Shown piece after piece: positions 1-64,000 of a stretch of 64,000 bases of DNA. This DNA comes from Alteromonas stellipolaris (GTDB lineage Bacteria > Pseudomonadota > Gammaproteobacteria > Enterobacterales > Alteromonadaceae): positions 2,356,001 through 2,420,000 of the forward strand of contig NZ_CP013926.1 in assembly GCF_001562115.1 (NCBI RefSeq), read 5' to 3'. Every line of letters begins with the position of its first letter. Position 1 is the first letter of the stretch. The notes below the pieces were generated by a model, which searched no databases, had not been told where the DNA came from, and was given only the letters and a program-made list of their open reading frames with translations. The position numbers were made by a program, and so were the translations under genes.

Positions 1-1350
1 GAACCACGAACCTTAGAATTAAAACGCGTGGTTAAAGCCATGAACTTCCTAGCAAGTAATTCCCAACGAATTATGGATGAGGAAAATACACGTCTTGATC
101 TTCTTCGCCACAAAACTCAGTTTGATGTCGAATCCGAATTAGCCAATCGCGACTATTTTATCTCTATTCTTAAAGGCCAGTTGGCATTCAGAGATACCGA
201 AGGTGTGAATTGTATATTTCTACTGAGGGTTGTGGGGGGCCGAGAAGCATTTCTTCGCTCGGGGCCAGAAAACCGTAGAAAGCGACTTTTACAGTTCACC
301 ACCAATGTGAATGATTGCCTTGCACAGCACCATCACCATTACACCGATAGCAGAGTAGCTCGAATGCAGAAAAATGAGATTGTCATACTGCTAACGGAAA
401 CTCATGACATAGTGACAATTGCTGAGGCTATTCATGGTGCCTGTTTATCTGAGTTGTCTCAACAGGGCGATCCGAAATTGTATCAGTCTGTAGTACGGTT
501 GCGACCTGACGATGATGTGTCATCTGCGCTAATGCGCCTCGATACACTGCTCGATGATGCTGAAGATAGAAAAATGAGTGGACCATATATAGAAGGCTCT
601 CTCGACTCGTCTATTTCGTTGGTGGAAGAAAACCGTTGGAATAAGCTGCTCAAAGAAGGTATTGCTAATCAAGCGGTAGAAACGTTTAACTTTCCGGTAT
701 TAAATGCTGAAAGAGAACTAGTTCACTATCAAAGCTGGGCGGGTATTGAAATTGACAATGACTTGAGAAAAAGTGGCTATTATACCCACTGGGCGAGATA
801 CTTGGGCTTACTGCCTGCTTTAGAGCTAGCGACCATCAGCCACCTTTTCTCACATATAGTCAAAACTGGTACAAAAGCAAAGTTTGCCTTTCTGTGCTCT
901 GAGCAGTTTCTTCTTGATCAAGAAATTTTAGCGCAGCTGTATTTCCAAATAAAAATGAACGAGAACTTTGCCTCACAACTTAACTTCGAAGTGAGGGAAT
1001 CTACCGCGGCTCGCTTCCCTCATGAGTTTGAGTTATTTTGCTCCACGTTGAAAGCTAAAGGATGCGGCATCGGATTAAAGCGGGTTGGCGAATCTTTCTC
1101 TCAATTAATGAATGTGCAAGAACTTGGACTTGATTATGTGGTTATCGATTCTGCCTTTATGGCAGATATAGATCACAACCCTGCCAATCATGCTTTTATT
1201 AGAGGCTTCTGTTCACTTGCCCATACTTTTGGCATTCACGTTTATGCTGACGGTGTGAAGACAAATAACACTAAAGAGCTATTTGTGGAGTTAGGTGTAG
1301 ATGGCGTGGTATCGCATATTGAAGTTATAGAGCATCTTTTAAATGACTAA
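1..1350 (+). CDS. lapD: LapD-like c-di-GMP receptor, 5'-truncated by window edge
   Basis: The reading frame is open from base 1, so the true start and the periplasmic and HAMP parts lie to the left. The GTG at 28 is not the real start. What remains is the end of a HAMP-like linker (LELKRVVKAMN), a degenerate GGDEF domain (QKNEI where active enzymes have GGDEF) and a degenerate EAL domain (HYQSWAGIE in the EAL position, ADGVKT for AEGVET). Loss of both active sites is typical of LapD, the inner-membrane receptor that binds c-di-GMP and sequesters the periplasmic protease LapG, which protects the adhesin from cleavage. The neighbouring secretion genes and adhesin start support this role. lapG is not in the window and would be expected upstream. 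The 3' end overlaps the convergent LuxR gene by 26 bases. Confidence 0.8.
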   Translation, partial: EPRTLELKRVVKAMNFLASNSQRIMDEENTRLDLLRHKTQFDVESELANRDYFISILKGQLAFRDTEGVNCIFLLRVVGGREAFLRSGPENRRKRLLQFTTNVNDCLAQHHHHYTDSRVARMQKNEIVILLTETHDIVTIAEAIHGACLSELSQQGDPKLYQSVVRLRPDDDVSSALMRLDTLLDDAEDRKMSGPYIEGSLDSSISLVEENRWNKLLKEGIANQAVETFNFPVLNAERELVHYQSWAGIEIDNDLRKSGYYTHWARYLGLLPALELATISHLFSHIVKTGTKAKFAFLCSEQFLLDQEILAQLYFQIKMNENFASQLNFEVRESTAARFPHEFELFCSTLKAKGCGIGLKRVGESFSQLMNVQELGLDYVVIDSAFMADIDHNPANHAFIRGFCSLAHTFGIHVYADGVKTNNTKELFVELGVDGVVSHIEVIEHLLND

Positions 1351-1924
1351 ACTCGCCAAGCGACAGTAACAACCCTATTCTGTCTTTGGCGTTTAACTTC
1401 TTCAGAAGCGTGCCTACATGCTCTTTAATCGTTCTTTCTGCGAGCTTAAGGTTTCTCGCAATTTCTTTGTTACTCAAGCCCTCTAGAATACCCGTGAGTA
1501 CATCTCTTTCCCGCGCCGTTAATGTCGCAATTTCAGGTACTTTTTCTTTTAAACTCAGCGTAGTTGCAACTGCTGACGTTGTATTCACATAAAGCTCGTT
1601 GGGTACCCAAATTCCGCCTTCTTTTAACACCCGACTAACCGATTCAAAAAGAGATGGTTGTCCTAGTGCATGACAGTACGCCCTTGCGCCCAATAATAAC
1701 GCGGTCTGCATTTCAGGCCTATCGTAATGAAATGTTAATAAAATAACATTTCGACACTTCCCACTAGCGGCAATAATGTTTTCACGCCAATTTTTATGAA
1801 ATGTCGACACCCAAATACTGTCTTCTTTCTCGCAACGTACACTTTCAATATCAGAAAACTCAACCCAATCTATTGCGTCAACACCAAGATTCTTTTGAGA
1901 TGTATTCATAATATAATGTTTCAT
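1325..1924 (-). CDS. LuxR/NarL-family regulator linked to adhesin secretion genes
   Basis: A 199-residue protein with a clear C-terminal LuxR/GerE helix-turn-helix (LTARERDVLTGILEGLSNKEIA, read in two parts, then ERTIKEHVGTLLKKL). The N-terminal 120 residues have receiver-like spacing but no recognisable phospho-acceptor aspartate pocket, so it is probably an atypical, non-phosphorylated receiver. The start has a good Shine-Dalgarno (AAGGGAG, 7 bases before ATG). It directly follows lapC, with adjacent stop and start, so it is probably the last gene of the lapE-lapB-lapC transcript. A role in controlling adhesin or secretion genes is inferred from position only. Confidence 0.8.
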   Translation of the reverse strand: MKHYIMNTSQKNLGVDAIDWVEFSDIESVRCEKEDSIWVSTFHKNWRENIIAASGKCRNVILLTFHYDRPEMQTALLLGARAYCHALGQPSLFESVSRVLKEGGIWVPNELYVNTTSAVATTLSLKEKVPEIATLTARERDVLTGILEGLSNKEIARNLKLAERTIKEHVGTLLKKLNAKDRIGLLLSLGEFSHLKDAL

Positions 1925-3289
1925 CTATCGCTCCCTTAGTGCAGATGACGTAACGGTGAAAAGTGGAGACAGAATGTAATTCAACACCGTCTTTTTGCCT
2001 GTTAAGATATCTACCTGAACAATCATTCCCGGCATGATATCCAGCGGTGCATCAGCAATGGTTCTTTTGGTTTCTAGACGGACTAAGAAGTAGGTCTCAT
2101 CCTTCTCATTGGTAATAGCATCAGCGCTTATATGCTTTACTTCAGCATCCATACCACCATATATAGTGAAGTCATAAGCGCTAAATTTTAAGATGGCTTT
2201 TTGCCCCCCTCGAATGAACGCAATATCTTTAGGGGAAACCTTCGCTTCTACAATAAGCTGGTCGTCTTGGGGAATAAGCTCAATGACCGCACTTCCAGGT
2301 GTAATTACCCCGCCAACGGTGTTAATTAGTAGACGCTGAACCGTGCCATTAATTGGCGACCTGAGTTCAGCTTGCGAGACTACATCTTCTAACGTGGTTT
2401 GCGATTGTTGAAGGGTTGCCATTTCACCCACCGCATCGGTTAATTCTTGATTCCACCGATTGATGAGTTTTAGCCTACTTTCTTCTTTACTAATAACCTC
2501 TTCTTCAATGGTGGAAAGGCCTCGTTCGATAGCCACTTGCGACATGGCTATGTTTCCTTCAAGCTCTACAATTTGTCGCTCTAATCGTAAAATTTCAATT
2601 TCAGACACCGCTCCAGAATCTAATAGGGGTCTTGTAACGCCTAATTCCTTTTCGGTTAACGAAAGCACACTCTTGTATTGATAAAGGTTAGCTCTTTCTT
2701 GTTCAACATCTTGCTTGCGTTGCTGTATTCGACTATCAGAACCTGCTGCTACTTCATTTAATTCAGCAAGATTTGATTCAAAAAGCTTTCTTTCGTTTTC
2801 AACAATTTTAGGGGCTTGTTCAACTAAATCGGGCGAGAAAGCTAAACGAGTATTGTGCGTTAACGCTGAAAGACGCTGCACTTTGGCGGCAAGGGCGGCA
2901 AATTGTGTTGTATTTTCTTCTAAACTTGAAATGTAGCGTGTAGGGTCGACACGAAGTAATACATCGCCTTTTTGAACCTGTTGGCCTTCATTTACCAATA
3001 TATCTTGAACGATACCACCATCATATGATTGAAGGATTTGCAGCTGCTGTGAAGGGATCACTTTCCCTTCCCCTTTAGCTACCTCGTCTATCTCTGCAAA
3101 ATATGCCCAGACTAGCAATATGAGTAAGACCACTGCTACGCTGTACAAAAGCCGCTTCGCTTTAGCAGGAGTTTGCATAATTCTGGCCCATTCAGCTTCA
3201 AGTACCCAATCTTGGCCCGAAGGGGGCGCTAGCCATCCCCTTACTAGCTTATGCAAAATGCTATTTTTGTCGTCACTTTCAATCTTCAT
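1925..3289 (-). CDS. lapC: LapC-like type I secretion membrane fusion protein (HlyD family)
   Basis: 454 residues with one N-terminal transmembrane helix (about residues 47-65), a biotinyl-lipoyl-like half motif (VIPSQQLQILQSYDGGIV), a long coiled-coil hairpin (about 120-290) and a C-terminal beta-barrel. This is the normal layout and length of an HlyD/LapC adaptor that links the inner-membrane ABC exporter to the TolC-like outer-membrane protein. The start overlaps the stop of the ABC gene by 4 bases (ATGA), indicating translational coupling, and an AAAGGA sequence lies 8 bases upstream. The substrate is presumably the adhesin encoded divergently at 7643, which is broken here. Confidence 0.88.
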   Translation of the reverse strand: MKIESDDKNSILHKLVRGWLAPPSGQDWVLEAEWARIMQTPAKAKRLLYSVAVVLLILLVWAYFAEIDEVAKGEGKVIPSQQLQILQSYDGGIVQDILVNEGQQVQKGDVLLRVDPTRYISSLEENTTQFAALAAKVQRLSALTHNTRLAFSPDLVEQAPKIVENERKLFESNLAELNEVAAGSDSRIQQRKQDVEQERANLYQYKSVLSLTEKELGVTRPLLDSGAVSEIEILRLERQIVELEGNIAMSQVAIERGLSTIEEEVISKEESRLKLINRWNQELTDAVGEMATLQQSQTTLEDVVSQAELRSPINGTVQRLLINTVGGVITPGSAVIELIPQDDQLIVEAKVSPKDIAFIRGGQKAILKFSAYDFTIYGGMDAEVKHISADAITNEKDETYFLVRLETKRTIADAPLDIMPGMIVQVDILTGKKTVLNYILSPLFTVTSSALRER

Positions 3290-5442
3290 TGTGCCGTCCT
3301 TTGTTTAGAAGGTACCGGCTTAAACTGAGGTAAAACGTCCTCTTTTTTACCATCAGCTATTACTTTTCCGCTTTCGATAACAATGACTCTGTCGACTAAA
3401 TCCAGCAACGTAGTGCGATGGGTATTGAGGATAAATGTTTTGCCTTTAATCGCTTCTCGAATCGTTTCTTTCATCATGGCTTCATTCGCTGAATCCATGG
3501 CAGAAGTAGGTTCGTCCATAATGAATATCGCGGGGTTGTAAATCAGTGCACGGGCCAGTGAAACAGATTGACGTTGCCCACCTGACAATTGCTTCCCCCC
3601 TTCCCCAACTTGCTGTTCAAAACCGTTTCCGTGACTATTAACGACTTTCGCTAAGCCACATTGCTTAGCAATTTCCCATAGCCTCTCGTCATCTACCCCT
3701 CGATGTGCCGGCAATATATTCTCTTTTAGTGTGCCAGAGAAAAGATTCACATCTTGCGGCACATAGCCTATGTTTTGCCTAAGAAGGACAGGATCGTATT
3801 GCTTCATGTCAATTTCATCGAGTAACACTTGACCCGATTCGGCTTTATAGAACCCCATCAGTAATCGATTTAATGTAGATTTACCGCAGCCATTCTTCCC
3901 CAAAATGGCAACGTGCTCACCTTGCTTAATTGAAAAGTTTATATCTTTAAGTGCCAAGACGTTTTCATTAGGGTAGCGAAAGCAAAGCTGCTTAACATCA
4001 AGGTTTCCGCTTAACTGGCTGGCGTTTTTAACTTGCTTGTTGTCACCACCTTCTGATGGCAGTGACATGATATCGTCTAACGCATTTTTCGCAGTTTCAG
4101 CTTGATGATACTGAGCTAAAAGCGCAGCGGCTTGAGATACAGGCCCCATAGCCCGACTCGAAAGTAAGTACGCCGCTATTAGCCCACCTTGGGTAATTTC
4201 ACCTTCAATAATGAGGTACACACCGGTAAGAATTATCACTACACCGACGGATTGCTGAATCCACAGTGCAGAGTTGTTAACCGACATAGAAACTAAACGT
4301 AGTTTAGCATTCACTTTGGCTAAGAAGATGGTTTGCTTTTCCCATGCACTTTGCGTTCGGCTTTGATATCCAAAGGCTTTTAAATCTTCAAGTGCCGTAA
4401 CACTTTCAGTAATTAATGAACTTTTTCTGGCGCTAATCTCCATCGACTCTTCAGACAATGAGCGCATGACTCGCTGTGCTTTTAGGGCATATAGAAAGAG
4501 AATAGTTGTGCCCAATAAAATTGGAATGACTAGATAGATATCTATCATCGCAATGATAAACACAAACAGTAAACCAAAAGGCAAATCAACCAAGGCGACC
4601 AAGGTCAGTGAACCAAAGAAGTGACGAATACTCTCAAAAGATTGCAGGCTATTAATAAACGCACCACTTTTGGCGGGCCTATTGGTTAAATCGATTGAAA
4701 GTACTTTCTCCATAATTTTTGCAGACATGGTGACGTCTAAGCGACTAGCGGCAAGCTCTACAAAATATTGTCGCAAGACACGTAAGAGAAAATCTGCCGC
4801 TAATACTAAAAGCACGCCGATGGCTAGCGCCCACAATGTCTCCATCGCCGCGTTGGGCACTACCCGATCATATACATTCATCACAAATAGCGGTAGCGCT
4901 ATCGATAACAGGCTAATGAATATTGATGCCAGTAGAACATCACGATACAAGTCATACGCAGATTTTACTGATGACCAAAGCCAATGACCGACAGCGCTTT
5001 TTTCAACCTTGCCAGAAGGCGTTTCAGATTGGGCAACAGGACGCGCGAAAATTATGTAGCCGGTAAACTGCGAGGCGATTTGTCCACGTTCTACCGATAC
5101 CACAGCGGTACCTAGCTCTGGATAGGACACTTTCGCACTATCATCGGTTAATTCGTGTAAGACGCAGGCTTGTCTGCCTTCCATAATTAACACGGCGGGA
5201 AGCAAAGCAGCATTAATCTGCGTAATGTCTCTTTTTGCAGTACGACTTGCTAAACCAGCACGTTGGGCGGCACGCTCGAAGCCCGTGGGAGATAACTCAC
5301 CATTATCTAGAGGCAAACCACTGAGTAGGCTTACCCTAGAAACCGAAATATTGTGTGCTCGACAAATAATCATCAAGCAATCCATTAGCACGCCACCTTG
5401 ATTTTCCAAATAAGACAGCGCGCCTTTTTCTCCCTGAACCAT
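3286..5442 (-). CDS. lapB: LapB-like type I secretion ABC transporter with C39-like domain
   Basis: 718 residues. Residues 1 to about 130 form a C39-peptidase-like domain without the catalytic Cys context, typical of exporters of uncleaved substrates. About 155-440 is the six-helix ABC transmembrane region. About 480-718 is the ATPase: Walker A GKNGCGKST near residue 514, signature LSGGQ near 619, Walker B IFIMDEPTS near 641, and a TH(R) switch histidine. The inner-membrane exporter energises one-step secretion of the LapA-type adhesin through LapC and LapE. The ATG at 5442 has a strong GGAGGG just upstream. It lies 23 bases after lapE and overlaps lapC, so the three form one operon. Confidence 0.9.
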   Translation of the reverse strand: MVQGEKGALSYLENQGGVLMDCLMIICRAHNISVSRVSLLSGLPLDNGELSPTGFERAAQRAGLASRTAKRDITQINAALLPAVLIMEGRQACVLHELTDDSAKVSYPELGTAVVSVERGQIASQFTGYIIFARPVAQSETPSGKVEKSAVGHWLWSSVKSAYDLYRDVLLASIFISLLSIALPLFVMNVYDRVVPNAAMETLWALAIGVLLVLAADFLLRVLRQYFVELAASRLDVTMSAKIMEKVLSIDLTNRPAKSGAFINSLQSFESIRHFFGSLTLVALVDLPFGLLFVFIIAMIDIYLVIPILLGTTILFLYALKAQRVMRSLSEESMEISARKSSLITESVTALEDLKAFGYQSRTQSAWEKQTIFLAKVNAKLRLVSMSVNNSALWIQQSVGVVIILTGVYLIIEGEITQGGLIAAYLLSSRAMGPVSQAAALLAQYHQAETAKNALDDIMSLPSEGGDNKQVKNASQLSGNLDVKQLCFRYPNENVLALKDINFSIKQGEHVAILGKNGCGKSTLNRLLMGFYKAESGQVLLDEIDMKQYDPVLLRQNIGYVPQDVNLFSGTLKENILPAHRGVDDERLWEIAKQCGLAKVVNSHGNGFEQQVGEGGKQLSGGQRQSVSLARALIYNPAIFIMDEPTSAMDSANEAMMKETIREAIKGKTFILNTHRTTLLDLVDRVIVIESGKVIADGKKEDVLPQFKPVPSKQRTAQ

Positions 5443-5465
5443 TAACCCTCCGCGTCCTTTGCGAA

Positions 5466-7394
5466 TTAAAGCTGAATTATCGTGGCTTCAATTCGACGAT
5501 TTTTTGCATTTGCGGCTAGTGACTCTTCATCAATTAAAGGCCGCGTTTCGCCATAGCCTACCGAGGTAATACGGCGGCTACCTATGTCAGCGGACTCAAT
5601 TAGTAAAGCGGCAACTGCACTCGCTCGCCGTTCTGAAAGGCGTTGGTTATATGCCGCATCTCCATCTAACGAGGCATGACCGTGAATAATAACGCCGGCA
5701 TTGTCATACTGTTCAAGTGCATCAATAACTTGAGCAAGTGACGAGGTGTATTCAGACGAAATTTTGGATGAGTTTGATGCGAATGATATGTTGATACTAA
5801 AAGAGGCTAAAACTTGTGCATCATCTAAGGTGAAATCGGCAGCGCTTGCTGGGGTATTAATGGCTTGAGGTTCAAGTTCAGGTGCACTCGCTTCACATCC
5901 AAAATCATCAACCATGGCACCAGGTGCAGAATTAACGCAATCGTCCCATAGATCGACTATGCCATCTGAATCTGAATCTCGCTTTAAGATATTGCGCTCA
6001 TCATCTAACGATGTTCGGGTAGCTGGGCATACGTGATTGGGATCGTAACGAAGCTCTTTTTCTGCTAATTCACTTACACTGGCTACGCCATTTCTACTCA
6101 CTCCTAACGCTTTAACCAAAACCCCCGACGCAGCCAATAGACGTGCTCTCGCTTTTTCTAATGTATAGGTGGCTTGTACATAAGCTCTGCTCGACTCGTA
6201 ATACTCATTTTCTGAATCGAGCAAATCAAGAAGTGAACGTTCGCCAATAGTGAACTGATCCATATACGCCGACTTAACTCTGTCGGAAGACAATCTGTGT
6301 GCATTTAATGAAGGTAGCTGCTCGCTGATATTTTGAATATCGTTACGAGCAATTTGAATAGTTTGGCGCATATCAACACACGCTTTATCTCTTAAGTCTT
6401 TAGCTAAATCCACCTGTGAAAGTGCTTGCCTAATTGCCGCTCTGTCAGCACCGCCGTTGTATATATTATACGAAAAGTTAACCCCCACACTCGCTTCAGA
6501 AATAGTATTGTTTAACGCCGCTTCGTCTCGAGTTTGCGCCCCGTAACTCGCGGTTAAGTTAACTTGAGGATGATATCGACTTCTTGCGCTATCAATTGCA
6601 AAACGTTGTGCGTCGATATTATAAATTGTTGCATTGAAAGACGGATTAGTTTCGTATGCCGCTAACAATATGGATTCTAAATCCATTGCTACTGACGTAG
6701 GCATAGCCTCTGAAAGTGACACCTCGGCTAATGCTTCTGCAGGTTTCTCCCCAACAAGCCTTAAAAACCTAGCAGTTACATCATGCAAGTTAGACAGTTC
6801 AGTTAATACATTGGACTCTGACAGCGAAAGCCGACCACTAATTTGTTCCAAGTCAGCTCTTCGGCCAACACCTGCTATCACACTTTCTTCGATTTGCTTA
6901 AAGACATCCACATGTGTAATGAGGTTCTTTTCTGCCAATGAAAGCAACTCTCTATAAAGCTGAACATCCATATAAGCCAATGCGGTTTCAAGTGACTTTT
7001 GTTCTATCTCGCCCATCAATTCATAGTAACGAACCACTTGAGCTTGTTTGAACCTACTTACTTCGCTGGAGGTGAAAAAGCCATCGTAAAGTAATTGCGT
7101 TAACCTAATCTCAGCAGTGTGGCCTGCGTAATCTTGATCTAACCCATAATTTCTCTCGGTATAGGCGCTGGAAGCTAGAACGTCAATAGAAGGGAGATAA
7201 CCGGATTTAGCAATATCTACATCTTTCATGGCGATTTGGAGTTGCCGCCAACTGGCCTGAATTTCAGGGTTTGAATTAATAGATTTACTTACATATTGCT
7301 CTAAGGAAGCACTCGCCATTCTGGGCGAGGACTCTTGCGCAGACAAGGAAAATGTTACTAGCCCAAGTAGCCCAAAAATCTGTCTTTTCTTCAT
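5466..7394 (-). CDS. lapE: LapE/AggA-like TolC-family outer membrane protein fused to OmpA domain
   Basis: The first ~430 residues are a TolC-family outer-membrane efflux protein (signal peptide MKKRQIFGLLGLVTFSLSA, two repeats of the coiled-coil/beta-barrel unit). They are followed by a calcium-type acidic repeat (DSDSDGIVDLWDDC, thrombospondin type-3-like) and a C-terminal OmpA peptidoglycan-binding domain (GHASLDGDAAYNQRLSERRA, SVGYGETRPL). Family TolC proteins are about 450 residues, so the OmpA module is an extra fusion; in Shewanella-type loci, as I recall, the two are separate neighbouring genes. It forms the outer-membrane pore of the Lap secreton, and the OmpA domain could anchor it to the cell wall. 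The frame stays open to a TTG at 7445, but the ATG at 7394 starts the signal peptide and is preferred; ATG 7406 is an alternative. Confidence 0.87.
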   Translation of the reverse strand: MKKRQIFGLLGLVTFSLSAQESSPRMASASLEQYVSKSINSNPEIQASWRQLQIAMKDVDIAKSGYLPSIDVLASSAYTERNYGLDQDYAGHTAEIRLTQLLYDGFFTSSEVSRFKQAQVVRYYELMGEIEQKSLETALAYMDVQLYRELLSLAEKNLITHVDVFKQIEESVIAGVGRRADLEQISGRLSLSESNVLTELSNLHDVTARFLRLVGEKPAEALAEVSLSEAMPTSVAMDLESILLAAYETNPSFNATIYNIDAQRFAIDSARSRYHPQVNLTASYGAQTRDEAALNNTISEASVGVNFSYNIYNGGADRAAIRQALSQVDLAKDLRDKACVDMRQTIQIARNDIQNISEQLPSLNAHRLSSDRVKSAYMDQFTIGERSLLDLLDSENEYYESSRAYVQATYTLEKARARLLAASGVLVKALGVSRNGVASVSELAEKELRYDPNHVCPATRTSLDDERNILKRDSDSDGIVDLWDDCVNSAPGAMVDDFGCEASAPELEPQAINTPASAADFTLDDAQVLASFSINISFASNSSKISSEYTSSLAQVIDALEQYDNAGVIIHGHASLDGDAAYNQRLSERRASAVAALLIESADIGSRRITSVGYGETRPLIDEESLAANAKNRRIEATIIQL

Positions 7395-7642
7395 ACCTAC
7401 AGTACTCATATATATAAACAAACCCACATATAAAAGTTTTCTCAACGTGACTTTAGCCTAGTAGTAAATCTAAAGTCCTGCCAAATGATGGCGTGCAATT
7501 ATGTTTAAAATTAGCTAATTAGGGGAATACACCTAGAGAACCATTCGTCATATCACTACCTGTACCACGGTACGGTAACCATTTTCACTATCACTGCTAG
7601 GCTTTACTAGGTATGTAATGTGATAGATGAAAGGGATTTTAA
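7395..7642. promoter_or_regulatory. Divergent promoter region between lapE operon and adhesin gene
   Basis: About 250 AT-rich bases between the oppositely transcribed lapE operon and adhesin. The short inverted repeat GTACCACGGTAC (7562-7573) lies about 70 bases before the adhesin start and could be an operator, perhaps for the LuxR protein of the locus, but that is a guess. No confident -35/-10 pair was assigned. Confidence 0.4.
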
Positions 7643-8656
7643 ATGGTCGATGTAGTTATTGTAGAAGTAAATGGTGAAGTGTTGGTAGAGCGCCCAGAAA
7701 CGGGTGAGCAATTTGCTGTCCGTGAAAACACCACCTTATTGGATGGAGACAGCCTTACAATCCCCGATGGTAGTACAGTGCTTGTCAGTATTGATGGCAT
7801 TGTGAGAGAGTTACCTGCTGGCCAAACTGTTACTTTCCCTCTTCAATTGGCCTTTTCAGATGTTGACAGCGATGACGAATTTGCTGTTTTCGACGACAGC
7901 GTCGAAGATCTTAATGCATTGCTTGATCAAACTGGAGATAGCCAGGATCTCGACCAAGATTTTTTAGACGTACTTGCTGGCGATGATGATATTTTAGAGT
8001 CGTTAGAAGCCACCGCTGCTGGTTTAGATGGTGGCGGCGGTGCAGGTGGCAGTAACTTTGTTCGTGTCGACAGAATTAATGAAAATGTAGATCCCGTCGC
8101 TTTCGAATTTGAGCAAGGCGCCAACGATAACGAAGAGATAACGTCGGAACAGTTGGGTGACGGCGGTGACGAAGCCGCAGACATTACCATCACACTCGAC
8201 GCTATTCCTCTTAATAACGACTCTACCCCGACCTTATCGGGCAACACTGACGCAACGCCAGGTTCTACCGTAACGCTAACGGTGACTGATAGCGCCGGTA
8301 ACGTACAAACGCTTACCACCACTGTACAAGCTGATGGCACCTTCTCTGTGGATGTGCCTGTTGAATTAGCGGAAGGAGAATATTCCGTTGAAGCCAGCGT
8401 TACAGATGCCGCAGGCAATACTGCAACCGATGCAAATACCGGCGAAATTGACACGACTGCACCGGCCATTTCGTTAGATGCACAAGGCACAAACAACGAC
8501 ACTACGCCTACCCTGTCAGGCACTACTGATGCCGCACCAGGTTCGACCGTAACGCTAACGGTGACTGATAGCGCCGGTAACGTACAAACTTTTGCTAAAT
8601 CTACACCAGTGAGCATATTATACATACATGGACTCCTACCTAACCTTTGTGTGTGA
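7643..8656 (+). pseudogene. LapA-type giant adhesin, only the N-terminal 313 codons remain
   Basis: The start has AAAGGG 7 bases upstream. Residues 1 to about 120 match the LapA retention module, with the dialanine protease site TAAG at residues 124-127, then a Gly-rich linker (DGGGGAGGSN) and VRVDRINENVDP. From about residue 185 two Ig-like (Big) repeats begin (PTLSGNTDATPGSTVTLTV and a near copy). The second repeat loses homology after the bases at about 8588 and runs out of frame-specific sense to a TGA at 8656. Intact adhesins of this family have thousands of residues and end in RTX repeats and a C-terminal secretion signal. Both are absent and do not reappear in the window. The product would carry a LapG site but could not be recognised by the exporter. 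Confidence 0.85.
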
Positions 8657-8697
8657 CAACGTAAATGTTAGACCAACCTATTAGGTTGTGGAGTCCA
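8588..8697. mobile_element. Probable relic of insertion-sequence ends at the adhesin breakpoint
   Basis: The sequence joins the adhesin remnant to the first attC site. It contains an inverted pair TGGACTCC (8629-8636) and GGAGTCCA (8690-8697), 53 bases apart, with a smaller palindrome AACCTATTAGGTT between them. An ATGGACTCC is also found upstream of the IS110-family transposase remnant (10561-10569). This suggests the ends of a related element whose interior was lost. The region also holds ACCTAAC (8638-8644) and GTTAGACC (8667-8674), which look like attC core boxes. Interpretation is tentative. Confidence 0.35.
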
Positions 8698-8699
8698 AT

Positions 8700-8779
8700 T
8701 ATCTCGCTGGGACGCATACACGCGGGGCGGCTTCGCCATTATGCCCCACGTGCCTGCGCCCGTTATTGAAAAGTTAGAT
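8700..8779 (+). other. attC-like recombination site at left end of cassette array
   Basis: An imperfect stem joins bases 8709-8728 (GGGACGCATACACGCGGGGC) to 8743-8761 (GCCCCACGTGCCTGCGCCC) around a GGCTTCGCC mini-hairpin, followed by an R' core GTTAGAT at 8773. The recombination point would be between G8773 and T8774. It is very similar to the site at 12005-12103, as expected for cassettes collected by one integron. The 5' half of the cassette that owned this site is missing. Confidence 0.75.
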
Positions 8780-8794
8780 GGCACGGAAAGCTCA

Positions 8795-9349
8795 ATGAAA
8801 ACCCTAATTATCACTGATATATTCGGTAAAACCGAACCTTTAACCGAATTGGCTTCATTAATTTGTCAGGAGCATTTGATCTTAGATCCGTACAATGGCA
8901 AAAATATGGATTTTTTAGATGAGGAAACGGCCTATCGTTATTTCTCGGAAAATATCGGTCTCAAAAATTACACTTGCGCACTCAAAAACTTACTAGTAAA
9001 CACCTCTGCGCCTATTCAACTTATTGGATTTAGTGTTGGTGCATCAGCAATCTGGAATATCTCAAACGATGCAACGATTTGTCATAATGTAAAAAGCGCA
9101 ATCTGCTACTACGGCTCACAGATAAGAAATAACAAAGATATCACTCCTTTATTTCCTATCGAACTGCGATTTCCAATCAAAGAGGAACATTTTTCAGTTG
9201 GGGAGCTTATTTCTAGTTTAAGCAACAAATGTAATGTTAAAATCAAACAAGTCCCTCACTTACACGGCTTTATGAATAAGTACTCTAATAATTATAACCA
9301 AGAGGGGTTTAAATCTGAGATTCAGACTTATGAGAAATGTGCCATCTAA
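8795..9349 (+). CDS. Cassette-borne alpha/beta hydrolase (dienelactone hydrolase-like)
   Basis: 184 residues starting at ATG 8795, about 20 bases after the cassette boundary. An upstream in-frame ATG (8741) lies inside the attC hairpin and is rejected. The nucleophile elbow GFSVG, a strand with YYGSQIRN and a late His in PHLHGFMN are consistent with a small dienelactone-hydrolase-type alpha/beta hydrolase. The substrate is unknown. The cassette begins with GTTAGATGGC (8773-8782) and the gene ends inside its exact reverse complement GCCATCTAAC (9341-9350), so the TAA stop is part of the attC core. This is a hallmark of a genuine integron cassette. Confidence 0.7.
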   Translation: MKTLIITDIFGKTEPLTELASLICQEHLILDPYNGKNMDFLDEETAYRYFSENIGLKNYTCALKNLLVNTSAPIQLIGFSVGASAIWNISNDATICHNVKSAICYYGSQIRNNKDITPLFPIELRFPIKEEHFSVGELISSLSNKCNVKIKQVPHLHGFMNKYSNNYNQEGFKSEIQTYEKCAI

Positions 9350-9352
9350 CAA
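9341..9352 (+). other. attC R'' core of the hydrolase cassette, interrupted by an IS
   Basis: GCCATCTAAC at 9341-9350 is the perfect reverse complement of the core at the start of the same cassette. The expected attC hairpin does not follow. Instead the sequence passes directly into IS110-family DNA. A candidate matching R' core, GTTTAGC, lies on the far side of the element at 10665-10671. Confidence 0.65.
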
Positions 9353-9394
9353 ACGACTATGGTTTCAACTCCCTCGTTAAACCGTTTTTTCTTC

Positions 9395-10522
9395 TCACGT
9401 GACTCCATCTCTAACCATTGAGATTAATATGACAACCATCTTCCTCACACAGGCAATGATGGCGACTTTCTTCGGTTTCCCTGCGGCCACTAACCTCTTA
9501 TAAGTGGCTTTAAACTTAGCATTGCACTGCATCGCTGACATCATGGCCATAAATAAGACCGTTCGAAATTGACGTCGCCCTCCTTGAGTAATTTGCTTAC
9601 CCTTATATCGGCCACTTTCTTTGTTCGTCGTAGTTGAATATCCGTCGAGATATTGGTTGGATACCGATAACTATGCGCAACCTCAATGAGTAAACGCCTT
9701 GCTCTGCCGTTGCCGGCTTTAGTAACAGCGCCTAAATGCCGCTTTTCACCTGATGATTGCTCACTAGGCACTAGCCTTAAATACGCCATAAGCTTTCTCG
9801 GGTGGTCGAATCGGTGTAAATCACCAAGTTCCGCAACAACCCCAACCCCACTAGCAGCCTCACACCACGCATTGCTTGAATCGCTTTAACGACAGGATAA
9901 TAACGCCACTGGTGTACATGATGGGTTAGCTCATTGTCCAGCCTTTCTAAGCGGCTAATCCGCTCTTCAATAGTCTGCAGCTGTTCCTGCAATACGATTT
10001 GCTGCGCCGGATGAGGTAATATCAGTTCGGTCAGCCACCGCAGATGTTTTTTGACCAATTTGCTGTACCTTCGTAACGAATATTACTTCGAAGCAACACC
10101 GCTTTGAGTTGGTACTTGGCTTCTTTTAAATTCTTCATTGCCGCTTCGCGAGCGCGGGATAAGTCACGTACCGCTTCATCTTCAGGCTCAGGAACATAGA
10201 TAGGTGTAAGATCTTCCGACTTTAGCAACTTCACTAATTTAAGTGCATCACGGCGGTCAGTCTTAATCCGTTCACCAGGCTTTTTGGGTATAAGGGACGG
10301 CGCTACAACATAGCAACAATGCCCTGCTTCGTAAACCACATGAATTGTCGCGCCCGGATACTTCGATTCAAACTGACGAATGAGCTTTTTGACGCTGACT
10401 TTTGAAGAAGGAATGCGGCCATAGTGCACCGCACTTGCTCCACGCGGCTCTTCACGATAAGCCACTTCATGGAATTTTTTGTGAGTATCTAATCCTAAAA
10501 AAACTATGCTATGTTTGTTCAT
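9395..10522 (-). pseudogene. IS110-family transposase, frameshifted and mosaic
   Basis: The start at ATG 10522 has a strong GGAGG 6-10 bases upstream. The N-terminal DEDD domain is clear (FLGLDTHKKFHEVAY; later IKTDRRDALKLVKLLKSE). The frame then shifts near 10045 and again near 9868, where the frame giving GVVAELGDLHRFDHPRKLM is not the one used before it. The middle part contains LRLVPSEQSSGEKRHLG and RARRLLIEVAHSYR. Near 9620-9640 the frame and family signature change once more to a different IS110 C-terminus (GRYKGKQITQGGRRQFRTV, then RLVAAGKPKKVAIIACVRKM), ending at a TGA at 9395-9397. Two alternative C-terminal ends in series imply a fusion of two related elements. No active transposase can be made. 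Confidence 0.8.
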
Positions 10523-10624
10523 GCTAGCCTCCAAATGATTTAGTCTTAAGCAAACTAATAATGGACTCCGACCGGCGCTCCGGTGGCTATTTAAGCTAAC
10601 CCACGAAAATGCGGAGGCTAGCAT
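10521..10624. repeat. 12-bp perfect inverted repeat upstream of IS110 transposase
   Basis: ATGCTAGCCTCC (10521-10532) pairs with GGAGGCTAGCAT (10613-10624). The inner copy includes the transposase Shine-Dalgarno and start codon on the - strand. A transcript starting outside the right arm could therefore fold and hide the ribosome binding site, a common way for insertion sequences to block read-through expression. ATGGACTCC (10561-10569) lies in the loop. Confidence 0.6.
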
Positions 10625-10674
10625 TTCTCAGGGAGTCATTGTGTCTATGCCCAATCAAGGAAGAGTTTAGCTAC

Positions 10675-11337
10675 ATGAACTTAGTGCTTTTTGATTTCGA
10701 TAAAACCATAATAAATAGAGATACTGGCGCTGCGTACATGAAGTTCATGCTTTACCGAAACCCTTTACGCCTATTGTTTTGTTGTCTGTCATTGCCAATC
10801 TCTACCCCATTTTTATTCCATGCGAAGACTAAATATATAGGATTCTCGATACTTTTATAGTTAGCAACACTTGGAATCAGCACCAAGAAAATTGTTTATC
10901 TTCGTAAGTCGTTCATCCGAATGTACCTCAATGACAGCTCAACTATAATTTTTAAAGACGCTGTCCAAAAACTATTCTTACACTTTTCAAATACAGATGA
11001 AGTTGTAGTCGTTAGTGGGGCTTCAGACTGGATGGTCAAAGCCATTTTCACTCATAATCATTTCCCTAACGTAAAGTTCGTCTGCTCTAAAGAAACTCGC
11101 TTTTTCGGCGGCATTATTAGTAAATTTCACTGTTACGCATCTAGAAAAGTAGAACGTGTCCAGGAACTTTTTGATTTAGAAAAATATGACTTAATTATTG
11201 GCTACTCAGACAGTTCAGTCGATATCCCAATACTTAAACTTTGCAATAAGCGATATATTGTTAACCCTACCCCAAGTTGCTTTAAAAAATTTACTAGGTC
11301 GTTCAATAAGGAAATGGTAATTTTAAGTTGGGCATAA
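10675..11337 (+). pseudogene. Cassette-borne HAD-IB family phosphatase-like gene with in-frame TAG
   Basis: Motif I DFDKT sits at the N-terminus (VLFDFDKTIINRDTG). An amber codon at 10858-10860 interrupts the frame, which then continues unchanged to 11337 with motif II (VVVSGASDWM) and motif IV (GYSDSSVDIPIL). No frameshift is needed to join the halves; one base change (for example TGG to TAG) explains it. The hydrophobic part before the stop (RNPLRLLFCCLSLPIS) is the cap-region helix seen in HAD-IB proteins of the SerB-like/lipid phosphatase type. The gene ends in GCATAAC, an attC-type core. It is either inactivated or needs amber read-through; TAG ends other genes in the window (trhO, cmoM), so it is a normal stop here. 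Confidence 0.75.
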
Positions 11338-11577
11338 CAAACGAATAAATTCGCTCCTACGTTCGCTGGGACAAAAACACGTAGGCTCCCTGCTCTTCGC
11401 TTGGTATTTTAACCCATATGAATACGAAGCGGCATATGCTTAACATGGATGTCCACTTTTAGTGGGTAAGACCAATCCCAGTAAAACATCGCCTGTCGCC
11501 CCACTGTCGTGTGAATTTCGTAACCGACAATAGATTAAAACATGGATAGTCCCCTCTCACATTGGTAAGGAGCCCGA
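11338..11577 (+). other. attC-like region after the HAD cassette; no gene seen
   Basis: It begins with the core GCATAAC and the shared motif TTCGCTGGGAC, and contains a 7-bp hairpin CCTACGT (11356-11362) / ACGTAGG (11379-11385). The rest has no convincing coding frame. It holds a small perfect hairpin CCACT-TTT-AGTGG at 11453-11465 and the leader of the XRE gene, with GGAG 9 bases before its ATG. The downstream R' core is not clear. Confidence 0.5.
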
Positions 11578-11991
11578 ATGATAGTCAAACGTCTTAGAGA
11601 AAAACGAAACTGGTCGCAAGAACAACTTGCCACGTTAAGTGGCTTGAGCACGAGAACTATTCAACGAATAGAAAGTGGAAATAAAGCCAGCATAGAATCT
11701 CTTAAAGCCCTTGCCTCTGTGTTTGAAATTGACATTTCTAAACTTCAAGAGGAAATTATCGTGATAGACAAAACATCTAAAGAATGGAACAAAGAGCCAT
11801 TGTGGGTCAGGTTTTCGTTTTGGGGAGTAAAAGCAAGAAAGCAAATTATCATGTTAGAAATGATAACCGTGCTCTTGGGCCTACTAACTTGGCTCATAAA
11901 ACCCGACGTATTTGCCACGCCGGCATTTTTTCTTTTAGCTTACATCTTTTCTAACATGAAGCATTATATTGATACGAAAAAATATTGGTGA
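11578..11991 (+). CDS. Membrane-tethered XRE-family transcriptional regulator
   Basis: 137 residues. Positions 1-55 are a canonical XRE/Cro helix-turn-helix (VKRLREKRNWSQEQLATLSG, then TRTIQRIESGNKAS). The C-terminal half has two hydrophobic segments (about 93-110 and 113-128: MITVLLGLLTWLI and PAFFLLAYIFS), predicting a DNA-binding protein anchored in the inner membrane by a helical hairpin. HTH plus short two-helix membrane tails are a known architecture, but the targets are not predictable. The gene is a cassette cargo followed at once by an attC-like site, so it probably regulates little outside itself unless it acts in trans. Confidence 0.75.
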   Translation: MIVKRLREKRNWSQEQLATLSGLSTRTIQRIESGNKASIESLKALASVFEIDISKLQEEIIVIDKTSKEWNKEPLWVRFSFWGVKARKQIIMLEMITVLLGLLTWLIKPDVFATPAFFLLAYIFSNMKHYIDTKKYW

Positions 11992-12004
11992 GTGGCGATA
12001 TAAA

Positions 12005-12103
12005 AAATTCAATAAACTCACTTCTTTCGCTGGGACGCACACGAGCAGGGCGATTTCGCCATGATGCCCTACGTGCCTGCGCCCCACATTTGAAATGTTA
12101 GGC
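12005..12103 (+). other. attC-like recombination site
   Basis: Long imperfect hairpin: left arm 12032-12051 (GGGACGCACACGAGCAGGGC), right arm 12066-12084 (GCCCTACGTGCCTGCGCCC), with a GATTTCGCC internal loop, ending in the core GTTAGGC at 12097-12103. It is the best-formed site of the array and close in sequence to the one at 8700-8779. The recombination point would be G12097/T12098. Confidence 0.8.
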
Positions 12104-12119
12104 GCTTTTAGGATAATCA

Positions 12120-12626
12120 ATGCTTATCAATCCTTTAGTTGAACTTGAAGATAGCTATTTAAACTACATCAAAGAATTGGGTAGCGAAGAACGTTATCCC
12201 TATCCAATGGATTTAGATTACTCAAACTTTCCTGCTTTTGTTCAGTTGCTAAACGATTATTCAGAGGGTATCAACTTACCCAGTCACATGGTGCCCAATA
12301 CCACTTTCTGGCTTATCGAAAACCAAGAAATTATTGGCTGCTCCCATTTACGGCACACATTAAACGACTCATTAAAACATGCTGGCGGACATATCGGGTT
12401 AGGTGTAAGGCCTCGTTATCGCGGCAAAGGCGTTGGAAAACGTTTGTTATCTCAAACCATCGAGCGAGCTAATAGAATGGGTATTTCAGCGGTGCATATT
12501 CACTGCTACAAAAGCAATATCAGCTCTACAAAGCTCATAGAATCTTCTGGCGCAATACTACATTCAACTATAGATTTAGAGGATAGTTCGGAAACGGTAC
12601 TTAGGTTTATTCATGAGCACACCTAA
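12120..12626 (+). CDS. Cassette-borne GNAT family N-acetyltransferase
   Basis: 168 residues with the GNAT acetyl-CoA loop (HIGLGVRPRYRGKGVGKRLL, R/Q-x-x-G-x-G/A form RGKGVG) near residues 96-115, preceded by strand GCSHLRHT and followed by HIHCYKSNISSTKLIESSGA. An AGGA ribosome site lies 6 bases before ATG. The acceptor substrate is not predictable. The TAA stop is inside the core ACCTAAC (12621-12627), and the cassette opens at GTTAGGCGC (12097), so both ends of a single cassette are visible. Confidence 0.88.
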   Translation: MLINPLVELEDSYLNYIKELGSEERYPYPMDLDYSNFPAFVQLLNDYSEGINLPSHMVPNTTFWLIENQEIIGCSHLRHTLNDSLKHAGGHIGLGVRPRYRGKGVGKRLLSQTIERANRMGISAVHIHCYKSNISSTKLIESSGAILHSTIDLEDSSETVLRFIHEHT

Positions 12627-12721
12627 CAACTTAATAAACTCACTTCGTTCGCTAGGACGCATACACGTGTGCTATTTCACGTTTAACCCTACGCGGCATT
12701 ACCCCTATTTGGAGCGCTAGC
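12621..12721 (+). other. attC-like site after the GNAT cassette
   Basis: It starts with ACCTAAC and shares the block CACTTCGTTCGCTAGGACGC with the other sites, with a partial palindrome ACACGTGT. The 3' core is degenerate (GCTAGCAG instead of GTTRRRY). The matching CTGCTAGC occurs after the next gene near 13065, which suggests that the next cassette uses this altered core pair. Confidence 0.6.
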
Positions 12722-12726
12722 AGTCA

Positions 12727-13053
12727 ATGGAAGCTACGAAGACAACATCATTTATAGCTGGTGCACTAATAATACTCAGCGATGCTGTTATTGAATTTTA
12801 TTCTTTTCCATGGGGCGTTTTCGCGTTCATTTTCTTCTTTTTATTTATTTTTTTAGTTATTGGTAAGCAAATTACTAATGAATATGAGCGCCAAATACAC
12901 AGAAGGCACGAACTAGATGAAAACCCATGGAAAGACACTGTGAGTTTACGTTTTAACTTCAATTTAGTTGTACGTTTATTGCTTTTTTGTTTAGGTATAA
13001 TATCTACAGTAGAACTAATAAACTTAGAATTTGGCATTCAACAACCCGTTTAA
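12727..13053 (+). CDS. Cassette-borne small membrane protein, function unknown
   Basis: 108 residues with three predicted membrane helices (about 8-26, 28-46 rich in Phe/Ile, and 83-100) and a basic, charged cytoplasmic loop between the second and third (ERQIHRRHELDENPWKD). I do not recognise the family. No clear Shine-Dalgarno precedes ATG 12727. Its position between a degenerate attC core and a CTGCTAGC sequence marks it as cassette cargo. Confidence 0.55.
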   Translation: MEATKTTSFIAGALIILSDAVIEFYSFPWGVFAFIFFFLFIFLVIGKQITNEYERQIHRRHELDENPWKDTVSLRFNFNLVVRLLLFCLGIISTVELINLEFGIQQPV

Positions 13054-13225
13054 ATCATTCGCGCTGCTAGCTAGGTCGCTAATACATGGACAGTATCTCT
13101 TAGCTCCTAATTTTAGCCCACATATATTTGCCATTTCCTGGTGGGGGTTAAGTTTCAATCACACTTTTGTATAAAAAAATTTTAGTGGTTCTGTAATAAA
13201 TTTCTTAGATTTAAGACTACTATCT

Positions 13226-13249
13226 TTGACAATCAGGTTTTATTGTCAA
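13226..13249. promoter_or_regulatory. Perfect inverted repeat, possible operator/promoter
   Basis: TTGACAAT (13226-13233) and ATTGTCAA (13242-13249) form an 8-bp perfect dyad with an 8-base spacer, about 40 bases before the next gene. The left arm doubles as a consensus-like -35 (TTGACA). This would suit a self-regulated cassette promoter, unusual because most cassettes rely on an external promoter. The flanking 13054-13225 stretch holds a weak attC-like start and no gene. Confidence 0.45.
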
Positions 13250-13287
13250 TTTCATTAAATCAGTAGTTAATATTAAGGGCGAATAAA

Positions 13288-13539
13288 ATGGAATACATCG
13301 ATAGTATTTTGGCAAGTGACAACTACGCATTTATAGGCTTTTTACTCGTTGGGGTTTTAATCCTCTGGTTCCTTCCAGCATTGCTTGCTTTGGCTTTTAA
13401 TAGAAAGCAATTCAAATATATATTGCTTGCTTGTATTCCCGCGGGCTTTTCTCTAATAGCATGGGGAGGAGTAATGGTTTGGGCTACAACGGGCAAAGCA
13501 ATTGGTAAATATGCAAATAAAGCCAGTAGTGAGAATTAA
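13288..13539 (+). CDS. Superinfection-immunity-like small membrane protein
   Basis: 83 residues, two membrane helices. The pattern LWFLPALLAL, a short basic turn (FNRKQFKYI), then AWGGVMVWATTGK resembles the Imm superinfection-immunity family (typified by phage T4 Imm), in which an inner-membrane protein blocks DNA entry of related phages. Assignment rests on this motif order and length alone. A good AAGGG site lies 8 bases before ATG, and a dyad that may be a promoter/operator is upstream. As cassette cargo it would fit the known enrichment of phage-related functions in integrons. Confidence 0.55.
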   Translation: MEYIDSILASDNYAFIGFLLVGVLILWFLPALLALAFNRKQFKYILLACIPAGFSLIAWGGVMVWATTGKAIGKYANKASSEN

Positions 13540-13584
13540 AAAGTACATATACGCCCTGCCTTACAAAACTGAATAAGGAACAAG

Positions 13585-13821
13585 ATGCCAATTAGAAAAT
13601 GGATATTTCAATACAGTATCGCTTTGCCCCTGGTATTCGCGTTACTTTCAGGCATTCAATACATTAAAGGACATACGCTTTCTTACTCCGTCGTTTTTGG
13701 TATAACGTGGTCTTTTATTTCAGTAGCTATATTTGCCACTCGAAGAGCTTATAATTTTAAGAAAAATATCGACTGCCAATTATGTAACGACTTAACCCAA
13801 AGTGATTCACATCAAAAGTAG
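13585..13821 (+). CDS. Cassette-borne small membrane protein, function unknown
   Basis: 78 residues with two predicted membrane helices (about 8-24 and 33-50), a positive-inside cytoplasmic patch (RRAYNFKKN) and a short tail with a Cys pair (CQLC). Ribosome site AAGGAA is 5 bases before ATG. No family recognised. It may share a cassette with the preceding gene, because no attC core is visible in the 45 bases between them; the next attC-like site follows at 13835. Confidence 0.55.
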   Translation: MPIRKWIFQYSIALPLVFALLSGIQYIKGHTLSYSVVFGITWSFISVAIFATRRAYNFKKNIDCQLCNDLTQSDSHQK

Positions 13822-13834
13822 GTTTAAAACATTA

Positions 13835-13925
13835 CTTATGGGTTATTTACCAAGTAAATTCACTTGTTGCGCGGGCTGGGATTAAAACAAGTGTGCTGAC
13901 TTGCTTCACCTCTGAGCCGTTTAGC
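13835..13925 (+). other. attC-like recombination site
   Basis: It contains the shared block GGGCTGGGATTAAAACAAGTG and a complementary pair CACTTGTT / AACAAGTG flanking it (about 13861-13892), ending with the core GTTTAGC (13919-13925). Less regular than the two best sites. Confidence 0.55.
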
Positions 13926-13999
13926 ATTAGCTAATCTTAAATAGTAATGAAACAAACTTTAAAAAGTAACATCTTTTAAAAAATGAAAGGAAGCAAACG

Positions 14000-14938
14000 G
14001 TGTTGAAAATAGTTAAATATTTTAGCTTTATAGTTCTCATCATATTAATTTTGTTAGTTGGGTTTGTATTCATTACTCCAATGACATTCGACTCTAGTAC
14101 TCCCCCTTTGAACTATGGAAAAGTTGATGCTGAGCTGTTTTTGGGTGAAGGTAAGGAACAGCCTTTACTTGTATACTTTGGCGGTAGTGAAGGCGGAAAT
14201 AGTATGACAAAGCCTCATAACATTAAAGAAAGACAGCAGTATATTGATCAAGGATATGCGATGTTAGCTGTTGGATATTTTGGTATGGAAGGTATACCTC
14301 AAGAGCTAGATCGAATTTCTTTAGATGCTATTTATAATGAAATAGTTCTAACATTAAATAACCCAAGACTAAATTCGAATTGTGTCGCTGTTATGGGGGG
14401 CTCTAAGGGAGCTGAATTAGCACTTACCTTGGCTTCTAAATACACACGAATCAATGGTGTTGTTTCATTAGCTGGAAGTCATGTTGTATTTGCCGGCCCT
14501 TCTTTTTTTGCTGATGGCAAAACCTCTTCATTTATGTTTAATGACCAAGAGCTCCCTCACGTACCACTAACGCTGAATATTTTACCATCAGTTTTAATGG
14601 GCAATTTACGACGTGCTCATGAAATAGCACTAATGGATATTGATTCGGTCGAGGAGGCTAGAATAAAGGTAGAGGATGTTAATGGACCTATCTTATTAGT
14701 TTCCGGTGAAAAAGATCACATATGGCCTTCACAAGAAATGTCAGAAGAAGTAATAGAGAGATTAAAAACAAAGGGCTTCCCCCATCCTTTTAAACATATC
14801 GCTGTACCTAACGGAAATCATTTTCAACCTCAAAATGATTTCCAACCGGAAGTGATTAAATTTTTGAATGAAAAATTCTTGCCTTACTGCGATGCTCATC
14901 ATCAGAACATCGCCGTTGACACCCAAAAAAGCATTTAA
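14000..14938 (+). CDS. Cassette-borne membrane-anchored alpha/beta hydrolase (BAAT C-terminal domain type)
   Basis: 312 residues. One N-terminal membrane helix or uncleaved signal (about 5-28) is followed by an alpha/beta hydrolase of the bile-acid-CoA acyltransferase/acyl-CoA thioesterase C-terminal type. The nucleophile elbow GGSKG sits in VAVMGGSKGAELALTLAS, the acid in SGEKDHIWPS and the His in GNHFQP. Probably an acyl hydrolase or thioesterase with its catalytic domain outside the membrane; substrate unknown. GTG 14000 is preferred (AAAGG 9 bases upstream) over TTG 14003. The gene ends in GCATTTAAGC, close to an attC core, and GCTTAAGC follows about 55 bases later. Confidence 0.72.
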   Translation: MLKIVKYFSFIVLIILILLVGFVFITPMTFDSSTPPLNYGKVDAELFLGEGKEQPLLVYFGGSEGGNSMTKPHNIKERQQYIDQGYAMLAVGYFGMEGIPQELDRISLDAIYNEIVLTLNNPRLNSNCVAVMGGSKGAELALTLASKYTRINGVVSLAGSHVVFAGPSFFADGKTSSFMFNDQELPHVPLTLNILPSVLMGNLRRAHEIALMDIDSVEEARIKVEDVNGPILLVSGEKDHIWPSQEMSEEVIERLKTKGFPHPFKHIAVPNGNHFQPQNDFQPEVIKFLNEKFLPYCDAHHQNIAVDTQKSI

Positions 14939-15030
14939 GCTCGTAAACTCGTTCGCAAAATTAACAATACGCTATTGTCGCTGTGCTCAATAATGCTTAA
15001 GCTTATGTTGACGTTTTACAAGGATGATTT

Positions 15031-15450
15031 ATGAAACCAGTACTTTTAATATTGTTACTAGGCCTGTATGCATGTTCCCCTTCCCCTGAAGATTTAGCGA
15101 ATATAGCAAGTCAGCAGTTCAGGGAAAGTGGCGAAACAGAAGAGACTTGGCTACATGACGGTGAACTCCATTTTTCCACCGCATTCGAATGGCAAAAAGC
15201 TTCTTTTCAAAATAAACGGGCGACTTCTTCAGATTTTCTATTAGCGCTCGACGAACAAGGACGGCTGGTAATTAACATTGCTGACAATCAAAGTTTAAAA
15301 ATACATAGCGAAGAACTTACCCGAAAATTAAACAAGCAATTCGAAATTATTGGTCCGGCAGTTCATAACAAAAACAAATACAAAGACCAATTAATTAGTG
15401 ATTCCGTCGTTTTAATAGCATCTCAGAATGGTTGGCTAAAAAACATATAA
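15031..15450 (+). CDS. Cassette-borne lipoprotein, function unknown
   Basis: 139 residues with a short lipoprotein signal (LLILLLGLYAC, lipobox Cys at residue 15). The mature part is mixed alpha/beta with no recognised domain (FLLALDEQGRLVINIADN is the most regular strand pair). Good AAGGA site 7 bases before ATG. The gene ends ATATAAC, attC-like, and a short spacer leads to the next cassette gene. Confidence 0.6.
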   Translation: MKPVLLILLLGLYACSPSPEDLANIASQQFRESGETEETWLHDGELHFSTAFEWQKASFQNKRATSSDFLLALDEQGRLVINIADNQSLKIHSEELTRKLNKQFEIIGPAVHNKNKYKDQLISDSVVLIASQNGWLKNI

Positions 15451-15536
15451 CAAATAAATCAACTAATAATAAGCGGGGCTTTAAGCTTTCTAGCCGCAAA
15501 CTTTCCACATAATCAGTTTTTAACGTAGGTAAATAA

Positions 15537-15917
15537 ATGGAACTCAATCAGGTTACTTTACCAGTAAGCAATATGGATGATGCTGTTGGTTTTTACTTAA
15601 AGCTTGGCTTCACACAAATTGTCGACACACCTCACTATGCTAGATTTTCTTGCCCAAATGGAAACGCTACATTTTCTTTATCTCTTGAAAATGAAGTGTT
15701 TGAAAATAAGTCGGTAATTTATTTTGAACACGAACACCTTGATGAGCTTTACCAAAATTTATCTCAAAAAGGTATTCAGTTTATACAACCCCCTACTGAG
15801 CAAAGTTACCTTTGGAAAGAGGCTATTCTAAAAGACCCTTCTGGTAATAAGATCAAACTCTACTGGGCGGGCGAAAACCGCTTAAATCCGCCGTGGAAAG
15901 TAGAAATACGCGAGTAA
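15537..15917 (+). CDS. Cassette-borne VOC/glyoxalase-fold protein
   Basis: 126 residues with the paired beta-alpha-beta-beta-beta units of the vicinal-oxygen-chelate fold: QVTLPVSNMDDAVGFYLKLG at the start and KDPSGNKIKLYWAGEN near the end. The usual first metal-ligand His is replaced (TLPVS), so it may not be a metal-dependent enzyme; some relatives are drug-binding (bleomycin resistance) proteins. Such proteins are very common integron cassette cargo. It ends GAGTAAC and a GTTAGAT core lies at 15937-15943, but the 33 bases between are shorter than a normal attC. Confidence 0.8.
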   Translation: MELNQVTLPVSNMDDAVGFYLKLGFTQIVDTPHYARFSCPNGNATFSLSLENEVFENKSVIYFEHEHLDELYQNLSQKGIQFIQPPTEQSYLWKEAILKDPSGNKIKLYWAGENRLNPPWKVEIRE

Positions 15918-16013
15918 CACGCACTTGAAAGTACTCGTTAGATTGCTTGCTTTAAATATCAGTAAATTATTTCTAGCCGTCTATTGCGGCGTTTACATCA
16001 AGGAAGAATTGTA

Positions 16014-16340
16014 ATGTTCGTCGTAATGTTTGAGTTCGTAGTAAAGACTGGATATGAAGAGCAATTTCTTTCCGCATGGCCCAAAACCACGCAAGGTATT
16101 TTCCTATTCAAAGGAAGTCTAGGTTCTCGTTTACATAGGCATAAGAACGATACTTTTATCGCTTACGCTCAATGGCCAGATGAAGAAACCTATCGCCAAG
16201 CCGCTAAAATCGAAATGAGCGCCGCATATGAACAGCAACGTCAATTAATGCGAGAAAGCCTTAATTTAGAATCAACAAAAACCTTGTATGAAATGGAAGT
16301 TGAAATTGATTACTTACATCGTAGAGTCTTTGATGTATAA
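16014..16340 (+). CDS. Cassette-borne antibiotic biosynthesis monooxygenase (ABM)-like protein
   Basis: 108 residues from ATG 16014, chosen for the AAGGAAG site 7 bases upstream; an in-frame upstream ATG (15984) lacks one. The dimeric alpha-beta barrel pattern is visible: FVVMFEFVVKTGYEEQFLSAW, then FIAYAQWPDEETYRQAA. ABM-fold proteins act as heme- or quinone-modifying monooxygenases or as small dimeric binding proteins; no specific substrate can be assigned. Ends TATAAC, attC-like. Confidence 0.75.
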   Translation: MFVVMFEFVVKTGYEEQFLSAWPKTTQGIFLFKGSLGSRLHRHKNDTFIAYAQWPDEETYRQAAKIEMSAAYEQQRQLMRESLNLESTKTLYEMEVEIDYLHRRVFDV

Positions 16341-16427
16341 CAATAAATTGAGCAACGGCTGACACGGCCTAAGTCGTAAACATGGTTGCCAACTGGCTTC
16401 GTAATAAGTGTCTTAAGGGCTAAATTT

Positions 16428-16943
16428 ATGGCAAGAGAAAAATGGTACAGAAACCCAGAGATGATAATCGCACTCACAGCTCTGTTTATTGGACTGCTTA
16501 CCGCTTTCATTTCAATTTACTCTGCTTACACTGACCGCGCCTATGCTAAAGCTTCGGTATGGCCTAAAATTGAAATTTCTAGAAGCCATAATACTAATTC
16601 TTTTAGTTATGGCGTTGCCAATAAGGGAACTGGCCCAGCGCTCATCAAGTACGCAAAAGTTTATTCGGGTACGAAATTTCTAAAAAAATGGTCAGAATTT
16701 CCAGAATTCAAAAATATATCTCAATCCCATTTAAATAATACTACTTTGCCGTCGGGTCACTCTATAACACCTCTAAAATACAAAGGTGAGTCGGTTTCGG
16801 ATATATTAGCTATAGATGATAATATTGAAATAGAGCTCTGTTATTGCTCAATTTATGAGGATTGTTGGGTAGTTGATCGCACAAATATAACCCAACCAGT
16901 TAATTCATGTTCAGTCCGCTCTGAACACGCATTTTGGCAATGA
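16428..16943 (+). CDS. Cassette-borne protein with one membrane helix, unknown function
   Basis: 171 residues from ATG 16428 (AAGGG 9 bases upstream). An N-terminal anchor (MIIALTALFIGLLTAFISIY, about residues 11-30) precedes a soluble domain rich in short strands (SYGVANKGTGPALIKYAKVY) with a Cys-containing segment (ELCYCSIYEDCWVV). The segment NKGTGPALIK is seen in many small single-pass proteins of unknown role found near mobile elements. No enzyme motif was found. A GTTAGAT core begins 9 bases after the stop. Confidence 0.6.
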   Translation: MAREKWYRNPEMIIALTALFIGLLTAFISIYSAYTDRAYAKASVWPKIEISRSHNTNSFSYGVANKGTGPALIKYAKVYSGTKFLKKWSEFPEFKNISQSHLNNTTLPSGHSITPLKYKGESVSDILAIDDNIEIELCYCSIYEDCWVVDRTNITQPVNSCSVRSEHAFWQ

Positions 16944-16982
16944 AGTAATTAGTTAGATTGGCGCTTAGTCAGTTCTATTGTT

Positions 16983-17084
16983 GTGGTAACTGATGTAGCC
17001 AAATCAGATTTAGAATTATCCAAAGGTGCATGGATACTTTATTTAGCTTACATATTACCGCCCTCATTGGATTGTTATTTTTAA
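16983..17084 (+). pseudogene. Remnant of a small membrane protein cassette
   Basis: After the core GTTAGATTGGC (16952-16962) a frame reads VTDVAKSDLELSKGAWILYL, then a hydrophobic run that stops at 17082. Shifting by one base inside the run restores PALIGLLFLRN-like membrane sequence. The pattern resembles short two-helix proteins of the PLDc_N type. Probably a frameshifted cassette gene. Confidence 0.35.
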
Positions 17085-17091
17085 GGAATAT

Positions 17092-17475
17092 ATGCGTAGC
17101 ATCCAAATTTTAGGCTTAATATGCGCACTGGCTGCTCTAGTAGTTACGTACTGGTCAATGTTTATCATAACTCCGGTATCAAATGGGTCTGCCGCAAGTT
17201 CGGTCGGCTTAGTATTAATGTTTGTTGTCGTTCCTTTATTTGGACTTTCTGCCACTTTATTAATCCCATCTTCCTTAGCTTTACTGAACGCTAAGTTAAG
17301 GAGAGCCACCTTTATTTTCGGAAAATTTTGGTACGGTATATGGGCCATTAATAGCTTTTTTTTCATTGGCCTATTTAGCTATCGGGTTATACTTTTGTTC
17401 CCTGTATCTTGTTGTTGGGCTTGTAAATTAATTGGGCTATTACTAAAGCCTTTATTTCGAACTGGTAACGGCTGA
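17092..17475 (+). CDS. Cassette-borne integral membrane protein, unknown function
   Basis: 127 residues with three or four predicted membrane helices (about 5-24, 37-60, 80-100, 104-120) and little soluble sequence. The segment VSCCWACKLIG carries three cysteines close to the last helix. Good AAGGA ribosome site 7 bases before ATG. No family recognised. It is followed by a 75-base spacer ending in the core GTTAGGC (17550). Confidence 0.5.
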   Translation: MRSIQILGLICALAALVVTYWSMFIITPVSNGSAASSVGLVLMFVVVPLFGLSATLLIPSSLALLNAKLRRATFIFGKFWYGIWAINSFFFIGLFSYRVILLFPVSCCWACKLIGLLLKPLFRTGNG

Positions 17476-17556
17476 AGGTATTTTCGCTTTACCATAAACT
17501 CCAACGCGCCTCCAATTGGCAATATTTGATCTAGCTAAAACGGCAACTCGTTAGGC
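17476..17556 (+). other. attC-like spacer ending in GTTAGGC
   Basis: The spacer after the membrane-protein cassette ends in GTTAGGCAT (17550-17558), whose exact reverse complement ATGCCTAAC occurs at 17924-17932. These two mark the ends of the next cassette. The hairpin itself is poorly conserved. Confidence 0.5.
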
Positions 17557-17577
17557 ATTGGAAAAAGGGAAAAGCTA

Positions 17578-17931
17578 ATGAGACAGTTTCTTTTAGGTTT
17601 GTTTGTATCAACCCTGCTTGGTGCTGCTATTTTATTTTTTTCACCCTTTTTTATCGGTGAAATTGAGCCTTGGATCTCATCCTATTACTACACTGGCGCG
17701 CTACTATTGGCAGGGTTTATAGTGCTTATTGATCGGCATGCTTCTTACGAAAGCGTTTTTATAGGCATTATGCTTTAGCAAGCTATTTGCTTGTTTAATT
17801 TTATACCTGTAGATTCACTGGTCGGGGTCGCCTTGGTTATTATGGCCTTCAAGAGCTTATTGTCTTGTGTAGGTCTATTGTTAAAGTCCGCACTTATTAA
17901 CATTCTGTACGTGATTAAAGGGGATGCCTAA
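17578..17931 (+). pseudogene. Cassette-borne membrane protein with in-frame TAG
   Basis: ATG 17578 starts a membrane protein (helices about 3-23 and 38-53) that meets TAG at 17776-17778. The same frame stays open without a shift for 50 more codons, adding two hydrophobic segments (DSLVGVALVIMAFKSLL, LLLKSALINILYVI), and ends at a TAA that lies exactly in the attC core ATGCCTAAC. That exact fit shows that the full 117-codon frame is the original gene and that the amber codon arose later, or is read through. Function unknown. Confidence 0.65.
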
Positions 17932-17977
17932 CACCATGTTATCTGCAAAGCTGCGCCCTACTCACTCGCCGTTTGAA
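17924..17977 (+). other. attC-like site at right end of cassette array
   Basis: ATGCCTAAC (17924-17932) to GTTTGAA (17971-17977), 54 bases, close to the minimum attC length. The internal hairpin is weak. No cassette boundary is recognised to the right, so this is taken as the end of the array. Confidence 0.5.
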
Positions 17978-18037
17978 AGATAATCTTAATTGCCTTAGAG
18001 AATTTCACATAACAATTTAAAAATAGGGAAATATATA

Positions 18038-19165
18038 GTGAAAAGGATACTTTACGGATTGTTACTTATATTGGGAAGCCAATGTAACGCGTGGTCAGTT
18101 GAAACAGTATTTACAACCGAAGACTTAGTTATAAATAGTAAAAAGCTTGGTGAAACACGTAACCTTGTAGTGTATTTGCCTGCAGGTTACTTAAAAAGCG
18201 ACGCACACTACCCTGTATTGTATGTAACAGATGGTGATATTCAGGGGCCTCATACTGCGGGTACGATAGATTATTTGGCAAAATTCGATCAGGCACCACA
18301 GATGATTATTGTGGGTATTGTGAACCCTCGTGAAACACGCGAAAGAGACTTAACCTTAACCAGTGCAAATAATCAAAACCCACAGCAGTTAGTAAATGCA
18401 GACCTGTTTTTAGCTTTTGTTGAGCAAGAAGTGATACCCGAAGTAAAAGCGCGCTATCGTACTTTAGATTACCAAGGGTTGGCTGGCACCTCACACGGGG
18501 GACAATTTGCTATTAATGCTTTAGTGAAACGACCAGGTTTGTTCAATGGTGTTGTAGCAGTAAGCCCATCTCTATATTGGAATAAAAGCCAGTTACTTAC
18601 ATTAACTGAAAACGCGTTAAAGCAAGGCAGTTTACAAGGGCGTTTGTATATTTCTATAGCACAAGAAGAGCCTACAATGACTGAGCCCTTCGCCAACTTT
18701 GTTGCACTAACAAAGCGTTACCCTAACCAGCAATTTGCTGTAACCAGCCAAATGTTTAGTAATGAAACGCATAACACCACTGCATTACTTGGTCAGTACT
18801 ATGGTGTGAAGTATTTATTTAATGGTTGGGCAATACCTGAAACACCGCAAACCTTAGCCGATTTACAGGCTATCTTTGCAACACGTTCGTCATTGTTAAA
18901 AACATCGATGATTATTCCCGAAGATCGGGCTGCTGGTTATGGGCAGTGGTTACAGTATTTAAACAGGCAAGACGATGCGCTAGCCCTGCTTAAATGGAAT
19001 ACAGAAAATTACCCACATTCTTTAAATGCACATACCGCACTGATCAATGCTTACCTTCATTTTAATATGGAAGATGAAGCTAAACAGGCGCTTGGTACAG
19101 CGTTGCGGTTAATTAAAGGGCTTAGCACAGAACAAAAAGAACAACTTCAAAGTTTGTTCTCTTAA
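18038..19165 (+). CDS. Secreted alpha/beta-hydrolase esterase (esterase D/Fes-like)
   Basis: 375 residues. A signal peptide (about 1-18, MKRILYGLLLILGSQCNA) is followed by a putative-esterase domain: LYVTDGDIQG, nucleophile elbow GTSHGGQFAINAL, and a His in NETHNTTALLG. The last ~100 residues look like TPR-type helices (YLNRQDDALALLKWNTENYP). Relatives include enterochelin esterase-like and acyl-ester hydrolases of the periplasm. GTG start with AGGGA 9 bases upstream. No attC core follows it, so it is probably chromosomal rather than cassette cargo. Confidence 0.78.
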   Translation: MKRILYGLLLILGSQCNAWSVETVFTTEDLVINSKKLGETRNLVVYLPAGYLKSDAHYPVLYVTDGDIQGPHTAGTIDYLAKFDQAPQMIIVGIVNPRETRERDLTLTSANNQNPQQLVNADLFLAFVEQEVIPEVKARYRTLDYQGLAGTSHGGQFAINALVKRPGLFNGVVAVSPSLYWNKSQLLTLTENALKQGSLQGRLYISIAQEEPTMTEPFANFVALTKRYPNQQFAVTSQMFSNETHNTTALLGQYYGVKYLFNGWAIPETPQTLADLQAIFATRSSLLKTSMIIPEDRAAGYGQWLQYLNRQDDALALLKWNTENYPHSLNAHTALINAYLHFNMEDEAKQALGTALRLIKGLSTEQKEQLQSLFS

Positions 19166-19211
19166 CGTATAAAGCCCTTCAAGTAGGTTAAGCCGCTTTA
19201 TTTTATAGCGC

Positions 19212-19952
19212 CTACCCTGCGGTTTTAGATGATTTTTGCACAGCGCTATTCAGTTGATTTAGCTCTTTTTCCGTAAGGTTACGCCATTGGCCTGGTTTTA
19301 AATTACCTAGCTCTAAGTGCATGATGCGTGTGCGTTTCAGTTTAGTCACTTCGTAGCCGAGAAATTCGCACATGCGCCTGATTTGTCGGTTTAGGCCTTG
19401 GGTTAGAATAATTGAAAACTGAAACTTGCCACGTGCATTTACCTTACACGGTTTAGTCACGGTGCCTAAAATCGGTACGCCTTTTGCCATTTTTTGAACA
19501 AAACGTTCACTAATGGGTTGGTTAACGGTAACTTCGTATTCTTTATCGTGGGCATTTTCAGCACGCAAAATTTTATTCACAATATCGCCGTCACTGGTCA
19601 GAATAATCAATCCTTCTGATGGCTTATCAAGTCTGCCTACTGGGAAGATTCTTTGTTTGTGCTTAATGGCATCGATAATATTACCTTTTACATGGCGCTC
19701 GGTGGTACAGGTAATGCCAATGGGCTTGTTGTATACCAAGTAAATGCGGTCTGATTTGTCTTCGGCCACGGCTTTAACAAGCTTACCATCAACCTTCACC
19801 TGATCGCCCTGCGCTACTTTAGTACCCAGTTCAGGCAGCTTATCGTTAATGGTAACCCGATTTTGCTCAATCAATTTATCAGCTTCACGTCGTGAGCACA
19901 GTCCAGTATCACTGATATATTTATTAAGACGCTTTGTTACCTCAGAGGTCAT
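19212..19952 (-). CDS. rluF: 23S rRNA pseudouridine(2604) synthase RluF
   Basis: 246 residues. S4 RNA-binding domain at 1-60 (RLNKYISDTGLCSRREADKL), then a RsuA-type catalytic domain with the catalytic Asp motif GRLDKPSEGLIILTSDGD and the RluF-like end GLNRQIRRMCEFLGYEV. It closely follows RluF of E. coli through KEYEVTVNQPI and GVPILGTVTKPCKV. RluF isomerises U2604 in 23S rRNA and a tRNA-Tyr site. Convergent with the upstream esterase. Confidence 0.9.
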   Translation of the reverse strand: MTSEVTKRLNKYISDTGLCSRREADKLIEQNRVTINDKLPELGTKVAQGDQVKVDGKLVKAVAEDKSDRIYLVYNKPIGITCTTERHVKGNIIDAIKHKQRIFPVGRLDKPSEGLIILTSDGDIVNKILRAENAHDKEYEVTVNQPISERFVQKMAKGVPILGTVTKPCKVNARGKFQFSIILTQGLNRQIRRMCEFLGYEVTKLKRTRIMHLELGNLKPGQWRNLTEKELNQLNSAVQKSSKTAG

Positions 19953-20043
19953 GCTAAAAGTCCTTACCCTTTCGCTTCTAAACGATAACGTGAGTAAACC
20001 TCGCCGGTTTTACTCTCAATGTTGTTACCATTAATTTTACTAT

Positions 20044-20073
20044 AAAAAAAGCGAGCTAAAAGCTCGCTTTTTT
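20044..20073. terminator. Rho-independent terminator, bidirectional
   Basis: GCGAGC-TAAAA-GCTCGC (20051-20067) with A-run on the left and T-run on the right. It lies directly after the EF-hand gene on the - strand. Confidence 0.85.
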
Positions 20074-20088
20074 AACATTCAGTTAGTA

Positions 20089-20352
20089 TTAATATTCCCA
20101 CCAACACTCTTGCCACCACTCAAGGAATTCCTCGAAATCGATATAGCCGTCGTTATTGCTGTCTATTAATTTAAAACCTTCCTGTACATGGCTGGCTTTT
20201 GTTTTTGGAGAAATAACGGTTAATAACTCGATAAACTCCGTTAAATCAATTTGACCATTACCATCTTGGTCGAAGAAGGTGAAATCTTTCTTTATTTCTT
20301 CAATTTTTTCGTCTGAAAGTTGAGCGGTCACACGCTTTCCCTTTTTTAGCAA
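20089..20352 (-). CDS. Small EF-hand calcium-binding protein
   Basis: 87 residues with two canonical EF-hand loops, DQDGNGQIDLTE (about 28-39) and DSNNDGYIDFEE (about 64-75), each with Asp at position 1 and Glu at position 12. No signal peptide, so it is cytoplasmic. It ends in an aromatic-rich tail (WWQECWWEY) that could bind a partner. Calmodulin-like proteins of this size are uncommon in bacteria; the partner is not known. It lies between rluF and trhO with its own terminator. Confidence 0.85.
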   Translation of the reverse strand: MLKKGKRVTAQLSDEKIEEIKKDFTFFDQDGNGQIDLTEFIELLTVISPKTKASHVQEGFKLIDSNNDGYIDFEEFLEWWQECWWEY

Positions 20353-20392
20353 CTACATAGAGGGTGAGTTTAACGCCCTTATTGAGTAGTGT

Positions 20393-21388
20393 CTATGCTT
20401 GATTTTCTCTTGCTTTTAATGCGCGCTCACGTTGTAAGCGGGCCTTTTCTTCACGTTTTTGTTCCATAGTAATTCGTGCCTCTGTACCCACGTGTTCTTG
20501 CTTTCTCATCTTGGCAAGATTCACCTGCTTTTCGCGCTCACGAAAACGGGAAAGTTGATCTTCTGTATGGGTTCCAAAACAATGCGGGCAGCTTACGCCA
20601 GACTCATATTTTTCACTTTGCATGTCTTCATCGGTAATCGGTAAACGACAGGCATAGCACTGATGATAATCACTTTTTTCAAGATCGTGATTCACAGCCA
20701 CACGATTATCAAATACAAAACAGTCGCCTTCCCACAATGACTCTTCTTTTGGTACATCTTCTAAATACTGAAGAATACCGCCTTCCAAGTGGTATACCTC
20801 ATCAAACCCCTGCTCTTTTAAATAAGCCGTAGATTTTTCACAGCGAATACCGCCGGTGCAAAACATGGCCACTTTTTTGTTTTTTTCTGGGCTTAATGTT
20901 TTAGCGACATACTCTGGAAACTCCCGAAAAGTTTCAGTTTTAGGGTCGATAGCGTGCTTAAAAGTACCAATTTCGATTTCATAACCATTTCGAGTATCTA
21001 TCACAGTCACATCGGGGTCGCTAATAAGCGCGTTCCAGTCGGCTGGTTTCACGTACGTACCTACGGTTTTACGTGGGTCGATACCTTCAACACCCATGGT
21101 GACGATTTCTTTTTTGAGCTTAACCTTGGTGCGGTAAAAAGGCTGTTCTTCGTGAAGTGATTCTTTACAAGAGATAGGATTAATTCTCTCGTCGGCATTA
21201 AGATATTGAAGTAATCCATCAATACCTTCTCGCGTGCCTGAAACTGTGCCATTGATGCCTTCGCTGGCAAGTAAAAGCGGACCTTTAATGCCATTAGATT
21301 CCATGGCAGTTAATAGGGGTTGGCGCATGGCCTCGAAGTTTTCAAGCGCAACAAATTTGTACATCGCGCAAACGATATATTTAGACAT
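20393..21388 (-). CDS. trhO: tRNA uridine(34) hydroxylase TrhO (rhodanese family)
   Basis: 331 residues: N-terminal ferredoxin-like domain ([16 protein letters not shown]), central rhodanese domain with catalytic Cys in [11 protein letters not shown], and a C-terminal Cys pair region ([14 protein letters not shown]) with a charged tail. This matches TrhO/YceA, which hydroxylates U34 of tRNAs in an oxygen-dependent way as the first step to mo5U/cmo5U. cmoM, a later enzyme of the same modification, is also in the window (44623-45384). The gene ends with TAG. Confidence 0.93.
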
Positions 21389-21474
21389 AGTAATGTTAAC
21401 CTTTGCTAGTTGGAACGTAAAACCAGTGCAAAAATGCGGCGCGCACTATATCAAATCAGTTTTAACATTTCCAG

Positions 21475-22005
21475 TTAGGCAGCAAGAAAGGACTCAGACT
21501 GCTCAATGATGTCACTAAGCATGGTGTTGTCTTCACCAATAGAGGAGGAATAAGTAGCGGCAATGCGCTTTTGCGTTGCTAACGAACAGTTAGTAATAAT
21601 ATCTTGCCTGATTTTCTTAGCGTCATTTGTTTGTGCAAGTGGCACTGGGTGCATTTCATTGTGAAGGCGTACTTCATCAAACTGCAATGATGAGGGCTCT
21701 TGCTGTGTTACTTGATGCGCTATTTTTTGAGACAATCGATTCATGTGTAACCAATCTGACTCACTCGCAAAAAGTGGTGCTTTGCGGTAAAAGTTAAGCG
21801 CTTCTAGTCGTTGTGTGATGTCACTACTGGCTTCGTCTTCGCTAGGGCTTTCTATCGATATTGTATCGGCAAGCGCACTTTGCTGCATTGCCAAATACAA
21901 AGCAAAAAGCGTGGCATTACCCGCTGCTTTTGACAGCGTGCCGTTCCATTCCCATGCCATACTGGGATCTATGGATTTAATTGTGTTTATATCGTTATCA
22001 GACAC
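21475..22005 (-). CDS. Conserved hypothetical protein (possibly VC2046/SO_2500-like)
   Basis: 176 residues, mostly alpha-helical and without membrane helices or signal. Pattern ATLFALYLAMQQSALADT followed by a second helical block (LNFYRKAPLFASESDWLH) loosely resembles the gammaproteobacterial VC2046-type family, but I am not certain. No catalytic motif seen. It is transcribed away from the adjacent REC-TPR gene. Confidence 0.6.
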   Translation of the reverse strand: MSDNDINTIKSIDPSMAWEWNGTLSKAAGNATLFALYLAMQQSALADTISIESPSEDEASSDITQRLEALNFYRKAPLFASESDWLHMNRLSQKIAHQVTQQEPSSLQFDEVRLHNEMHPVPLAQTNDAKKIRQDIITNCSLATQKRIAATYSSSIGEDNTMLSDIIEQSESFLAA

Positions 22006-22152
22006 AAAAATAAGACGATTTAAAATTCATACCTATAGTGTCGGCAAGATAATGTTTTTCTTAAGCTTATTCTTGCCCTTATCGTTATTTTAAACAATCA
22101 TGTATAGAACCTCTCAAGTAGTTAAAGTGTCATGGTTATCATTGGATGAAAA

Positions 22153-23796
22153 ATGAACTTTTCGAATAAGCAGGTGCTTATTGTTGAAGATCAACGCCCT
22201 TTTCTCTTATTACTACGTGGATTATTGCATTCCATGGGCGCAAGTGACGTTGTTACCAAGTCTTCTGCGGAAAAGGCGCTGTCACTGTGTAAAAAGCAGA
22301 AATTCGATATTATTGTTTGCGATCTTCATTTAGGGGTAGACAAAAAAAACGGTTTCGAGCTTATAGAAGAGCTGAGAATAAAGCGCTTAATTAAACCCAC
22401 CACCGTGTTTATATTAATTAGCGCTGATAGTGCGCGCCCTGTAGTACTTGGCTCTATTGAACGACGCCCTGATGATTATCTTATTAAGCCCTTTTCACAG
22501 GTACAACTTAAAACCCGTATTACCCGCGCATGGCAAAAACGACAGTTTTTAGGGGCGGTATTACAAGAGGTGGCCAATGAAAATATCAACGATGCTATCG
22601 ATTTGTGTGAAGATCTTATTAGTACCCCATCACCCTATACAGGCACGTGTGAGCAGCTTTTAGTTGAACTGTATTTGCGCCTAGAACAATACGACAAAGC
22701 ACTGGATGTACTTGCGCCTTACTTAGAGGGAAAGCCAATACTTTGGGCTAAGGTTGCGTTGGCAAAAACCTATCTAGCTTTAGAAGAATTCGATAAAGCC
22801 ATTGGTATTGCCGAGGATATTATTAAACGCAACCGGTTTAATGCCGAGGCCCATGATGTATTGGCGAAAGCCAATGATGCAAAGGATCAGGGCGAAGCCG
22901 CGATTTCTGCGATTAAGCATGCCATAAAACTTTCGCCCTTTTCTTTGCCTAGGCATTTTAGTGCATGCTCCATAGCGCGAAACCATAAGGATTACATTTT
23001 AGCCTCTACCTCTAGTTTGGCCATATGGGACTTATCGAAAAGAACCGTACATCAGAACAGCCTGCATTGGTGTGGATTTATTCGAAGCTTGCTTGATGTC
23101 GCCGAATATACCGATGACAAACGCACGCGAAATCGCTATCAACAAGAAGCTTTGCTTGCCCTCCAACGGGGTAAGTTTGATGAAAACATATTACGTATAG
23201 ACGAAGATTTTGATGTCAGTATTTTTGGCAGCATTATCAACGCTCGCGTTAATGCTATTGATGGGAAAATGCTTGATGCCAAAAAGAATTTGGCGCAATC
23301 ACAAGCTGCCATAGACGAAAAGTACACCACGCCGCCAATCACATTTATACCGGATAGCCTTAAAGTCATGTACGACCTTGGTGAATTTGAAGACGCACTG
23401 CAACTTCAAGACATCATTAAACAGCAGAATTTAGAATTCGATTCTAATAGCGACTTCTTGTTACGTTCAGAGACGACAAAAGTCCAACAAAACATGACTA
23501 ATTATCAGCAGTTCAACCGTGAAGGCATTCAGCTTTACCAACAAGGCCAATATGAAAAAGCAAAAGACTCCTTTGCCCTTGCACAAGGCTTTTCGCCGGT
23601 AAATACAGGTGTAGCCCTCAACCTATTACAGTGCTTATTACAGATATTAAGCAAAAACCAAAAGCCAGATCCTGATTTATTTAAAGAATGTCGTCGACTT
23701 TATAAACTTATTGATGACATGCCACTAAAGGTGCAACACGAAGAGAAATACTCTACGCTACGTAACGACTTAGACACTTTTATGGGAATTACATAA
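22153..23796 (+). CDS. Response regulator with receiver and TPR domains
   Basis: 547 residues. Receiver domain 1-130 with acidic pair VEDQ, phospho-acceptor Asp in IIVCDLHLG, Ser/Thr in LISADS and Lys in DDYLIKPF. The remainder is a chain of TPR-like helical repeats (YLRLEQYDKALDVLAPYL, TYLALEEFDKAIGIAEDI). There is no DNA-binding or enzymatic output, so it presumably acts through protein contacts, as do VieB-like regulators. A second protein of exactly the same length and layout is encoded at 40183. The downstream lipoprotein gene overlaps its stop by one base (TAATG). Confidence 0.85.
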   Translation: MNFSNKQVLIVEDQRPFLLLLRGLLHSMGASDVVTKSSAEKALSLCKKQKFDIIVCDLHLGVDKKNGFELIEELRIKRLIKPTTVFILISADSARPVVLGSIERRPDDYLIKPFSQVQLKTRITRAWQKRQFLGAVLQEVANENINDAIDLCEDLISTPSPYTGTCEQLLVELYLRLEQYDKALDVLAPYLEGKPILWAKVALAKTYLALEEFDKAIGIAEDIIKRNRFNAEAHDVLAKANDAKDQGEAAISAIKHAIKLSPFSLPRHFSACSIARNHKDYILASTSSLAIWDLSKRTVHQNSLHWCGFIRSLLDVAEYTDDKRTRNRYQQEALLALQRGKFDENILRIDEDFDVSIFGSIINARVNAIDGKMLDAKKNLAQSQAAIDEKYTTPPITFIPDSLKVMYDLGEFEDALQLQDIIKQQNLEFDSNSDFLLRSETTKVQQNMTNYQQFNREGIQLYQQGQYEKAKDSFALAQGFSPVNTGVALNLLQCLLQILSKNQKPDPDLFKECRRLYKLIDDMPLKVQHEEKYSTLRNDLDTFMGIT

Positions 23797-24125
23797 TGAC
23801 AATAACCCTAATTGAAAAAATCTGTGCGCTTGCTAGCCTACTTTCAGTTGTAGCACTTAATGGATGCAGCCAAACCCCACCTTGTGAAGATATTGTAGAA
23901 GTAAATCGTCAATTACATGTATGCAAAAGCTTGTCGAAAGTGATGAATGATAATCGCTACCCACAGCAAGCGATGTCAGCGAAAAAGCGTTATGAAAGTG
24001 AATGTGAAAACTTCAGGTATTATCGCGATGATTACGACACTATTTGTAAGGGAGAGCAACAAGCCATTGGCAAAAAAGCCAAAGCGGCGGTTAACAAGGA
24101 AAGTTTACCTCCTAAAGATTATTAA
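23796..24125 (+). CDS. Small lipoprotein translationally coupled to REC-TPR regulator
   Basis: 109 residues with a lipoprotein signal (ASLLSVVALNGC, Cys at residue 24). The mature part contains five further Cys residues (CEDIVEVNRQLHVCKSLSKV, ECENF, TICKG), suggesting disulfides, and a basic C-terminus. The start codon overlaps the stop of the REC-TPR gene, so both are made together. No family recognised. Confidence 0.75.
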   Translation: MTITLIEKICALASLLSVVALNGCSQTPPCEDIVEVNRQLHVCKSLSKVMNDNRYPQQAMSAKKRYESECENFRYYRDDYDTICKGEQQAIGKKAKAAVNKESLPPKDY

Positions 24126-24176
24126 GTAGCGGGTTGTTTTTTGATACCAAGCGTTATGCGGAGCTTTAAAGGCAGC

Positions 24177-24200
24177 ACCTTACAGGCAACGTAAGGTTTT
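24177..24200 (+). terminator. Weak rho-independent terminator
   Basis: ACCTTAC (24177-24183) pairs with GTAAGGT (24191-24197), followed by a short T-run; located after the lipoprotein gene. The rest of 24126-24310 is the leader of pfkA, with AAAAGG 8 bases before its ATG. Confidence 0.5.
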
Positions 24201-24310
24201 ATTGGCGGTGTGGTTTTGATGTTGCCATGTTACCGTATGGTCTAGCGCCTTGTTCGTAGTAACATCTATTTAAAGAGGCGTTATCAAGTAGACGAGAAAA
24301 GGATGAAAAC

Positions 24311-25306
24311 ATGTCGAAACGCGTTGCAGTGCTAACATCGGGTGGTGATGCGCCAGGAATGAATGCTTGTATTCGAGCTATTGTTATAGCCTGTGAGAGA
24401 CAAGGATTTACGCTGTTTGGTTACCAGCATGGTTATAACGGCTTACTTGAGCAAGAGTATGAGATACTTGCGCCTCAAGCAACGCACAACCTCATCCAGC
24501 AAGGGGGCACCGTACTACACAGCGCCCGTTGCGAACCTTTCAAAACCGACGAAGGAGCAAAAACTGCTGCCACTAACCTTACAAAACTAGAGGTTGATAC
24601 CCTCATTGTGATTGGCGGCGATGGGTCTTTTAGAGGTGCTGATCATTTGGCAGATTTCTGGCACGGTCAAATTATTGGTATTCCAGGTACCATAGACAAT
24701 GATGTCGCTGGCACCGATGCCACCATTGGTTATTACACCGCTATCGATACAGTCGTTTCATCAATCGATAAAGTCAGAGACACTGCAGACGCGTTTGAAC
24801 GTATTTTCATTGTAGAAGTGATGGGCAGACATGCCGGTTTTCTTGCGTTGAATTCAGCCCTCGCCTCGGCGGCTGATTACGTTATTTTGCCAGAAACCTT
24901 TGATCAATGTGATGCAGAACTGGATAAAATTACTGGGCAAATTGAGAAGAGAAGACAACTCAAAGGCGCGATTAGCTTTATTATAGTGGTAGCTGAAAAT
25001 GTGTGGCCTGGTGGACTTAACGATTTGGCCAACAAACTGGTATCAAAAACCCAGTCTGAAGTTCGCCCTGTAACGCTAGGTCATGTTCAGCGTGGTGGTT
25101 CACCGGTGAGTCAAGATAGGTTGCTTGCTACTAAGTTAGGCACCTATGCTGTGAGTTTAGTGGGTAGTGACACCAACGGCGTTATGGTAGGTGAACTTAA
25201 TGGTACGCCCAGTGAAATTCCCCTTACACAAACATGGGAGAAGAACAAACCGTTAAACCCTTCTAGTATGGAAACCATGCTCACCATCATGAATGAACGA
25301 TACTGA
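24311..25306 (+). CDS. pfkA: 6-phosphofructokinase
   Basis: 331 residues. ATP-site LTSGGDAPGMNA at the N-terminus, GGDGS (ATP-dependent rather than PPi-type) near 102, catalytic PGTIDNDVAGTD near 125, substrate loop EVMGRHAGF near 170 and HVQRGGSPVSQDR near 255. Catalyses the committed step of the Embden-Meyerhof pathway, fructose 6-phosphate plus ATP to fructose 1,6-bisphosphate. A pfkA is consistent with the sugar/maltodextrin genes found later in the window. Monocistronic, with a strong terminator downstream. Confidence 0.95.
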   Translation: MSKRVAVLTSGGDAPGMNACIRAIVIACERQGFTLFGYQHGYNGLLEQEYEILAPQATHNLIQQGGTVLHSARCEPFKTDEGAKTAATNLTKLEVDTLIVIGGDGSFRGADHLADFWHGQIIGIPGTIDNDVAGTDATIGYYTAIDTVVSSIDKVRDTADAFERIFIVEVMGRHAGFLALNSALASAADYVILPETFDQCDAELDKITGQIEKRRQLKGAISFIIVVAENVWPGGLNDLANKLVSKTQSEVRPVTLGHVQRGGSPVSQDRLLATKLGTYAVSLVGSDTNGVMVGELNGTPSEIPLTQTWEKNKPLNPSSMETMLTIMNERY

Positions 25307-25405
25307 AATACGACTAATTAATTGCTGTAGCACTCGATAAATGGTTACGCATAACCCTGACTAAATACGATATATCAATAAGTTAACTCAATCAGTTAGT
25401 AGAAA

Positions 25406-25435
25406 TAAAAATGCCCGATTTCTCGGGCATTTTTG
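25406..25435. terminator. Strong rho-independent terminator, bidirectional
   Basis: AAAAATGCCCGA-TTTC-TCGGGCATTTTT: a perfect 8-bp GC-rich stem (25411-25430) with A and T runs on both sides. It serves pfkA, and probably the convergent response-regulator gene. Confidence 0.9.
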
Positions 25436-25491
25436 AACAAATACGTTGTCTACGCTATCAGTTTAAGGCTTATAGACCCAAGCTTTTAGCG

Positions 25492-26325
25492 TTACATTTT
25501 CATCGCCGCTTTTACTTTGTCTCTATGACTACGACTTACTTTTAGTTCGGTGTCATTTTGCAAAATGAGGTGATACTCACCGCTAATGTGGCTTACTAAT
25601 TTTTTCACAAAACGAATATTAGCGATAGCGGAACGATGTACTCTCACAAACCACTGAGGGTTAAGCTCTTGCTCGAGCTCCTTCATGGTTTTACGCATAA
25701 TGTGCATACCATCTAATGCATGAACACACATGTAGTCACCCGCGGCATCTATCCACTGTATGTCTTGAACATTCACTCTGGTAACTTCAGAACCATCTTT
25801 AATGGCCAATACATCGGGGTAAGGATTGGTTTCAACCGGCTCACCATTGGCTAGCTTACGTAAGATTTCTTCGCAATCGTCGCCAGTCAACTCGGCCACC
25901 AAATTCACTAAGCGTTTAGACTGTTCATCTTGATGCTGTGTGGCGAAATATTCTCGCACTTTCACTAGGGCATCTTTAAGGCGTTCATCATCTGCAGGCT
26001 TTAATAAGTAGTCTAACGCATGCACATCGAATGCTTTAATCGCATAACTGTCATACGCAGTAACAAACACTACCATGGGGATAGGTTGGTTGAGCTCACG
26101 CAGCTTATGGATAACCTGAAAGCCATTTAGCCCAGGCATCTGAATATCAAGAAACACTAAATCGGGACGAAGTTGTGAAATACTACTTACTGCTTCAAGC
26201 CCATTTTGACACTCAGCAAGTACCTGAATGTCGTCATGACGTTCTAACCTAGCCCGAAGTCCACGGCGAGCGAGTGGTTCATCGTCTACCACTAGGGTTT
26301 TAATTACTTGCTTTGTCATGCGCAT
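25492..26325 (-). CDS. LytTR-family response regulator
   Basis: 277 residues. Receiver domain (VVDDEPLARRGLRARL; phospho-acceptor Asp in LVFLDIQMPG; TAYDSYAIKAFDVHALDYLL; Lys in LKP), linker, then a LytTR DNA-binding domain (VQDIQWIDAAGDYMCVHA; WFVRVHRSAIANI). It overlaps the upstream sensor kinase gene by 10 bases, so they form a two-component pair. Targets are not evident from neighbours. M1 or M3 could be the start. Confidence 0.93.
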   Translation of the reverse strand: MRMTKQVIKTLVVDDEPLARRGLRARLERHDDIQVLAECQNGLEAVSSISQLRPDLVFLDIQMPGLNGFQVIHKLRELNQPIPMVVFVTAYDSYAIKAFDVHALDYLLKPADDERLKDALVKVREYFATQHQDEQSKRLVNLVAELTGDDCEEILRKLANGEPVETNPYPDVLAIKDGSEVTRVNVQDIQWIDAAGDYMCVHALDGMHIMRKTMKELEQELNPQWFVRVHRSAIANIRFVKKLVSHISGEYHLILQNDTELKVSRSHRDKVKAAMKM

Positions 26326-27473
26326 ACATCCTTTACTTCATAGGGAATACGAATTCGAACTCGTACACCCGACGGCTGATTATCTTCAATAGAAAATGCG
26401 AAATTGCGTTGATACAGTGAATGCAATCTCTCTTTAATATTCGCCAGTCCAACACCATTTTCACGGCTTAACTGACCATCTACAATGTCGGCACCGGGCC
26501 CATTATCAGCCACATCCATTAGTAAGTCGTTTCCAAACGCGCGGGCTGTTATAGCAATTTGACCGCCATTCTCCATTTTAGAAATGGCGTGCTTAACAGC
26601 ATTTTCAATAATAGGCTGTAATATCATGCTAGGAACAAGTGCGTTTTCACACTCTTCATCGATATTCCAGACCACTTCTAGCCTGTCATCAAATCGTACT
26701 TTTTCAATCTCAAGATATAACCGTAAGGCCTTTGTTTCTTGGCCTAAAGGCACTCGTTTAATAGGGTCGTTATCCAAAGAATAGCGCAAAAAGTCGCTCA
26801 AGCGAGAGACCATCGCTTCTGCGGTATCGTTTTCTTTTAGTAACACCAAGGTAGAAATAGCGTTTAGCGTGTTGAACAAAAAGTGAGGATTCAGCTGATA
26901 ACGCAGCATCTTAATATGCGCTTGATGCGCCATGGTGCTGGCTTTAAGCGCATTTTGCTTTTCTTTTTGCAACATCTGGAAGTTCTTAATACCGAAGTAA
27001 ACGCCACTCCAACAGCCCACCATGATGAGTGAGTTAATCGTATTGGTAAAATACATGTACCAAGCATCAGGCCTGTAGCCATGCTTGTAAATTTCCCAAT
27101 AATTTATATTTTTAACCACAGCCCACAACAACGCAATCAGATAACAGGATGCAATTACTGTCATTAGCATGTTTAACGGCGACTGTTTTCTTGCCCAGCG
27201 ATAGACGTAACGCAATGGTATAGTTAACAACCAGCCTGCGTAAGCATTGAGTAATATTATAAATACCCAAATTGGCCTTACATCGTGAAGGAACGAGCCA
27301 ATATAATAGATGATGGCAAAACCTGCCCAGCCTGCGCTGTGCAATGTCCAAAATAACCTTTCGTTACTTTCAATAACGCGCTGAAAGCGGCTCACATGTT
27401 TACCAGTGGTTGAATTGATTGATAGATTATACGCAAGGTAAGCCTCTGTAGGAGCATCTTGGTCGTACTTCAT
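26316..27473 (-). CDS. LytS/YehU-type sensor histidine kinase
   Basis: 385 residues with four membrane helices in the N-terminal half (about 45-170), no periplasmic sensor domain of size, then the His_kinase signature (HIKMLRYQLNPHFLFNTLNA) with the phospho-acceptor His near residue 193, and an HATPase domain (ILQPIIENAVKHAI; DNGPG; GVGLANIKERL). Pairs with the LytTR regulator encoded directly downstream. The ligand is unknown. Confidence 0.92.
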   Translation of the reverse strand: MKYDQDAPTEAYLAYNLSINSTTGKHVSRFQRVIESNERLFWTLHSAGWAGFAIIYYIGSFLHDVRPIWVFIILLNAYAGWLLTIPLRYVYRWARKQSPLNMLMTVIASCYLIALLWAVVKNINYWEIYKHGYRPDAWYMYFTNTINSLIMVGCWSGVYFGIKNFQMLQKEKQNALKASTMAHQAHIKMLRYQLNPHFLFNTLNAISTLVLLKENDTAEAMVSRLSDFLRYSLDNDPIKRVPLGQETKALRLYLEIEKVRFDDRLEVVWNIDEECENALVPSMILQPIIENAVKHAISKMENGGQIAITARAFGNDLLMDVADNGPGADIVDGQLSRENGVGLANIKERLHSLYQRNFAFSIEDNQPSGVRVRIRIPYEVKDVCA

Positions 27474-27514
27474 ATGCGACTTGTCGCACGCTTTGCTAAG
27501 ATTAGTGACCGTAA

Positions 27515-27976
27515 CTAATAACTAATATTCAATCTCTTAAGCCAATGCATCCACCACCATGCTGGGCCTACAAGTAAAAAGCGAAGATCTTCCAAAAATG
27601 AGGGCTTTTTACCTTCAATTTTATGACCGATAAATTGCAGTATCCACATCACAACAAACAGCGATAGACAGAACAGCCAAACACTAACGCCAAAGTAGGC
27701 AATAAGATTAATACCACCGAAACAAACAATGGTAAGCAGTGTCATGGCCGCACCAATGGGACCAGACAATTTGAAATAATAATACAGGATTGGAATGGCA
27801 ACGATATGTGCCCAAGTCACATTGAAATTGGCAATGAAATCGGGCACGGGTATCGCCCAAATAAGCCCTAAGGTGACAAAATAGATACTAGGCACCGCAA
27901 TGCCGTGAATAAGCACGTTGGTTTTATTTTGGTGGCTTTCGTTGTATTGCAGTAATAGCTTTTCAATCGTTCTCAT
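27515..27976 (-). CDS. Mpo1-like (DUF962) membrane protein
   Basis: About 153 residues from ATG 27976 (TAAGTGGA lies just upstream; the longer GTG start at 27988 overlaps that site). Family features: NxxH near the start (ESHQNKTNVLIHGIAVP), four membrane helices, and the conserved C-terminal block QFIGHKIEGKKPSF followed by PAWWWMHW. In yeast the family member Mpo1 is an Fe(II)-dependent dioxygenase in 2-hydroxy fatty-acid alpha-oxidation. The histidines needed for metal binding appear present. The bacterial role is inferred only. Confidence 0.8.
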   Translation of the reverse strand: MRTIEKLLLQYNESHQNKTNVLIHGIAVPSIYFVTLGLIWAIPVPDFIANFNVTWAHIVAIPILYYYFKLSGPIGAAMTLLTIVCFGGINLIAYFGVSVWLFCLSLFVVMWILQFIGHKIEGKKPSFLEDLRFLLVGPAWWWMHWLKRLNISY

Positions 27977-28033
27977 AGCAAATTCCACTTATTGTTATAA
28001 TAATTGCTTCAATTTTTTGTTGTGAACATCGTA

Positions 28034-28717
28034 TTAACTAATTAGCGTATGGCCTGCTAAGAGTGCATTGACAGCATCGTCATCACTATCGAATTTCAAG
28101 CCATAATAAACAAAGTCTGATTCTAACTGGTGATTTTTGACAGTGGCATTCAACGTGGCTTCTTTACCATCGGTTGAATAAACTAATGCAATTTTAGTTT
28201 CATCAATCATGATGGGCCATTCAGGCTTGAGCGGCAGAGCTATACGGCAGCCATCGTTAGATATATCCACAATAATACCGGTCACATGTTCAGATTCAGG
28301 AAAGGCTTCACAGGACACTTTAACCGCTATACCCGGCTGCGCCCGCTTGTTAGCACGAAGGCCTATAGATTCTATGCGGCGTGGAAAGCTGGTAATTAAT
28401 AACCCTGAGGGTTTAGCCAATAATTTGAGAACCTTTACCCTAAACGCTATAACTTGCCCGGCATCGCCTTCAAGTACAAAGCGTACTACTACGTCGTTAC
28501 CCACCGTCAATAAGTCTCTGACAACTATCCATTTTGCGGAAGTGGGTATCTGGAATATCATGCAGGTAGCAAGTTCCATTCCTACATAAGCGGTTTTTAC
28601 CCGCTTAGGTGCCGTTGGCGTCGTAATTTGTAAATCTACCACTGCACCCGGTGGCAAGGCACACAAATTATCGACGTCTTCTCGGTTAAGTTGACTACTT
28701 ACTGCATTATCTGACAT
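28034..28717 (-). CDS. PilZ-domain c-di-GMP receptor with YcgR-like N-terminal domain
   Basis: 227 residues. The N-terminal ~115 form a YcgR-type flagellar-brake-like beta-barrel; the C-terminal PilZ domain has an arginine motif (RANKR) and DISNDGCRI (D-x-S-x-x-G), the two c-di-GMP binding elements. Likely controls motility or surface behaviour in response to c-di-GMP, the same signal read by LapD at the left end of the window. Divergent from the M61 peptidase gene. Confidence 0.82.
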   Translation of the reverse strand: MSDNAVSSQLNREDVDNLCALPPGAVVDLQITTPTAPKRVKTAYVGMELATCMIFQIPTSAKWIVVRDLLTVGNDVVVRFVLEGDAGQVIAFRVKVLKLLAKPSGLLITSFPRRIESIGLRANKRAQPGIAVKVSCEAFPESEHVTGIIVDISNDGCRIALPLKPEWPIMIDETKIALVYSTDGKEATLNATVKNHQLESDFVYYGLKFDSDDDAVNALLAGHTLIS

Positions 28718-28846
28718 GTATTTAAGAACATTCTTATTATACTTACTCTAAATGTAACCAATTTTGTGTCGGCTGACAAAACCTTCTCTATCAGGCATGA
28801 TGTCGCCATATTTTTAAGATACGAATAATTTTTTATAAAGGTCACC

Positions 28847-30631
28847 ATGAATAGCGCTTCACTTCACTACCAACTGTCGATTTACTCGTGGCAACAACAT
28901 TTGTTTGATGTAACGTTAACCGTGCCTTCTCACGAATCACAAACCTTATCGCTCACGTTACCGTCTTGGATCCCTGGCAGTTACATGGTGAGAGACTTTG
29001 CCAAAAATATAGTGTCTTTAACAGCGAGCAATACTGCTTCTGGCGAACCGGTTACTTGCACAAAATTAGATAAGCAAACGTGGCAGGCCGATACCCACGG
29101 TGAGGCAGTCACTATTACTTATCGAGTATATGCCAACGACTTATCAGTCCGTTCTGCATTTATTAACGACGAGTATGCCTTTATTAACGGCACCAGTGCA
29201 TTTCTAAGTGTTGAAGGCTTTGAACAACAGCCATGTAAATTACAAATTATTAAACCAGCTGTGGCGAATTGGCGTGCCTATACCAGTATGCCAATGACTG
29301 AAGATATGCCAGATAGCTGGGAATATGAAGTGGCAGACTATGCTGAGTTTATCGACCATCCACTTTATATTGGGGTATGTAACTTTCACAGTTTTGAAGT
29401 AGAGGGCGTTACCTTCGAGTTGTTATTCTCTGGTAGAAATAACCTCGACATAGAGCGTATTGCAAATGACTTAACCCCAATTTGTAAGCACCATATGCAG
29501 TTATTTGGCGATCCGCAGCCTATTAAACGTTATTTGTTTATGACGTTGTTGGCAGATACTGGTTTTGGTGGTCTAGAGCATCGTGATTCTACCGCCCTAC
29601 TCTTTCCGCGTTTCGACCTACCTATGGTCGGCGAAAGCGAGACAAAAACTGACGGTTACATTACGTTTTTGAGTTTATGCAGCCACGAACTTTTCCATAC
29701 ATGGCACGTTAAGCGTATTAAGCCCGAGGTGATGGTAAAGCCCGATTTACAAAAAGAAACTTATACAAACCAACTGTGGATTTATGAGGGCTTTACCAGC
29801 TTTTATGATGACGTCACGTTAGCGCGTGCGGGCACTATTACTCCTCAAAAATATTTAGATATCGTATCGCAGAATTTAACGCGTTTATTGCAAAATGCAG
29901 GTAGGTTTAAGCAGTCAGTAGCGGAAAGTAGCTTCGACGCTTGGACAAAATTCTACAAGCAGGATGCCAGTGCAACTAATTCAATTGTTAGTTACTACAC
30001 CAAAGGCGGCATTATCGCTTTTGGCCTAGATTTGTTGCTACGTGAAAAGTCGAATAATGAAATCAACTTAGATTCGCTGATGCGTCATTTATGGGATCAG
30101 TACGGCCGCGACGAAAAAGGCACCCCTGACGACGTTATTGCCACGTTGTGTGAGCAAGATTTTGATATTGATATTTCTGACTACCTTGCTGATGTGGTTT
30201 ACGGCACTAAAGACGTGCCGTTAGAGAATTGGCTGTCGACCATTGGCGTTAAGCTCATTACCCGCAGCAAGGTGTCTGCCGATGACAAAGGAGGCAAAAC
30301 AAGCGCTGAGGGTATGAAACGACAATTAGGTGCTAACTGCAAGCCAGCTCCATTAGGATTAACGGTTACGCAAGTTTTTGAAGGTTTAGCCGCTGCCGAC
30401 GCAGGCGTTATGGTTAACGATATCATTATTGCCATAAATGGTTTTGTGGTAAACCAAGTGAAATTACAACGGATTTTAGATGCCACCAATACTGGCCAAG
30501 TCAGCCTTTCACTTATTCGAGATGGCCGATTGTTAACTGGTGATCTTGACATAAGAAATGCACGAGAAGATGTGTGCTATTTTGACATTATTGATGAGAG
30601 CAAATTTTCAGCATGGCTGGGGCTTAACTAA
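28847..30631 (+). CDS. M61-family (glycyl) aminopeptidase with PDZ domain
   Basis: 594 residues. N-terminal beta domain, central thermolysin-like metalloprotease domain with zinc motif HELFH at residues 280-284 (followed by TWHVKRIKP) and downstream Glu in LWIYEGFTSFYDD, and a C-terminal PDZ domain (GLTVTQVFEGLAAADAGVMV). No signal peptide, so cytoplasmic. Family members remove N-terminal Gly/Ala residues; specificity is not predictable here. An AAAGG site precedes the ATG. Confidence 0.92.
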   Translation: MNSASLHYQLSIYSWQQHLFDVTLTVPSHESQTLSLTLPSWIPGSYMVRDFAKNIVSLTASNTASGEPVTCTKLDKQTWQADTHGEAVTITYRVYANDLSVRSAFINDEYAFINGTSAFLSVEGFEQQPCKLQIIKPAVANWRAYTSMPMTEDMPDSWEYEVADYAEFIDHPLYIGVCNFHSFEVEGVTFELLFSGRNNLDIERIANDLTPICKHHMQLFGDPQPIKRYLFMTLLADTGFGGLEHRDSTALLFPRFDLPMVGESETKTDGYITFLSLCSHELFHTWHVKRIKPEVMVKPDLQKETYTNQLWIYEGFTSFYDDVTLARAGTITPQKYLDIVSQNLTRLLQNAGRFKQSVAESSFDAWTKFYKQDASATNSIVSYYTKGGIIAFGLDLLLREKSNNEINLDSLMRHLWDQYGRDEKGTPDDVIATLCEQDFDIDISDYLADVVYGTKDVPLENWLSTIGVKLITRSKVSADDKGGKTSAEGMKRQLGANCKPAPLGLTVTQVFEGLAAADAGVMVNDIIIAINGFVVNQVKLQRILDATNTGQVSLSLIRDGRLLTGDLDIRNAREDVCYFDIIDESKFSAWLGLN

Positions 30632-30710
30632 CCACTCTCGGTTTATTTTTGCTTATGTAGATTTATGTCTTTTTAGATACGCACATACTAAGAGCTAGCA
30701 GTAAATACAA

Positions 30711-30741
30711 AAAAGGGCTACCGCATTGGGTAGCGCTTTTT
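30711..30741 (+). terminator. Rho-independent terminator
   Basis: GCTACC (30717-30722) / GGTAGC (30729-30734) stem after an A-run, followed by TTTTTATT. It serves the M61 gene and possibly the convergent M23 gene. Confidence 0.75.
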
Positions 30742-30808
30742 ATTGTTAGATGACGAGGCGCGTTGTTTGCCTATGTAGGCGTTACCGCTTTATTCTGGCG
30801 TTCCCGCT

Positions 30809-31696
30809 CTAATCAGGCGTTCCCGACACTACCGTCTGAGGGTCGAGGCGCATTTTGCCCAAGTTAATTCGCCAATCTAGGTGTGGGCCTGTCGCTCTAC
30901 CCGTAGCGCCAATGGTACCAATCTGCTCGCCTTGCGCTACTGTATCGCCTACTTTCACTGTGATGGAATCTAAGTGAAGAAAAGTAGAAAAGACGCCCAT
31001 TCCATGATCAAGAATTAACGTATTACCTGAATAATACAAATCTTCTGCTAACGTAACTGTGCCTTGAACTGGTGCCGTTACTGGCGAGCCTGTAGGTCCA
31101 CCCACGTCTACGCCAAAGTGAGGCCATTTTGGTACACCATTTAATACACGCTGACTTCCGTAAACGCCTGTTATTGGACCTTTAGCTGGCCACTCAAAGC
31201 GCGTAAACAATGCATCGGCATCAGTTACTTTACTGCGAGCTTTAGCCACATTAACGTTGTCTTGTCTAATTCTTTCAAGCACTGCTTTTGGCGGCGTCAC
31301 CATCTTAGAGTCTAGCCCGTCTATACGTTGAATGTCGTATTCACGTTTAGTGAGGGTAATTTCTCGTACTGAACTGGTGCCATCGGCAAGTTCGACTTTA
31401 AGCTTGTGAGAAAGGCCTGCATCGCGAGGAAAACCAAAAACGAATTTGCCTTCGCTATTTAGCGACAATGTTTCGCCATCAAGCGTAACGACAGCATCAG
31501 GGGCAACCTGACCTCTTATCAAGCTACCTTGCGTTAGGGTGCCATTTAACGTTATCCCGTCTTGCTGCGCATGAGCGCCAGTTAAACTACCACCCAACAA
31601 TAGTAAGACTGACATGCCAGCAGAACGTACTGCGACTTTTAGTGAGTTGATCACACTAGATTGGACAGACTCTACACCCTTAACCCTAGAACTCAT
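30809..31696 (-). CDS. Periplasmic M23-family peptidase (LytM-type)
   Basis: 295 residues from ATG 31696 (AAAGGAG 6 bases upstream). N-terminal membrane signal (about 26-44, MSVLLLLGGSLTGAHA), a beta-sandwich-like segment (TLTQGSLIRGQVAPDAVVTL) and a C-terminal M23 domain with zinc ligands in HFGVDVGG and GPHLDWRI plus the catalytic HLD. All ligands are present, so it should be an active cell-wall endopeptidase. Stands alone between two intergenic gaps. Confidence 0.87.
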   Translation of the reverse strand: MSSRVKGVESVQSSVINSLKVAVRSAGMSVLLLLGGSLTGAHAQQDGITLNGTLTQGSLIRGQVAPDAVVTLDGETLSLNSEGKFVFGFPRDAGLSHKLKVELADGTSSVREITLTKREYDIQRIDGLDSKMVTPPKAVLERIRQDNVNVAKARSKVTDADALFTRFEWPAKGPITGVYGSQRVLNGVPKWPHFGVDVGGPTGSPVTAPVQGTVTLAEDLYYSGNTLILDHGMGVFSTFLHLDSITVKVGDTVAQGEQIGTIGATGRATGPHLDWRINLGKMRLDPQTVVSGTPD

Positions 31697-31849
31697 TACT
31701 ACTCCTTTCTCGCACTTTCATCACACTTGATTCGCATCGATGCTGAATTTATAAAGTACTTATGCAGCGCTTGTGCCGTTCTTTTATTCTAAGCTTGCCA
31801 ATAGCCTTTACCCGATTTTGCCTACCATACTTAAACAAAAATGAAGTAA

Positions 31850-32725
31850 TTAGTCAGACACCATGGCGCCTTTACCCACACCTTCATACGCCACTACTTG
31901 GCAATGATTGTTGGGAGTGCGTTTCTTTTGCTCAACTAACAAGTACTGAGCTAAACATTCCACCGTTGAATCTGTAGTGATCACTTCACAATCGGCCTTA
32001 GGAATAAGTAACTCAAAATAGCCTTGTGATGATTCGTAAGCAAACAAGAAATAATCGCTAGGGGTAGCGACTGAACCGGTTATTTTGCGATCTTCATACG
32101 CTATTTCATCTTCCGTAGTGGCGATATAGATATCGTCCCAACGGTTCGCCCAATAGGCTTGTTCTTGTTCGCTTATTTTACCATCGAGGTAAATATCAAT
32201 ACGAGAGCGATGACCATGCGCTATACGCTGACAGTTTCCGTCATGCTTTTTTAACCCGTGGGTATAATGATAAAACGGCGAATCAATCACCTCGGTACGC
32301 AGCTTTAAAGTAATGTTATCAACGTTTTCGGGTAAATGGGTGGCAAGCACCTCTTTTAAATAAACGCTCACCGATTCCATGGTAACTACATCTGAATACA
32401 AAAACGCATAGGCTTCTGCTGGGCAGCGAAGCATAATTTCTCGCGCATCTTCGCAGGTAAAGCGCACTTCAACCTGTTCATTTACGTCATCATGGATAAC
32501 CGTTGCGCCCGCATATTCTGCAGGCACAAGCAATTTATGATCGACATACTCGTCAATCAGTCGTTTAAGATCTTTCTTAACAATTCCAAAATCCTGAACC
32601 ATACTTTCTTCGTTAAGTTCGCCGGTTAGGATTACATCGACAATCCAGCTTTCACCTACCATGCCGCGTTTGGGGCAAAGGTAAGAAAAGTCCATTACTG
32701 TCAAATCGTTTACAAATAGTTGCAT
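31850..32725 (-). CDS. Tandem-domain 6-carboxytetrahydropterin synthase relative (QueD-like)
   Basis: 291 residues, twice the length of QueD. The first half keeps the fold pattern (VDVILTGELNEESMVQDFGI; VDHKLLVP) but has lost the zinc histidines. The second half has Cys and HGH (CQRIAHGHRSRIDIYLDG) with a plausible downstream catalytic region. One catalytic and one non-catalytic domain would make a pseudo-dimeric enzyme. QueD makes 6-carboxytetrahydropterin for queuosine; whether this protein does so or acts on another pterin is open. No queuosine genes are adjacent. Confidence 0.72.
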   Translation of the reverse strand: MQLFVNDLTVMDFSYLCPKRGMVGESWIVDVILTGELNEESMVQDFGIVKKDLKRLIDEYVDHKLLVPAEYAGATVIHDDVNEQVEVRFTCEDAREIMLRCPAEAYAFLYSDVVTMESVSVYLKEVLATHLPENVDNITLKLRTEVIDSPFYHYTHGLKKHDGNCQRIAHGHRSRIDIYLDGKISEQEQAYWANRWDDIYIATTEDEIAYEDRKITGSVATPSDYFLFAYESSQGYFELLIPKADCEVITTDSTVECLAQYLLVEQKKRTPNNHCQVVAYEGVGKGAMVSD

Positions 32726-32790
32726 GACACCCTTGTATCGTGTTCGTTTTCTGTTGTTAGTATACGTTTTTTACGTGTTAAACGCAGTGA

Positions 32791-33855
32791 TTAGTCCATA
32801 GAAGATTGGCGATTAAGCTGATCTTTTAAATTGGGTGGAATCCCCCGAATCGTTAAGGTATCGGTAGCGGGGTCGTAAAATACACGATCGCCCATCAGCT
32901 TGCGCTCGAAACTTACCGATACACCGCCGCCCTGCCCTGTAAATTTCGCTAATTGTTTTAACGCTGCAGGATCTGGCTGAATTTCTTTTTCAAGCGGTAC
33001 TTCCATAGACTGAGTAAATGATGAAAAGTTGCTACTGGTTTCTTCGTTTGAAGGTAGTCTGTTCGCTAATTCATCAACCGATAAGCTTTCGCCAGCATCA
33101 ATCTTTTCTTTAAAATACGTCTTCACTTCTTCGCGGTGTTGGTGCTGCTCTTGTGGATCTAATGATTCACTAGCCAAATAAGCGTCTACAGACGAAATTA
33201 ACTGCTTATTTTGCTGCTTCACATCAACCAGTTCTTCACAACCAACAAACTGCATAAAGAAGTCTGACACTTTACGGCCCATACGGCCTTTTATAAAGCT
33301 AACGTAACGCTGCTGTTCGGGTTGTATATCCCATTGGGTTAGGTCAATGCGAACTGCTAGTTGCATACGTGCCAAATCGAGATGCTCTCGAGCAGACAAA
33401 TCCAGTGAATTGGTCACTTCAACGTGAGAGCGCGTATTTAGCAACGCAATCATCAAATATTGCGTCGCTAAAAACTCATACTGGCAAAAAATGAGAAACC
33501 CTGTTTCTACTGTGCCTGTATCTATTAACGTTTTCACTAATCGCTTGGTGGCTGATAACGAAAAGCTATGAAATTCTTCTTCTAAATTGTCGCCGCCTGC
33601 TTTTTTCTGCGTTAGGTAGTTTTTTAGACCTTCGGAAAACTCTGCAACGTTATCAGTGTTTTCTTCATCGCTTTGTGAAACAAAGTGACCCACCCCTTTA
33701 CCGGGCTTAGCATTAAAGCTGTGGTTAATCTGGTGTGCGAGAAGCTCAATTTCTGGCGTGACTGCCAAACAATTGTCACGAGGGATAGCTTCAATTTTAT
33801 CCTCGTTATTAACGACTAAACGGTGTACAACAAAGTGATGAATCAGTGCACTCAT
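32791..33855 (-). CDS. yejK: Nucleoid-associated protein YejK (NdpA)
   Basis: 354 residues covering the whole NdpA family: IHHFVVHRLVVN start, SLSATKRLVKTLIDTGTVET, GRKVSDFFMQFVGC, and the C-terminal RKLMGDRVFYDPATDTLTI. It binds nucleoid DNA. Divergent from yejL, as in enterobacteria, with a 159-base intergenic region between. Confidence 0.93.
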   Translation of the reverse strand: MSALIHHFVVHRLVVNNEDKIEAIPRDNCLAVTPEIELLAHQINHSFNAKPGKGVGHFVSQSDEENTDNVAEFSEGLKNYLTQKKAGGDNLEEEFHSFSLSATKRLVKTLIDTGTVETGFLIFCQYEFLATQYLMIALLNTRSHVEVTNSLDLSAREHLDLARMQLAVRIDLTQWDIQPEQQRYVSFIKGRMGRKVSDFFMQFVGCEELVDVKQQNKQLISSVDAYLASESLDPQEQHQHREEVKTYFKEKIDAGESLSVDELANRLPSNEETSSNFSSFTQSMEVPLEKEIQPDPAALKQLAKFTGQGGGVSVSFERKLMGDRVFYDPATDTLTIRGIPPNLKDQLNRQSSMD

Positions 33856-34014
33856 AGCGATTAGGGTGTCCTGTTGCTTAAAAAATGTCAGAAAAACTAA
33901 CGGAATTGCGGGATTTTAGAATGAATGATTGTTATCACTCAAACAACGATTATAATCATTTTACGAGTAAAACCATTCTTTTTATCAAAGAAATCATGAA
34001 AAAGAGGCGTAACA

Positions 34015-34230
34015 GTGCCCCAGAACAGTCGTTATACCACTGCTGAATTTGAAACCTTAATGAATAAAGTCATTCTAACCCTCGAAGAAAACGATGCGGG
34101 GAGAGATCTATCGCTAATGGTACTAGGTAATGTGATTACCCATATTTTACAGACTCAGGTTAGTCCTGACAAACGCGAAGCCATGGCAGATCAGTTTGCT
34201 AATGTGCTCAAGAAGAGTGTTCAAGGTTAA
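34015..34230 (+). CDS. yejL: YejL family protein (DUF1414)
   Basis: 71 residues starting at GTG 34015. Matches YejL in size and pattern (MPQNSRYTTAEFETLMNKVI; LMVLGNVITHIL; ANVLKKSV). Function unknown. 12 bases before yejM, so the pair is co-transcribed. Confidence 0.9.
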   Translation: MPQNSRYTTAEFETLMNKVILTLEENDAGRDLSLMVLGNVITHILQTQVSPDKREAMADQFANVLKKSVQG

Positions 34231-34242
34231 GTAGGCTTTTTT

Positions 34243-35760
34243 ATGATTTTAGCCGAATCTCCTCGCCGCCAGCGAGTGACGAAATTAGTTAATTGGGGCC
34301 ATTGGTTCGCGCTAGCGAATATAATAATAGCCATTGTTATTGCATCAATTTTTGTTTTTTCTTCTCCCATGCCTGGCACGGGCGTAGGTACGCTGTACCT
34401 ACTCACCAATTGGTTGGGCCATATTGGCTTTATGACCTTTTTCGGGTTTGTAATTTTTATCTTGCCCTTGTGCTACTTAGCCACCAATCCAAGGGCAATT
34501 AAAGCCAGTGCTTCTATTATTGCTGCGGTTGGACTTGCCTTGCTGGCATTCGATGCGTTGTTATTTAATCGCACCGGCTTTCATATCAGTTTTCACGCTG
34601 CCGATTTGCTTAAAACTGAAGCACAAACGCAAATAAGTGAATTCTACTGGCAACAGTGGGCTTATTTATTCATGCTGTTTTTAGTGTGGTTAGGCTTTCA
34701 GCTTGTGCTTGCCAATGCTATCTGGAAAAGGGTTGAGCGCTTTTCACAGCATAAAATTGGTGTGCCAGTAGCCAGCTTTTTTGTGGTGTGTTTTGTTACC
34801 AGTCATGCAGTGCATGTATGGGCCGATGCCGAATTGTATCAGCCTATCATCAAGCAAGATAATATGTTCCCGCTGTCGTACCCAGCTACAGCTAAAACTA
34901 CCATGTCGCGTTATGGCTTGCTTGATTTAGCCGCCTATGAAGAGCGTAAACAGCTCCAGTTTAATACCGATATTCATAATATTAGCTATCCTGCGGAGCC
35001 TGTATATTGCTCTATAGATTCTGGTAAGAACATGACAGTGATAGTGCAGATTGATGATGCCCCTATTGCTGGTATAGACACACTTGGGCTTAATGCGTTA
35101 GAAAACTACCATTCTACCGCCAGTAGTTTACAAGGATTGATAACTACCACCTTGTTTGGTGTGCCAGAGATTTATCAAGACTCACTAAGTAAAAAGCGCC
35201 CTGTACTATTAGCCTTACCCGTTGGTCTAGGAATGCCTGTCTCTATTCATTTTGATGAAAGTTTACCTGACGATTTGTTTACTAGTTATCGCCAGCCTCT
35301 TTCAAACAATCATAATGGTTTACACTTGGCATTTTTACCTGCATCTGCGATTGAAGGCTATGTAACGCAAGAAATGCTGCAAACCAACAAGGTAATGATT
35401 GCTACCGGTTTCGGGAGCGAGAGTTCGCAAGGCATGCTTTACAGTAACATGTCGCTAAGTGCAAATATCGCTAGCACTGAAGATCTCGCACCAACAATTA
35501 TGAATACCCTTGGATGCGCGGCGCCTACAACCTTCTACTCTACGGGTCAAAACTTATTAAACCCAAGTCGCAAATGGCTAGTCAGTACCTCTGGTGAGCG
35601 TATTGTGGTGTTCCACAATGGCAAACGTACTGATGTGCTAAGTAACGGTAGTTACGAAATTACTGACGTTGCTACAGGTAAGCGCAGCAATGCCCCGCTT
35701 AACGTTGATTTATTAAGTCAAGCCATCAAACATTTGTCTCGGTTTTCTAACCAAAACTAA
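34243..35760 (+). CDS. yejM: YejM/PbgA-like inner membrane protein with reduced periplasmic domain
   Basis: 505 residues against ~586 in E. coli YejM. Five membrane helices (about 20-180) and the DUF3413 pattern (VNWGHWFALANIIIA; LFNRTGFHISFHAADLL) are conserved. The periplasmic part lacks a convincing sulfatase/phosphatase-like core with its metal site and is shorter; the last block (TGQNLLNPSRKWLVSTSGER) is recognisable. YejM regulates LpxC degradation by LapB/FtsH via sensing LPS, and this membrane domain is the essential part. The reduced domain suggests divergence in LPS sensing in this lineage. Confidence 0.82.
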   Translation: MILAESPRRQRVTKLVNWGHWFALANIIIAIVIASIFVFSSPMPGTGVGTLYLLTNWLGHIGFMTFFGFVIFILPLCYLATNPRAIKASASIIAAVGLALLAFDALLFNRTGFHISFHAADLLKTEAQTQISEFYWQQWAYLFMLFLVWLGFQLVLANAIWKRVERFSQHKIGVPVASFFVVCFVTSHAVHVWADAELYQPIIKQDNMFPLSYPATAKTTMSRYGLLDLAAYEERKQLQFNTDIHNISYPAEPVYCSIDSGKNMTVIVQIDDAPIAGIDTLGLNALENYHSTASSLQGLITTTLFGVPEIYQDSLSKKRPVLLALPVGLGMPVSIHFDESLPDDLFTSYRQPLSNNHNGLHLAFLPASAIEGYVTQEMLQTNKVMIATGFGSESSQGMLYSNMSLSANIASTEDLAPTIMNTLGCAAPTTFYSTGQNLLNPSRKWLVSTSGERIVVFHNGKRTDVLSNGSYEITDVATGKRSNAPLNVDLLSQAIKHLSRFSNQN

Positions 35761-35769
35761 AACATGAAA

Positions 35770-35792
35770 GGCGCCACTTAGGCGCCTTTTTT
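35770..35792. terminator. Rho-independent terminator
   Basis: GGCGCC (35770-35775) / GGCGCC (35781-35786) stem with ACTTA loop and TTTTTT; after yejM. The 140 bases to gmhB show no other feature. Confidence 0.85.
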
Positions 35793-35936
35793 GTATCCAT
35801 TCACATGCTTTTTAACCCACTATCAACGCGAATGCTTTTGGCATACGACTTTGTTTTCTCTTCATTCTGCTTACTCGACTCTATGATCGCCTTAGCTATT
35901 AACTAGCGTTAATGAAAGCACGAAGGAAAATGTGAA

Positions 35937-36494
35937 TTAAACGCTACTGGGAACAGGTATGTCGTTCAAAGATGTGACTTGAGTGACATTGCCTAGCTCT
36001 GCTCCAGCTGGCGGGGCTTTTCGGGAAACAAAATAGCAGTGGGATAAACTTACTTTTTGCCCTGCTTGTATATCTCGCCAACTGTCACCAATCATGATGC
36101 TCAAAGGTAATGAAACAGAGTGCTCTTCAGCGGCCTGTAGTAGCATGCCTGGGTTTGGTTTTCGGCACGCACACTGTTTTTTGTACGCGCCAATGCCATG
36201 CTCTGGGTGATGAGGGCAAAAATACACAGAAACCTCGCCAATACCGGCTTGGTAAAAGTCTTGCTGAACGGCACTCATCAAAGCGTTAAAATCATCTTCA
36301 GAATATAAGCCTCGTGCTATACCCGACTGATTAGTAACAATGATAATTTTATAGCCTGCTTTTTCGAAACGCTTTATTAACGCAAATATGCCGTCAACAT
36401 ATTCAAAATCTTCGTACCGACCCACATAACCATAATCGACATTAATAATGCCATCACGGTCTAAAAACAAGGCTTTAACAGTGTGTGAACCCAT
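35937..36494 (-). CDS. gmhB: D-glycero-beta-D-manno-heptose 1,7-bisphosphate 7-phosphatase
   Basis: 185 residues, HAD-superfamily: nucleophile motif FLDRDGIINVD, IIVTNQSGIARG (motif II Thr), zinc-type loop CPHHPEHGIGAYKKQCAC, then RKPNPGML (Lys) and MIGDSWRDIQAG (motif IV). Removes the 7-phosphate in ADP-heptose synthesis for lipopolysaccharide core. Histidinol-phosphatase relatives exist, but length and loop fit GmhB. Upstream rlmA is on the same strand, 24 bases away. Confidence 0.92.
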   Translation of the reverse strand: MGSHTVKALFLDRDGIINVDYGYVGRYEDFEYVDGIFALIKRFEKAGYKIIIVTNQSGIARGLYSEDDFNALMSAVQQDFYQAGIGEVSVYFCPHHPEHGIGAYKKQCACRKPNPGMLLQAAEEHSVSLPLSIMIGDSWRDIQAGQKVSLSHCYFVSRKAPPAGAELGNVTQVTSLNDIPVPSSV

Positions 36495-36518
36495 GTTGTG
36501 CTATCTCTTCAAATACAC

Positions 36519-37382
36519 TCAAACGGTCTCTGGCATTTTTAGCCAAGCTTGAACACGAAAATCAACGGTGACTTGGTTTAGCTCCTCAACAATTTCTGCC
36601 AATCTGTCCGGTGGTAAACGCCAGTAATACGGCGTCATTTTAATCAACGCGATTTTTTGTTCATCGTTATCGAAATGCAGGGGATAATTGACTGTTTCAT
36701 CCATAGATTGTTCGAAACCCACCCGCTCCTCTTTTTCTACCGCATGTTTTGCGGGGTTATCATATACCAATGATTTTAACTCGAACAAATGCATGGGTGC
36801 TGGGTCTACGGTAAGCAAAAGACCACCCGCTTTCAACACACGTGTATACTCTTCACTGCTTCCGGGGGCAAAAACCTGAATAACCACATCTTGAGTATTC
36901 GATTCAATGGGCAAATCAAAGCTACTGGCCACAACAAACTGCTGCGACTTATACGCCTTAGCCGCTAATTCCACCGCAATTTTCGCGATATCACTACCGC
37001 TGCCGGTAGTGTGAATACTTTTGGCTTTTAAACCTATGACTAGGGCGTTTAGGTAACTCCCTTCGCCACACCCTGCATCGTAGATCGCAAGTTCCGGCTT
37101 TGCATTGATATCGGCATTGTCACTACTACGGGTATCGGTGTAATACTGCGCCACTATATCTGTCATGCGCTGCTTTAAGGGCCCATAACCATTGAGATCG
37201 TGGAACTCTCTTCGGGCGCGAACCATACTTTTGTCGTCACCAGGTGACTTGGAATTTTTAAATTGTACGGGAAGAAGATTAACGTAGCCTGCTTTCGCTT
37301 TGTCAAAACTATGGTTATTGCTGCATTGAATGACCGAGGCACTCATATCGATTGGGCTTCGGCAAAGTGGGCATTGCCACAT
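36519..37382 (-). CDS. rlmA: 23S rRNA (guanine745-N1)-methyltransferase RlmA
   Basis: 287 residues. N-terminal zinc ribbon (CPLCRSPI ... CSNNH), signature FDKAKAGYVNLLPVQFK with KSPGDDKSMVRARR, and SAM-binding motif YDAGCGEGSYLNAL. Methylates N1 of G745 in 23S rRNA helix 35. Probably cotranscribed with gmhB. Confidence 0.92.
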   Translation of the reverse strand: MWQCPLCRSPIDMSASVIQCSNNHSFDKAKAGYVNLLPVQFKNSKSPGDDKSMVRARREFHDLNGYGPLKQRMTDIVAQYYTDTRSSDNADINAKPELAIYDAGCGEGSYLNALVIGLKAKSIHTTGSGSDIAKIAVELAAKAYKSQQFVVASSFDLPIESNTQDVVIQVFAPGSSEEYTRVLKAGGLLLTVDPAPMHLFELKSLVYDNPAKHAVEKEERVGFEQSMDETVNYPLHFDNDEQKIALIKMTPYYWRLPPDRLAEIVEELNQVTVDFRVQAWLKMPETV

Positions 37383-37530
37383 AAAAAGAATCCACTGTAA
37401 AACTGTCTAATACTGGCGGCGAGTTTACCAAACTTCGCCGCCGGTGTCGTGACTGCTTCAGCGTTGATACTAGGTTGTCAAAGTGTTTACGTGTTTTAAC
37501 ACGAAGGACCGCTCACACGATGAAGGCTGG

Positions 37531-38661
37531 CTACAAATCAGCCAATGGGTGGGCTTCATTGGTCCATGGGGAATCAAAGAAAGAGGCAACCACCTCTTCT
37601 GGCACATCTTCCACTTTTTTGTACATCCAGTTAGGCGATAAGTCTTTTTCTATTAGTAATGCGCGTACGCCTTCCTGAAACTCTCCGTGTTGACCACAGC
37701 GACAAGACATAATCGCTTCCATACGAAAGCAATCAGCCAAAGACAATTTGGCGCCACGTTTACACTCTTCAAACACTAAGTGCGCGGTTATAGGCGACCC
37801 TTTAGCCAATGTAGATTGCGCCCGACTTAACCACTTATCTTCGCTTACATCCGCTGATAATAAGTTATTAACCACATCGGTGACGTTGTCTGGTTCACAC
37901 CATTTATCAATAACCGTACGGTGAGATTCTACATTTCTCGCTAGCTCACTTTCTGGTGCGTTTAGGCCGTCTAATATAGCGGTGACTTGCCCGTTAAGGG
38001 ACTCAGATTCATCATCAAATTTCCACGAGAAGCTTTGCAGTGCATCAAACATTGCGGATTGTTGATCAGACGCTACTAATACGTCAGCTAATTCTACATA
38101 ACACGCGTCTGCACCATTCATTTGTGCACCGGTAAGCCCCAAGAAAAGCCCAGTTTTACCTGGCAAGCGTGGCAGAAAATAACTGCCACCTACATCAGGG
38201 TACAATCCGATGGTTATTTCAGGCATCGCAAGGCGGGACGTTTCGGTAACCACGCGATGGCTTGCACCACAAATCAACCCCATTCCACCGCCCATGACGA
38301 TGCCCGCCCCCCACACAATAATGGGTTTAGCGTAATGGTGAATGGTATAATCAAGGGTATACTCGGTACGGAAAAAAGAGGCTAGAAAGTCAGGGATTTC
38401 GCCATTCGATTCAAGCATGGCGTTGTACATAGATACAATATCGCCACCGGCACAGAATGCTTTTTCACCCGCGGCTTTTAACACTACGCAAACAAGGTCG
38501 TTTCTATTTTCCCATGCTTGTAGTGCGTCTAATAACAAACTCGCCATTTCTAAATCTAACGCATTGAGGGCTTTGGGCTTATTAAGAGTAAGCACGCCAA
38601 TAATATGCCCTGAGTTTGTTGTGATTTCTTCAACAACCACTACTGATTCTGTGTGTTCCAC
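37531..38661 (-). CDS. 3-hydroxyisobutyryl-CoA hydrolase / enoyl-CoA hydratase family
   Basis: 376 residues. Crotonase fold with oxyanion holes AFCAGGDIVSMYN and GAGIVMGGGMGLICGASHRV, and the longer C-terminal part (HLVFEECKRGAKLSLADCFRMEA) seen in HIBYL-CoA hydrolases. Acts in valine catabolism, releasing 3-hydroxyisobutyrate from its CoA ester. The neighbouring acyl-CoA dehydrogenase (38715) and a hydroxyisobutyrate-dehydrogenase relative (41934) fit one valine route. Same strand as the dehydrogenase, 53 bases apart. Confidence 0.87.
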   Translation of the reverse strand: MEHTESVVVVEEITTNSGHIIGVLTLNKPKALNALDLEMASLLLDALQAWENRNDLVCVVLKAAGEKAFCAGGDIVSMYNAMLESNGEIPDFLASFFRTEYTLDYTIHHYAKPIIVWGAGIVMGGGMGLICGASHRVVTETSRLAMPEITIGLYPDVGGSYFLPRLPGKTGLFLGLTGAQMNGADACYVELADVLVASDQQSAMFDALQSFSWKFDDESESLNGQVTAILDGLNAPESELARNVESHRTVIDKWCEPDNVTDVVNNLLSADVSEDKWLSRAQSTLAKGSPITAHLVFEECKRGAKLSLADCFRMEAIMSCRCGQHGEFQEGVRALLIEKDLSPNWMYKKVEDVPEEVVASFFDSPWTNEAHPLADL

Positions 38662-38714
38662 TTTTTACTCCTTGTTGCATTCTATGCTATACCACCGCGC
38701 CTGTTATTATCTTA

Positions 38715-39869
38715 TTACAGAACGCTGTTTTCATCGCTTAGCAAACGCCTACCGATGATGACCCGCATAATTTCGTTCGTGCCTTCTAGTATTTGATGTA
38801 CCCGCACATCTCTTACATGACGTTCTAGCGGATATTCTTTGATATAGCCGTATCCACCATGTAACTGTAACGCGTCGTTACACACCTTAAAACCCACATC
38901 TGTCGCAAACCGTTTGGCCATTGCGCAATATGTACTGCTATCGGCATGCTTACTATCAAGCTTACTGGCCGCCATTCTCACCATTTGACGGGCCGCAACC
39001 AATTCAGTTGCCATATCAGCTAATTTGAATTGCAACGCTTGGAAGGTAGCAATGGGTTTTCCAAACTGTTCACGTTCAGTAAGGTACTGTCTGGCCACAT
39101 TGAGCGCTTGTTGCGCTGTTCCTATGGAGCACGTTGCTATATTAATTCGCCCACCGTCTAACCCTTGCATGGCCATTTTGAAGCCTTGCCCTTCATCACC
39201 TAAGCGACACGACGAATCAATTTTTACATTGTCAAAAGTGATCATTCTGGTTGGCTGGGCATTCCAGCCCATTTTTTCTTCTGCTTTGCCATAAATAATA
39301 CCTTCAGCGTCAGCTGGAACGGCAAAGGCACTGATCCCTTTGGGTCCATCTCCTCCGGTACGCGCCATTACCACGAGCACGTCGGTACTGCCTGCGCCCG
39401 AAATAAACACTTTTGCGCCGTTAAGCACATAACCATTCTCTACTGGCGTAGCTTTGGTTTTTAATGAAGCAGCATCTGAACCTGCACCGGGCTCAGTTAG
39501 GCAATAAGACGCCAGTTTTTCACCTGATACAAGTACTTCACACCATTGCTTTTTAACGGCTTCTTGGCCCCAAGTAGCAATCATCCACGTTGCCATATTA
39601 TGTATTGTCAGCATGGCCGTGGTGGTGGTACACCCCATAGAAAGCTGCTCAAAAATGATAGATGCATCAAGGCGCGATAACCCCAGCCCGCCTTCTGATT
39701 CAGGCGTATACAAACCACAAAAACCTAGTTCACCCGCTTTTCTAATGGCCTCAATGGGAAAATGATGGTCTCTGTCCCATTGTGCTGCATGGGGTGCGAA
39801 CTCTTGCATCGCGAATTGGCGAGCAGTTTCTTCGAAGGCGAGTTGATCATCTGAAAGGTCGAAATTCAT
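38715..39869 (-). CDS. Acyl-CoA dehydrogenase, branched-chain type
   Basis: 384 residues, full length. Flavin site YCLTEPGAGSDAASLKTKA, family signature DGGRINIATCSIGTAQQALN, and a C-terminal HQILEGTNEIMRVIIG with the catalytic Glu in the usual short-chain position. Together with the adjacent HIBYL-CoA hydrolase it is probably an isobutyryl-CoA dehydrogenase. A LiuR-type palindrome upstream supports branched-chain amino-acid regulation. Confidence 0.87.
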   Translation of the reverse strand: MNFDLSDDQLAFEETARQFAMQEFAPHAAQWDRDHHFPIEAIRKAGELGFCGLYTPESEGGLGLSRLDASIIFEQLSMGCTTTTAMLTIHNMATWMIATWGQEAVKKQWCEVLVSGEKLASYCLTEPGAGSDAASLKTKATPVENGYVLNGAKVFISGAGSTDVLVVMARTGGDGPKGISAFAVPADAEGIIYGKAEEKMGWNAQPTRMITFDNVKIDSSCRLGDEGQGFKMAMQGLDGGRINIATCSIGTAQQALNVARQYLTEREQFGKPIATFQALQFKLADMATELVAARQMVRMAASKLDSKHADSSTYCAMAKRFATDVGFKVCNDALQLHGGYGYIKEYPLERHVRDVRVHQILEGTNEIMRVIIGRRLLSDENSVL

Positions 39870-40182
39870 GTTACTTGCCCTTCTGGGTAATAAATTGGTA
39901 ATTTGTCATATTGGCTTCAAGTGAAACACAACCATAGCGTCGTCACTCGTAAATACAGTATCTAACAACTTACCTTCACGTAAACGTAAACATCAAAATT
40001 AAATAAAGTTAATGTAAAATAAATGTGACAAATGTGAGTGTTTTTCACCTAAATTTCTAACCCCACTAGCCTTAAAATAATAAATAAAGACATACAGTTA
40101 GAAAGTTAAACTTACGGCTAATGCACTTTACACTCAGCGCTGATAAGCTATGTTTATTAAAACACTACTATACTGACAACTT
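39870..40182. promoter_or_regulatory. Divergent promoter region with LiuR-type site
   Basis: 313 AT-rich bases between the acyl-CoA dehydrogenase and a REC-TPR gene; no ORF. CTTCACGTAAACGTAAAC at 39974-39991 resembles the ACGTAAACGT-type site of LiuR, the MerR-family regulator of branched-chain amino-acid catabolism (recalled from comparative studies, not scored). The rest shows no clear hairpin. No Shine-Dalgarno is seen before the downstream TTG start. Confidence 0.45.
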
Positions 40183-41826
40183 TTGGATTATCGGATTGCT
40201 ATCGTTGAAGATAACGCAACTGCGCGTACCACGTTGCGAGGTCACCTTCTGCCCATAGCAAAATTAAACGTTAGCAGTTTTGGTTCAGGTGTTGAGCTCA
40301 AATCTGCGCTACGTAAGCAGCATTTCGAGCTCATTATAATGGATTACCACCTAGGCCAAGGGAGAACAGGTGTGGAGTGGGTACAGAGCTTAAAAGAATC
40401 AGGTTTTATTCGCCCTGGAACGGGACTTATATTTCTTACCTCCGATCGTTCTCCTCAAACCATCGGGCGTATAATGGATTTGCAACCAGATGCATTGCTT
40501 ATAAAGCCTTACACCATTGCGTCATTATCTCGCCAAATTAAGCACTATTTGAGCTACCGCCAATATATTGAACCCGTGTTACGGGAAATGGATAACAAAC
40601 AACGCCCTGCTGCTATTACGCTATTGCGTAAGAAATTACGCGAAGGCGTGCCGCCAAGACTCGCTTCCGACGTAGGTAAACTTTTCGCCAAACTCTTATT
40701 TGAAAACGACGATATTTTGCATGCGATGCGAGTGTATGACGATGTACTCACTCGTTCAGATAAAGTGCTTTGGGCACAATGGGGCAAAATTAAGTGTCAG
40801 TATGCGGCGGGGCTTTGGCCCGATTGCCAAGACGCACTCAGTGACATGGTAACTTCAAGCCTTGCACGAGACAGCGCGTTTGAATGGCTAGCCTCTTTAT
40901 CTTTTGAGCAAAAGTCGTATGAGCAAGTAGAGACCTATTTAAGTCAGATTAAATTCAGTGAACTTAGCTTACCCGCTGCAAGGTTAAAATCTATCGCGTA
41001 TCAAAAACAGGATAAAGTGGTAGAAGCCATAGACCTGCTTCAAAAAAAGCGCGCTATGCATCGAAGTGCCAAAGACAGATTTAATGATTTCACCTTTGAA
41101 TTGGCGGAGTTTTATTTACTACTTGCAGAAGAAGCGCCTAGTACTAATCGAGAAGAAAGCTTAAGCCAGGCGCGTAAATTAGTAGGCTTGGCAGGTCGTA
41201 GTCAAAGCGATCGCCAAGTTTTACAAAAAAGAGACTATCTATTGGCCTTTTCAGCCATTTTAGAAGGCGAAGATCAAAAAGCCGCTCACTTACTTGAAAG
41301 TGACTATATGGATGATTACTTGCGAACCGAGCCCTCGATGCTGGTTATTGCGGCCAAAGTACATCATGGTTTGGGCGAGGAAGGGAAAGCGAGCCAATTA
41401 CTTGCGCTTGCAAAGCAGAAGAATTCGGAGCTACAGATTATTTCTGAGCAAGTCGCTAACGACGATCTCATTTTTAATGGTGGTCAGCGTTTAGGCCTAA
41501 ACCATGACCAAGCGGTCATGCTGAATGAAACCGGTACAAAGTTATTCGTGGATAAACAATACTTACCAGCGATGAAGCATTTTTACGATGCATTGAATTT
41601 ATCGCCAGAAACGGCCGCATTCGGACTTAATTTATTGCAGTGCATGATTGAATCCGATACCGCCGTTTATCGTAAATACGGCATTCGCAAATTGCTTAGA
41701 GTTGTTGCTGATATGCCACTTTCAGAGAGTAACCATCATAGGCTCACCCAATTAAATTTAGCCGCACAAACGAACGCTGAAAAGCTAATGGCCCCTGCTA
41801 TCAACGAAGACAACAAGGGCCATTAA
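40183..41826 (+). CDS. Second REC-TPR response regulator
   Basis: 547 residues, TTG start at 40183 forced by a TGA nine bases upstream in frame; no convincing Shine-Dalgarno. Receiver domain with VEDN acid pair, phospho-acceptor Asp in IIMDYHLG, FLTSDRS and LIKPY. A long TPR-like chain follows (YVE-type repeats such as HAMRVYDDVLTRSDKVLWAQW and FYDALNLSPETAAFGLNLLQ). The same length and domain layout as the protein at 22153, with divergent sequence. Not linked to a kinase; probably a protein-protein interaction output. Confidence 0.85.
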   Translation: MDYRIAIVEDNATARTTLRGHLLPIAKLNVSSFGSGVELKSALRKQHFELIIMDYHLGQGRTGVEWVQSLKESGFIRPGTGLIFLTSDRSPQTIGRIMDLQPDALLIKPYTIASLSRQIKHYLSYRQYIEPVLREMDNKQRPAAITLLRKKLREGVPPRLASDVGKLFAKLLFENDDILHAMRVYDDVLTRSDKVLWAQWGKIKCQYAAGLWPDCQDALSDMVTSSLARDSAFEWLASLSFEQKSYEQVETYLSQIKFSELSLPAARLKSIAYQKQDKVVEAIDLLQKKRAMHRSAKDRFNDFTFELAEFYLLLAEEAPSTNREESLSQARKLVGLAGRSQSDRQVLQKRDYLLAFSAILEGEDQKAAHLLESDYMDDYLRTEPSMLVIAAKVHHGLGEEGKASQLLALAKQKNSELQIISEQVANDDLIFNGGQRLGLNHDQAVMLNETGTKLFVDKQYLPAMKHFYDALNLSPETAAFGLNLLQCMIESDTAVYRKYGIRKLLRVVADMPLSESNHHRLTQLNLAAQTNAEKLMAPAINEDNKGH

Positions 41827-41933
41827 CGGTTAGATGTAAGCTTGGGTTACCAGCCGGACAAATTGTCTATGAGTTATTTTGCTACAAGTTAACAAGAAAT
41901 GAGTCAACCAGAAGAACTCATACTAGTGGTTCT

Positions 41934-42845
41934 TCATTTCAAACGCATTAACAGACTGGATGTATCCCAACGATGGCCACCCATTTTTTGAACGTCGCCA
42001 TAGTATTGGTCGACCAACGCCGTTAGTGCTAATGTAGAGCCATTTCGACGCGCTTCATCAAGGGCGATTGATAAATCTTTTCGCATCCAATCAACGGCAA
42101 AACCATAGTCATAATGATTGTCGAGCATAGTAGCTGCACGATTTTCCATTTGCCAAGATTGCGCAGCGCCCTTACTGATGACATCAATCACCGCATTACA
42201 GTCTAACCCTGCTTTTTGTCCAAAATGAAGCGCCTCTGCTAGCCCTTGAACAATGCCGGCGATGCAAATTTGGTTCATCATTTTTGCTAACTGACCACTA
42301 CCACTTTCACCTAATAATTGACTGTGTCTAGCATAGGCAGAAAATACAGCTTCAGCGCGGTCAAACGCTTTTTGTTCGCCTCCCACCATAACAGTGAGTA
42401 AACCATTTTCAGCACCAGCTTGGCCACCTGACACTGGCGCATCTAAAAATGCGATAGACTGCTGCTGGCATAGCGAAAACATTTCACGCGCAACTTCTGC
42501 CGACGCTGTAGTGTGATCTATCAGCAAGGTACCCGGCCCCATCGTACCTAGCGCTTGGCTCGCAACATCTTTAACATCATTGTCGTTACCTACGCACATC
42601 AACACTATATCAGCGTCTTTCGCAGCTTCTGCTGGGGATAGCGCCAAGGTACCTTCAAACTCTTTTACCCACTTATCAGATTTCGCTTTTGTGCGATTAT
42701 AAACAGTAACATCGAAGCCTGATTTTGCTAAATGCCCTGCCATGGGGTAACCCATTACCCCAAGCCCTAGAAAACTGACCTTAATCGAAGCATTATCGAT
42801 AAGTGAACCTACAGATGAAGACGTTGTAGTTGTATTATTTGACAT
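41934..42845 (-). CDS. 3-hydroxyisobutyrate dehydrogenase-family oxidoreductase
   Basis: 303 residues. NAD(P) motif FLGLGVMGYPMAGHLAKSGF, then LLIDHTTASAEVAREM, substrate motif DAPVSGGQAGAENGLLTVMVGG and catalytic Lys in GSGQLAKMMNQICIAG. Could be 3-hydroxyisobutyrate dehydrogenase (valine route, next to 37531-39869) or tartronate semialdehyde reductase. The context favours the former. An N-terminal Ser/Thr-rich extension (about 20 residues) precedes the Rossmann fold. Confidence 0.82.
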   Translation of the reverse strand: MSNNTTTTSSSVGSLIDNASIKVSFLGLGVMGYPMAGHLAKSGFDVTVYNRTKAKSDKWVKEFEGTLALSPAEAAKDADIVLMCVGNDNDVKDVASQALGTMGPGTLLIDHTTASAEVAREMFSLCQQQSIAFLDAPVSGGQAGAENGLLTVMVGGEQKAFDRAEAVFSAYARHSQLLGESGSGQLAKMMNQICIAGIVQGLAEALHFGQKAGLDCNAVIDVISKGAAQSWQMENRAATMLDNHYDYGFAVDWMRKDLSIALDEARRNGSTLALTALVDQYYGDVQKMGGHRWDTSSLLMRLK

Positions 42846-42941
42846 AGTGTAACTCTCTTCATAACTGATTATACTGAAGCGAAGTGTAACAAACTTTTTG
42901 ATAACTAAAACAAATCAATAACTAAAATAAAGAGAAGCGCT

Positions 42942-43424
42942 ATGAGCATATATAGTCATCAAGTGGTTAAAAATAACGGCGAAGCTATTGCTATGTCAGA
43001 CTTTAAAGGCAAAGTCTTACTTATTGTTAATACCGCTAGTAAATGTGGCTTTACTAATCAATATGAAGGTTTAGAAAAACTATATAAAGATTATAGCGCG
43101 AAAGGCTTCGAGATATTGGCGTTCCCTTGCGACCAATTTGGCCACCAAGAGCCTGGGTCAGATGACGATATCGCTCAATTTTGCACTCTGAATTTTGGGG
43201 TGTCTTTTCCACTATTTAAAAAAACTGATGTTAATGGTGCACAGACCCATCCTCTTTACGTTGAATTGAAATCTGAAGCACCGGGTTTGCTTGGCTCTAA
43301 ACGCATAAAATGGAATTTCACTAAGTTTCTTGTCGATACAAACGGAGACGTGGTTAAGCGTTACGCTCCAACCACGAAGCCGAGTGAAATAAGTAATGAT
43401 ATTGATAGACTTCTAAAAGCCTAA
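42942..43424 (+). CDS. Glutathione peroxidase family protein
   Basis: 160 residues. Catalytic Cys in NTASKCGFTNQYEGLEKLY, Gln in FPCDQFGHQEPG and Trp in KWNFTKFLVD, the Cys-type GPx triad. Reduces peroxides; bacterial members often use thioredoxin. Preceded by a 96-base divergent promoter region with the dehydrogenase above. Confidence 0.9.
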   Translation: MSIYSHQVVKNNGEAIAMSDFKGKVLLIVNTASKCGFTNQYEGLEKLYKDYSAKGFEILAFPCDQFGHQEPGSDDDIAQFCTLNFGVSFPLFKKTDVNGAQTHPLYVELKSEAPGLLGSKRIKWNFTKFLVDTNGDVVKRYAPTTKPSEISNDIDRLLKA

Positions 43425-43459
43425 ATTATTATCGTTTAATGGATAGGGAGTGCAATGTA

Positions 43460-44494
43460 ATGAGTGTAATGAAAGTCGCATTTTTTAGCGCCAAACCTTA
43501 TGAAGAAACTGTCTTTAAGGCAGCCATTGAGAGTATTGAGAGTGCAGAAAGCCCCGCTATTTCTTTAACTTATTTCCCCCATCAACTCACCGCTGAAACT
43601 GCGCTATTATGCCAAGGTTTTGATGCTGTTTGTGTTTTTGTCAATGACGAACTTAACGCGAAAACCTTGTATATCTTGCATGAAGCTGGCGTTAAACATA
43701 TTGCTCTACGCTGCGCTGGCTTCAACAATGTTGACATCGCCACTGCCAATGAGTTGAACATCAGTGTGTCTAGAGTGCCTGCCTATAGCCCTGAAACAGT
43801 AGCGGAACACACGCTAGCGCTAATTCTTACGCTAAATCGCAAAACACACAAAGCCTATAACAGGGTAAAAGAAGGTAATTTTGAATTAACCGGTTTATTG
43901 GGTTTTACCCTGCACAATAAAACGGTAGGCGTGATAGGTACAGGGCGCATTGGCCAATCGGTGATTCGAATTTTGAAAGGCTTTGGTTGCAATGTCTTAT
44001 GTTACGATCCCTACCCTAATGAGCAACTTATACAAGAAGGCGTTGTTTACACGTCTCTCGAATCGCTTTTTAGCCAAAGCCACATTGTTACCCTTCACTG
44101 CCCGCTTACCGAGCAAAGCTATCACCTTATCAATGAATCGAGTATTGCCTTAATGCCTAAAGGGGCGATGCTGATCAACACATCACGGGGCGGACTCATT
44201 GATGATAAGTCGGTAATCAATGCGCTAAAAAATGGGCATTTGGGATATGTAGGTTTAGATGTTTATGAGCGAGAATCAGAACTGTTTTTCAGCGACCATT
44301 CCCAAGACATTATTCAAGACGACGTATTTCAGCGTTTGCTAACGTTTCCAAATGTATTGGTAACGGGACATCAAGGCTTTTTCACCAAAGAAGCCTTAAG
44401 TGAGATTGCCGCCATTACCCTAGATAACTTACGCTTCTTTGCCGGTGATGCCAGTCTGAACGTTAACAATAATATGGTAAAGCCTATAAATTAA
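43460..44494 (+). CDS. 2-hydroxyacid dehydrogenase, D-lactate dehydrogenase-like
   Basis: About 344 residues from ATG 43460 (AGGGAG 9 bases upstream); the upstream ATG at 43439 has no ribosome site. NAD motif VGVIGTGRIGQSVIRILK, substrate Arg in NTSRGGLIDD, Glu in GLDVYERESE and His in TGHQGFFTKEAL complete the catalytic set. Closest in pattern to fermentative D-lactate dehydrogenase LdhA. It lies 35 bases after the GPx gene, so is likely cotranscribed. Confidence 0.9.
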   Translation: MSVMKVAFFSAKPYEETVFKAAIESIESAESPAISLTYFPHQLTAETALLCQGFDAVCVFVNDELNAKTLYILHEAGVKHIALRCAGFNNVDIATANELNISVSRVPAYSPETVAEHTLALILTLNRKTHKAYNRVKEGNFELTGLLGFTLHNKTVGVIGTGRIGQSVIRILKGFGCNVLCYDPYPNEQLIQEGVVYTSLESLFSQSHIVTLHCPLTEQSYHLINESSIALMPKGAMLINTSRGGLIDDKSVINALKNGHLGYVGLDVYERESELFFSDHSQDIIQDDVFQRLLTFPNVLVTGHQGFFTKEALSEIAAITLDNLRFFAGDASLNVNNNMVKPIN

Positions 44495-44606
44495 CAGGTA
44501 GCACTAAACAAGGCATGGGTTTGATGGGCGTAGCTCGATGGGCATGATTCAACGGGTGTGGATTAACGCATATGATTTAAAGGCTTAGGTTAAAGAGAAT
44601 ATTAGG

Positions 44607-44629
44607 AAAGTAGCAATATTTGCTACTTT
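44607..44629. terminator. Hairpin between convergent genes, probable terminator
   Basis: AAAGTAGCAA (44607-44616) / TTGCTACTTT (44620-44629), loop TAT. It contains the stop codon of cmoM on the - strand. T-runs are short, so efficiency is uncertain. Confidence 0.55.
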
Positions 44630-45384
44630 TCCAATACAAGATGAAAGTACTTGCCTAACCACATAAACGGCTCGGTTTGGTTATAAGTTCGCTCTAAGGT
44701 TAGTAGCCCTTCAAACTGAGTGGTTTGATGTTCAGGATTCTTCAAGTAATCATGAAAACATCGTATACCGGTTTTCGCTTTTACGGTAAAACCAATAGAC
44801 TCACAAAAGTCACTAGCCTGTTTAGCCGGTAAAGGGTTCTTGGGATTCAGCCGAACCTGATTTCTCACTTTCATCCCCTGCGCAATATAATCAAAATTAC
44901 CATAGATAGCGTTGGTCATTAGATTTGCATCGCGGTTAAAAAAGCTAAGACTTAGTATTGCCCCTTTGCGCATGTTGTCATACAGAAATTGAATAGCTTG
45001 GTAGGGATCATTTAACCATTCCAAAACAGCATGGCAAACCACAAGGTCGTAGTTTTCCATGTTTTGAATATCTAACAAATATTGATGTTGAATATCCACG
45101 TTAGAGAATGTTTTTAGGTTCTCTTTTGCATGTTCCAAAACGTCTTCCGATCCATCGGTTAACAGAATACTATGCCCTAGCGATGCCAAATGAGCGGCCA
45201 TCACTCCTGTGCCGCCCCCCACTTCTATCACCTTTTTAGACTGTGTGTTTTCTGATACTTCAACAAAAGGCGCTAACGCCTCACAAAGTATAATTTGTCT
45301 AAGTTTACCTTTTGTCGTGCCATAAATATTATCGGCAAACTTTGCGGCTATACCGTCAAAAATATGATCTGATTTTTCTGTCAT
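44623..45384 (-). CDS. cmoM: tRNA 5-carboxymethoxyuridine methyltransferase CmoM
   Basis: 253 residues. Aligns by eye to E. coli CmoM: FDGIAAKFADNIYGTTKGKL start, SAM motif EVGGGTGVMAAHL, VCHAVLEWLNDP, YGNFDYIAQGM and GIRCFHDYL. Forms mcmo5U at U34 of several tRNAs, downstream of CmoA/CmoB and of the TrhO step encoded at 20393. Overlaps the Nif3 gene by 4 bases, so they are translationally coupled. Confidence 0.93.
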   Translation of the reverse strand: MTEKSDHIFDGIAAKFADNIYGTTKGKLRQIILCEALAPFVEVSENTQSKKVIEVGGGTGVMAAHLASLGHSILLTDGSEDVLEHAKENLKTFSNVDIQHQYLLDIQNMENYDLVVCHAVLEWLNDPYQAIQFLYDNMRKGAILSLSFFNRDANLMTNAIYGNFDYIAQGMKVRNQVRLNPKNPLPAKQASDFCESIGFTVKAKTGIRCFHDYLKNPEHQTTQFEGLLTLERTYNQTEPFMWLGKYFHLVLEK

Positions 45385-46148
45385 GCTGGGTTTGGGATAT
45401 CGATAAAAGTCACGTCTAGGTTAAACTCAGACTGAATATGCTCACCCAACGCCTTCACTCCGTAGCGTTCAGTGGCATGATGACCCGCCGCAAAAAAACT
45501 AATACCCATCTCTCGCGACGTATGAATAGTTTGTTCAGAGACTTCGCCAGTAATAAACGCATCTACGCCAGCTGCTACCGCTTGCTCAATAAATCCTTGC
45601 CCGCCCCCAGTGCACCAAGCTAGAGTTTTAATGGTTTTAGTATCATCACCTTCCGCTAATACCGTTCGCCCTAACATTTCAGCTAAACGTTGCTGTAGCT
45701 CATTCTGAGACATTGGCTTTTCGAATTCCCCTTGCATCACTACACCCGTAGGTTTTACGCCGCTAAGGGCTTGCACATTGTCAATTTCAAGTAATGCTGC
45801 AAGCTGCCGGTTATTCCCAAACTCGGGGTGAACATCTAAAGGTAGATGGTATGCAAATAGATTTATATCGTGTTCAAGCAATGCCTTGATGCGCTTTTTC
45901 TTCATGCCGCTAATCGCTTGCGATTCGCCTTTCCAAAAATAGCCATGATGTACCACTATGGCATCGGCATTTTCTGCAATGGCAGCATCAATCAACGCTT
46001 GTGAGGCCGTTACCCCTGTTACCACACGTTGAATTTCTGCTTTTCCTTCAACTTGCAGACCATTAGGGCAATAATCACTAATCTCATGGGTTCTAAGTGT
46101 GCCATCTAGATAGCGTTTAAGTTCAAGATTATTTACTGACACAAACAC
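45381..46148 (-). CDS. Nif3/YbgI-family metal-binding protein
   Basis: 255 residues. Metal-ligand motifs VVHHGYFWKG, AYHLPLDVHPEFGNN and GHHATERYG match the Nif3-like dinuclear metal family (YbgI; sometimes annotated as GTP cyclohydrolase 1 type 2). Function in bacteria is not firmly settled. Coupled with cmoM downstream. Confidence 0.9.
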   Translation of the reverse strand: MFVSVNNLELKRYLDGTLRTHEISDYCPNGLQVEGKAEIQRVVTGVTASQALIDAAIAENADAIVVHHGYFWKGESQAISGMKKKRIKALLEHDINLFAYHLPLDVHPEFGNNRQLAALLEIDNVQALSGVKPTGVVMQGEFEKPMSQNELQQRLAEMLGRTVLAEGDDTKTIKTLAWCTGGGQGFIEQAVAAGVDAFITGEVSEQTIHTSREMGISFFAAGHHATERYGVKALGEHIQSEFNLDVTFIDIPNPA

Positions 46149-46242
46149 TCCGGTTAACTATTATACGATGAATTCAAAAGTCTCGTTGAACCTATAGAAT
46201 TGTTGAGCATTATACTGATTTTAAACCACTACTGCCGTCATT

Positions 46243-46596
46243 TTATAAGCCTACTTCGTCATTGAGGCTTAGCTTTTTCAGCTCTACTAATTTCATTATG
46301 GCTTGTGCGGTGAAGAGTTTAGAAATCGACGCAGCTCTAAATAAAACTTTATCCGTTACTGGTGTAGTTAATTTTTCATCTAAATAGCCGAAACCTTCAA
46401 TATAACTCAATTCACCTGCAGTAATAACAGCTACTGCCATTGCAGGAACACGACTCTTTTCCCGAACTTCATTTAAATAATGAGGAAGAACCCTATCGCT
46501 AGTCGTTTCGGCGGAAACAGCATTTATGAAAAACATGAATAGTGTCGAAATGATTAACTTAAGCAAGAAGCCCCCAAAGAAGAATTTAACGCTCAC
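46243..46596 (-). pseudogene. Truncated serine beta-lactamase/penicillin-binding-like hydrolase
   Basis: 117 residues: GTG-type start, signal-like N-terminus (LIISTLFMFFINAVSA), then the catalytic SxxK motif in FRAASISKLFTAQAIM. The frame ends at LSLNDEVGL plus stop. Class C-type beta-lactamase relatives are 350 or more residues and have downstream YxN and KxG motifs, which are absent and not found in other frames nearby. So this is a 3'-truncated remnant without expected activity. Confidence 0.7.
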
Positions 46597-46698
46597 AAAT
46601 TGTTGTCATACGTGGGCCGGAATGACTACAAGACCCCTCGTATTGGTTCTAAAGGGCGAATAGAATTAGGGTGCACCAAAAAATTAAGAAAATAGCGA

Positions 46699-47079
46699 TT
46701 AAAAGTCAAATACGTTTGCTGATAGATAACCTACACCGATACCAAAGCACAGCATGGAAATTGTTCTAATAAACTTCAAAACCTTTGAAGCATCGTATAT
46801 ATGCTTACCTTTGAGCAGTGAATCAATTATATGATCCTGCCCCATTATTGACATGATAATAGAAGCCACAAAAAAACCGAGGGAGATATAAAGGTCTTTA
46901 CTTGCTTCTACGGCTTTCAATTGAACGAGAACAACGATTGCACCAATAGCTGCTGAAGATAACCAAGCATATTGTTTTAATAGGTCAAAATGTAACTCCG
47001 TTGTAAGGGTCTCATTTCTAATTTTATTCTGACTGGCCGAATCTAGTTCAGTTGTCTTTTCTACTTCAAAAGAATCCAT
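46699..47079 (-). CDS. Small membrane protein, unknown function
   Basis: 126 residues with an acidic/neutral N-terminal tail (about 35 residues) and three predicted membrane helices (about 41-55, 66-83 and 104-121). No family recognised. Lies in an accessory-looking patch with a truncated hydrolase on one side and a GFA protein on the other. Confidence 0.5.
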   Translation of the reverse strand: MDSFEVEKTTELDSASQNKIRNETLTTELHFDLLKQYAWLSSAAIGAIVVLVQLKAVEASKDLYISLGFFVASIIMSIMGQDHIIDSLLKGKHIYDASKVLKFIRTISMLCFGIGVGYLSANVFDF

Positions 47080-47348
47080 TAGTAAAAATCCAATTTTAAT
47101 TTAATGCTAGGAACATTTAAGGGGATTAAAATAGTTTGCTGTAAGTGCTGCGAAATAACAAAAAACAAGTTGTTTTGGTGTACTTCTTATTTTCACTATT
47201 AACTTAACTAGCCATCAAAGAAACTATGTATTTTTTTAGCCCAAATTACGAGCCCTTTTTCAAAAACTTATTGTCCTGCACTAGTGCGGTTATAATGCGC
47301 GAGCAATCAATTGTAAGAATTAACACCCACTCATCAACTACGGTTGAT

Positions 47349-47762
47349 TTATAAATTTTTTCTAGCAGGCTCAAAGCTATCATACCTTGGCAATTCAGCA
47401 TCTAGGTTATCCCAGTTTGCCTTTGAAGTAACAAAGTTGTGAGAGATTGGCCTTTCTGAAATATCTGAATCTAAAATACCAAGCCGTATTCTAAGCTTTT
47501 TAGGATTGGCTGCGTTTGAACTATAAATTGGTGAAGCACATACCGAACAGAAGTGTCTATTTTTGCCGAGTTTGAATTCGTAAGTGGCAAGTTTATTTTG
47601 TGGATCGATAACGCGAAATTCGTCTATGTTTATAAAACCATTGGTGGCGTAGGCTGTACCGCTATTCTTTCTACAAAGTGAACAATGACAATGAATGATG
47701 TCATCTATCGAGCCAGAAATTTCAACGTTTATCACGCCACAGAGGCAAGAGCCGTAATACAT
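47349..47762 (-). CDS. GFA-family (glutathione-dependent formaldehyde-activating-like) protein
   Basis: 137 residues with zinc-binding Cys sets GSCLCG, HCHCSLCRK and FCSVCASPI of the Mss4-like GFA fold. Such proteins bind zinc and some activate formaldehyde-glutathione adducts, but most have no assigned reaction. The upstream 47080-47348 gap (269 bases) has no gene. Confidence 0.85.
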   Translation of the reverse strand: MYYGSCLCGVINVEISGSIDDIIHCHCSLCRKNSGTAYATNGFINIDEFRVIDPQNKLATYEFKLGKNRHFCSVCASPIYSSNAANPKKLRIRLGILDSDISERPISHNFVTSKANWDNLDAELPRYDSFEPARKNL

Positions 47763-47834
47763 TTCACATCCTTGTAATAATAAGGGCAGATTACATTCTT
47801 ACTTTAAATTTTTGTACTGCCACTTTAAGATCGT

Positions 47835-48494
47835 TTAGCTAACACTACTTACCTTGCTGTGCGGTGTAGGAAGGTTGCCAGCAACGCCTTGTGCTACGAA
47901 GGGCACAAGATGACTAATCACCTCTTCAATATTCACATGCTTATGAAAATCTGACTCAGCAATTTCTGTTAGCGCGCGGCTTGAGGCCATTGAGAAAACA
48001 AAACTTCCCATTGCAAAGTGCAAACGCCAGAAAAGCTCCTCTTGAGGTAAGTCGGGCAAGCATTGTTGAATAGCGTCAACCAAGGCTCTAATTGTCTCGC
48101 CATAGTCGTTCATAATGAAGCGACGTAAATGCCCTTGGGTTTCATTATATCCACGGCCCAATAGCTGAACAAAAATGGCTGTACCTGACGGCCTGAGCAA
48201 ATTGAGTTTCAACATGGGTGGAATAAGTGCATACAACAAAGTAGCGACACCTTGGCTACCAGAAGAAACCTTATTGTTGGCTAGGCAGGCATTTACTTCA
48301 GGCATCAAAATATCGAAATACCTTTTAAGCACTGCCTGAATAAGATTTTTTTTACTACCAAAGTGATAATTGACTGACGCTAGATTAACCTCGGCGCGAG
48401 TAGTAATCTCTCGCATCGATGTCTGCGTGAACCCTTGCTCTGAAAAGAGCAGTTCTGCGGCATCCAAAATATCAGCTTTAGTTTGCTTCGCCAT
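47835..48494 (-). CDS. TetR-family regulator, PsrA-like
   Basis: 219 residues. HTH region ILDAAELLFSEQGFTQTSMR with VNLASVNYHFGSKKNLIQAVLKRYF is very like PsrA of Pseudomonas, as is GHLRRFIMNDYGE and the C-terminal ELFWRLHFAMGSFVFSMAS. PsrA-type proteins repress fatty-acid beta-oxidation genes and are released by long-chain fatty acids. A perfect dyad (48529-48561) lies directly upstream and may be its own operator. Confidence 0.83.
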   Translation of the reverse strand: MAKQTKADILDAAELLFSEQGFTQTSMREITTRAEVNLASVNYHFGSKKNLIQAVLKRYFDILMPEVNACLANNKVSSGSQGVATLLYALIPPMLKLNLLRPSGTAIFVQLLGRGYNETQGHLRRFIMNDYGETIRALVDAIQQCLPDLPQEELFWRLHFAMGSFVFSMASSRALTEIAESDFHKHVNIEEVISHLVPFVAQGVAGNLPTPHSKVSSVS

Positions 48495-48528
48495 TTTTTA
48501 TTTTTCTTTAACCTAAGTACAATCACGC

Positions 48529-48561
48529 CCGTTCCAAAACGCAGGAAACGACTTGGAACGG
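48529..48561. promoter_or_regulatory. Inverted repeat upstream of PsrA-like gene
   Basis: CCGTTCCAA (48529-48537) and TTGGAACGG (48553-48561), a 9-bp perfect dyad, extended to about 12 bases with mismatches, 35 bases from the TetR start. No T-run follows on the - strand, so it is not a sohB terminator; a TetR operator is more likely. Confidence 0.55.
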
Positions 48562-48624
48562 GGCGAAAAGGTTACGCATAACCAATTAGGAAATCTGTAA
48601 CCTATTAATTTATATTAATTATTT

Positions 48625-49653
48625 TTAGAACCAGTGTCTTGCTTTATTCCAAGACTGCATAACTACCCGTTCGGCCACAGCAGCAACAGATAGCCCTAGC
48701 TTTTCTGCCACATTTTTCTTCAACGAGTACTTAACTTTAAATATTTCACGTTCTGGGAAGTGCGACAAAATGTAGTCATCAGAGGTTGAAAGCTCATCAA
48801 CCAAACCTAATTCTTTTGCTTTAACACCTGGCCAATATTCACCCGTTGCTACTTTCTCTATGTTCATTTCTGGGCGTTGGCTATGAACAAAGTCTTTAAA
48901 TAAAGTGTGGATTTCTTCAATCTCTTCTTTAAATTTTGCGCGGCCTTCATCGTTGTTTTCACCGAACACGGTAAGTGTACGTTTGTATTCACCCGCCGTA
49001 TGTTGCTCAAATTCAACATCGTTTTTCTTCAATAATTTATTGAAGTTAGGCAATTGTGCTAGCACACCAATTGAACCGATATACGCAAATTGAGACGCTA
49101 ACAATTTATCTGCCACACAAGCCATCATGTAACCACCACTGGCCGCGACTTTGTCTACTGCGATGGTTAATATGAGACCTTTTTCTTTAATGCGCTGTAA
49201 CTGCGAAGCTGCTAATCCATAACCATGTACCACGCCACCACCACTTTCTAAGCGCACAAGTACTTCATCTTCTTTGTTGGCTACACATAAAATAGCGGTG
49301 ATCTCTTCACGTAAATGCTCAACCTCATTGGCATCCATAGAACCTTTGAAATCAATCACAAATAAACGAGATTTTTCTTCTTCATCGCTAGCTTTCTTAT
49401 TTTTACTTTTGGCCTTATCTTCTTTCTTCTGCTTTTTAGCCAATTGCTTCAGTGCTGCTTTATCGAGCAGTACTTGCTTAGCGTAATGGGTAATGTCCTT
49501 TAGTTGCTCTGAAAGCGAAATTATTTCTAACTGACCTTTACCCTGTTTCTGCTTACTGGCAACGCCAACAATGGTTGATACCACGATAATAAACGCGATA
49601 ACCAAGGTAACGGCCTTAGCCACAAATAAACCGTATTCGTACAAAAACTCCAA
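48625..49653 (-). CDS. sohB: Inner-membrane serine protease SohB (S49)
   Basis: 342 residues. N-terminal membrane helix (about 8-28), a charged linker (KKQKKEDKAKSKNKK), then the S49 protease domain with the oxyanion strand LVRLESGGGVVHGYG, nucleophile Ser in DKVAASGGYMMAC and general-base Lys in GEYKRTLTVFGEN. Complete and presumably active in the periplasm. Divergence from the TetR gene leaves room for the operator described above. Confidence 0.92.
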   Translation of the reverse strand: MEFLYEYGLFVAKAVTLVIAFIIVVSTIVGVASKQKQGKGQLEIISLSEQLKDITHYAKQVLLDKAALKQLAKKQKKEDKAKSKNKKASDEEEKSRLFVIDFKGSMDANEVEHLREEITAILCVANKEDEVLVRLESGGGVVHGYGLAASQLQRIKEKGLILTIAVDKVAASGGYMMACVADKLLASQFAYIGSIGVLAQLPNFNKLLKKNDVEFEQHTAGEYKRTLTVFGENNDEGRAKFKEEIEEIHTLFKDFVHSQRPEMNIEKVATGEYWPGVKAKELGLVDELSTSDDYILSHFPEREIFKVKYSLKKNVAEKLGLSVAAVAERVVMQSWNKARHWF

Positions 49654-49675
49654 ATCTATCTCCTAGTACAAAATA

Positions 49676-49697
49676 AAAGGGTCTGTAGTCAGACCCT
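49676..49697 (-). terminator. Rho-independent terminator of acylase gene
   Basis: AGGGTCTG (49678-49685) / CAGACCCT (49690-49697), loop TAGT, followed on the - strand by TTTTATTTT. Lies after the acylase gene and before sohB. Confidence 0.8.
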
Positions 49698-49769
49698 CCT
49701 TAACGACCTTATTGTCTAAATAGAACTTACATTAAGGCGACATTATATAATGGCGCCTATAATAGCAGT

Positions 49770-52355
49770 CTAATTTTCCTCTGACGATAGTGTTAATGTA
49801 CTGATTGTATTTGCAGATATTTCTTCGTCGGTAAAATACAACTCACGTAACCTAGGTTGAGACGAATAAAGTTCGGTTTGATCAAGGGAATTTTCACTGC
49901 CGTAAGCCCTTGATTGAGAGTATGAAAGAAGACCTCTTCCCTTTGGCCCTTCTTCTGTAAAGTTAATGACCATCATCCAACTGCTACCATAATTGATATG
50001 ATAACCTTGCGCTTCTGCGCTCATAATAGTATTGCTGTTAAGCGGTGCATAGGTATGCCTTGGCAACAAGGTGCCATTATTGTTAGGCACAATGCTAAAG
50101 ACATTAAAGCCACCTTCAATGTTGTGTGCACCCGCCCATGGAAGTTTCACACCCGATGCCGTGCCATTCGGCAAGCTACGCTCAACAAATTGAACTTCAC
50201 CCAACGTTGCATCAAGTGCTACGCCGGCTTGGTTAACAACCTGAACCGCTGCAGCAAACTGATTAATAGTGGTTTCATTCTGCAATAAACCACTAGGTGT
50301 GGTTACTGGGTTATCAACAGAAAACGGCGTTTCCCACTGGGGATCCCTGTCAAATTGAAACGCAAACTCTCTAAATACGTGTGCTCCAACACTGTCTTTA
50401 TTCATGGTTCCATCCCATGAGGCTAATGCTGCACAGCCAGCAGAGATATCTACGTCTTCACCATTAACCGAAACTGGAGCACTACCTTGCGCAGTACAAG
50501 CTTGAAGTAAGCTAGGTAGCACCATATCAGCCAACATGCTTCGATTGTTGAGTAGCAAAGTTTCAACTTCATCAGGCGTAAATGTGTTGTCACTGCCTGC
50601 TTCAGATTCAATAAATTGCTGAGCTAAACGTGACCGCAGACTTTGCTGATTTTCCACATTCCCATAAAGAGGCGATACGCCTGTGATGGGCGACGATAAG
50701 TTTGTTAACCAAAAACTGTTGTTAGAGTTTTGTACTGAATCTGTTCCCTCATACTTTGGTGCTTCCTCGTAAGGTACAGGTCCATCAAAATCAAACGCTG
50801 AGGCGAAACCGGGTAGAACCGTAAAACCAGCCGCTATTTTGGTCTGAACTAACACAGGATTAGTGGTTAATTCTGAAATGGCAGTTTCCGTTAAGTTAGG
50901 GACAGTAGAATCATCAATGTAAAAGACCTGACCGTCAGCCGAAGCAGACATGGTGTTATTGAAAATAACGCCGTCATAGTCTTTAAAGGCTTGTTTGAAC
51001 TCATCCATAGAGCCAGCCATATTCATCGCTAGCCAATGATCAACAACGTCCAAATTCGGTAAGTTTGCGTCCTTTATGGCAAACGCATTGGTTGCTGTCC
51101 ACTCAAAATTACCCGGCACTTCAATCATAGGCCCGTAATTCGTGTAATAGGCTGTTTTATTCAGCGTGATGGTTTGACCTGGTGCCACCGCTACCTCAAT
51201 TTGCATTGGTTTTTTGTAAATGGTGCGTTTGCTACCATCAACGCTATGCGTAAGACCAGCGCTATCATCTTCATCTAAGGTTAATTGGTAAACGACAAAG
51301 TGCTCAGCAGTAGAAAATGTGTGTGTCCACGCAACATTTTCGTTAAAGCCTATATTCACCGCCCCAGGTAAGCCCGTCAAAGAGCCCCCCGTCACGTTTA
51401 AATAACCAGGTATTTGCGTATGGAACTGCCAAAAACGTAAATTCCCCGTGTGAGGAAAATGAGGATTCCCCAATACCATTCCCATGCCATTAGTGGTTTT
51501 ATCACTGCCTAACCCCCAGCCATTTGAGCCCATGTCTTGCGGATTTTTTTCGGGTAGCGTTATGGTCGGGTTAATTTTAAATGGTGCAGCATTTTCATTT
51601 GTCAGCAAAGTGGTGTTAGATGATGTCGCTGTGACTTGTGTAGCGATATTAGTGTTCGCTGCCGGTGTAGGTAAGTAGCTTTCACCTTCAGGTGCCGCTA
51701 AAAACATTGGGCCTAAAAAGTTAGCTGCACCTGGTAATAAAGCTACACCCAATGAGTAAGTTAACAAGTCAGTGCTGTCGATATCCGTTACCCAAGGCTG
51801 TCCAGCACACGACTGGTCTTGATCAGCCACAGGTGTGTCCGCTAAATAGCGATTGTAACCTGCTGTATAACCTTGAAACATGGCTCTTGAGTTAGCTGAC
51901 ATGCGGGCTAAATTCTCTTCAGCCAGCGCACGAATCCCCAATGTTAAAAAGCCAAAATCGTTGATAAGGTGCTCTGAATCACCACTGCCCGCTTGGTTGT
52001 CGGGACCAAAGTATTTCGATCGCTCAGAATTATATTTAATAATTTGATCGGCCAAAATACATAAATTATCTTTAGCAAACGCATAACCCACCCCGTAGGC
52101 CATACTTTCTAGATTATCCGCTTTAACATGAGGTACACCGTACGTCGTCCACGTTATTTCAGCAGTTAATACGCCATCTGTATCAAAAGCAGGTATCGGT
52201 GTGGGTGTGGGTTCAACCGGAGTTGGCTCAGGCGCGGTAGGCGTTTGAACGTTATCAAAATTATTGTCGTTCCCTCCACAACCTATTAGTGTGGCAGCAA
52301 TAGAGGCTGCGAGAAGTGTACGATATGGCAAAATACGTTTCTTTGGTATGTTCAC
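49770..52355 (-). CDS. Penicillin-acylase-family lipoprotein, possible acyl-homoserine-lactone acylase
   Basis: 861 residues from GTG 52355, chosen because AAGGGA lies 6-7 bases upstream and the lipoprotein signal (ASIAATLIGC) starts near it; a longer ATG frame opens at 52427. After the lipobox come a Pro/Thr-rich spacer and the alpha subunit. The catalytic N-terminal Ser of the beta subunit is Ser277 in GSNGWGLGSDKT, so the preprotein must self-cleave there. Such Ntn hydrolases include penicillin acylases and quorum-quenching AHL acylases (PvdQ type). Substrate is inferred. It faces a second large surface lipoprotein (52550). Confidence 0.85.
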   Translation of the reverse strand: MNIPKKRILPYRTLLAASIAATLIGCGGNDNNFDNVQTPTAPEPTPVEPTPTPIPAFDTDGVLTAEITWTTYGVPHVKADNLESMAYGVGYAFAKDNLCILADQIIKYNSERSKYFGPDNQAGSGDSEHLINDFGFLTLGIRALAEENLARMSANSRAMFQGYTAGYNRYLADTPVADQDQSCAGQPWVTDIDSTDLLTYSLGVALLPGAANFLGPMFLAAPEGESYLPTPAANTNIATQVTATSSNTTLLTNENAAPFKINPTITLPEKNPQDMGSNGWGLGSDKTTNGMGMVLGNPHFPHTGNLRFWQFHTQIPGYLNVTGGSLTGLPGAVNIGFNENVAWTHTFSTAEHFVVYQLTLDEDDSAGLTHSVDGSKRTIYKKPMQIEVAVAPGQTITLNKTAYYTNYGPMIEVPGNFEWTATNAFAIKDANLPNLDVVDHWLAMNMAGSMDEFKQAFKDYDGVIFNNTMSASADGQVFYIDDSTVPNLTETAISELTTNPVLVQTKIAAGFTVLPGFASAFDFDGPVPYEEAPKYEGTDSVQNSNNSFWLTNLSSPITGVSPLYGNVENQQSLRSRLAQQFIESEAGSDNTFTPDEVETLLLNNRSMLADMVLPSLLQACTAQGSAPVSVNGEDVDISAGCAALASWDGTMNKDSVGAHVFREFAFQFDRDPQWETPFSVDNPVTTPSGLLQNETTINQFAAAVQVVNQAGVALDATLGEVQFVERSLPNGTASGVKLPWAGAHNIEGGFNVFSIVPNNNGTLLPRHTYAPLNSNTIMSAEAQGYHINYGSSWMMVINFTEEGPKGRGLLSYSQSRAYGSENSLDQTELYSSQPRLRELYFTDEEISANTISTLTLSSEEN

Positions 52356-52488
52356 AAACTGTCCCTTATTGTTGTAATACTCGAAATCAAGATCCTGTAC
52401 CTTTCTTTCTTCAACAGATCCGACCAATTAACACTACATTAACAACAGGAAACATTCAAACAACATTTTGTCTTTAGCGTAAATATGC

Positions 52489-52515
52489 AAAAAAAAAGAC
52501 CGACATAAGTCGGCC
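52489..52515 (-). terminator. Rho-independent terminator of lipase gene
   Basis: GACCGAC (52498-52504) / GTCGGCC (52509-52515) with ATAA loop and a run of T on the - strand. Follows the VolA-type gene. Confidence 0.8.
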
Positions 52516-52549
52516 TTTTCATGTTTATGAATCAACTAGTTACATATCA

Positions 52550-55153
52550 TTAGTTAGATACAACGGTCTCATCAGTAATAGGTAATATCGTAGCGTCAGA
52601 CGCGATATACCCTGCTACTTCCCTTTGCATTTCAGCCGTCACTGCCGCACTGGCTGCTGGGCTTAAACTTGATGCATGCGCACCACTGTTGAATAAAACC
52701 AAGCCACTTAATGCATCGCTACCAGATTGAGTAGTTGTCACCTGCTCTAAACCAATGGTATTAGCAAGAGCTAACTGACCAGACAATGGTAATGATGTAC
52801 TAACGGGTATGACTTGGTCAGGCAAGTTTTCTTCACCGCCATCACCTACCACTGTCATCATATGTACCGGCGTCGTTTCACCAAGCGTAGTAGCATAGTT
52901 AGTTGGGTCACCAGCGTCCATCACCGTTTGTGCAGCAAATGCGAATTCAGCAAATACCGCATTCACTTCTGCAGCTTGTTCATCGCTTAAGGCATCCATA
53001 AATGCGCTTACCGCACCCACTAACTGTGCTTCTGAAACATCAGTTGTGCCATAAAGCTGAGTTAACAAGGCAACAAACTCTTCAGACGACTGAGATAAAA
53101 GCAATCCTTTAATGAGCGGACCAAAGGTAGGAGACTCAAGTAAGAACTGAGCCGCACCGCCTCCTGGAGACTCTAACGAGGCTTGTTTAACAGCGTACAT
53201 ACCGTCTAACGCACCTAATGTTTCGCCCATGCTGGTGTTAGCTACTGCGGCAAAGTTACCGCCAGTAATAGCGCCTAGTGATACACCCATGATAGATACA
53301 CGAGACATATCAAATGACACATTCTGACTTGCGGTAGCATCAACTACTGCGTTTAAACCTAAACGTAAGCCCAATAAATCAGACACGCTTTGACGCAGGT
53401 TATCACGCGCAGTTGGCAAGCTAGCCAAGTTCATGTAATGCGTAGCACTTACCGTTGTTGCATTAATTTCGTCTATACCGTCACCGTCTAAATCATAACC
53501 ACGAGTACCGTGAAGCGGTTGGTCGATAGCTACCGAAGCAATGCCTGCCAAAGACAATGTCCCCGTAATGGCTAGCATATCTTCTTTTTTACTGGTGATA
53601 CCATGGGCTAGAATTACTACAGGCCAACCCGCTTCTGGCATGCTGACAGAAAAGCCAAGTGCGCCCGCAATTGCTGGGTCAGGAATAGTCACCTGCACAT
53701 CTAGCGTCTCTTCACCCATGTTTCCGCCAGTCATCTGAGGGAATGGGTTAAACTTAGTGATGTTACGGGCGTTATCTAGCATTTCGCCATCAACACGTAA
53801 ATCAGATAAGCCAAGGCTCGAGCACGTTTCGAAATTGGGACCTGGTGTAGCACTAGCGAGTACTTCATCAGAAGCCGTTGCTAACACAATACCGCTGTCG
53901 CAGGCTGCTTGCCAAAACTCGTTAACCGGCGCTGTTGGGTTTTCTGCGCTTGGGACACCTAAGAAATAAGGAAGCGACACGCTACCTTCATAACGTTGTG
54001 CCGCACAAAATGGGCCCGCTTCAGCAAGTATGCCAGTTGACACAGCTACAGCGAAATCGTTTACTGCACCCCATTGGGCAGACAACTGACCTGATACAGT
54101 ACCCGCTAACCCAGCACACGTTTCAAGAGCACTGAAGTCAGTGGCTTCGATAATAGGCACTAAAGCTGCTGCCTCAGCAGGTAAATTATCTATACCAACT
54201 GAAACCGCACCAGCCACCACATCTTCGGTAACTAAGTTTAATGCTTCCATCGCCGTAGGTGCGCTATCAACGTCCCCCACTACAATAACTGGAAGTGCTT
54301 CACCTGCGGTTGGGTCTCCAGCAGCAGCGCGCGCAGCAAACTCACCCACCATCACTTTTTTGATAGTGTCGAGTGAATTCTCAATTGATTGAGTAGTGAA
54401 TGCAGAAACATAGGTGATATCTTCACGCTCATAACCTGCACCAATCACTGGGTTCACCAATGAGTTCACTATGCCTTGAAGTAGTAATTGAGCATCACTT
54501 GATAATGGTAATGTATTAATATCTTGTCGCGTTAAATCCCACGATGTAGAGCCTTGAACTGCTTTACCTGACGAATCTTTCAAAGCAGTGGTCATCACCA
54601 ACATGTGACCTTGAGCCGGCTTCAATGGCTTTAATGGCACAAAGGTGATAGTTGATTCATCAGCAAGAGAAAGTACATAATCTTCGCCGTAAACCAACTG
54701 GTCGCCAAGTTTACAACCCGCAGAAGGCGTTGTGATTTGCGCACAGTCTGGATCGTTTAAATCCAACCCTAAGGTTGCTTCAAACATCAACACACCCGCT
54801 GCTAAGGTAGAAGCGTCTAGCGAAACACCCGCTGGTGTCTCCACTGAAATAGCAAATGGATGCTGAGTTGACCAACCATCTAGCACGTTAAGTGCGTTTT
54901 GTGGGTCAGCGAAGTTAGTTGGATCGTCTACCGGAATGTTAAGGGTATAATCGAAGAATCCGTCATCCCCAGGCAGCATTAGAAGATCGTTAGGTATATT
55001 TAAATCGCCACTAGCGGGATCAAACACGATACGTGAAAATGGTGTTTGGACCTCTGTCTCGGCCTGAATATCGGACAGGGTATCATCGGAGCCGCCACAG
55101 CCTGTTAGACCCAGCGCAAGGGCCACACTGGAACTTAATATGAGTTTTCTCAT
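52550..55153 (-). CDS. VolA/Pla-1-type surface lipoprotein lipase
   Basis: 867 residues. Lipoprotein signal (MRKLILSSSVALALGLTGC), N-terminal bacterial virulence factor lipase domain (IVFDPASGDLNIPNDLLMLP; LNVLDGWSTQHPFAI), and a C-terminal alpha/beta hydrolase with nucleophile Ser625 in IMGVSLGAITGGNF. VolA of Vibrio is a surface-exposed lysophospholipase that frees fatty acids from host phospholipids. This fits the PsrA-type fatty-acid regulator and acyl-CoA genes in the window. Very low-complexity runs are absent, so the frame is reliable. Confidence 0.88.
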   Translation of the reverse strand: MRKLILSSSVALALGLTGCGGSDDTLSDIQAETEVQTPFSRIVFDPASGDLNIPNDLLMLPGDDGFFDYTLNIPVDDPTNFADPQNALNVLDGWSTQHPFAISVETPAGVSLDASTLAAGVLMFEATLGLDLNDPDCAQITTPSAGCKLGDQLVYGEDYVLSLADESTITFVPLKPLKPAQGHMLVMTTALKDSSGKAVQGSTSWDLTRQDINTLPLSSDAQLLLQGIVNSLVNPVIGAGYEREDITYVSAFTTQSIENSLDTIKKVMVGEFAARAAAGDPTAGEALPVIVVGDVDSAPTAMEALNLVTEDVVAGAVSVGIDNLPAEAAALVPIIEATDFSALETCAGLAGTVSGQLSAQWGAVNDFAVAVSTGILAEAGPFCAAQRYEGSVSLPYFLGVPSAENPTAPVNEFWQAACDSGIVLATASDEVLASATPGPNFETCSSLGLSDLRVDGEMLDNARNITKFNPFPQMTGGNMGEETLDVQVTIPDPAIAGALGFSVSMPEAGWPVVILAHGITSKKEDMLAITGTLSLAGIASVAIDQPLHGTRGYDLDGDGIDEINATTVSATHYMNLASLPTARDNLRQSVSDLLGLRLGLNAVVDATASQNVSFDMSRVSIMGVSLGAITGGNFAAVANTSMGETLGALDGMYAVKQASLESPGGGAAQFLLESPTFGPLIKGLLLSQSSEEFVALLTQLYGTTDVSEAQLVGAVSAFMDALSDEQAAEVNAVFAEFAFAAQTVMDAGDPTNYATTLGETTPVHMMTVVGDGGEENLPDQVIPVSTSLPLSGQLALANTIGLEQVTTTQSGSDALSGLVLFNSGAHASSLSPAASAAVTAEMQREVAGYIASDATILPITDETVVSN

Positions 55154-55469
55154 TCTTACTCCCTACAAGCATTGTTGTTATTCTGTGTATCTAAAACTCG
55201 CATTGCTTGTAAGATGGCACCTTTAAAGCCTTGTTCTTACTGCAAACTCACCGAGTTTCAAACATGTTAGACCAGTTGTATCTCCCTCAATCTTATTAAC
55301 TTTGTTGCAACTTTGCAAAGTTTTGTTAACGCTAAACGTTATTTTTTTTTACGTTTGGCGTTTTTATACTTCGAAAGTTTTACTTATTGCCCAGTGTGAG
55401 TATCATCTGCACCTATATAATATGAAACTATTGTGCAGAAAAACACATGCGAATTTATAAAGGAAACTG
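55154..55469. promoter_or_regulatory. Divergent intergenic region with two dyads
   Basis: 316 bases between the lipase and yciK without a gene. AACTTTGCAAAGTT (55309-55322) is a perfect 14-bp palindrome. AACGCTAAACGT (55328-55339) and ACGTTTGGCGTT (55351-55362) form a 12-bp stem with one G:T-type mismatch around a T-rich loop, followed by TTTTT. These are candidate operators or a hairpin. The AT-rich context suggests promoters for both genes. Confidence 0.45.
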
Positions 55470-56237
55470 ATGAACGATTATCAAGCCCCTGCCGATTTAT
55501 TAAAGGGTAAAGTCATTCTTATCACAGGTGCTGGCGATGGCATCGGTGCTCAAGCCGCTCGAACATACGCAAAACATGGCGCAACCTGTATTTTACTAGG
55601 CAGAACCGTCTCTAAGTTAGAAGCCGTTTATGACGAAATCGTAAATGCTGGGAGTGTTGGGAATGCTGAGCCGGCACCAGAACCCGCAATAGTACCTTTA
55701 GATATAAAAGGCGCAACACCGTCACACTACCAGCAAATGACACAAACCATTATAGACCAGTTCGGTAAACTAGATGGCGTATTGCACAACGCTTCGGTGC
55801 TTGGACATTTAAGTTCATTTAAAGATATTGAGCAGCAAGAATGGCTTGATGTGATGCAAACCAATTTAAACGGTACGGTGTTTTTAACTCAAGCGCTAAT
55901 CCCTGCCCTTGAAAAAGCAGACAATGCATCGGTTATTTTCACTACCTCTAGCGTTGGCCGCAAAGGGCGCGCGTTTTGGGGAACTTATGCGGTATCTAAG
56001 TTCGCTACAGAAGGTGTTATGCAGACATTAGCTGACGAGTATCAAAATAAGTCGCTACGCTTTAACTGTATTAATCCAGGCGGCACGCGCACTAATATGC
56101 GAGCTCAGGCTTTTCCAGCTGAAAACCCTGATACATTGAAAACACCTGCCGACATCATGCCTATGTATCTTTACCTCATGGGTAAGGACAGTATTGATGT
56201 GAATGGTCAATCTCTTGATTGCCAACCTAAGCGCTAG
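55470..56237 (+). CDS. yciK: YciK-like short-chain dehydrogenase/reductase
   Basis: 255 residues. SDR nucleotide motif VILITGAGDGIGAQAARTY, catalytic YAVSKFATEG (Tyr/Lys) and NASVLGHL. It follows YciK in length and end (MYLYLMGKDSIDVNGQSLDCQ). The substrate is not established. A terminator follows. Confidence 0.88.
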   Translation: MNDYQAPADLLKGKVILITGAGDGIGAQAARTYAKHGATCILLGRTVSKLEAVYDEIVNAGSVGNAEPAPEPAIVPLDIKGATPSHYQQMTQTIIDQFGKLDGVLHNASVLGHLSSFKDIEQQEWLDVMQTNLNGTVFLTQALIPALEKADNASVIFTTSSVGRKGRAFWGTYAVSKFATEGVMQTLADEYQNKSLRFNCINPGGTRTNMRAQAFPAENPDTLKTPADIMPMYLYLMGKDSIDVNGQSLDCQPKR

Positions 56238-56274
56238 CGCAAAAGATAACAAGCAACAGACCCCCAAAGAAAAA

Positions 56275-56296
56275 GCCGCGTAAAACGCGGCTTTTT
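56275..56296. terminator. Rho-independent terminator, bidirectional
   Basis: GCCGCG (56275-56280) / CGCGGC (56286-56291) with TAAAA loop and TTTTT. It separates yciK from glnS. Confidence 0.85.
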
Positions 56297-56397
56297 ATGA
56301 TGAACCTTTGTGTTTGGCCTAGCGCACTCCAATGAGTGCACTAGTAGCTGGCTAAAACAGTCACTGTTCGAATGACAATATCAACGACTATCTAGCT

Positions 56398-58065
56398 TTA
56401 GTCGCCTATTTTAGCCCAAGTATCACGTAATCCTACTGTGCGGTTAAACACAGGCTTATCGTCAGTACTGTCGGCATCTAAGCAAAAATAACCGGTACGC
56501 TCAAACTGCCATGCACCTGCTTCAGATCCTCGCTTAGCAAGCCCAGCTTCCGCCCAGCCAGTTAGAACCGTTAATGACTCAGGGTTTATCACATCGGTAA
56601 AGTTCTCTTCAGCGGCTGGATTCGGTACGTTGAACAAGCGATCGTATAACCTAAACTCAGCTTGCTGCGCAGTACCAGCGTCAACCCAATGAATCACGCC
56701 TTTAACCTTGCGGCCATCGGCAGGATCTTTACCTAAAGTGTCAGCATCATAAGTACAGTAAACGGTGGTTACATTACCGTCTGCATCTTTTTCTACACGG
56801 TTAGCTTTAACCACGTAGGCATTACGCAAACGTACTTCTTTATCTAGCACTAAACGCTTGAACTTTTTGTTTGCTGATTCGCGAAAATCTTCTGCTTCAA
56901 TCCAAATTTCGCGACCAAAACTAATTTCGCGAGTACCCATAGACTCATCACTTGGATGATTCGGCGCTACCAAGGTTTCGCTGTCGTTTTCTGGGTAGTT
57001 TTCAATCACTAATTTAATGGGATCGAGAACGGCCATCGCACGAGGTGCATTCACGTTTAGGTCTTCACGAACACACGCCTCTAACATGGACATTTCAACC
57101 ATGTTGTCCATTTTAGTCACGCCAATACGTTTACAAAATTCGCGTACCGAACCCGCGGTATAACCACGACGGCGTAGGCCAGCAACGGTAGGCATGCGAG
57201 GGTCGTCCCACCCGCTAACATGATTTTCTTCAACCAATTGAATCAAGCGACGTTTACTTAATACTGTATATTCAAGATTAAGACGTGAAAACTCATACTG
57301 ACGTGGCGTGCTGTCAATAGTGATATTTTCAATTACCCAATCATACAAACGGCGGTTGTCTTGGAACTCCAAGGTACACAACGAGTGCGTAATGCCCTCT
57401 ATTGCATCCGAAATACAGTGCGTGAAGTCGTACATAGGGTAAACACACCACTTATCACCCGTTTGATGGTGATGAGCGTGTTTAACACGGTAAATTACAG
57501 GGTCACGCATGCACATGAAGGGTGAAGCCATGTCAATTTTGGCACGAAGGCTACACTCGCCTTCTTTATACTCGCCCGCAGTCATTTTAGCGAATTCGCG
57601 CTGATTGGTTTCAACGTCGGTATCACGGTATGGGCTGTTTTTACCTGGCGCAGTTAATGTGCCACGTAATTCGCGCATCACGTCTTGGGTTGAAAAATCA
57701 ACATAAGCTAAGCCTTTGTCGATTAATTCATTAGCGAAGCCATGAAGTTGATCGAAATAATTTGAAGAGTAACGCTCTTCACCATCCCACTCAAAGCCCA
57801 ACCACTTAACGTCTTCTTTGATAGAATTTACGAACGCAATGTCTTCTTTTGCTGGGTTTGTATCGTCGAAACGCAGATTACAAGAACCTGAGTAATCTTG
57901 TGCAACACCAAAATTTAGGCAAATAGACTTTGCATGACCAATATGCAAAAAGCCATTTGGCTCCGGCGGGAACCGAGTTTTAATACTCTCGTGCACACCG
58001 TTGGCAAGGTCTTTGTCGATGATCTGACGGATAAAGTTGGTCGGACGGTGCTCAGTCTCGGCCAT
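56398..58065 (-). CDS. glnS: Glutaminyl-tRNA synthetase
   Basis: 555 residues from ATG 58065 (AAGGGGAA 7 bases upstream); a 12-codon in-frame extension to 58101 lacks a ribosome site. Class I HIGH motif in [21 protein letters not shown] counterpart in [12 protein letters not shown], anticodon-binding C-terminal domain complete. Charges tRNA-Gln. The upstream 58066-58335 gap separates it from the divergent LacI gene. Confidence 0.96.
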
Positions 58066-58335
58066 TCGCGTGTTCCCCTTAGCGTTTAAATTAACGTTCA
58101 AAAATAATCGTAACGTTTAAGATTAATAAATATTATGAATTAGTATAACACTGACGTAAAACCGACAACCACGTTTTATTACACCTAGCCTTACAAGTGA
58201 TTAGTTTTAATGCGATGAAACGGTTTTTTACCGCTTCTGGTATTAAAAAACGGCGTGTGAATAGCAAAAAAAGCGTGGTTAGAAAAAAGTATGGTATCTT
58301 TCTTCTTGTCGACAACTCGGTCGTAGCAGACAAAC

Positions 58336-59385
58336 ATGGTGCCCATGAAAGAAAAAGCAACCTCTTTTGATATTGCACATTTGGCAGGCGTTTCTCAATC
58401 AACAGTATCAAGAGCGCTAAATAATAGCCCTTTGGTAAATCAAGAAACCCGTGATCGGGTTCAGCGTATTGCTCGTGAACTCAATTACAAAGTTGATAAA
58501 AATGCCAGTAATTTACGCAAGCAAAAAAGCAGCACCATAGCGCTTTTGTTGTTTGAAGATCCTACCTCAGATGATTCAATGATTAACCCTTTCTTCCTTG
58601 CCATGTTAGGTAGCATTACCCGCGCCTGTGCAGCTGCGGGTTATGACTTACTAGTGTCATTCCAAAACTTGGAAGACGACTGGCATGCAGAATATGAAGA
58701 TTCAAATAAAGCCGATGGCATTATTTTACTGGGGTACGGCGATTACACCGATTACCGCAGCAAAGTGGCACAACTTGAGTCACAAGGCACCCACTTCGTT
58801 CGTTGGGGCGCACCCGATGCCGCCCACCCTGGTGTTAGTGTTGGTTGTGATAACTTTCAAGGCGGCTACAGCATTACCGAGCATTTAATTGCTTTGGGCA
58901 GAACTCGATTTGCTTTTATTGGTGATTCCGGTAACAAAGCTCCTGAGTTTATGGCGCGTTTTCAAGGGTATAATGAAGCGCTAACAAACCATAATCTTTA
59001 CGAAAGTTCGTTGCAAAGCGATGCCGTTTCTACCGAAGAAGCCGGTTATGATGCCATTCAAGGTATGTTGAACGATGCCAACACTAACGGAACAGGATTA
59101 CCTGACGCTATTGTTTGTGCGTCTGATCTCATTGCAATGGGTGTATTAAGAGCGTTAAGGCAAACTGAGTTGAGTGTGCCCGACGATATTGCCGTGGTGG
59201 GTTACGATAATATCGCAGTGTCAGCTTTCACAACCCCTGCGCTAACCACCGTTCAGCAAAATACAAAGCTAGCTGGCGAATTATTGGTAAGTACGTTAAT
59301 TAAAGCTATTTCAAACGAAACAGTAGAAGATTTCCTAATGCCTGCCGAAGTCATCATTAGACATTCATGTGGGGCAAAAAGATAG
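58336..59385 (+). CDS. LacI/GalR-family transcriptional regulator
   Basis: 349 residues (start ATG 58336 or 58345). HTH KATSFDIAHLAGVSQSTVSR and hinge LNYKVDKNASNLRKQ at the N-terminus, then periplasmic-binding-like effector domain (VVGYDNIAVSAFTTPALTTV). Convergent with, and next to, a maltodextrin cluster, so control of those genes is inferred. Upstream 234 bases are AT-rich without a distinct operator. Confidence 0.88.
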   Translation: MVPMKEKATSFDIAHLAGVSQSTVSRALNNSPLVNQETRDRVQRIARELNYKVDKNASNLRKQKSSTIALLLFEDPTSDDSMINPFFLAMLGSITRACAAAGYDLLVSFQNLEDDWHAEYEDSNKADGIILLGYGDYTDYRSKVAQLESQGTHFVRWGAPDAAHPGVSVGCDNFQGGYSITEHLIALGRTRFAFIGDSGNKAPEFMARFQGYNEALTNHNLYESSLQSDAVSTEEAGYDAIQGMLNDANTNGTGLPDAIVCASDLIAMGVLRALRQTELSVPDDIAVVGYDNIAVSAFTTPALTTVQQNTKLAGELLVSTLIKAISNETVEDFLMPAEVIIRHSCGAKR

Positions 59386-59463
59386 GCTGCCTAAAGCTAA
59401 TAAGCGAGACTATCGAGAAATATGGAGATGCCCTGCTGAAACTTGATTTATAAATAGTAAAAA

Positions 59464-59507
59464 GGCGCTTATTATTAGTCAATAACACTAGCAATAAGCG
59501 CCTTTTT
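59464..59507. terminator. Long stem-loop terminator
   Basis: GGCGCTTATT (59464-59473) / AATAAGCGCC (59493-59502) with TTTTT following. It lies between convergent lacI-type and amylase genes, serving both. Confidence 0.85.
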
Positions 59508-59522
59508 GTTACGAAGTAAAAA

Positions 59523-61253
59523 TTATTGCGCTGACATCTGTTTGATAAGTGCCGCTTCTAGCGCATTTGAATCTAACGCCCCTTCCCTAACCCATACTTG
59601 AACGCCATTGGCGGATACTGACGTTGTTAACGGGTCACCGGCAACCAATTCACGTGTTTCACCAGACAATTGTTCAGACCATGTGCCAGCTTGCATATAT
59701 TCATCCACACTGAAATCGGCAGGTTTATCGGCCTTATTTAGCAGTACCAACGCGGTTTGTTGTACACTATCACTTTGTAAAACACGGTAAAATGCGGCTT
59801 CATGCCCGGCTAACTCAAGGTTGAACTGCAAACCTCGTTGAAGTACTGGTGTGTTTTTACGCACATTCGCAATTTTAGCCAATTCGATGGCAATAGGATG
59901 AGACTTTGCGTTGTCTATATTGTCTTGGCCAAAGTAATTGCGGTTACCTTGGTGTTCAGACGTACCACGCATAAAGCCAATTTCTGACCCTTGGTACACC
60001 ACAGGAATACCACGAACCGTAAATAACCAGTTATGGGCATTGATAAAGCCATTATCGGTAGCGTTAATACGCGCCATGTCGTGGTTGTCATAAAATGTAG
60101 TTAAATCATAAGGGTTGTTGTAAGGCCCATGGGTTAGATACAAAGTGTCGGCTAATGTAGCGAAGTCACTTTCAAGTGGCTTTTCGAACACTTTCACCAT
60201 GGCTTCTTGCATTGGGAAGTCAAGCACACTTACCGCGCCATTCTTTGGAAGGGTATGCTGCGCAATAAAGTTCGCATCATATTGGAAGCTTTCTCCGAAC
60301 ATAAAGAAGTCGGGATGTTCTGCCCTAACCCGGTCTGACATTTCTCGCCAAAAATCATGAGGGACATGTCGAATGGTGTCGATACGAAACGCATCCGCGC
60401 CTTGTGAAATCCAATAAAGGTAACTATTGATAAGATAATCTCTTACCTTGGGGTTTTGATCATCAAGATTAGACAACTTTACTAGGTCTGGGTAATCATG
60501 AAAAAACTCATGAAGTGGATTATTTTTTGGGTCTAAGTCTTCAGGGGCTAAATTCTGGTGATCAGCAACTAACTCACCTTCCGCATTATAAATTTCACCG
60601 TACCCTGGTTGGTCAGAGGGCATGGTGAAGCTTGGCGTACCGTGGTTTGCCACAATATCAAATACCGATTTCAAACCAAAATTTTCACGCATTTGTGTGG
60701 TGTATTGCTTCACACTTAAATCATGACTTATCAAATGCTCATCAGCTTTATAAAAATTAGTTGCCCAGTAACCGTGGTAGCCCGTTTTCCCGCCATCTTT
60801 AAAAGCGCCGCCATAAGTGATTTGCTCATCACCACTAAATGATTGGTTTGGGTTTTCTAGCACTGGTGTCATCCATACAGCAGTAAACCCCATATCGCGA
60901 ATATAGTCGCCGTTGTTTAGCACCCCTTTCAAATCGCCCCCCATGTACCCTACATACGCTTTTTCGCCGTTAGGGCCATTCATGGGAAGCTGCCAAGTTG
61001 GAAATTCTCCGCCTTGATTTTCATGGTTATTGCTGGGGTCGCCATCAACGAACCTATCGGTCATCACAAAATAAATTGCTTCGCTGGCAAACGGTGTGCT
61101 GGTGCCTAGAATAGTGACTTTTGTTTCAGCGTGTTTAGTAGAGCCTGTGCCGGCTTCTACACTGGACGCTGACGTACTAGCACAACCTGATATTGCACCT
61201 ACACTCAATGCAACTGTGATAGCAACGGTAAGGGTTTTTACTTTATGAATCAT
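59523..61253 (-). CDS. GH13 alpha-amylase-family lipoprotein
   Basis: 576 residues. Lipobox AISGCAST (Cys near 24). CGTase/maltogenic-amylase-like domain A: YFVMTDRFVDGDPSNNHEN, catalytic nucleophile in DAFRIDTIRHVP, acid Glu in FFMFGESFQYD and Asp in FYDNHDMARI; all three are present. Probably an outer-membrane-anchored enzyme that cuts starch or maltodextrins outside the cell. Start overlaps the end of the transporter gene by one base, so they are an operon. Confidence 0.9.
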   Translation of the reverse strand: MIHKVKTLTVAITVALSVGAISGCASTSASSVEAGTGSTKHAETKVTILGTSTPFASEAIYFVMTDRFVDGDPSNNHENQGGEFPTWQLPMNGPNGEKAYVGYMGGDLKGVLNNGDYIRDMGFTAVWMTPVLENPNQSFSGDEQITYGGAFKDGGKTGYHGYWATNFYKADEHLISHDLSVKQYTTQMRENFGLKSVFDIVANHGTPSFTMPSDQPGYGEIYNAEGELVADHQNLAPEDLDPKNNPLHEFFHDYPDLVKLSNLDDQNPKVRDYLINSYLYWISQGADAFRIDTIRHVPHDFWREMSDRVRAEHPDFFMFGESFQYDANFIAQHTLPKNGAVSVLDFPMQEAMVKVFEKPLESDFATLADTLYLTHGPYNNPYDLTTFYDNHDMARINATDNGFINAHNWLFTVRGIPVVYQGSEIGFMRGTSEHQGNRNYFGQDNIDNAKSHPIAIELAKIANVRKNTPVLQRGLQFNLELAGHEAAFYRVLQSDSVQQTALVLLNKADKPADFSVDEYMQAGTWSEQLSGETRELVAGDPLTTSVSANGVQVWVREGALDSNALEAALIKQMSAQ

Positions 61254-62743
61254 TATGCTAGTTCCTTATCAGCGACTTCAGCTTCTACTACGTCATGTTC
61301 TTTTACAAAAAATACAGCAATGGCGCCCAATAACATTGACGCTCCAGCGACAACGATTATGTATTTAGCCTCGTTATTGAACACACTACTTAAAATCCAA
61401 CCTGCAGTTAAACCAGACACTATTTGTGGTGCGGCTACCGTAAAGTTAAATATGCCCATATATACACCGGTTTTGTTGGCTGGTAACGCCCCCGCTAACA
61501 TGGCGTAAGGCATGGCTAAAATAGCCGCCCATGCAATCCCTACTCCAATCATTGGGATCAGTAGCTTCACGGCCCCTAGGGGCACAGTAACTTCAGTAAT
61601 TAACAAGTTTACATTCACCATGGTGAGGTCTTGGAAGAAAAGGAAGCTAACATAGCTTACGCCGCCCAAAATTAACGCCCCGGCATAAATGGTTTTTCTA
61701 CCAAATTTATCAGCTAGACGAGCAAGGAATACTGAGAAGACGGCGGCGAATACCGAGTAAGCAGCAAACAATATACCCACCCAGTCACCGGCTGCGCCTT
61801 TAGCGGCTACAATAGCGTCTGGTACTTGTGCAACTGAGGCAATGTGCGCTGGATCCCACCAGATCTTGTCAACGCCCCAGATATGCTGGGTAATTGCTGG
61901 TGTGGTATATACCCACATAATAAACAGGGCAAACCATGAAAAAAATTGTACAACGGCAAGTTGTTTCATGGTTTTAGGCATGTGAACAACCAAAGAAAAG
62001 AATTCTTTCATACGCACGGTAAAGGGTGCTTTTGGCGTATTTTGTGGCTCAACGTTACTTTCAGCGCTTAGGCCTTTGTATCTATTGTACTCTTCTGGTG
62101 AGTACTCTTTGGTGCGAAACACCGTCCAAATTACCGTACCAAGCAATACCGTAGCACCAATATAGAAAGCCCAAATAACAGAAGGCGCGACTTCGCCCAT
62201 TTGTGCAGTATTTTCAAGACCAACCACGTTAGTTAATACGAATGGCAATATTGAACCAATAACGGCCCCAATATTGATAAGCAACGATTGGATAGAGTAC
62301 CCAATGTTACGCTGCGACGGTGGCACCATATCAGACACTAAAGAACGGAAAGGCTGGAAGCACACATTAAAAGATGCATCCATTAGCGCGACCATCAGCG
62401 CCCCCATTAGCATTGGCGCTAGAAAGGCCACAAATAAAGGCGCATTAGGTAATAAAATCATACCTAGCACTGCAGCTACAGCACCGGCAAGAATAAAAGG
62501 TCGTCTTCGACCTAAACGGTTCCAGGTTCTATCAGACGCTGAGCCAACAATAGGTTGTACAATCAACCCCATAATTGGCGCTACAAGCCAGAAGAGTGAT
62601 AACGAATGAAGGTCTGCCCCTAGGTCGGAAAGAATTCGGCTTACGTTGGCATTTTGCAGCGCAAAACCAAATTGTACACCAAGAAAGCCAAAACTGACGT
62701 TCCATATTTGCCAGAAAGAAAGGCGAGGTTGAGTTGCTTGCAT
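61253..62743 (-). CDS. MFS/SLC45-type maltose or maltodextrin transporter
   Basis: 496 residues, about 12 membrane helices. N-terminal signature FWQIWNVSFGFLGVQFGFAL, loop DRTWNRLGRRRPFIL and DASFNVCFQPFRSLVSDMVP are typical of the MalT/SUT (SLC45-like) sugar:H+ symporters used by marine bacteria. It would import maltose produced by the flanking GH13 enzymes. 38 bases separate it from the upstream enzyme gene. Confidence 0.87.
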   Translation of the reverse strand: MQATQPRLSFWQIWNVSFGFLGVQFGFALQNANVSRILSDLGADLHSLSLFWLVAPIMGLIVQPIVGSASDRTWNRLGRRRPFILAGAVAAVLGMILLPNAPLFVAFLAPMLMGALMVALMDASFNVCFQPFRSLVSDMVPPSQRNIGYSIQSLLINIGAVIGSILPFVLTNVVGLENTAQMGEVAPSVIWAFYIGATVLLGTVIWTVFRTKEYSPEEYNRYKGLSAESNVEPQNTPKAPFTVRMKEFFSLVVHMPKTMKQLAVVQFFSWFALFIMWVYTTPAITQHIWGVDKIWWDPAHIASVAQVPDAIVAAKGAAGDWVGILFAAYSVFAAVFSVFLARLADKFGRKTIYAGALILGGVSYVSFLFFQDLTMVNVNLLITEVTVPLGAVKLLIPMIGVGIAWAAILAMPYAMLAGALPANKTGVYMGIFNFTVAAPQIVSGLTAGWILSSVFNNEAKYIIVVAGASMLLGAIAVFFVKEHDVVEAEVADKELA

Positions 62744-62781
62744 ATTTTGCTCTATTTATTGTTTTACTATGATAATTCGCA

Positions 62782-64000
62782 TTAATGCGCAATATAAACG
62801 GTTGCGGACATTGCCGGTAAAGATATGGTATCAGTGGTTTTGTATGACTTACCATCGCTTACACGCGTTAACGTTTTGTGTGAAGACAACATTTCGTCAT
62901 AGGTAGTCAGCGGTATATCCACAGGCTCTTTATTTAAGATAACCATAATTTTGTCGCCTCGCGTTTCATTTGGCGTTGGCGCGTTAACCTTGCTATTTTT
63001 CTTGCCTTCGGGTGTAGAAATAGGCTCACGGAAAAACGTATAAACACCATCAGTTGGGGCGTAATGTTTAAGGGAGCCTTCAAATTGTAATGGGTGCGTT
63101 TTTCGCAGTTGAAGAAGTTGTTTGATCCGTTGCTGAGCCCAACGTTCATCGGTAGTTAACCCTTCGCCAGTAAATGCATTTTTCTTACTATCAGAAGGCC
63201 AACCGCCTGGAAAGTCAGAACGAATAATGCCGTGGTCCTCACTGCCCTCGTTTTGCATGAGTATTTCGGTGCCGTAAAACACCTGAGGTATCCCACGAGT
63301 CGTAAGCAGTAACGACATCGCCATATTCCACTTTTCTACATCATGACCAAGTTGTGTATAAATTCGACTCATGTCATGGTTGTCAGGAAAGATAACCAAG
63401 TTGTTCGGATCGCCGTAAAGAAAATCAGTGGCGAGTGTCTCATATATACTGATAAATCCCGAGTTCCAACTTTCTTCGTTAGTCAGCGCCTTAATGACTG
63501 CCGCTTGTAGTGGAAAATCCATGACGGAAGGCAACGCGCTATCGTAGTCATCATGTCTCTTACTTCCTGCTTGCCAATAAGCTGTTATAGCAGGGTTAAC
63601 TGACCATTCTTCTCCTACTATATTGAGATTCGGGTACTCGCTGATTAGACGGTTCGTCCAATCGCTTAAAAAAGCTTTATCGGGGTACGAATACGTATCT
63701 ACTCGAATCCCACTTAAATTAGCACTTTCAACCCACCAAATGGCATTTTGGATAAGATAGTTTGCAAGGTGAGGATTGCGTTGATTTAAATCTGGCATGG
63801 TAGGCACAAACCAACCATCGCTAAACCCTTTGATATCACTTTTTATCGCATGAGGGTCGTGAAGTGATTCACGTTTATGCGTAGTACCAATAAACTTACT
63901 ATTGTTGTTTATCCAGTCATTTGAAGGGGTATCTTCCATCCATTTGTGATTGCTACCTATATGGTTGAGAACCATATCCATGATAACACCAATACCCCTT
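62782..64000 (-). CDS. GH13 cyclomaltodextrinase/amylase-type enzyme, 5'-truncated by window edge
   Basis: The frame continues past 64000 (upstream codons read RGIGVIMDMVLNH), so the ATG at 63981 is internal; about 406 codons are visible. Catalytic Asp in SGIRVDTYSYPDKAF, Glu in NIVGEEWSVN and Asp in IFPDNHDMSRI, followed by a C-terminal cyclomaltodextrinase-type domain (KIMVILNKEP; ISLPAMSATVYI). Relatives such as SusA/neopullulanase degrade oligosaccharides in the periplasm. The N-terminus, needed to tell location, is outside the window. Confidence 0.86.
   Translation of the reverse strand, partial: RGIGVIMDMVLNHIGSNHKWMEDTPSNDWINNNSKFIGTTHKRESLHDPHAIKSDIKGFSDGWFVPTMPDLNQRNPHLANYLIQNAIWWVESANLSGIRVDTYSYPDKAFLSDWTNRLISEYPNLNIVGEEWSVNPAITAYWQAGSKRHDDYDSALPSVMDFPLQAAVIKALTNEESWNSGFISIYETLATDFLYGDPNNLVIFPDNHDMSRIYTQLGHDVEKWNMAMSLLLTTRGIPQVFYGTEILMQNEGSEDHGIIRSDFPGGWPSDSKKNAFTGEGLTTDERWAQQRIKQLLQLRKTHPLQFEGSLKHYAPTDGVYTFFREPISTPEGKKNSKVNAPTPNETRGDKIMVILNKEPVDIPLTTYDEMLSSHKTLTRVSDGKSYKTTDTISLPAMSATVYIAH

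Follow-up and report, generated by a model that had tools for sequence, protein, structure and literature searches.

The analysed window is a 64,000-nucleotide stretch of the Alteromonas stellipolaris chromosome (NZ_CP013926.1, positions 2,356,001 to 2,420,000). Towards its left end, the 5' fragment of a giant adhesin gene is followed by a row of gene cassettes and an esterase gene:

1925-7445, minus strand: putative type 1 secretion genes adjoining the adhesin fragment, named from ORF reading
7643..8589, plus strand: 5' fragment of a giant LapA-type adhesin gene, i.e., the retention module and about one and a half repeat units
8590..8697, minus strand: remnant of an IS110-family (IS1111-like) insertion sequence (IS) in an attC site, 98% identical to a copy in the resident array
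8795..9349, plus strand: dienelactone-hydrolase-like cassette ORF of 184 aa; its cores, at 8773 and 9341, are exact reverse complements of each other
9376..10640 (limits by eye), minus strand: second IS110-family element, degenerate, in three ORF pieces
10675..11337, plus strand: HAD-family cassette ORF, broken into two pieces (PF12710, 37.6 bits on the second piece)
11578..11991, plus strand: helix-turn-helix protein ORF (PF01381, 55.7 bits)
12120..12626, plus strand: GNAT acetyltransferase cassette ORF (PF00583, 51 bits), common to the relative G048 (95% DNA identity)
12727..17995, plus strand: old array tail, with pieces 91-97% identical in G048 and MMG017
18038..19165, plus strand: esterase (PF00756, 74.7 bits), the right flank, outside the array

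The adhesin fragment matches both the LapA retention module (NF033682, 62.8 bits) and an adhesin repeat (NF033510, 70.8 bits), i.e., it has the N-terminal retention module and the repeats of a LapA-type protein. Among the candidate relatives of the first cassette ORF, 744 of 770 had E<=1e-3, and several of the 120 listed are named dienelactone hydrolase in their source; the longer frame 8741-9349 gave no Pfam or NCBIfam match. The array tail codes for a BAAT-type hydrolase, a glyoxalase and an ABM monooxygenase and, judged by eye, also for small membrane proteins and a lipoprotein. A PADLOC search of ten array ORFs returned matches for one ORF only, all to generic helix-turn-helix models, and we therefore make no defence claim. 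No dif-like site was found in the window with the E. coli pattern.

We searched the whole genome for integron integrases with TIGR02249. Of five matches a single one, at C1:636416 on the chromosome, exceeded the cut-off of 265 bits. This resident IntI is an intact frame of 322 aa (C1:636.4-637.4 kb, 461 bits) and lies 1.7 Mb from the window array. Neither this search nor the ORF list placed an intI in the window or beside the window array, in agreement with the first-pass annotation.

Rfam at gathering scores had no match anywhere in the window, and we therefore built our own attC model. Covariance model R1 was trained without any window sequence, on 18 attC sites taken from the resident array, and all window positions were scored with it. 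RNAalifold set only 10 pairs on its alignment, which makes R1 chiefly a profile of the sequence of the resident attC family. The array beside the resident IntI contains at least 22 R1 matches, 18 of them being the training sites; across the genome the attC map gives minimum numbers, 150 of 1589 candidates having been scored. In the window array, R1 found three sites with E<=1.4e-8 inside 4.1 kb and two weaker ones:

8672-8779, plus strand: attC site 1 (87.4 bits, E 1.7e-16; fold z -4.2)
11332-11472, plus strand: weak attC-like site (30.9 bits, E 1.9e-4)
11998-12103, plus strand: attC site (72.7 bits, E 2.3e-13; fold z -1.1)
12621-12722, plus strand: degenerate attC site (50.3 bits, E 1.4e-8; fold not significant)
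13036-13153: weak attC match (about 31 bits, E 2e-4)

A further R1 match far from the array (58768-58840, E 0.007 in the window scan) is probably due to chance. We also folded 13 window stretches as single-stranded DNA together with three attC controls from the resident array. The controls gave z values of -2.1, -2.5 and -4.2. Apart from 8672-8779 and 11998-12103, the window stretches ranged from -1.7 to +1.4, with borderline folds at 11332-11445 (z -1.6) and 13822-13945 (z -1.7).

All core strings named in the first-pass annotation are present: GTTAGATGGC at 8773 and its reverse complement at 9341, GTTAGGCGC at 12097, GTTAGATTGC at 15937, GTTAGATTGGC at 16952, and GTTAGGCAT at 17550 with its reverse complement at 17924; its exact same-cassette pairs, 8773/9341 and 17550/17924, thus exist as strings. 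Such strings are frequent, and a loose core regex also matched within ORFs; a core alone is therefore no evidence of an attC site. The cores at 15937, 16952, 17550 and 17924 are backed by neither R1 nor folding. The array tail contains the weak match at 13036-13153 and no further R1 match 3' of 13153, and from about 13.8 to 18.0 kb neither R1 nor folding gave significant support; attC sites of another family could escape R1 there, and folding was likewise without significant support. The window array is real at its left end.

With no intI in the window and an intact intI at 636 kb, the window array is an integrase-less (CALIN) satellite of a genome with its own integron, and not a complete integron, which would have intI beside the array. 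The CALIN label given previously hence holds, with attC sites found by R1 and the nearest intI 1.7 Mb away. Additional attC regions lacking an integrase have been published for Alteromonas (Lopez-Perez et al. 2014, PMC4119200), one of two being reported as absent or almost absent from A. australica. The host genus is the same; gene neighbours are absent from the description compared, and identity with the present locus is thus unestablished. Similar to the window array, the CALINs of Xanthomonas (PMC12444791) lack an integrase and occupy chromosomal sites that are fairly well conserved and distant from intI. They belong, however, to another genus, and the parts of that source compared describe no fixed crossover base with a species-specific first cassette.

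Two IS110-family elements lie in the window array. The remnant at 8590..8697 comprises 108 bp and carries a transposase start on the minus strand, cut by the inversion described below in a nearby T tract. Five genomes (G050, G041, G007, G024 and G018) contain both ends of this element about 1.1 kb apart, at least two of them with an open transposase frame, and the transposase of the full-length relative in G024 is of the IS110 family (253.8 bits, cut-off 140). The IS ends TGGACTCCCC/GGGGAGTCCA lie within attC arms of the resident array. In the window, the right end of the remnant is likewise inside an attC: of attC site 1, the attC proper is 8698-8779 and the left arm is replaced by the IS end. 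The element therefore has the location of the IS1111-attC group, and its IS110-type transposase is seen in the G024 relative, the window copy being a remnant. One fragment of the degenerate element at 9376..10640 scored 84.8 bits with NF033542 and so missed the cut-off of 140; a 1.06-kb stretch of the element is 85% identical in the G048 array. IS1111-type insertion sequences targeting attC were reportedly treated by Tetu and Holmes in 2008. The attC-targeting IS1111-type elements of PMC11187229, as far as described in the parts compared, resemble the IS110/IS1111-type element found in attC in both the resident array and the window; our window copy differs in being a 108-bp remnant.

The rest of the adhesin gene was found 1.16 Mb away, at C1:1191-1203.5 kb (more narrowly C1:1193-1203.5 kb) and in opposite orientation, where it adjoins the helicase-side end of the array. 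Ahead of it follow, in reading order, the helicase gene, a core GTTAGGTGCC, a putative decayed cassette and an IS481-family IS end. Among 59 genomes, DNA relatives were found for the adjoining IS end but not for the putative cassette. We had considered the adhesin-side end of this junction to be an IS terminus and dropped this, as relatives place it about 100 bp inside an IS481-family element.

In relatives, both loci are unbroken. Window positions 1-8589 align with the G048 adhesin locus at 91%. The G048 adhesin is one open frame of 6748 aa that matches both adhesin fragments of our genome and their outer flanks, and the G025 adhesin frame is open as well (6373 aa). Moreover, helicase, array and esterase form a contiguous block in G048, with an array tail 91-96% identical to the window. 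The tail stands beside the esterase in Alteromonas sp. MMG017 (the helicase side was outside the compared stretch), and the esterase position is conserved in both; parts of the tail adjoin a pseudouridine-synthase block in G025 and G056. Related species thus share the satellite cassette array. The adhesin is split by an inversion breakpoint, not by cassette insertion:

8589..8590, no strand: right-hand breakpoint of the inversion, partner breakpoint at C1:1203504 (L010:504)

The inverted interval, C1:1203504 to 2364590, spans 1.16 Mb or a quarter of the chromosome. We compared 52 TonB-receptor pairs between this genome and G048. The ten pairs lying between the breakpoints all have the same orientation and the 42 outside all have the opposite one, so that the interval is inverted against the rest; three of the 52 are out of collinear order and are probably mispairings. 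With dnaA at C1:130, GC skew is positive in 8/9 samples from the origin to the inversion and negative in 8/10 within it, as a recent flip inside one replichore would give, the misfits being one sample on the left and two inside.

We consider it very probable that an ancestral helicase-esterase satellite array and the adhesin gene were both cut by a non-homologous 1.16-Mb inversion; what is directly observed is the array, the two junctions, the intact arrangement seen in relatives and the order of the markers. In this Alteromonas clade, a CALIN array would have lain ancestrally between the DEAD-box helicase gene and the esterase/pseudouridine-synthase block. An inversion with one end in the array and the other in the adhesin repeat region would have fused the adhesin 5' end to the array tail, in the window, and the adhesin 3' part to the helicase-side array end. 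On the array side the break presumably hit two IS copies and removed the DNA that separated them, and the surface-held adhesin would have been lost. The cassettes themselves would have been delivered by the resident IntI, acting in trans. A 51-bp adhesin stretch found at both adhesin ends is unaccounted for by this model. The array only seems to be inside the adhesin gene because the inversion cut both the gene and the cassette row. Its earlier placement between a broken adhesin and an esterase is right as geography, but the break is the inversion breakpoint, and in G048, with its open adhesin frame and contiguous block, the array is not inside the adhesin gene.

Could the resident integrase have put the cassettes into an attG site inside the adhesin gene, with the adhesin remainder moved later? 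IntI is intact in this genome, and cassettes reportedly can enter non-classical attG sites (Loot et al. 2024). However, this would require a junction at the G^TT crossover by the cassette start, and both array-side breakpoints fall within IS remnants, away from attC cores, so that integron recombination is not implicated. Also against it are the tail's place in G048, MMG017, G025 and G056 and the open adhesin frames of G048 and G025, and we regard it as extremely improbable. A tblastn search with the resident IntI on stretches near the displaced adhesin segment gave no intI (best E 2.9); the search for intI suggested in the first-pass annotation thus yielded the intact gene at 636 kb and none at the missing segment. 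The link proposed there between integron mobility and loss of adhesion is not supported: the junctions are not at an attC/attI crossover and G048 combines the array tail with an unbroken adhesin.

That both array-side ends lie in IS sequence would also fit homologous recombination between inverted IS copies located in the adhesin and in the array. Yet the remnants belong to different families (IS481 at one junction, IS110 at the other) and are just about 100 bp each. Homologous exchange would have left a full IS copy, which is present at neither junction; this route is quite unlikely. Slightly less so, though still improbable, are assembly artefacts at both junctions. Adhesin repeats and attC array are both repeat-rich, the adhesin 3' part has additional frame breaks, and the comparison covered the assembly of a single strain of the species. 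However, the joins are reciprocal and no repeat common to both sides was found at them, which makes a false join driven by repeats unexpected. All paired markers between the joins are inverted too, but an assembly error would give identical marker order and skew, and neither therefore decides against it. Alteromonas synteny is reported to be well kept, strain SN2 excepted (PMC4119200); neither 'adhesin' nor 'inversion' occurs in the available main text of that paper, and no title among the literature matches listed names the inversion.

We then considered where the array begins. In the six species where it was found, the DNA preceding the satellite array is conserved as far as about one GTTA, and beyond it each species has its own sequence: similarity stops 1 to 11 bases past ...AAATTGTTA, and over the following 430 bp the species no longer resemble one another. 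In G048, attC score declines with distance from the head base (Spearman -0.95 over 10 sites, of which two score worse than E 0.1), as if the array grew at its head and decayed at its tail, resembling an attI-fed array without adjacent intI; a tail of other attC families would produce the identical trend. A Spearman value for the window attC sites was discarded because three matches used had E above 2. At the crossover, the helicase-side flank and the resident attI end in the same 12 bases. Over 200 bp, flank and resident attI are no more alike than by chance (59 of 300 shuffles as good), and consensus promoters ahead of the array head numbered two against 1.4 expected.

We tentatively propose that the helicase-side array end may be a fixed integration site used in trans, to which the integrase, here 1.7 Mb away, would keep adding cassettes at one base. 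For the origin of the array alone, a less probable alternative to construction in trans by the resident integrase is that a second complete integron left it behind after losing its intI. Apparent growth away from a fixed upstream flank, as from attI, and the 12 shared bases would suit it, and intI loss and off-target insertion are both proposed CALIN routes (PMC8618304, in the part compared). Against it, 15 stretches spanning the locus here and in relatives contained no intI remnant (tblastn best E 2.9), and the 200-bp comparison of flank and resident attI was at chance level.

The tempting reading of cassettes inserted into an adhesin gene is thus corrected, and the locus offers an example of a megabase inversion, confined to one replichore, that had an IS-loaded cassette array at one of its ends. 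Confirmation of the head site would make it a natural, testable case of a distant integrase repeatedly feeding cassettes to one chromosomal base, with a bearing on the origin and persistence of integrase-less arrays.

To survey the window, which spans C1:2356001-2420000, for attC sites, we ran, without filters, a covariance model (R1) on all 64 kb that had been built from aligned attC sites of the organism's own resident integron (n = 18; the window contributed none). The features concerned are as follows.

7643 to a break at 8589/8590: 5' fragment of a LapA-type adhesin gene (profile match)
Adhesin break up to 18038: cassette-like genes
18038-19165: esterase, right of the array

R1 gave three strong matches (8672-8779, 11998-12103 and 12621-12722) and two weak ones (13036-13153 and 11332-11472) in the array. 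The first of these attC sites shares 99% identity (75 bp) with one resident-array site, and three others there match it at 96%. The sole further match at E<0.5, at 58768-58840 (23.6 bits, E 0.007), is far from the array and probably due to chance. From about 13.8 kb to the right end of the claimed array, neither R1 nor folding found a significant attC. Hence, the cassette array proposed in the first-pass annotation stands for its left part, which its R1 matches show to be a true array; the part on the right resembles one that is old and decayed, unless its attC sites belong to a family unknown to R1.

The window itself has no integrase. Genome-wide (two contigs, 4.90 Mb), a single gene passed the integron-integrase cut-off, i.e., C1:636416-637363 (461 bits, cut-off 265). 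The resident array adjoining it has 22 R1 matches at C1:624-636 kb, of which 18 are R1 training sites. A genome-wide map, for which 150 of 1589 candidates were scored by R1, contained a second large attC cluster on both strands at C1:2631262-2649977; within it, two attCs stand back to back around C1:2638051-2638058, their R'' ends overlapping. We therefore conclude that the genome is integron-positive with satellite arrays. Scattered matches among the same scored candidates, some of them weak, lie on the chromosome (C1:1375245, 1380813, 1567233, 1567840, 1568365, 3630717) and on contig two (C2:859, 1631, 5599, 108998, 218746). A 2014 report describes two additional attC-bearing regions in genomes of Alteromonas, and states that A. 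australica lacks one of these regions entirely or almost entirely (PMC4119200).

Comparison with relatives of the same genus speaks against the idea that the array was inserted into the adhesin gene. In relative G048, 14 kb separate helicase and esterase with a cassette array in between. On its esterase side, pieces of this array match the window at 91-96% identity, beginning at about 12.08 kb. The G048 adhesin lies elsewhere as one open frame of 6748 aa and matches both of our adhesin fragments and the outer flanks of each. G025 and G056 hold helicase, cassette DNA and a pseudouridine-synthase block together within one 20-kb stretch. The esterase (92%) and pieces of the array tail (DNA identity 93-97%) also occur in Alteromonas sp. 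MMG017. The esterase adjoins the array in G048 and MMG017 and was not found at that place in G025 and G056; it may be a later arrival. When searched with the 5' fragment, five of eight relatives had the adhesin, with open frames of 6748 (G048), 4409 (G047), 6373 (G025), 2385 (G056) and 5181 aa (G007), and G018, G030 and G042 gave no match.

The same query located the rest of the adhesin on the opposite strand, at C1:1193-1203.5 kb. It is preceded, in reading order, by a DEAD-box helicase gene, a terminator-like hairpin, the core GTTAGGTGCC, a stretch of about 350 bp, and then about 100 bp of an IS481-family element. We read the 350 bp as a decayed cassette; it had no DNA relatives in 59 genomes of the genus, with 24 of 25 query matches covering the IS end only and the remaining one being the locus itself. 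In the window, the adhesin gives way to 108 bp of an IS110-family element that lies inside an attC, and the array follows. Given the gene order at both junctions, each cut end of the adhesin thus faces one side of the array locus, and the polarities match.

For a check at chromosome scale, TonB-receptor matches of our genome and G048 (73 and 67 rows) were paired by score, range and frame length, yielding 52 reciprocal pairs. Orientation was the same in 10/10 pairs within 1.2035-2.3646 Mb and opposite in 42/42 outside, where three pairs were non-collinear, probably through mispairing. As dnaA lies at C1:130, the inverted piece falls within one replichore, ending near mid-chromosome if the terminus is there. 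Of the GC-skew samples, 8/9 between 0 and 1.2 Mb were positive, 8/10 inside the inverted piece were negative, and 11/12 beyond it were negative. Marker order and skew fit a recent inversion, although misassembly would produce the same picture.

Neither junction is an attC/attI crossover. At 8590, the array side begins within a T tract, where an IS110-type transposase gene starts. This IS is found with both ends, about 1.1 kb apart, in G050, G041, G007, G024 and G018. An IS110-type copy in our resident array has an internal deletion (extracted stretch L021:1535-1740) whose right end lies in the T tract shared with breakpoint 8590, possibly a fragile spot. The array side of the partner junction stops inside the IS481-family element. 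An exact 51-bp stretch is common to both ends of the adhesin; it could be a duplication from the break or two repeat copies. The simplest account would be an illegitimate inversion in which array DNA between two neighbouring IS copies was lost.

We followed the helicase-side end, or head, of the array with a 210-bp flank query in the helicase loci of 30 genomes (best 30 of 59). It matched our locus and five relatives (G047, G048, G025, G018, G056; 75-96% over 167-204 bp), most of the 30 loci having a flank of 1.5 kb only, such that displaced copies could be missed. In the six loci, similarity ends 1 to 11 bases past ...AAATTGTTA, with the longest run-on in G018. Over the next 700 bp the six share no similarity, except for attC stretches of three beyond position 430. 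Of the 30 loci, three (G047, G048, G025) have an attC within 1.5 kb. G018 has no attC within 17 kb past the head flank, and its locus is therefore rearranged or emptied, perhaps through another rearrangement at the same place; there (stretch L077, G018:C39, below 16957), some 700 bp separate the flank from unrelated genes that lack attC. In G048, attC scores (R1 matches at E<=1) drop away from the head from 122 to 18 bits (Spearman -0.95, 10 sites). This suggests that the array grows in polar fashion at a single base with no integrase beside it; the distant resident integrase may be responsible.

The window thus holds a real, partly decayed satellite CALIN, an integrase-less attC cluster of a known kind, to which the inversion breakpoint lends its extraordinary look. 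The 5' adhesin fragment has kept its retention module, but of the repeats only about one and a half. Start and retention module are lacking from the 3' part, whose frame is, besides the inversion, also broken near C1:1191.7 kb and near C1:1192.7 kb (stretch L114:15734-16744). Judging from these gene remnants, the organism has likely lost its surface-held adhesin.
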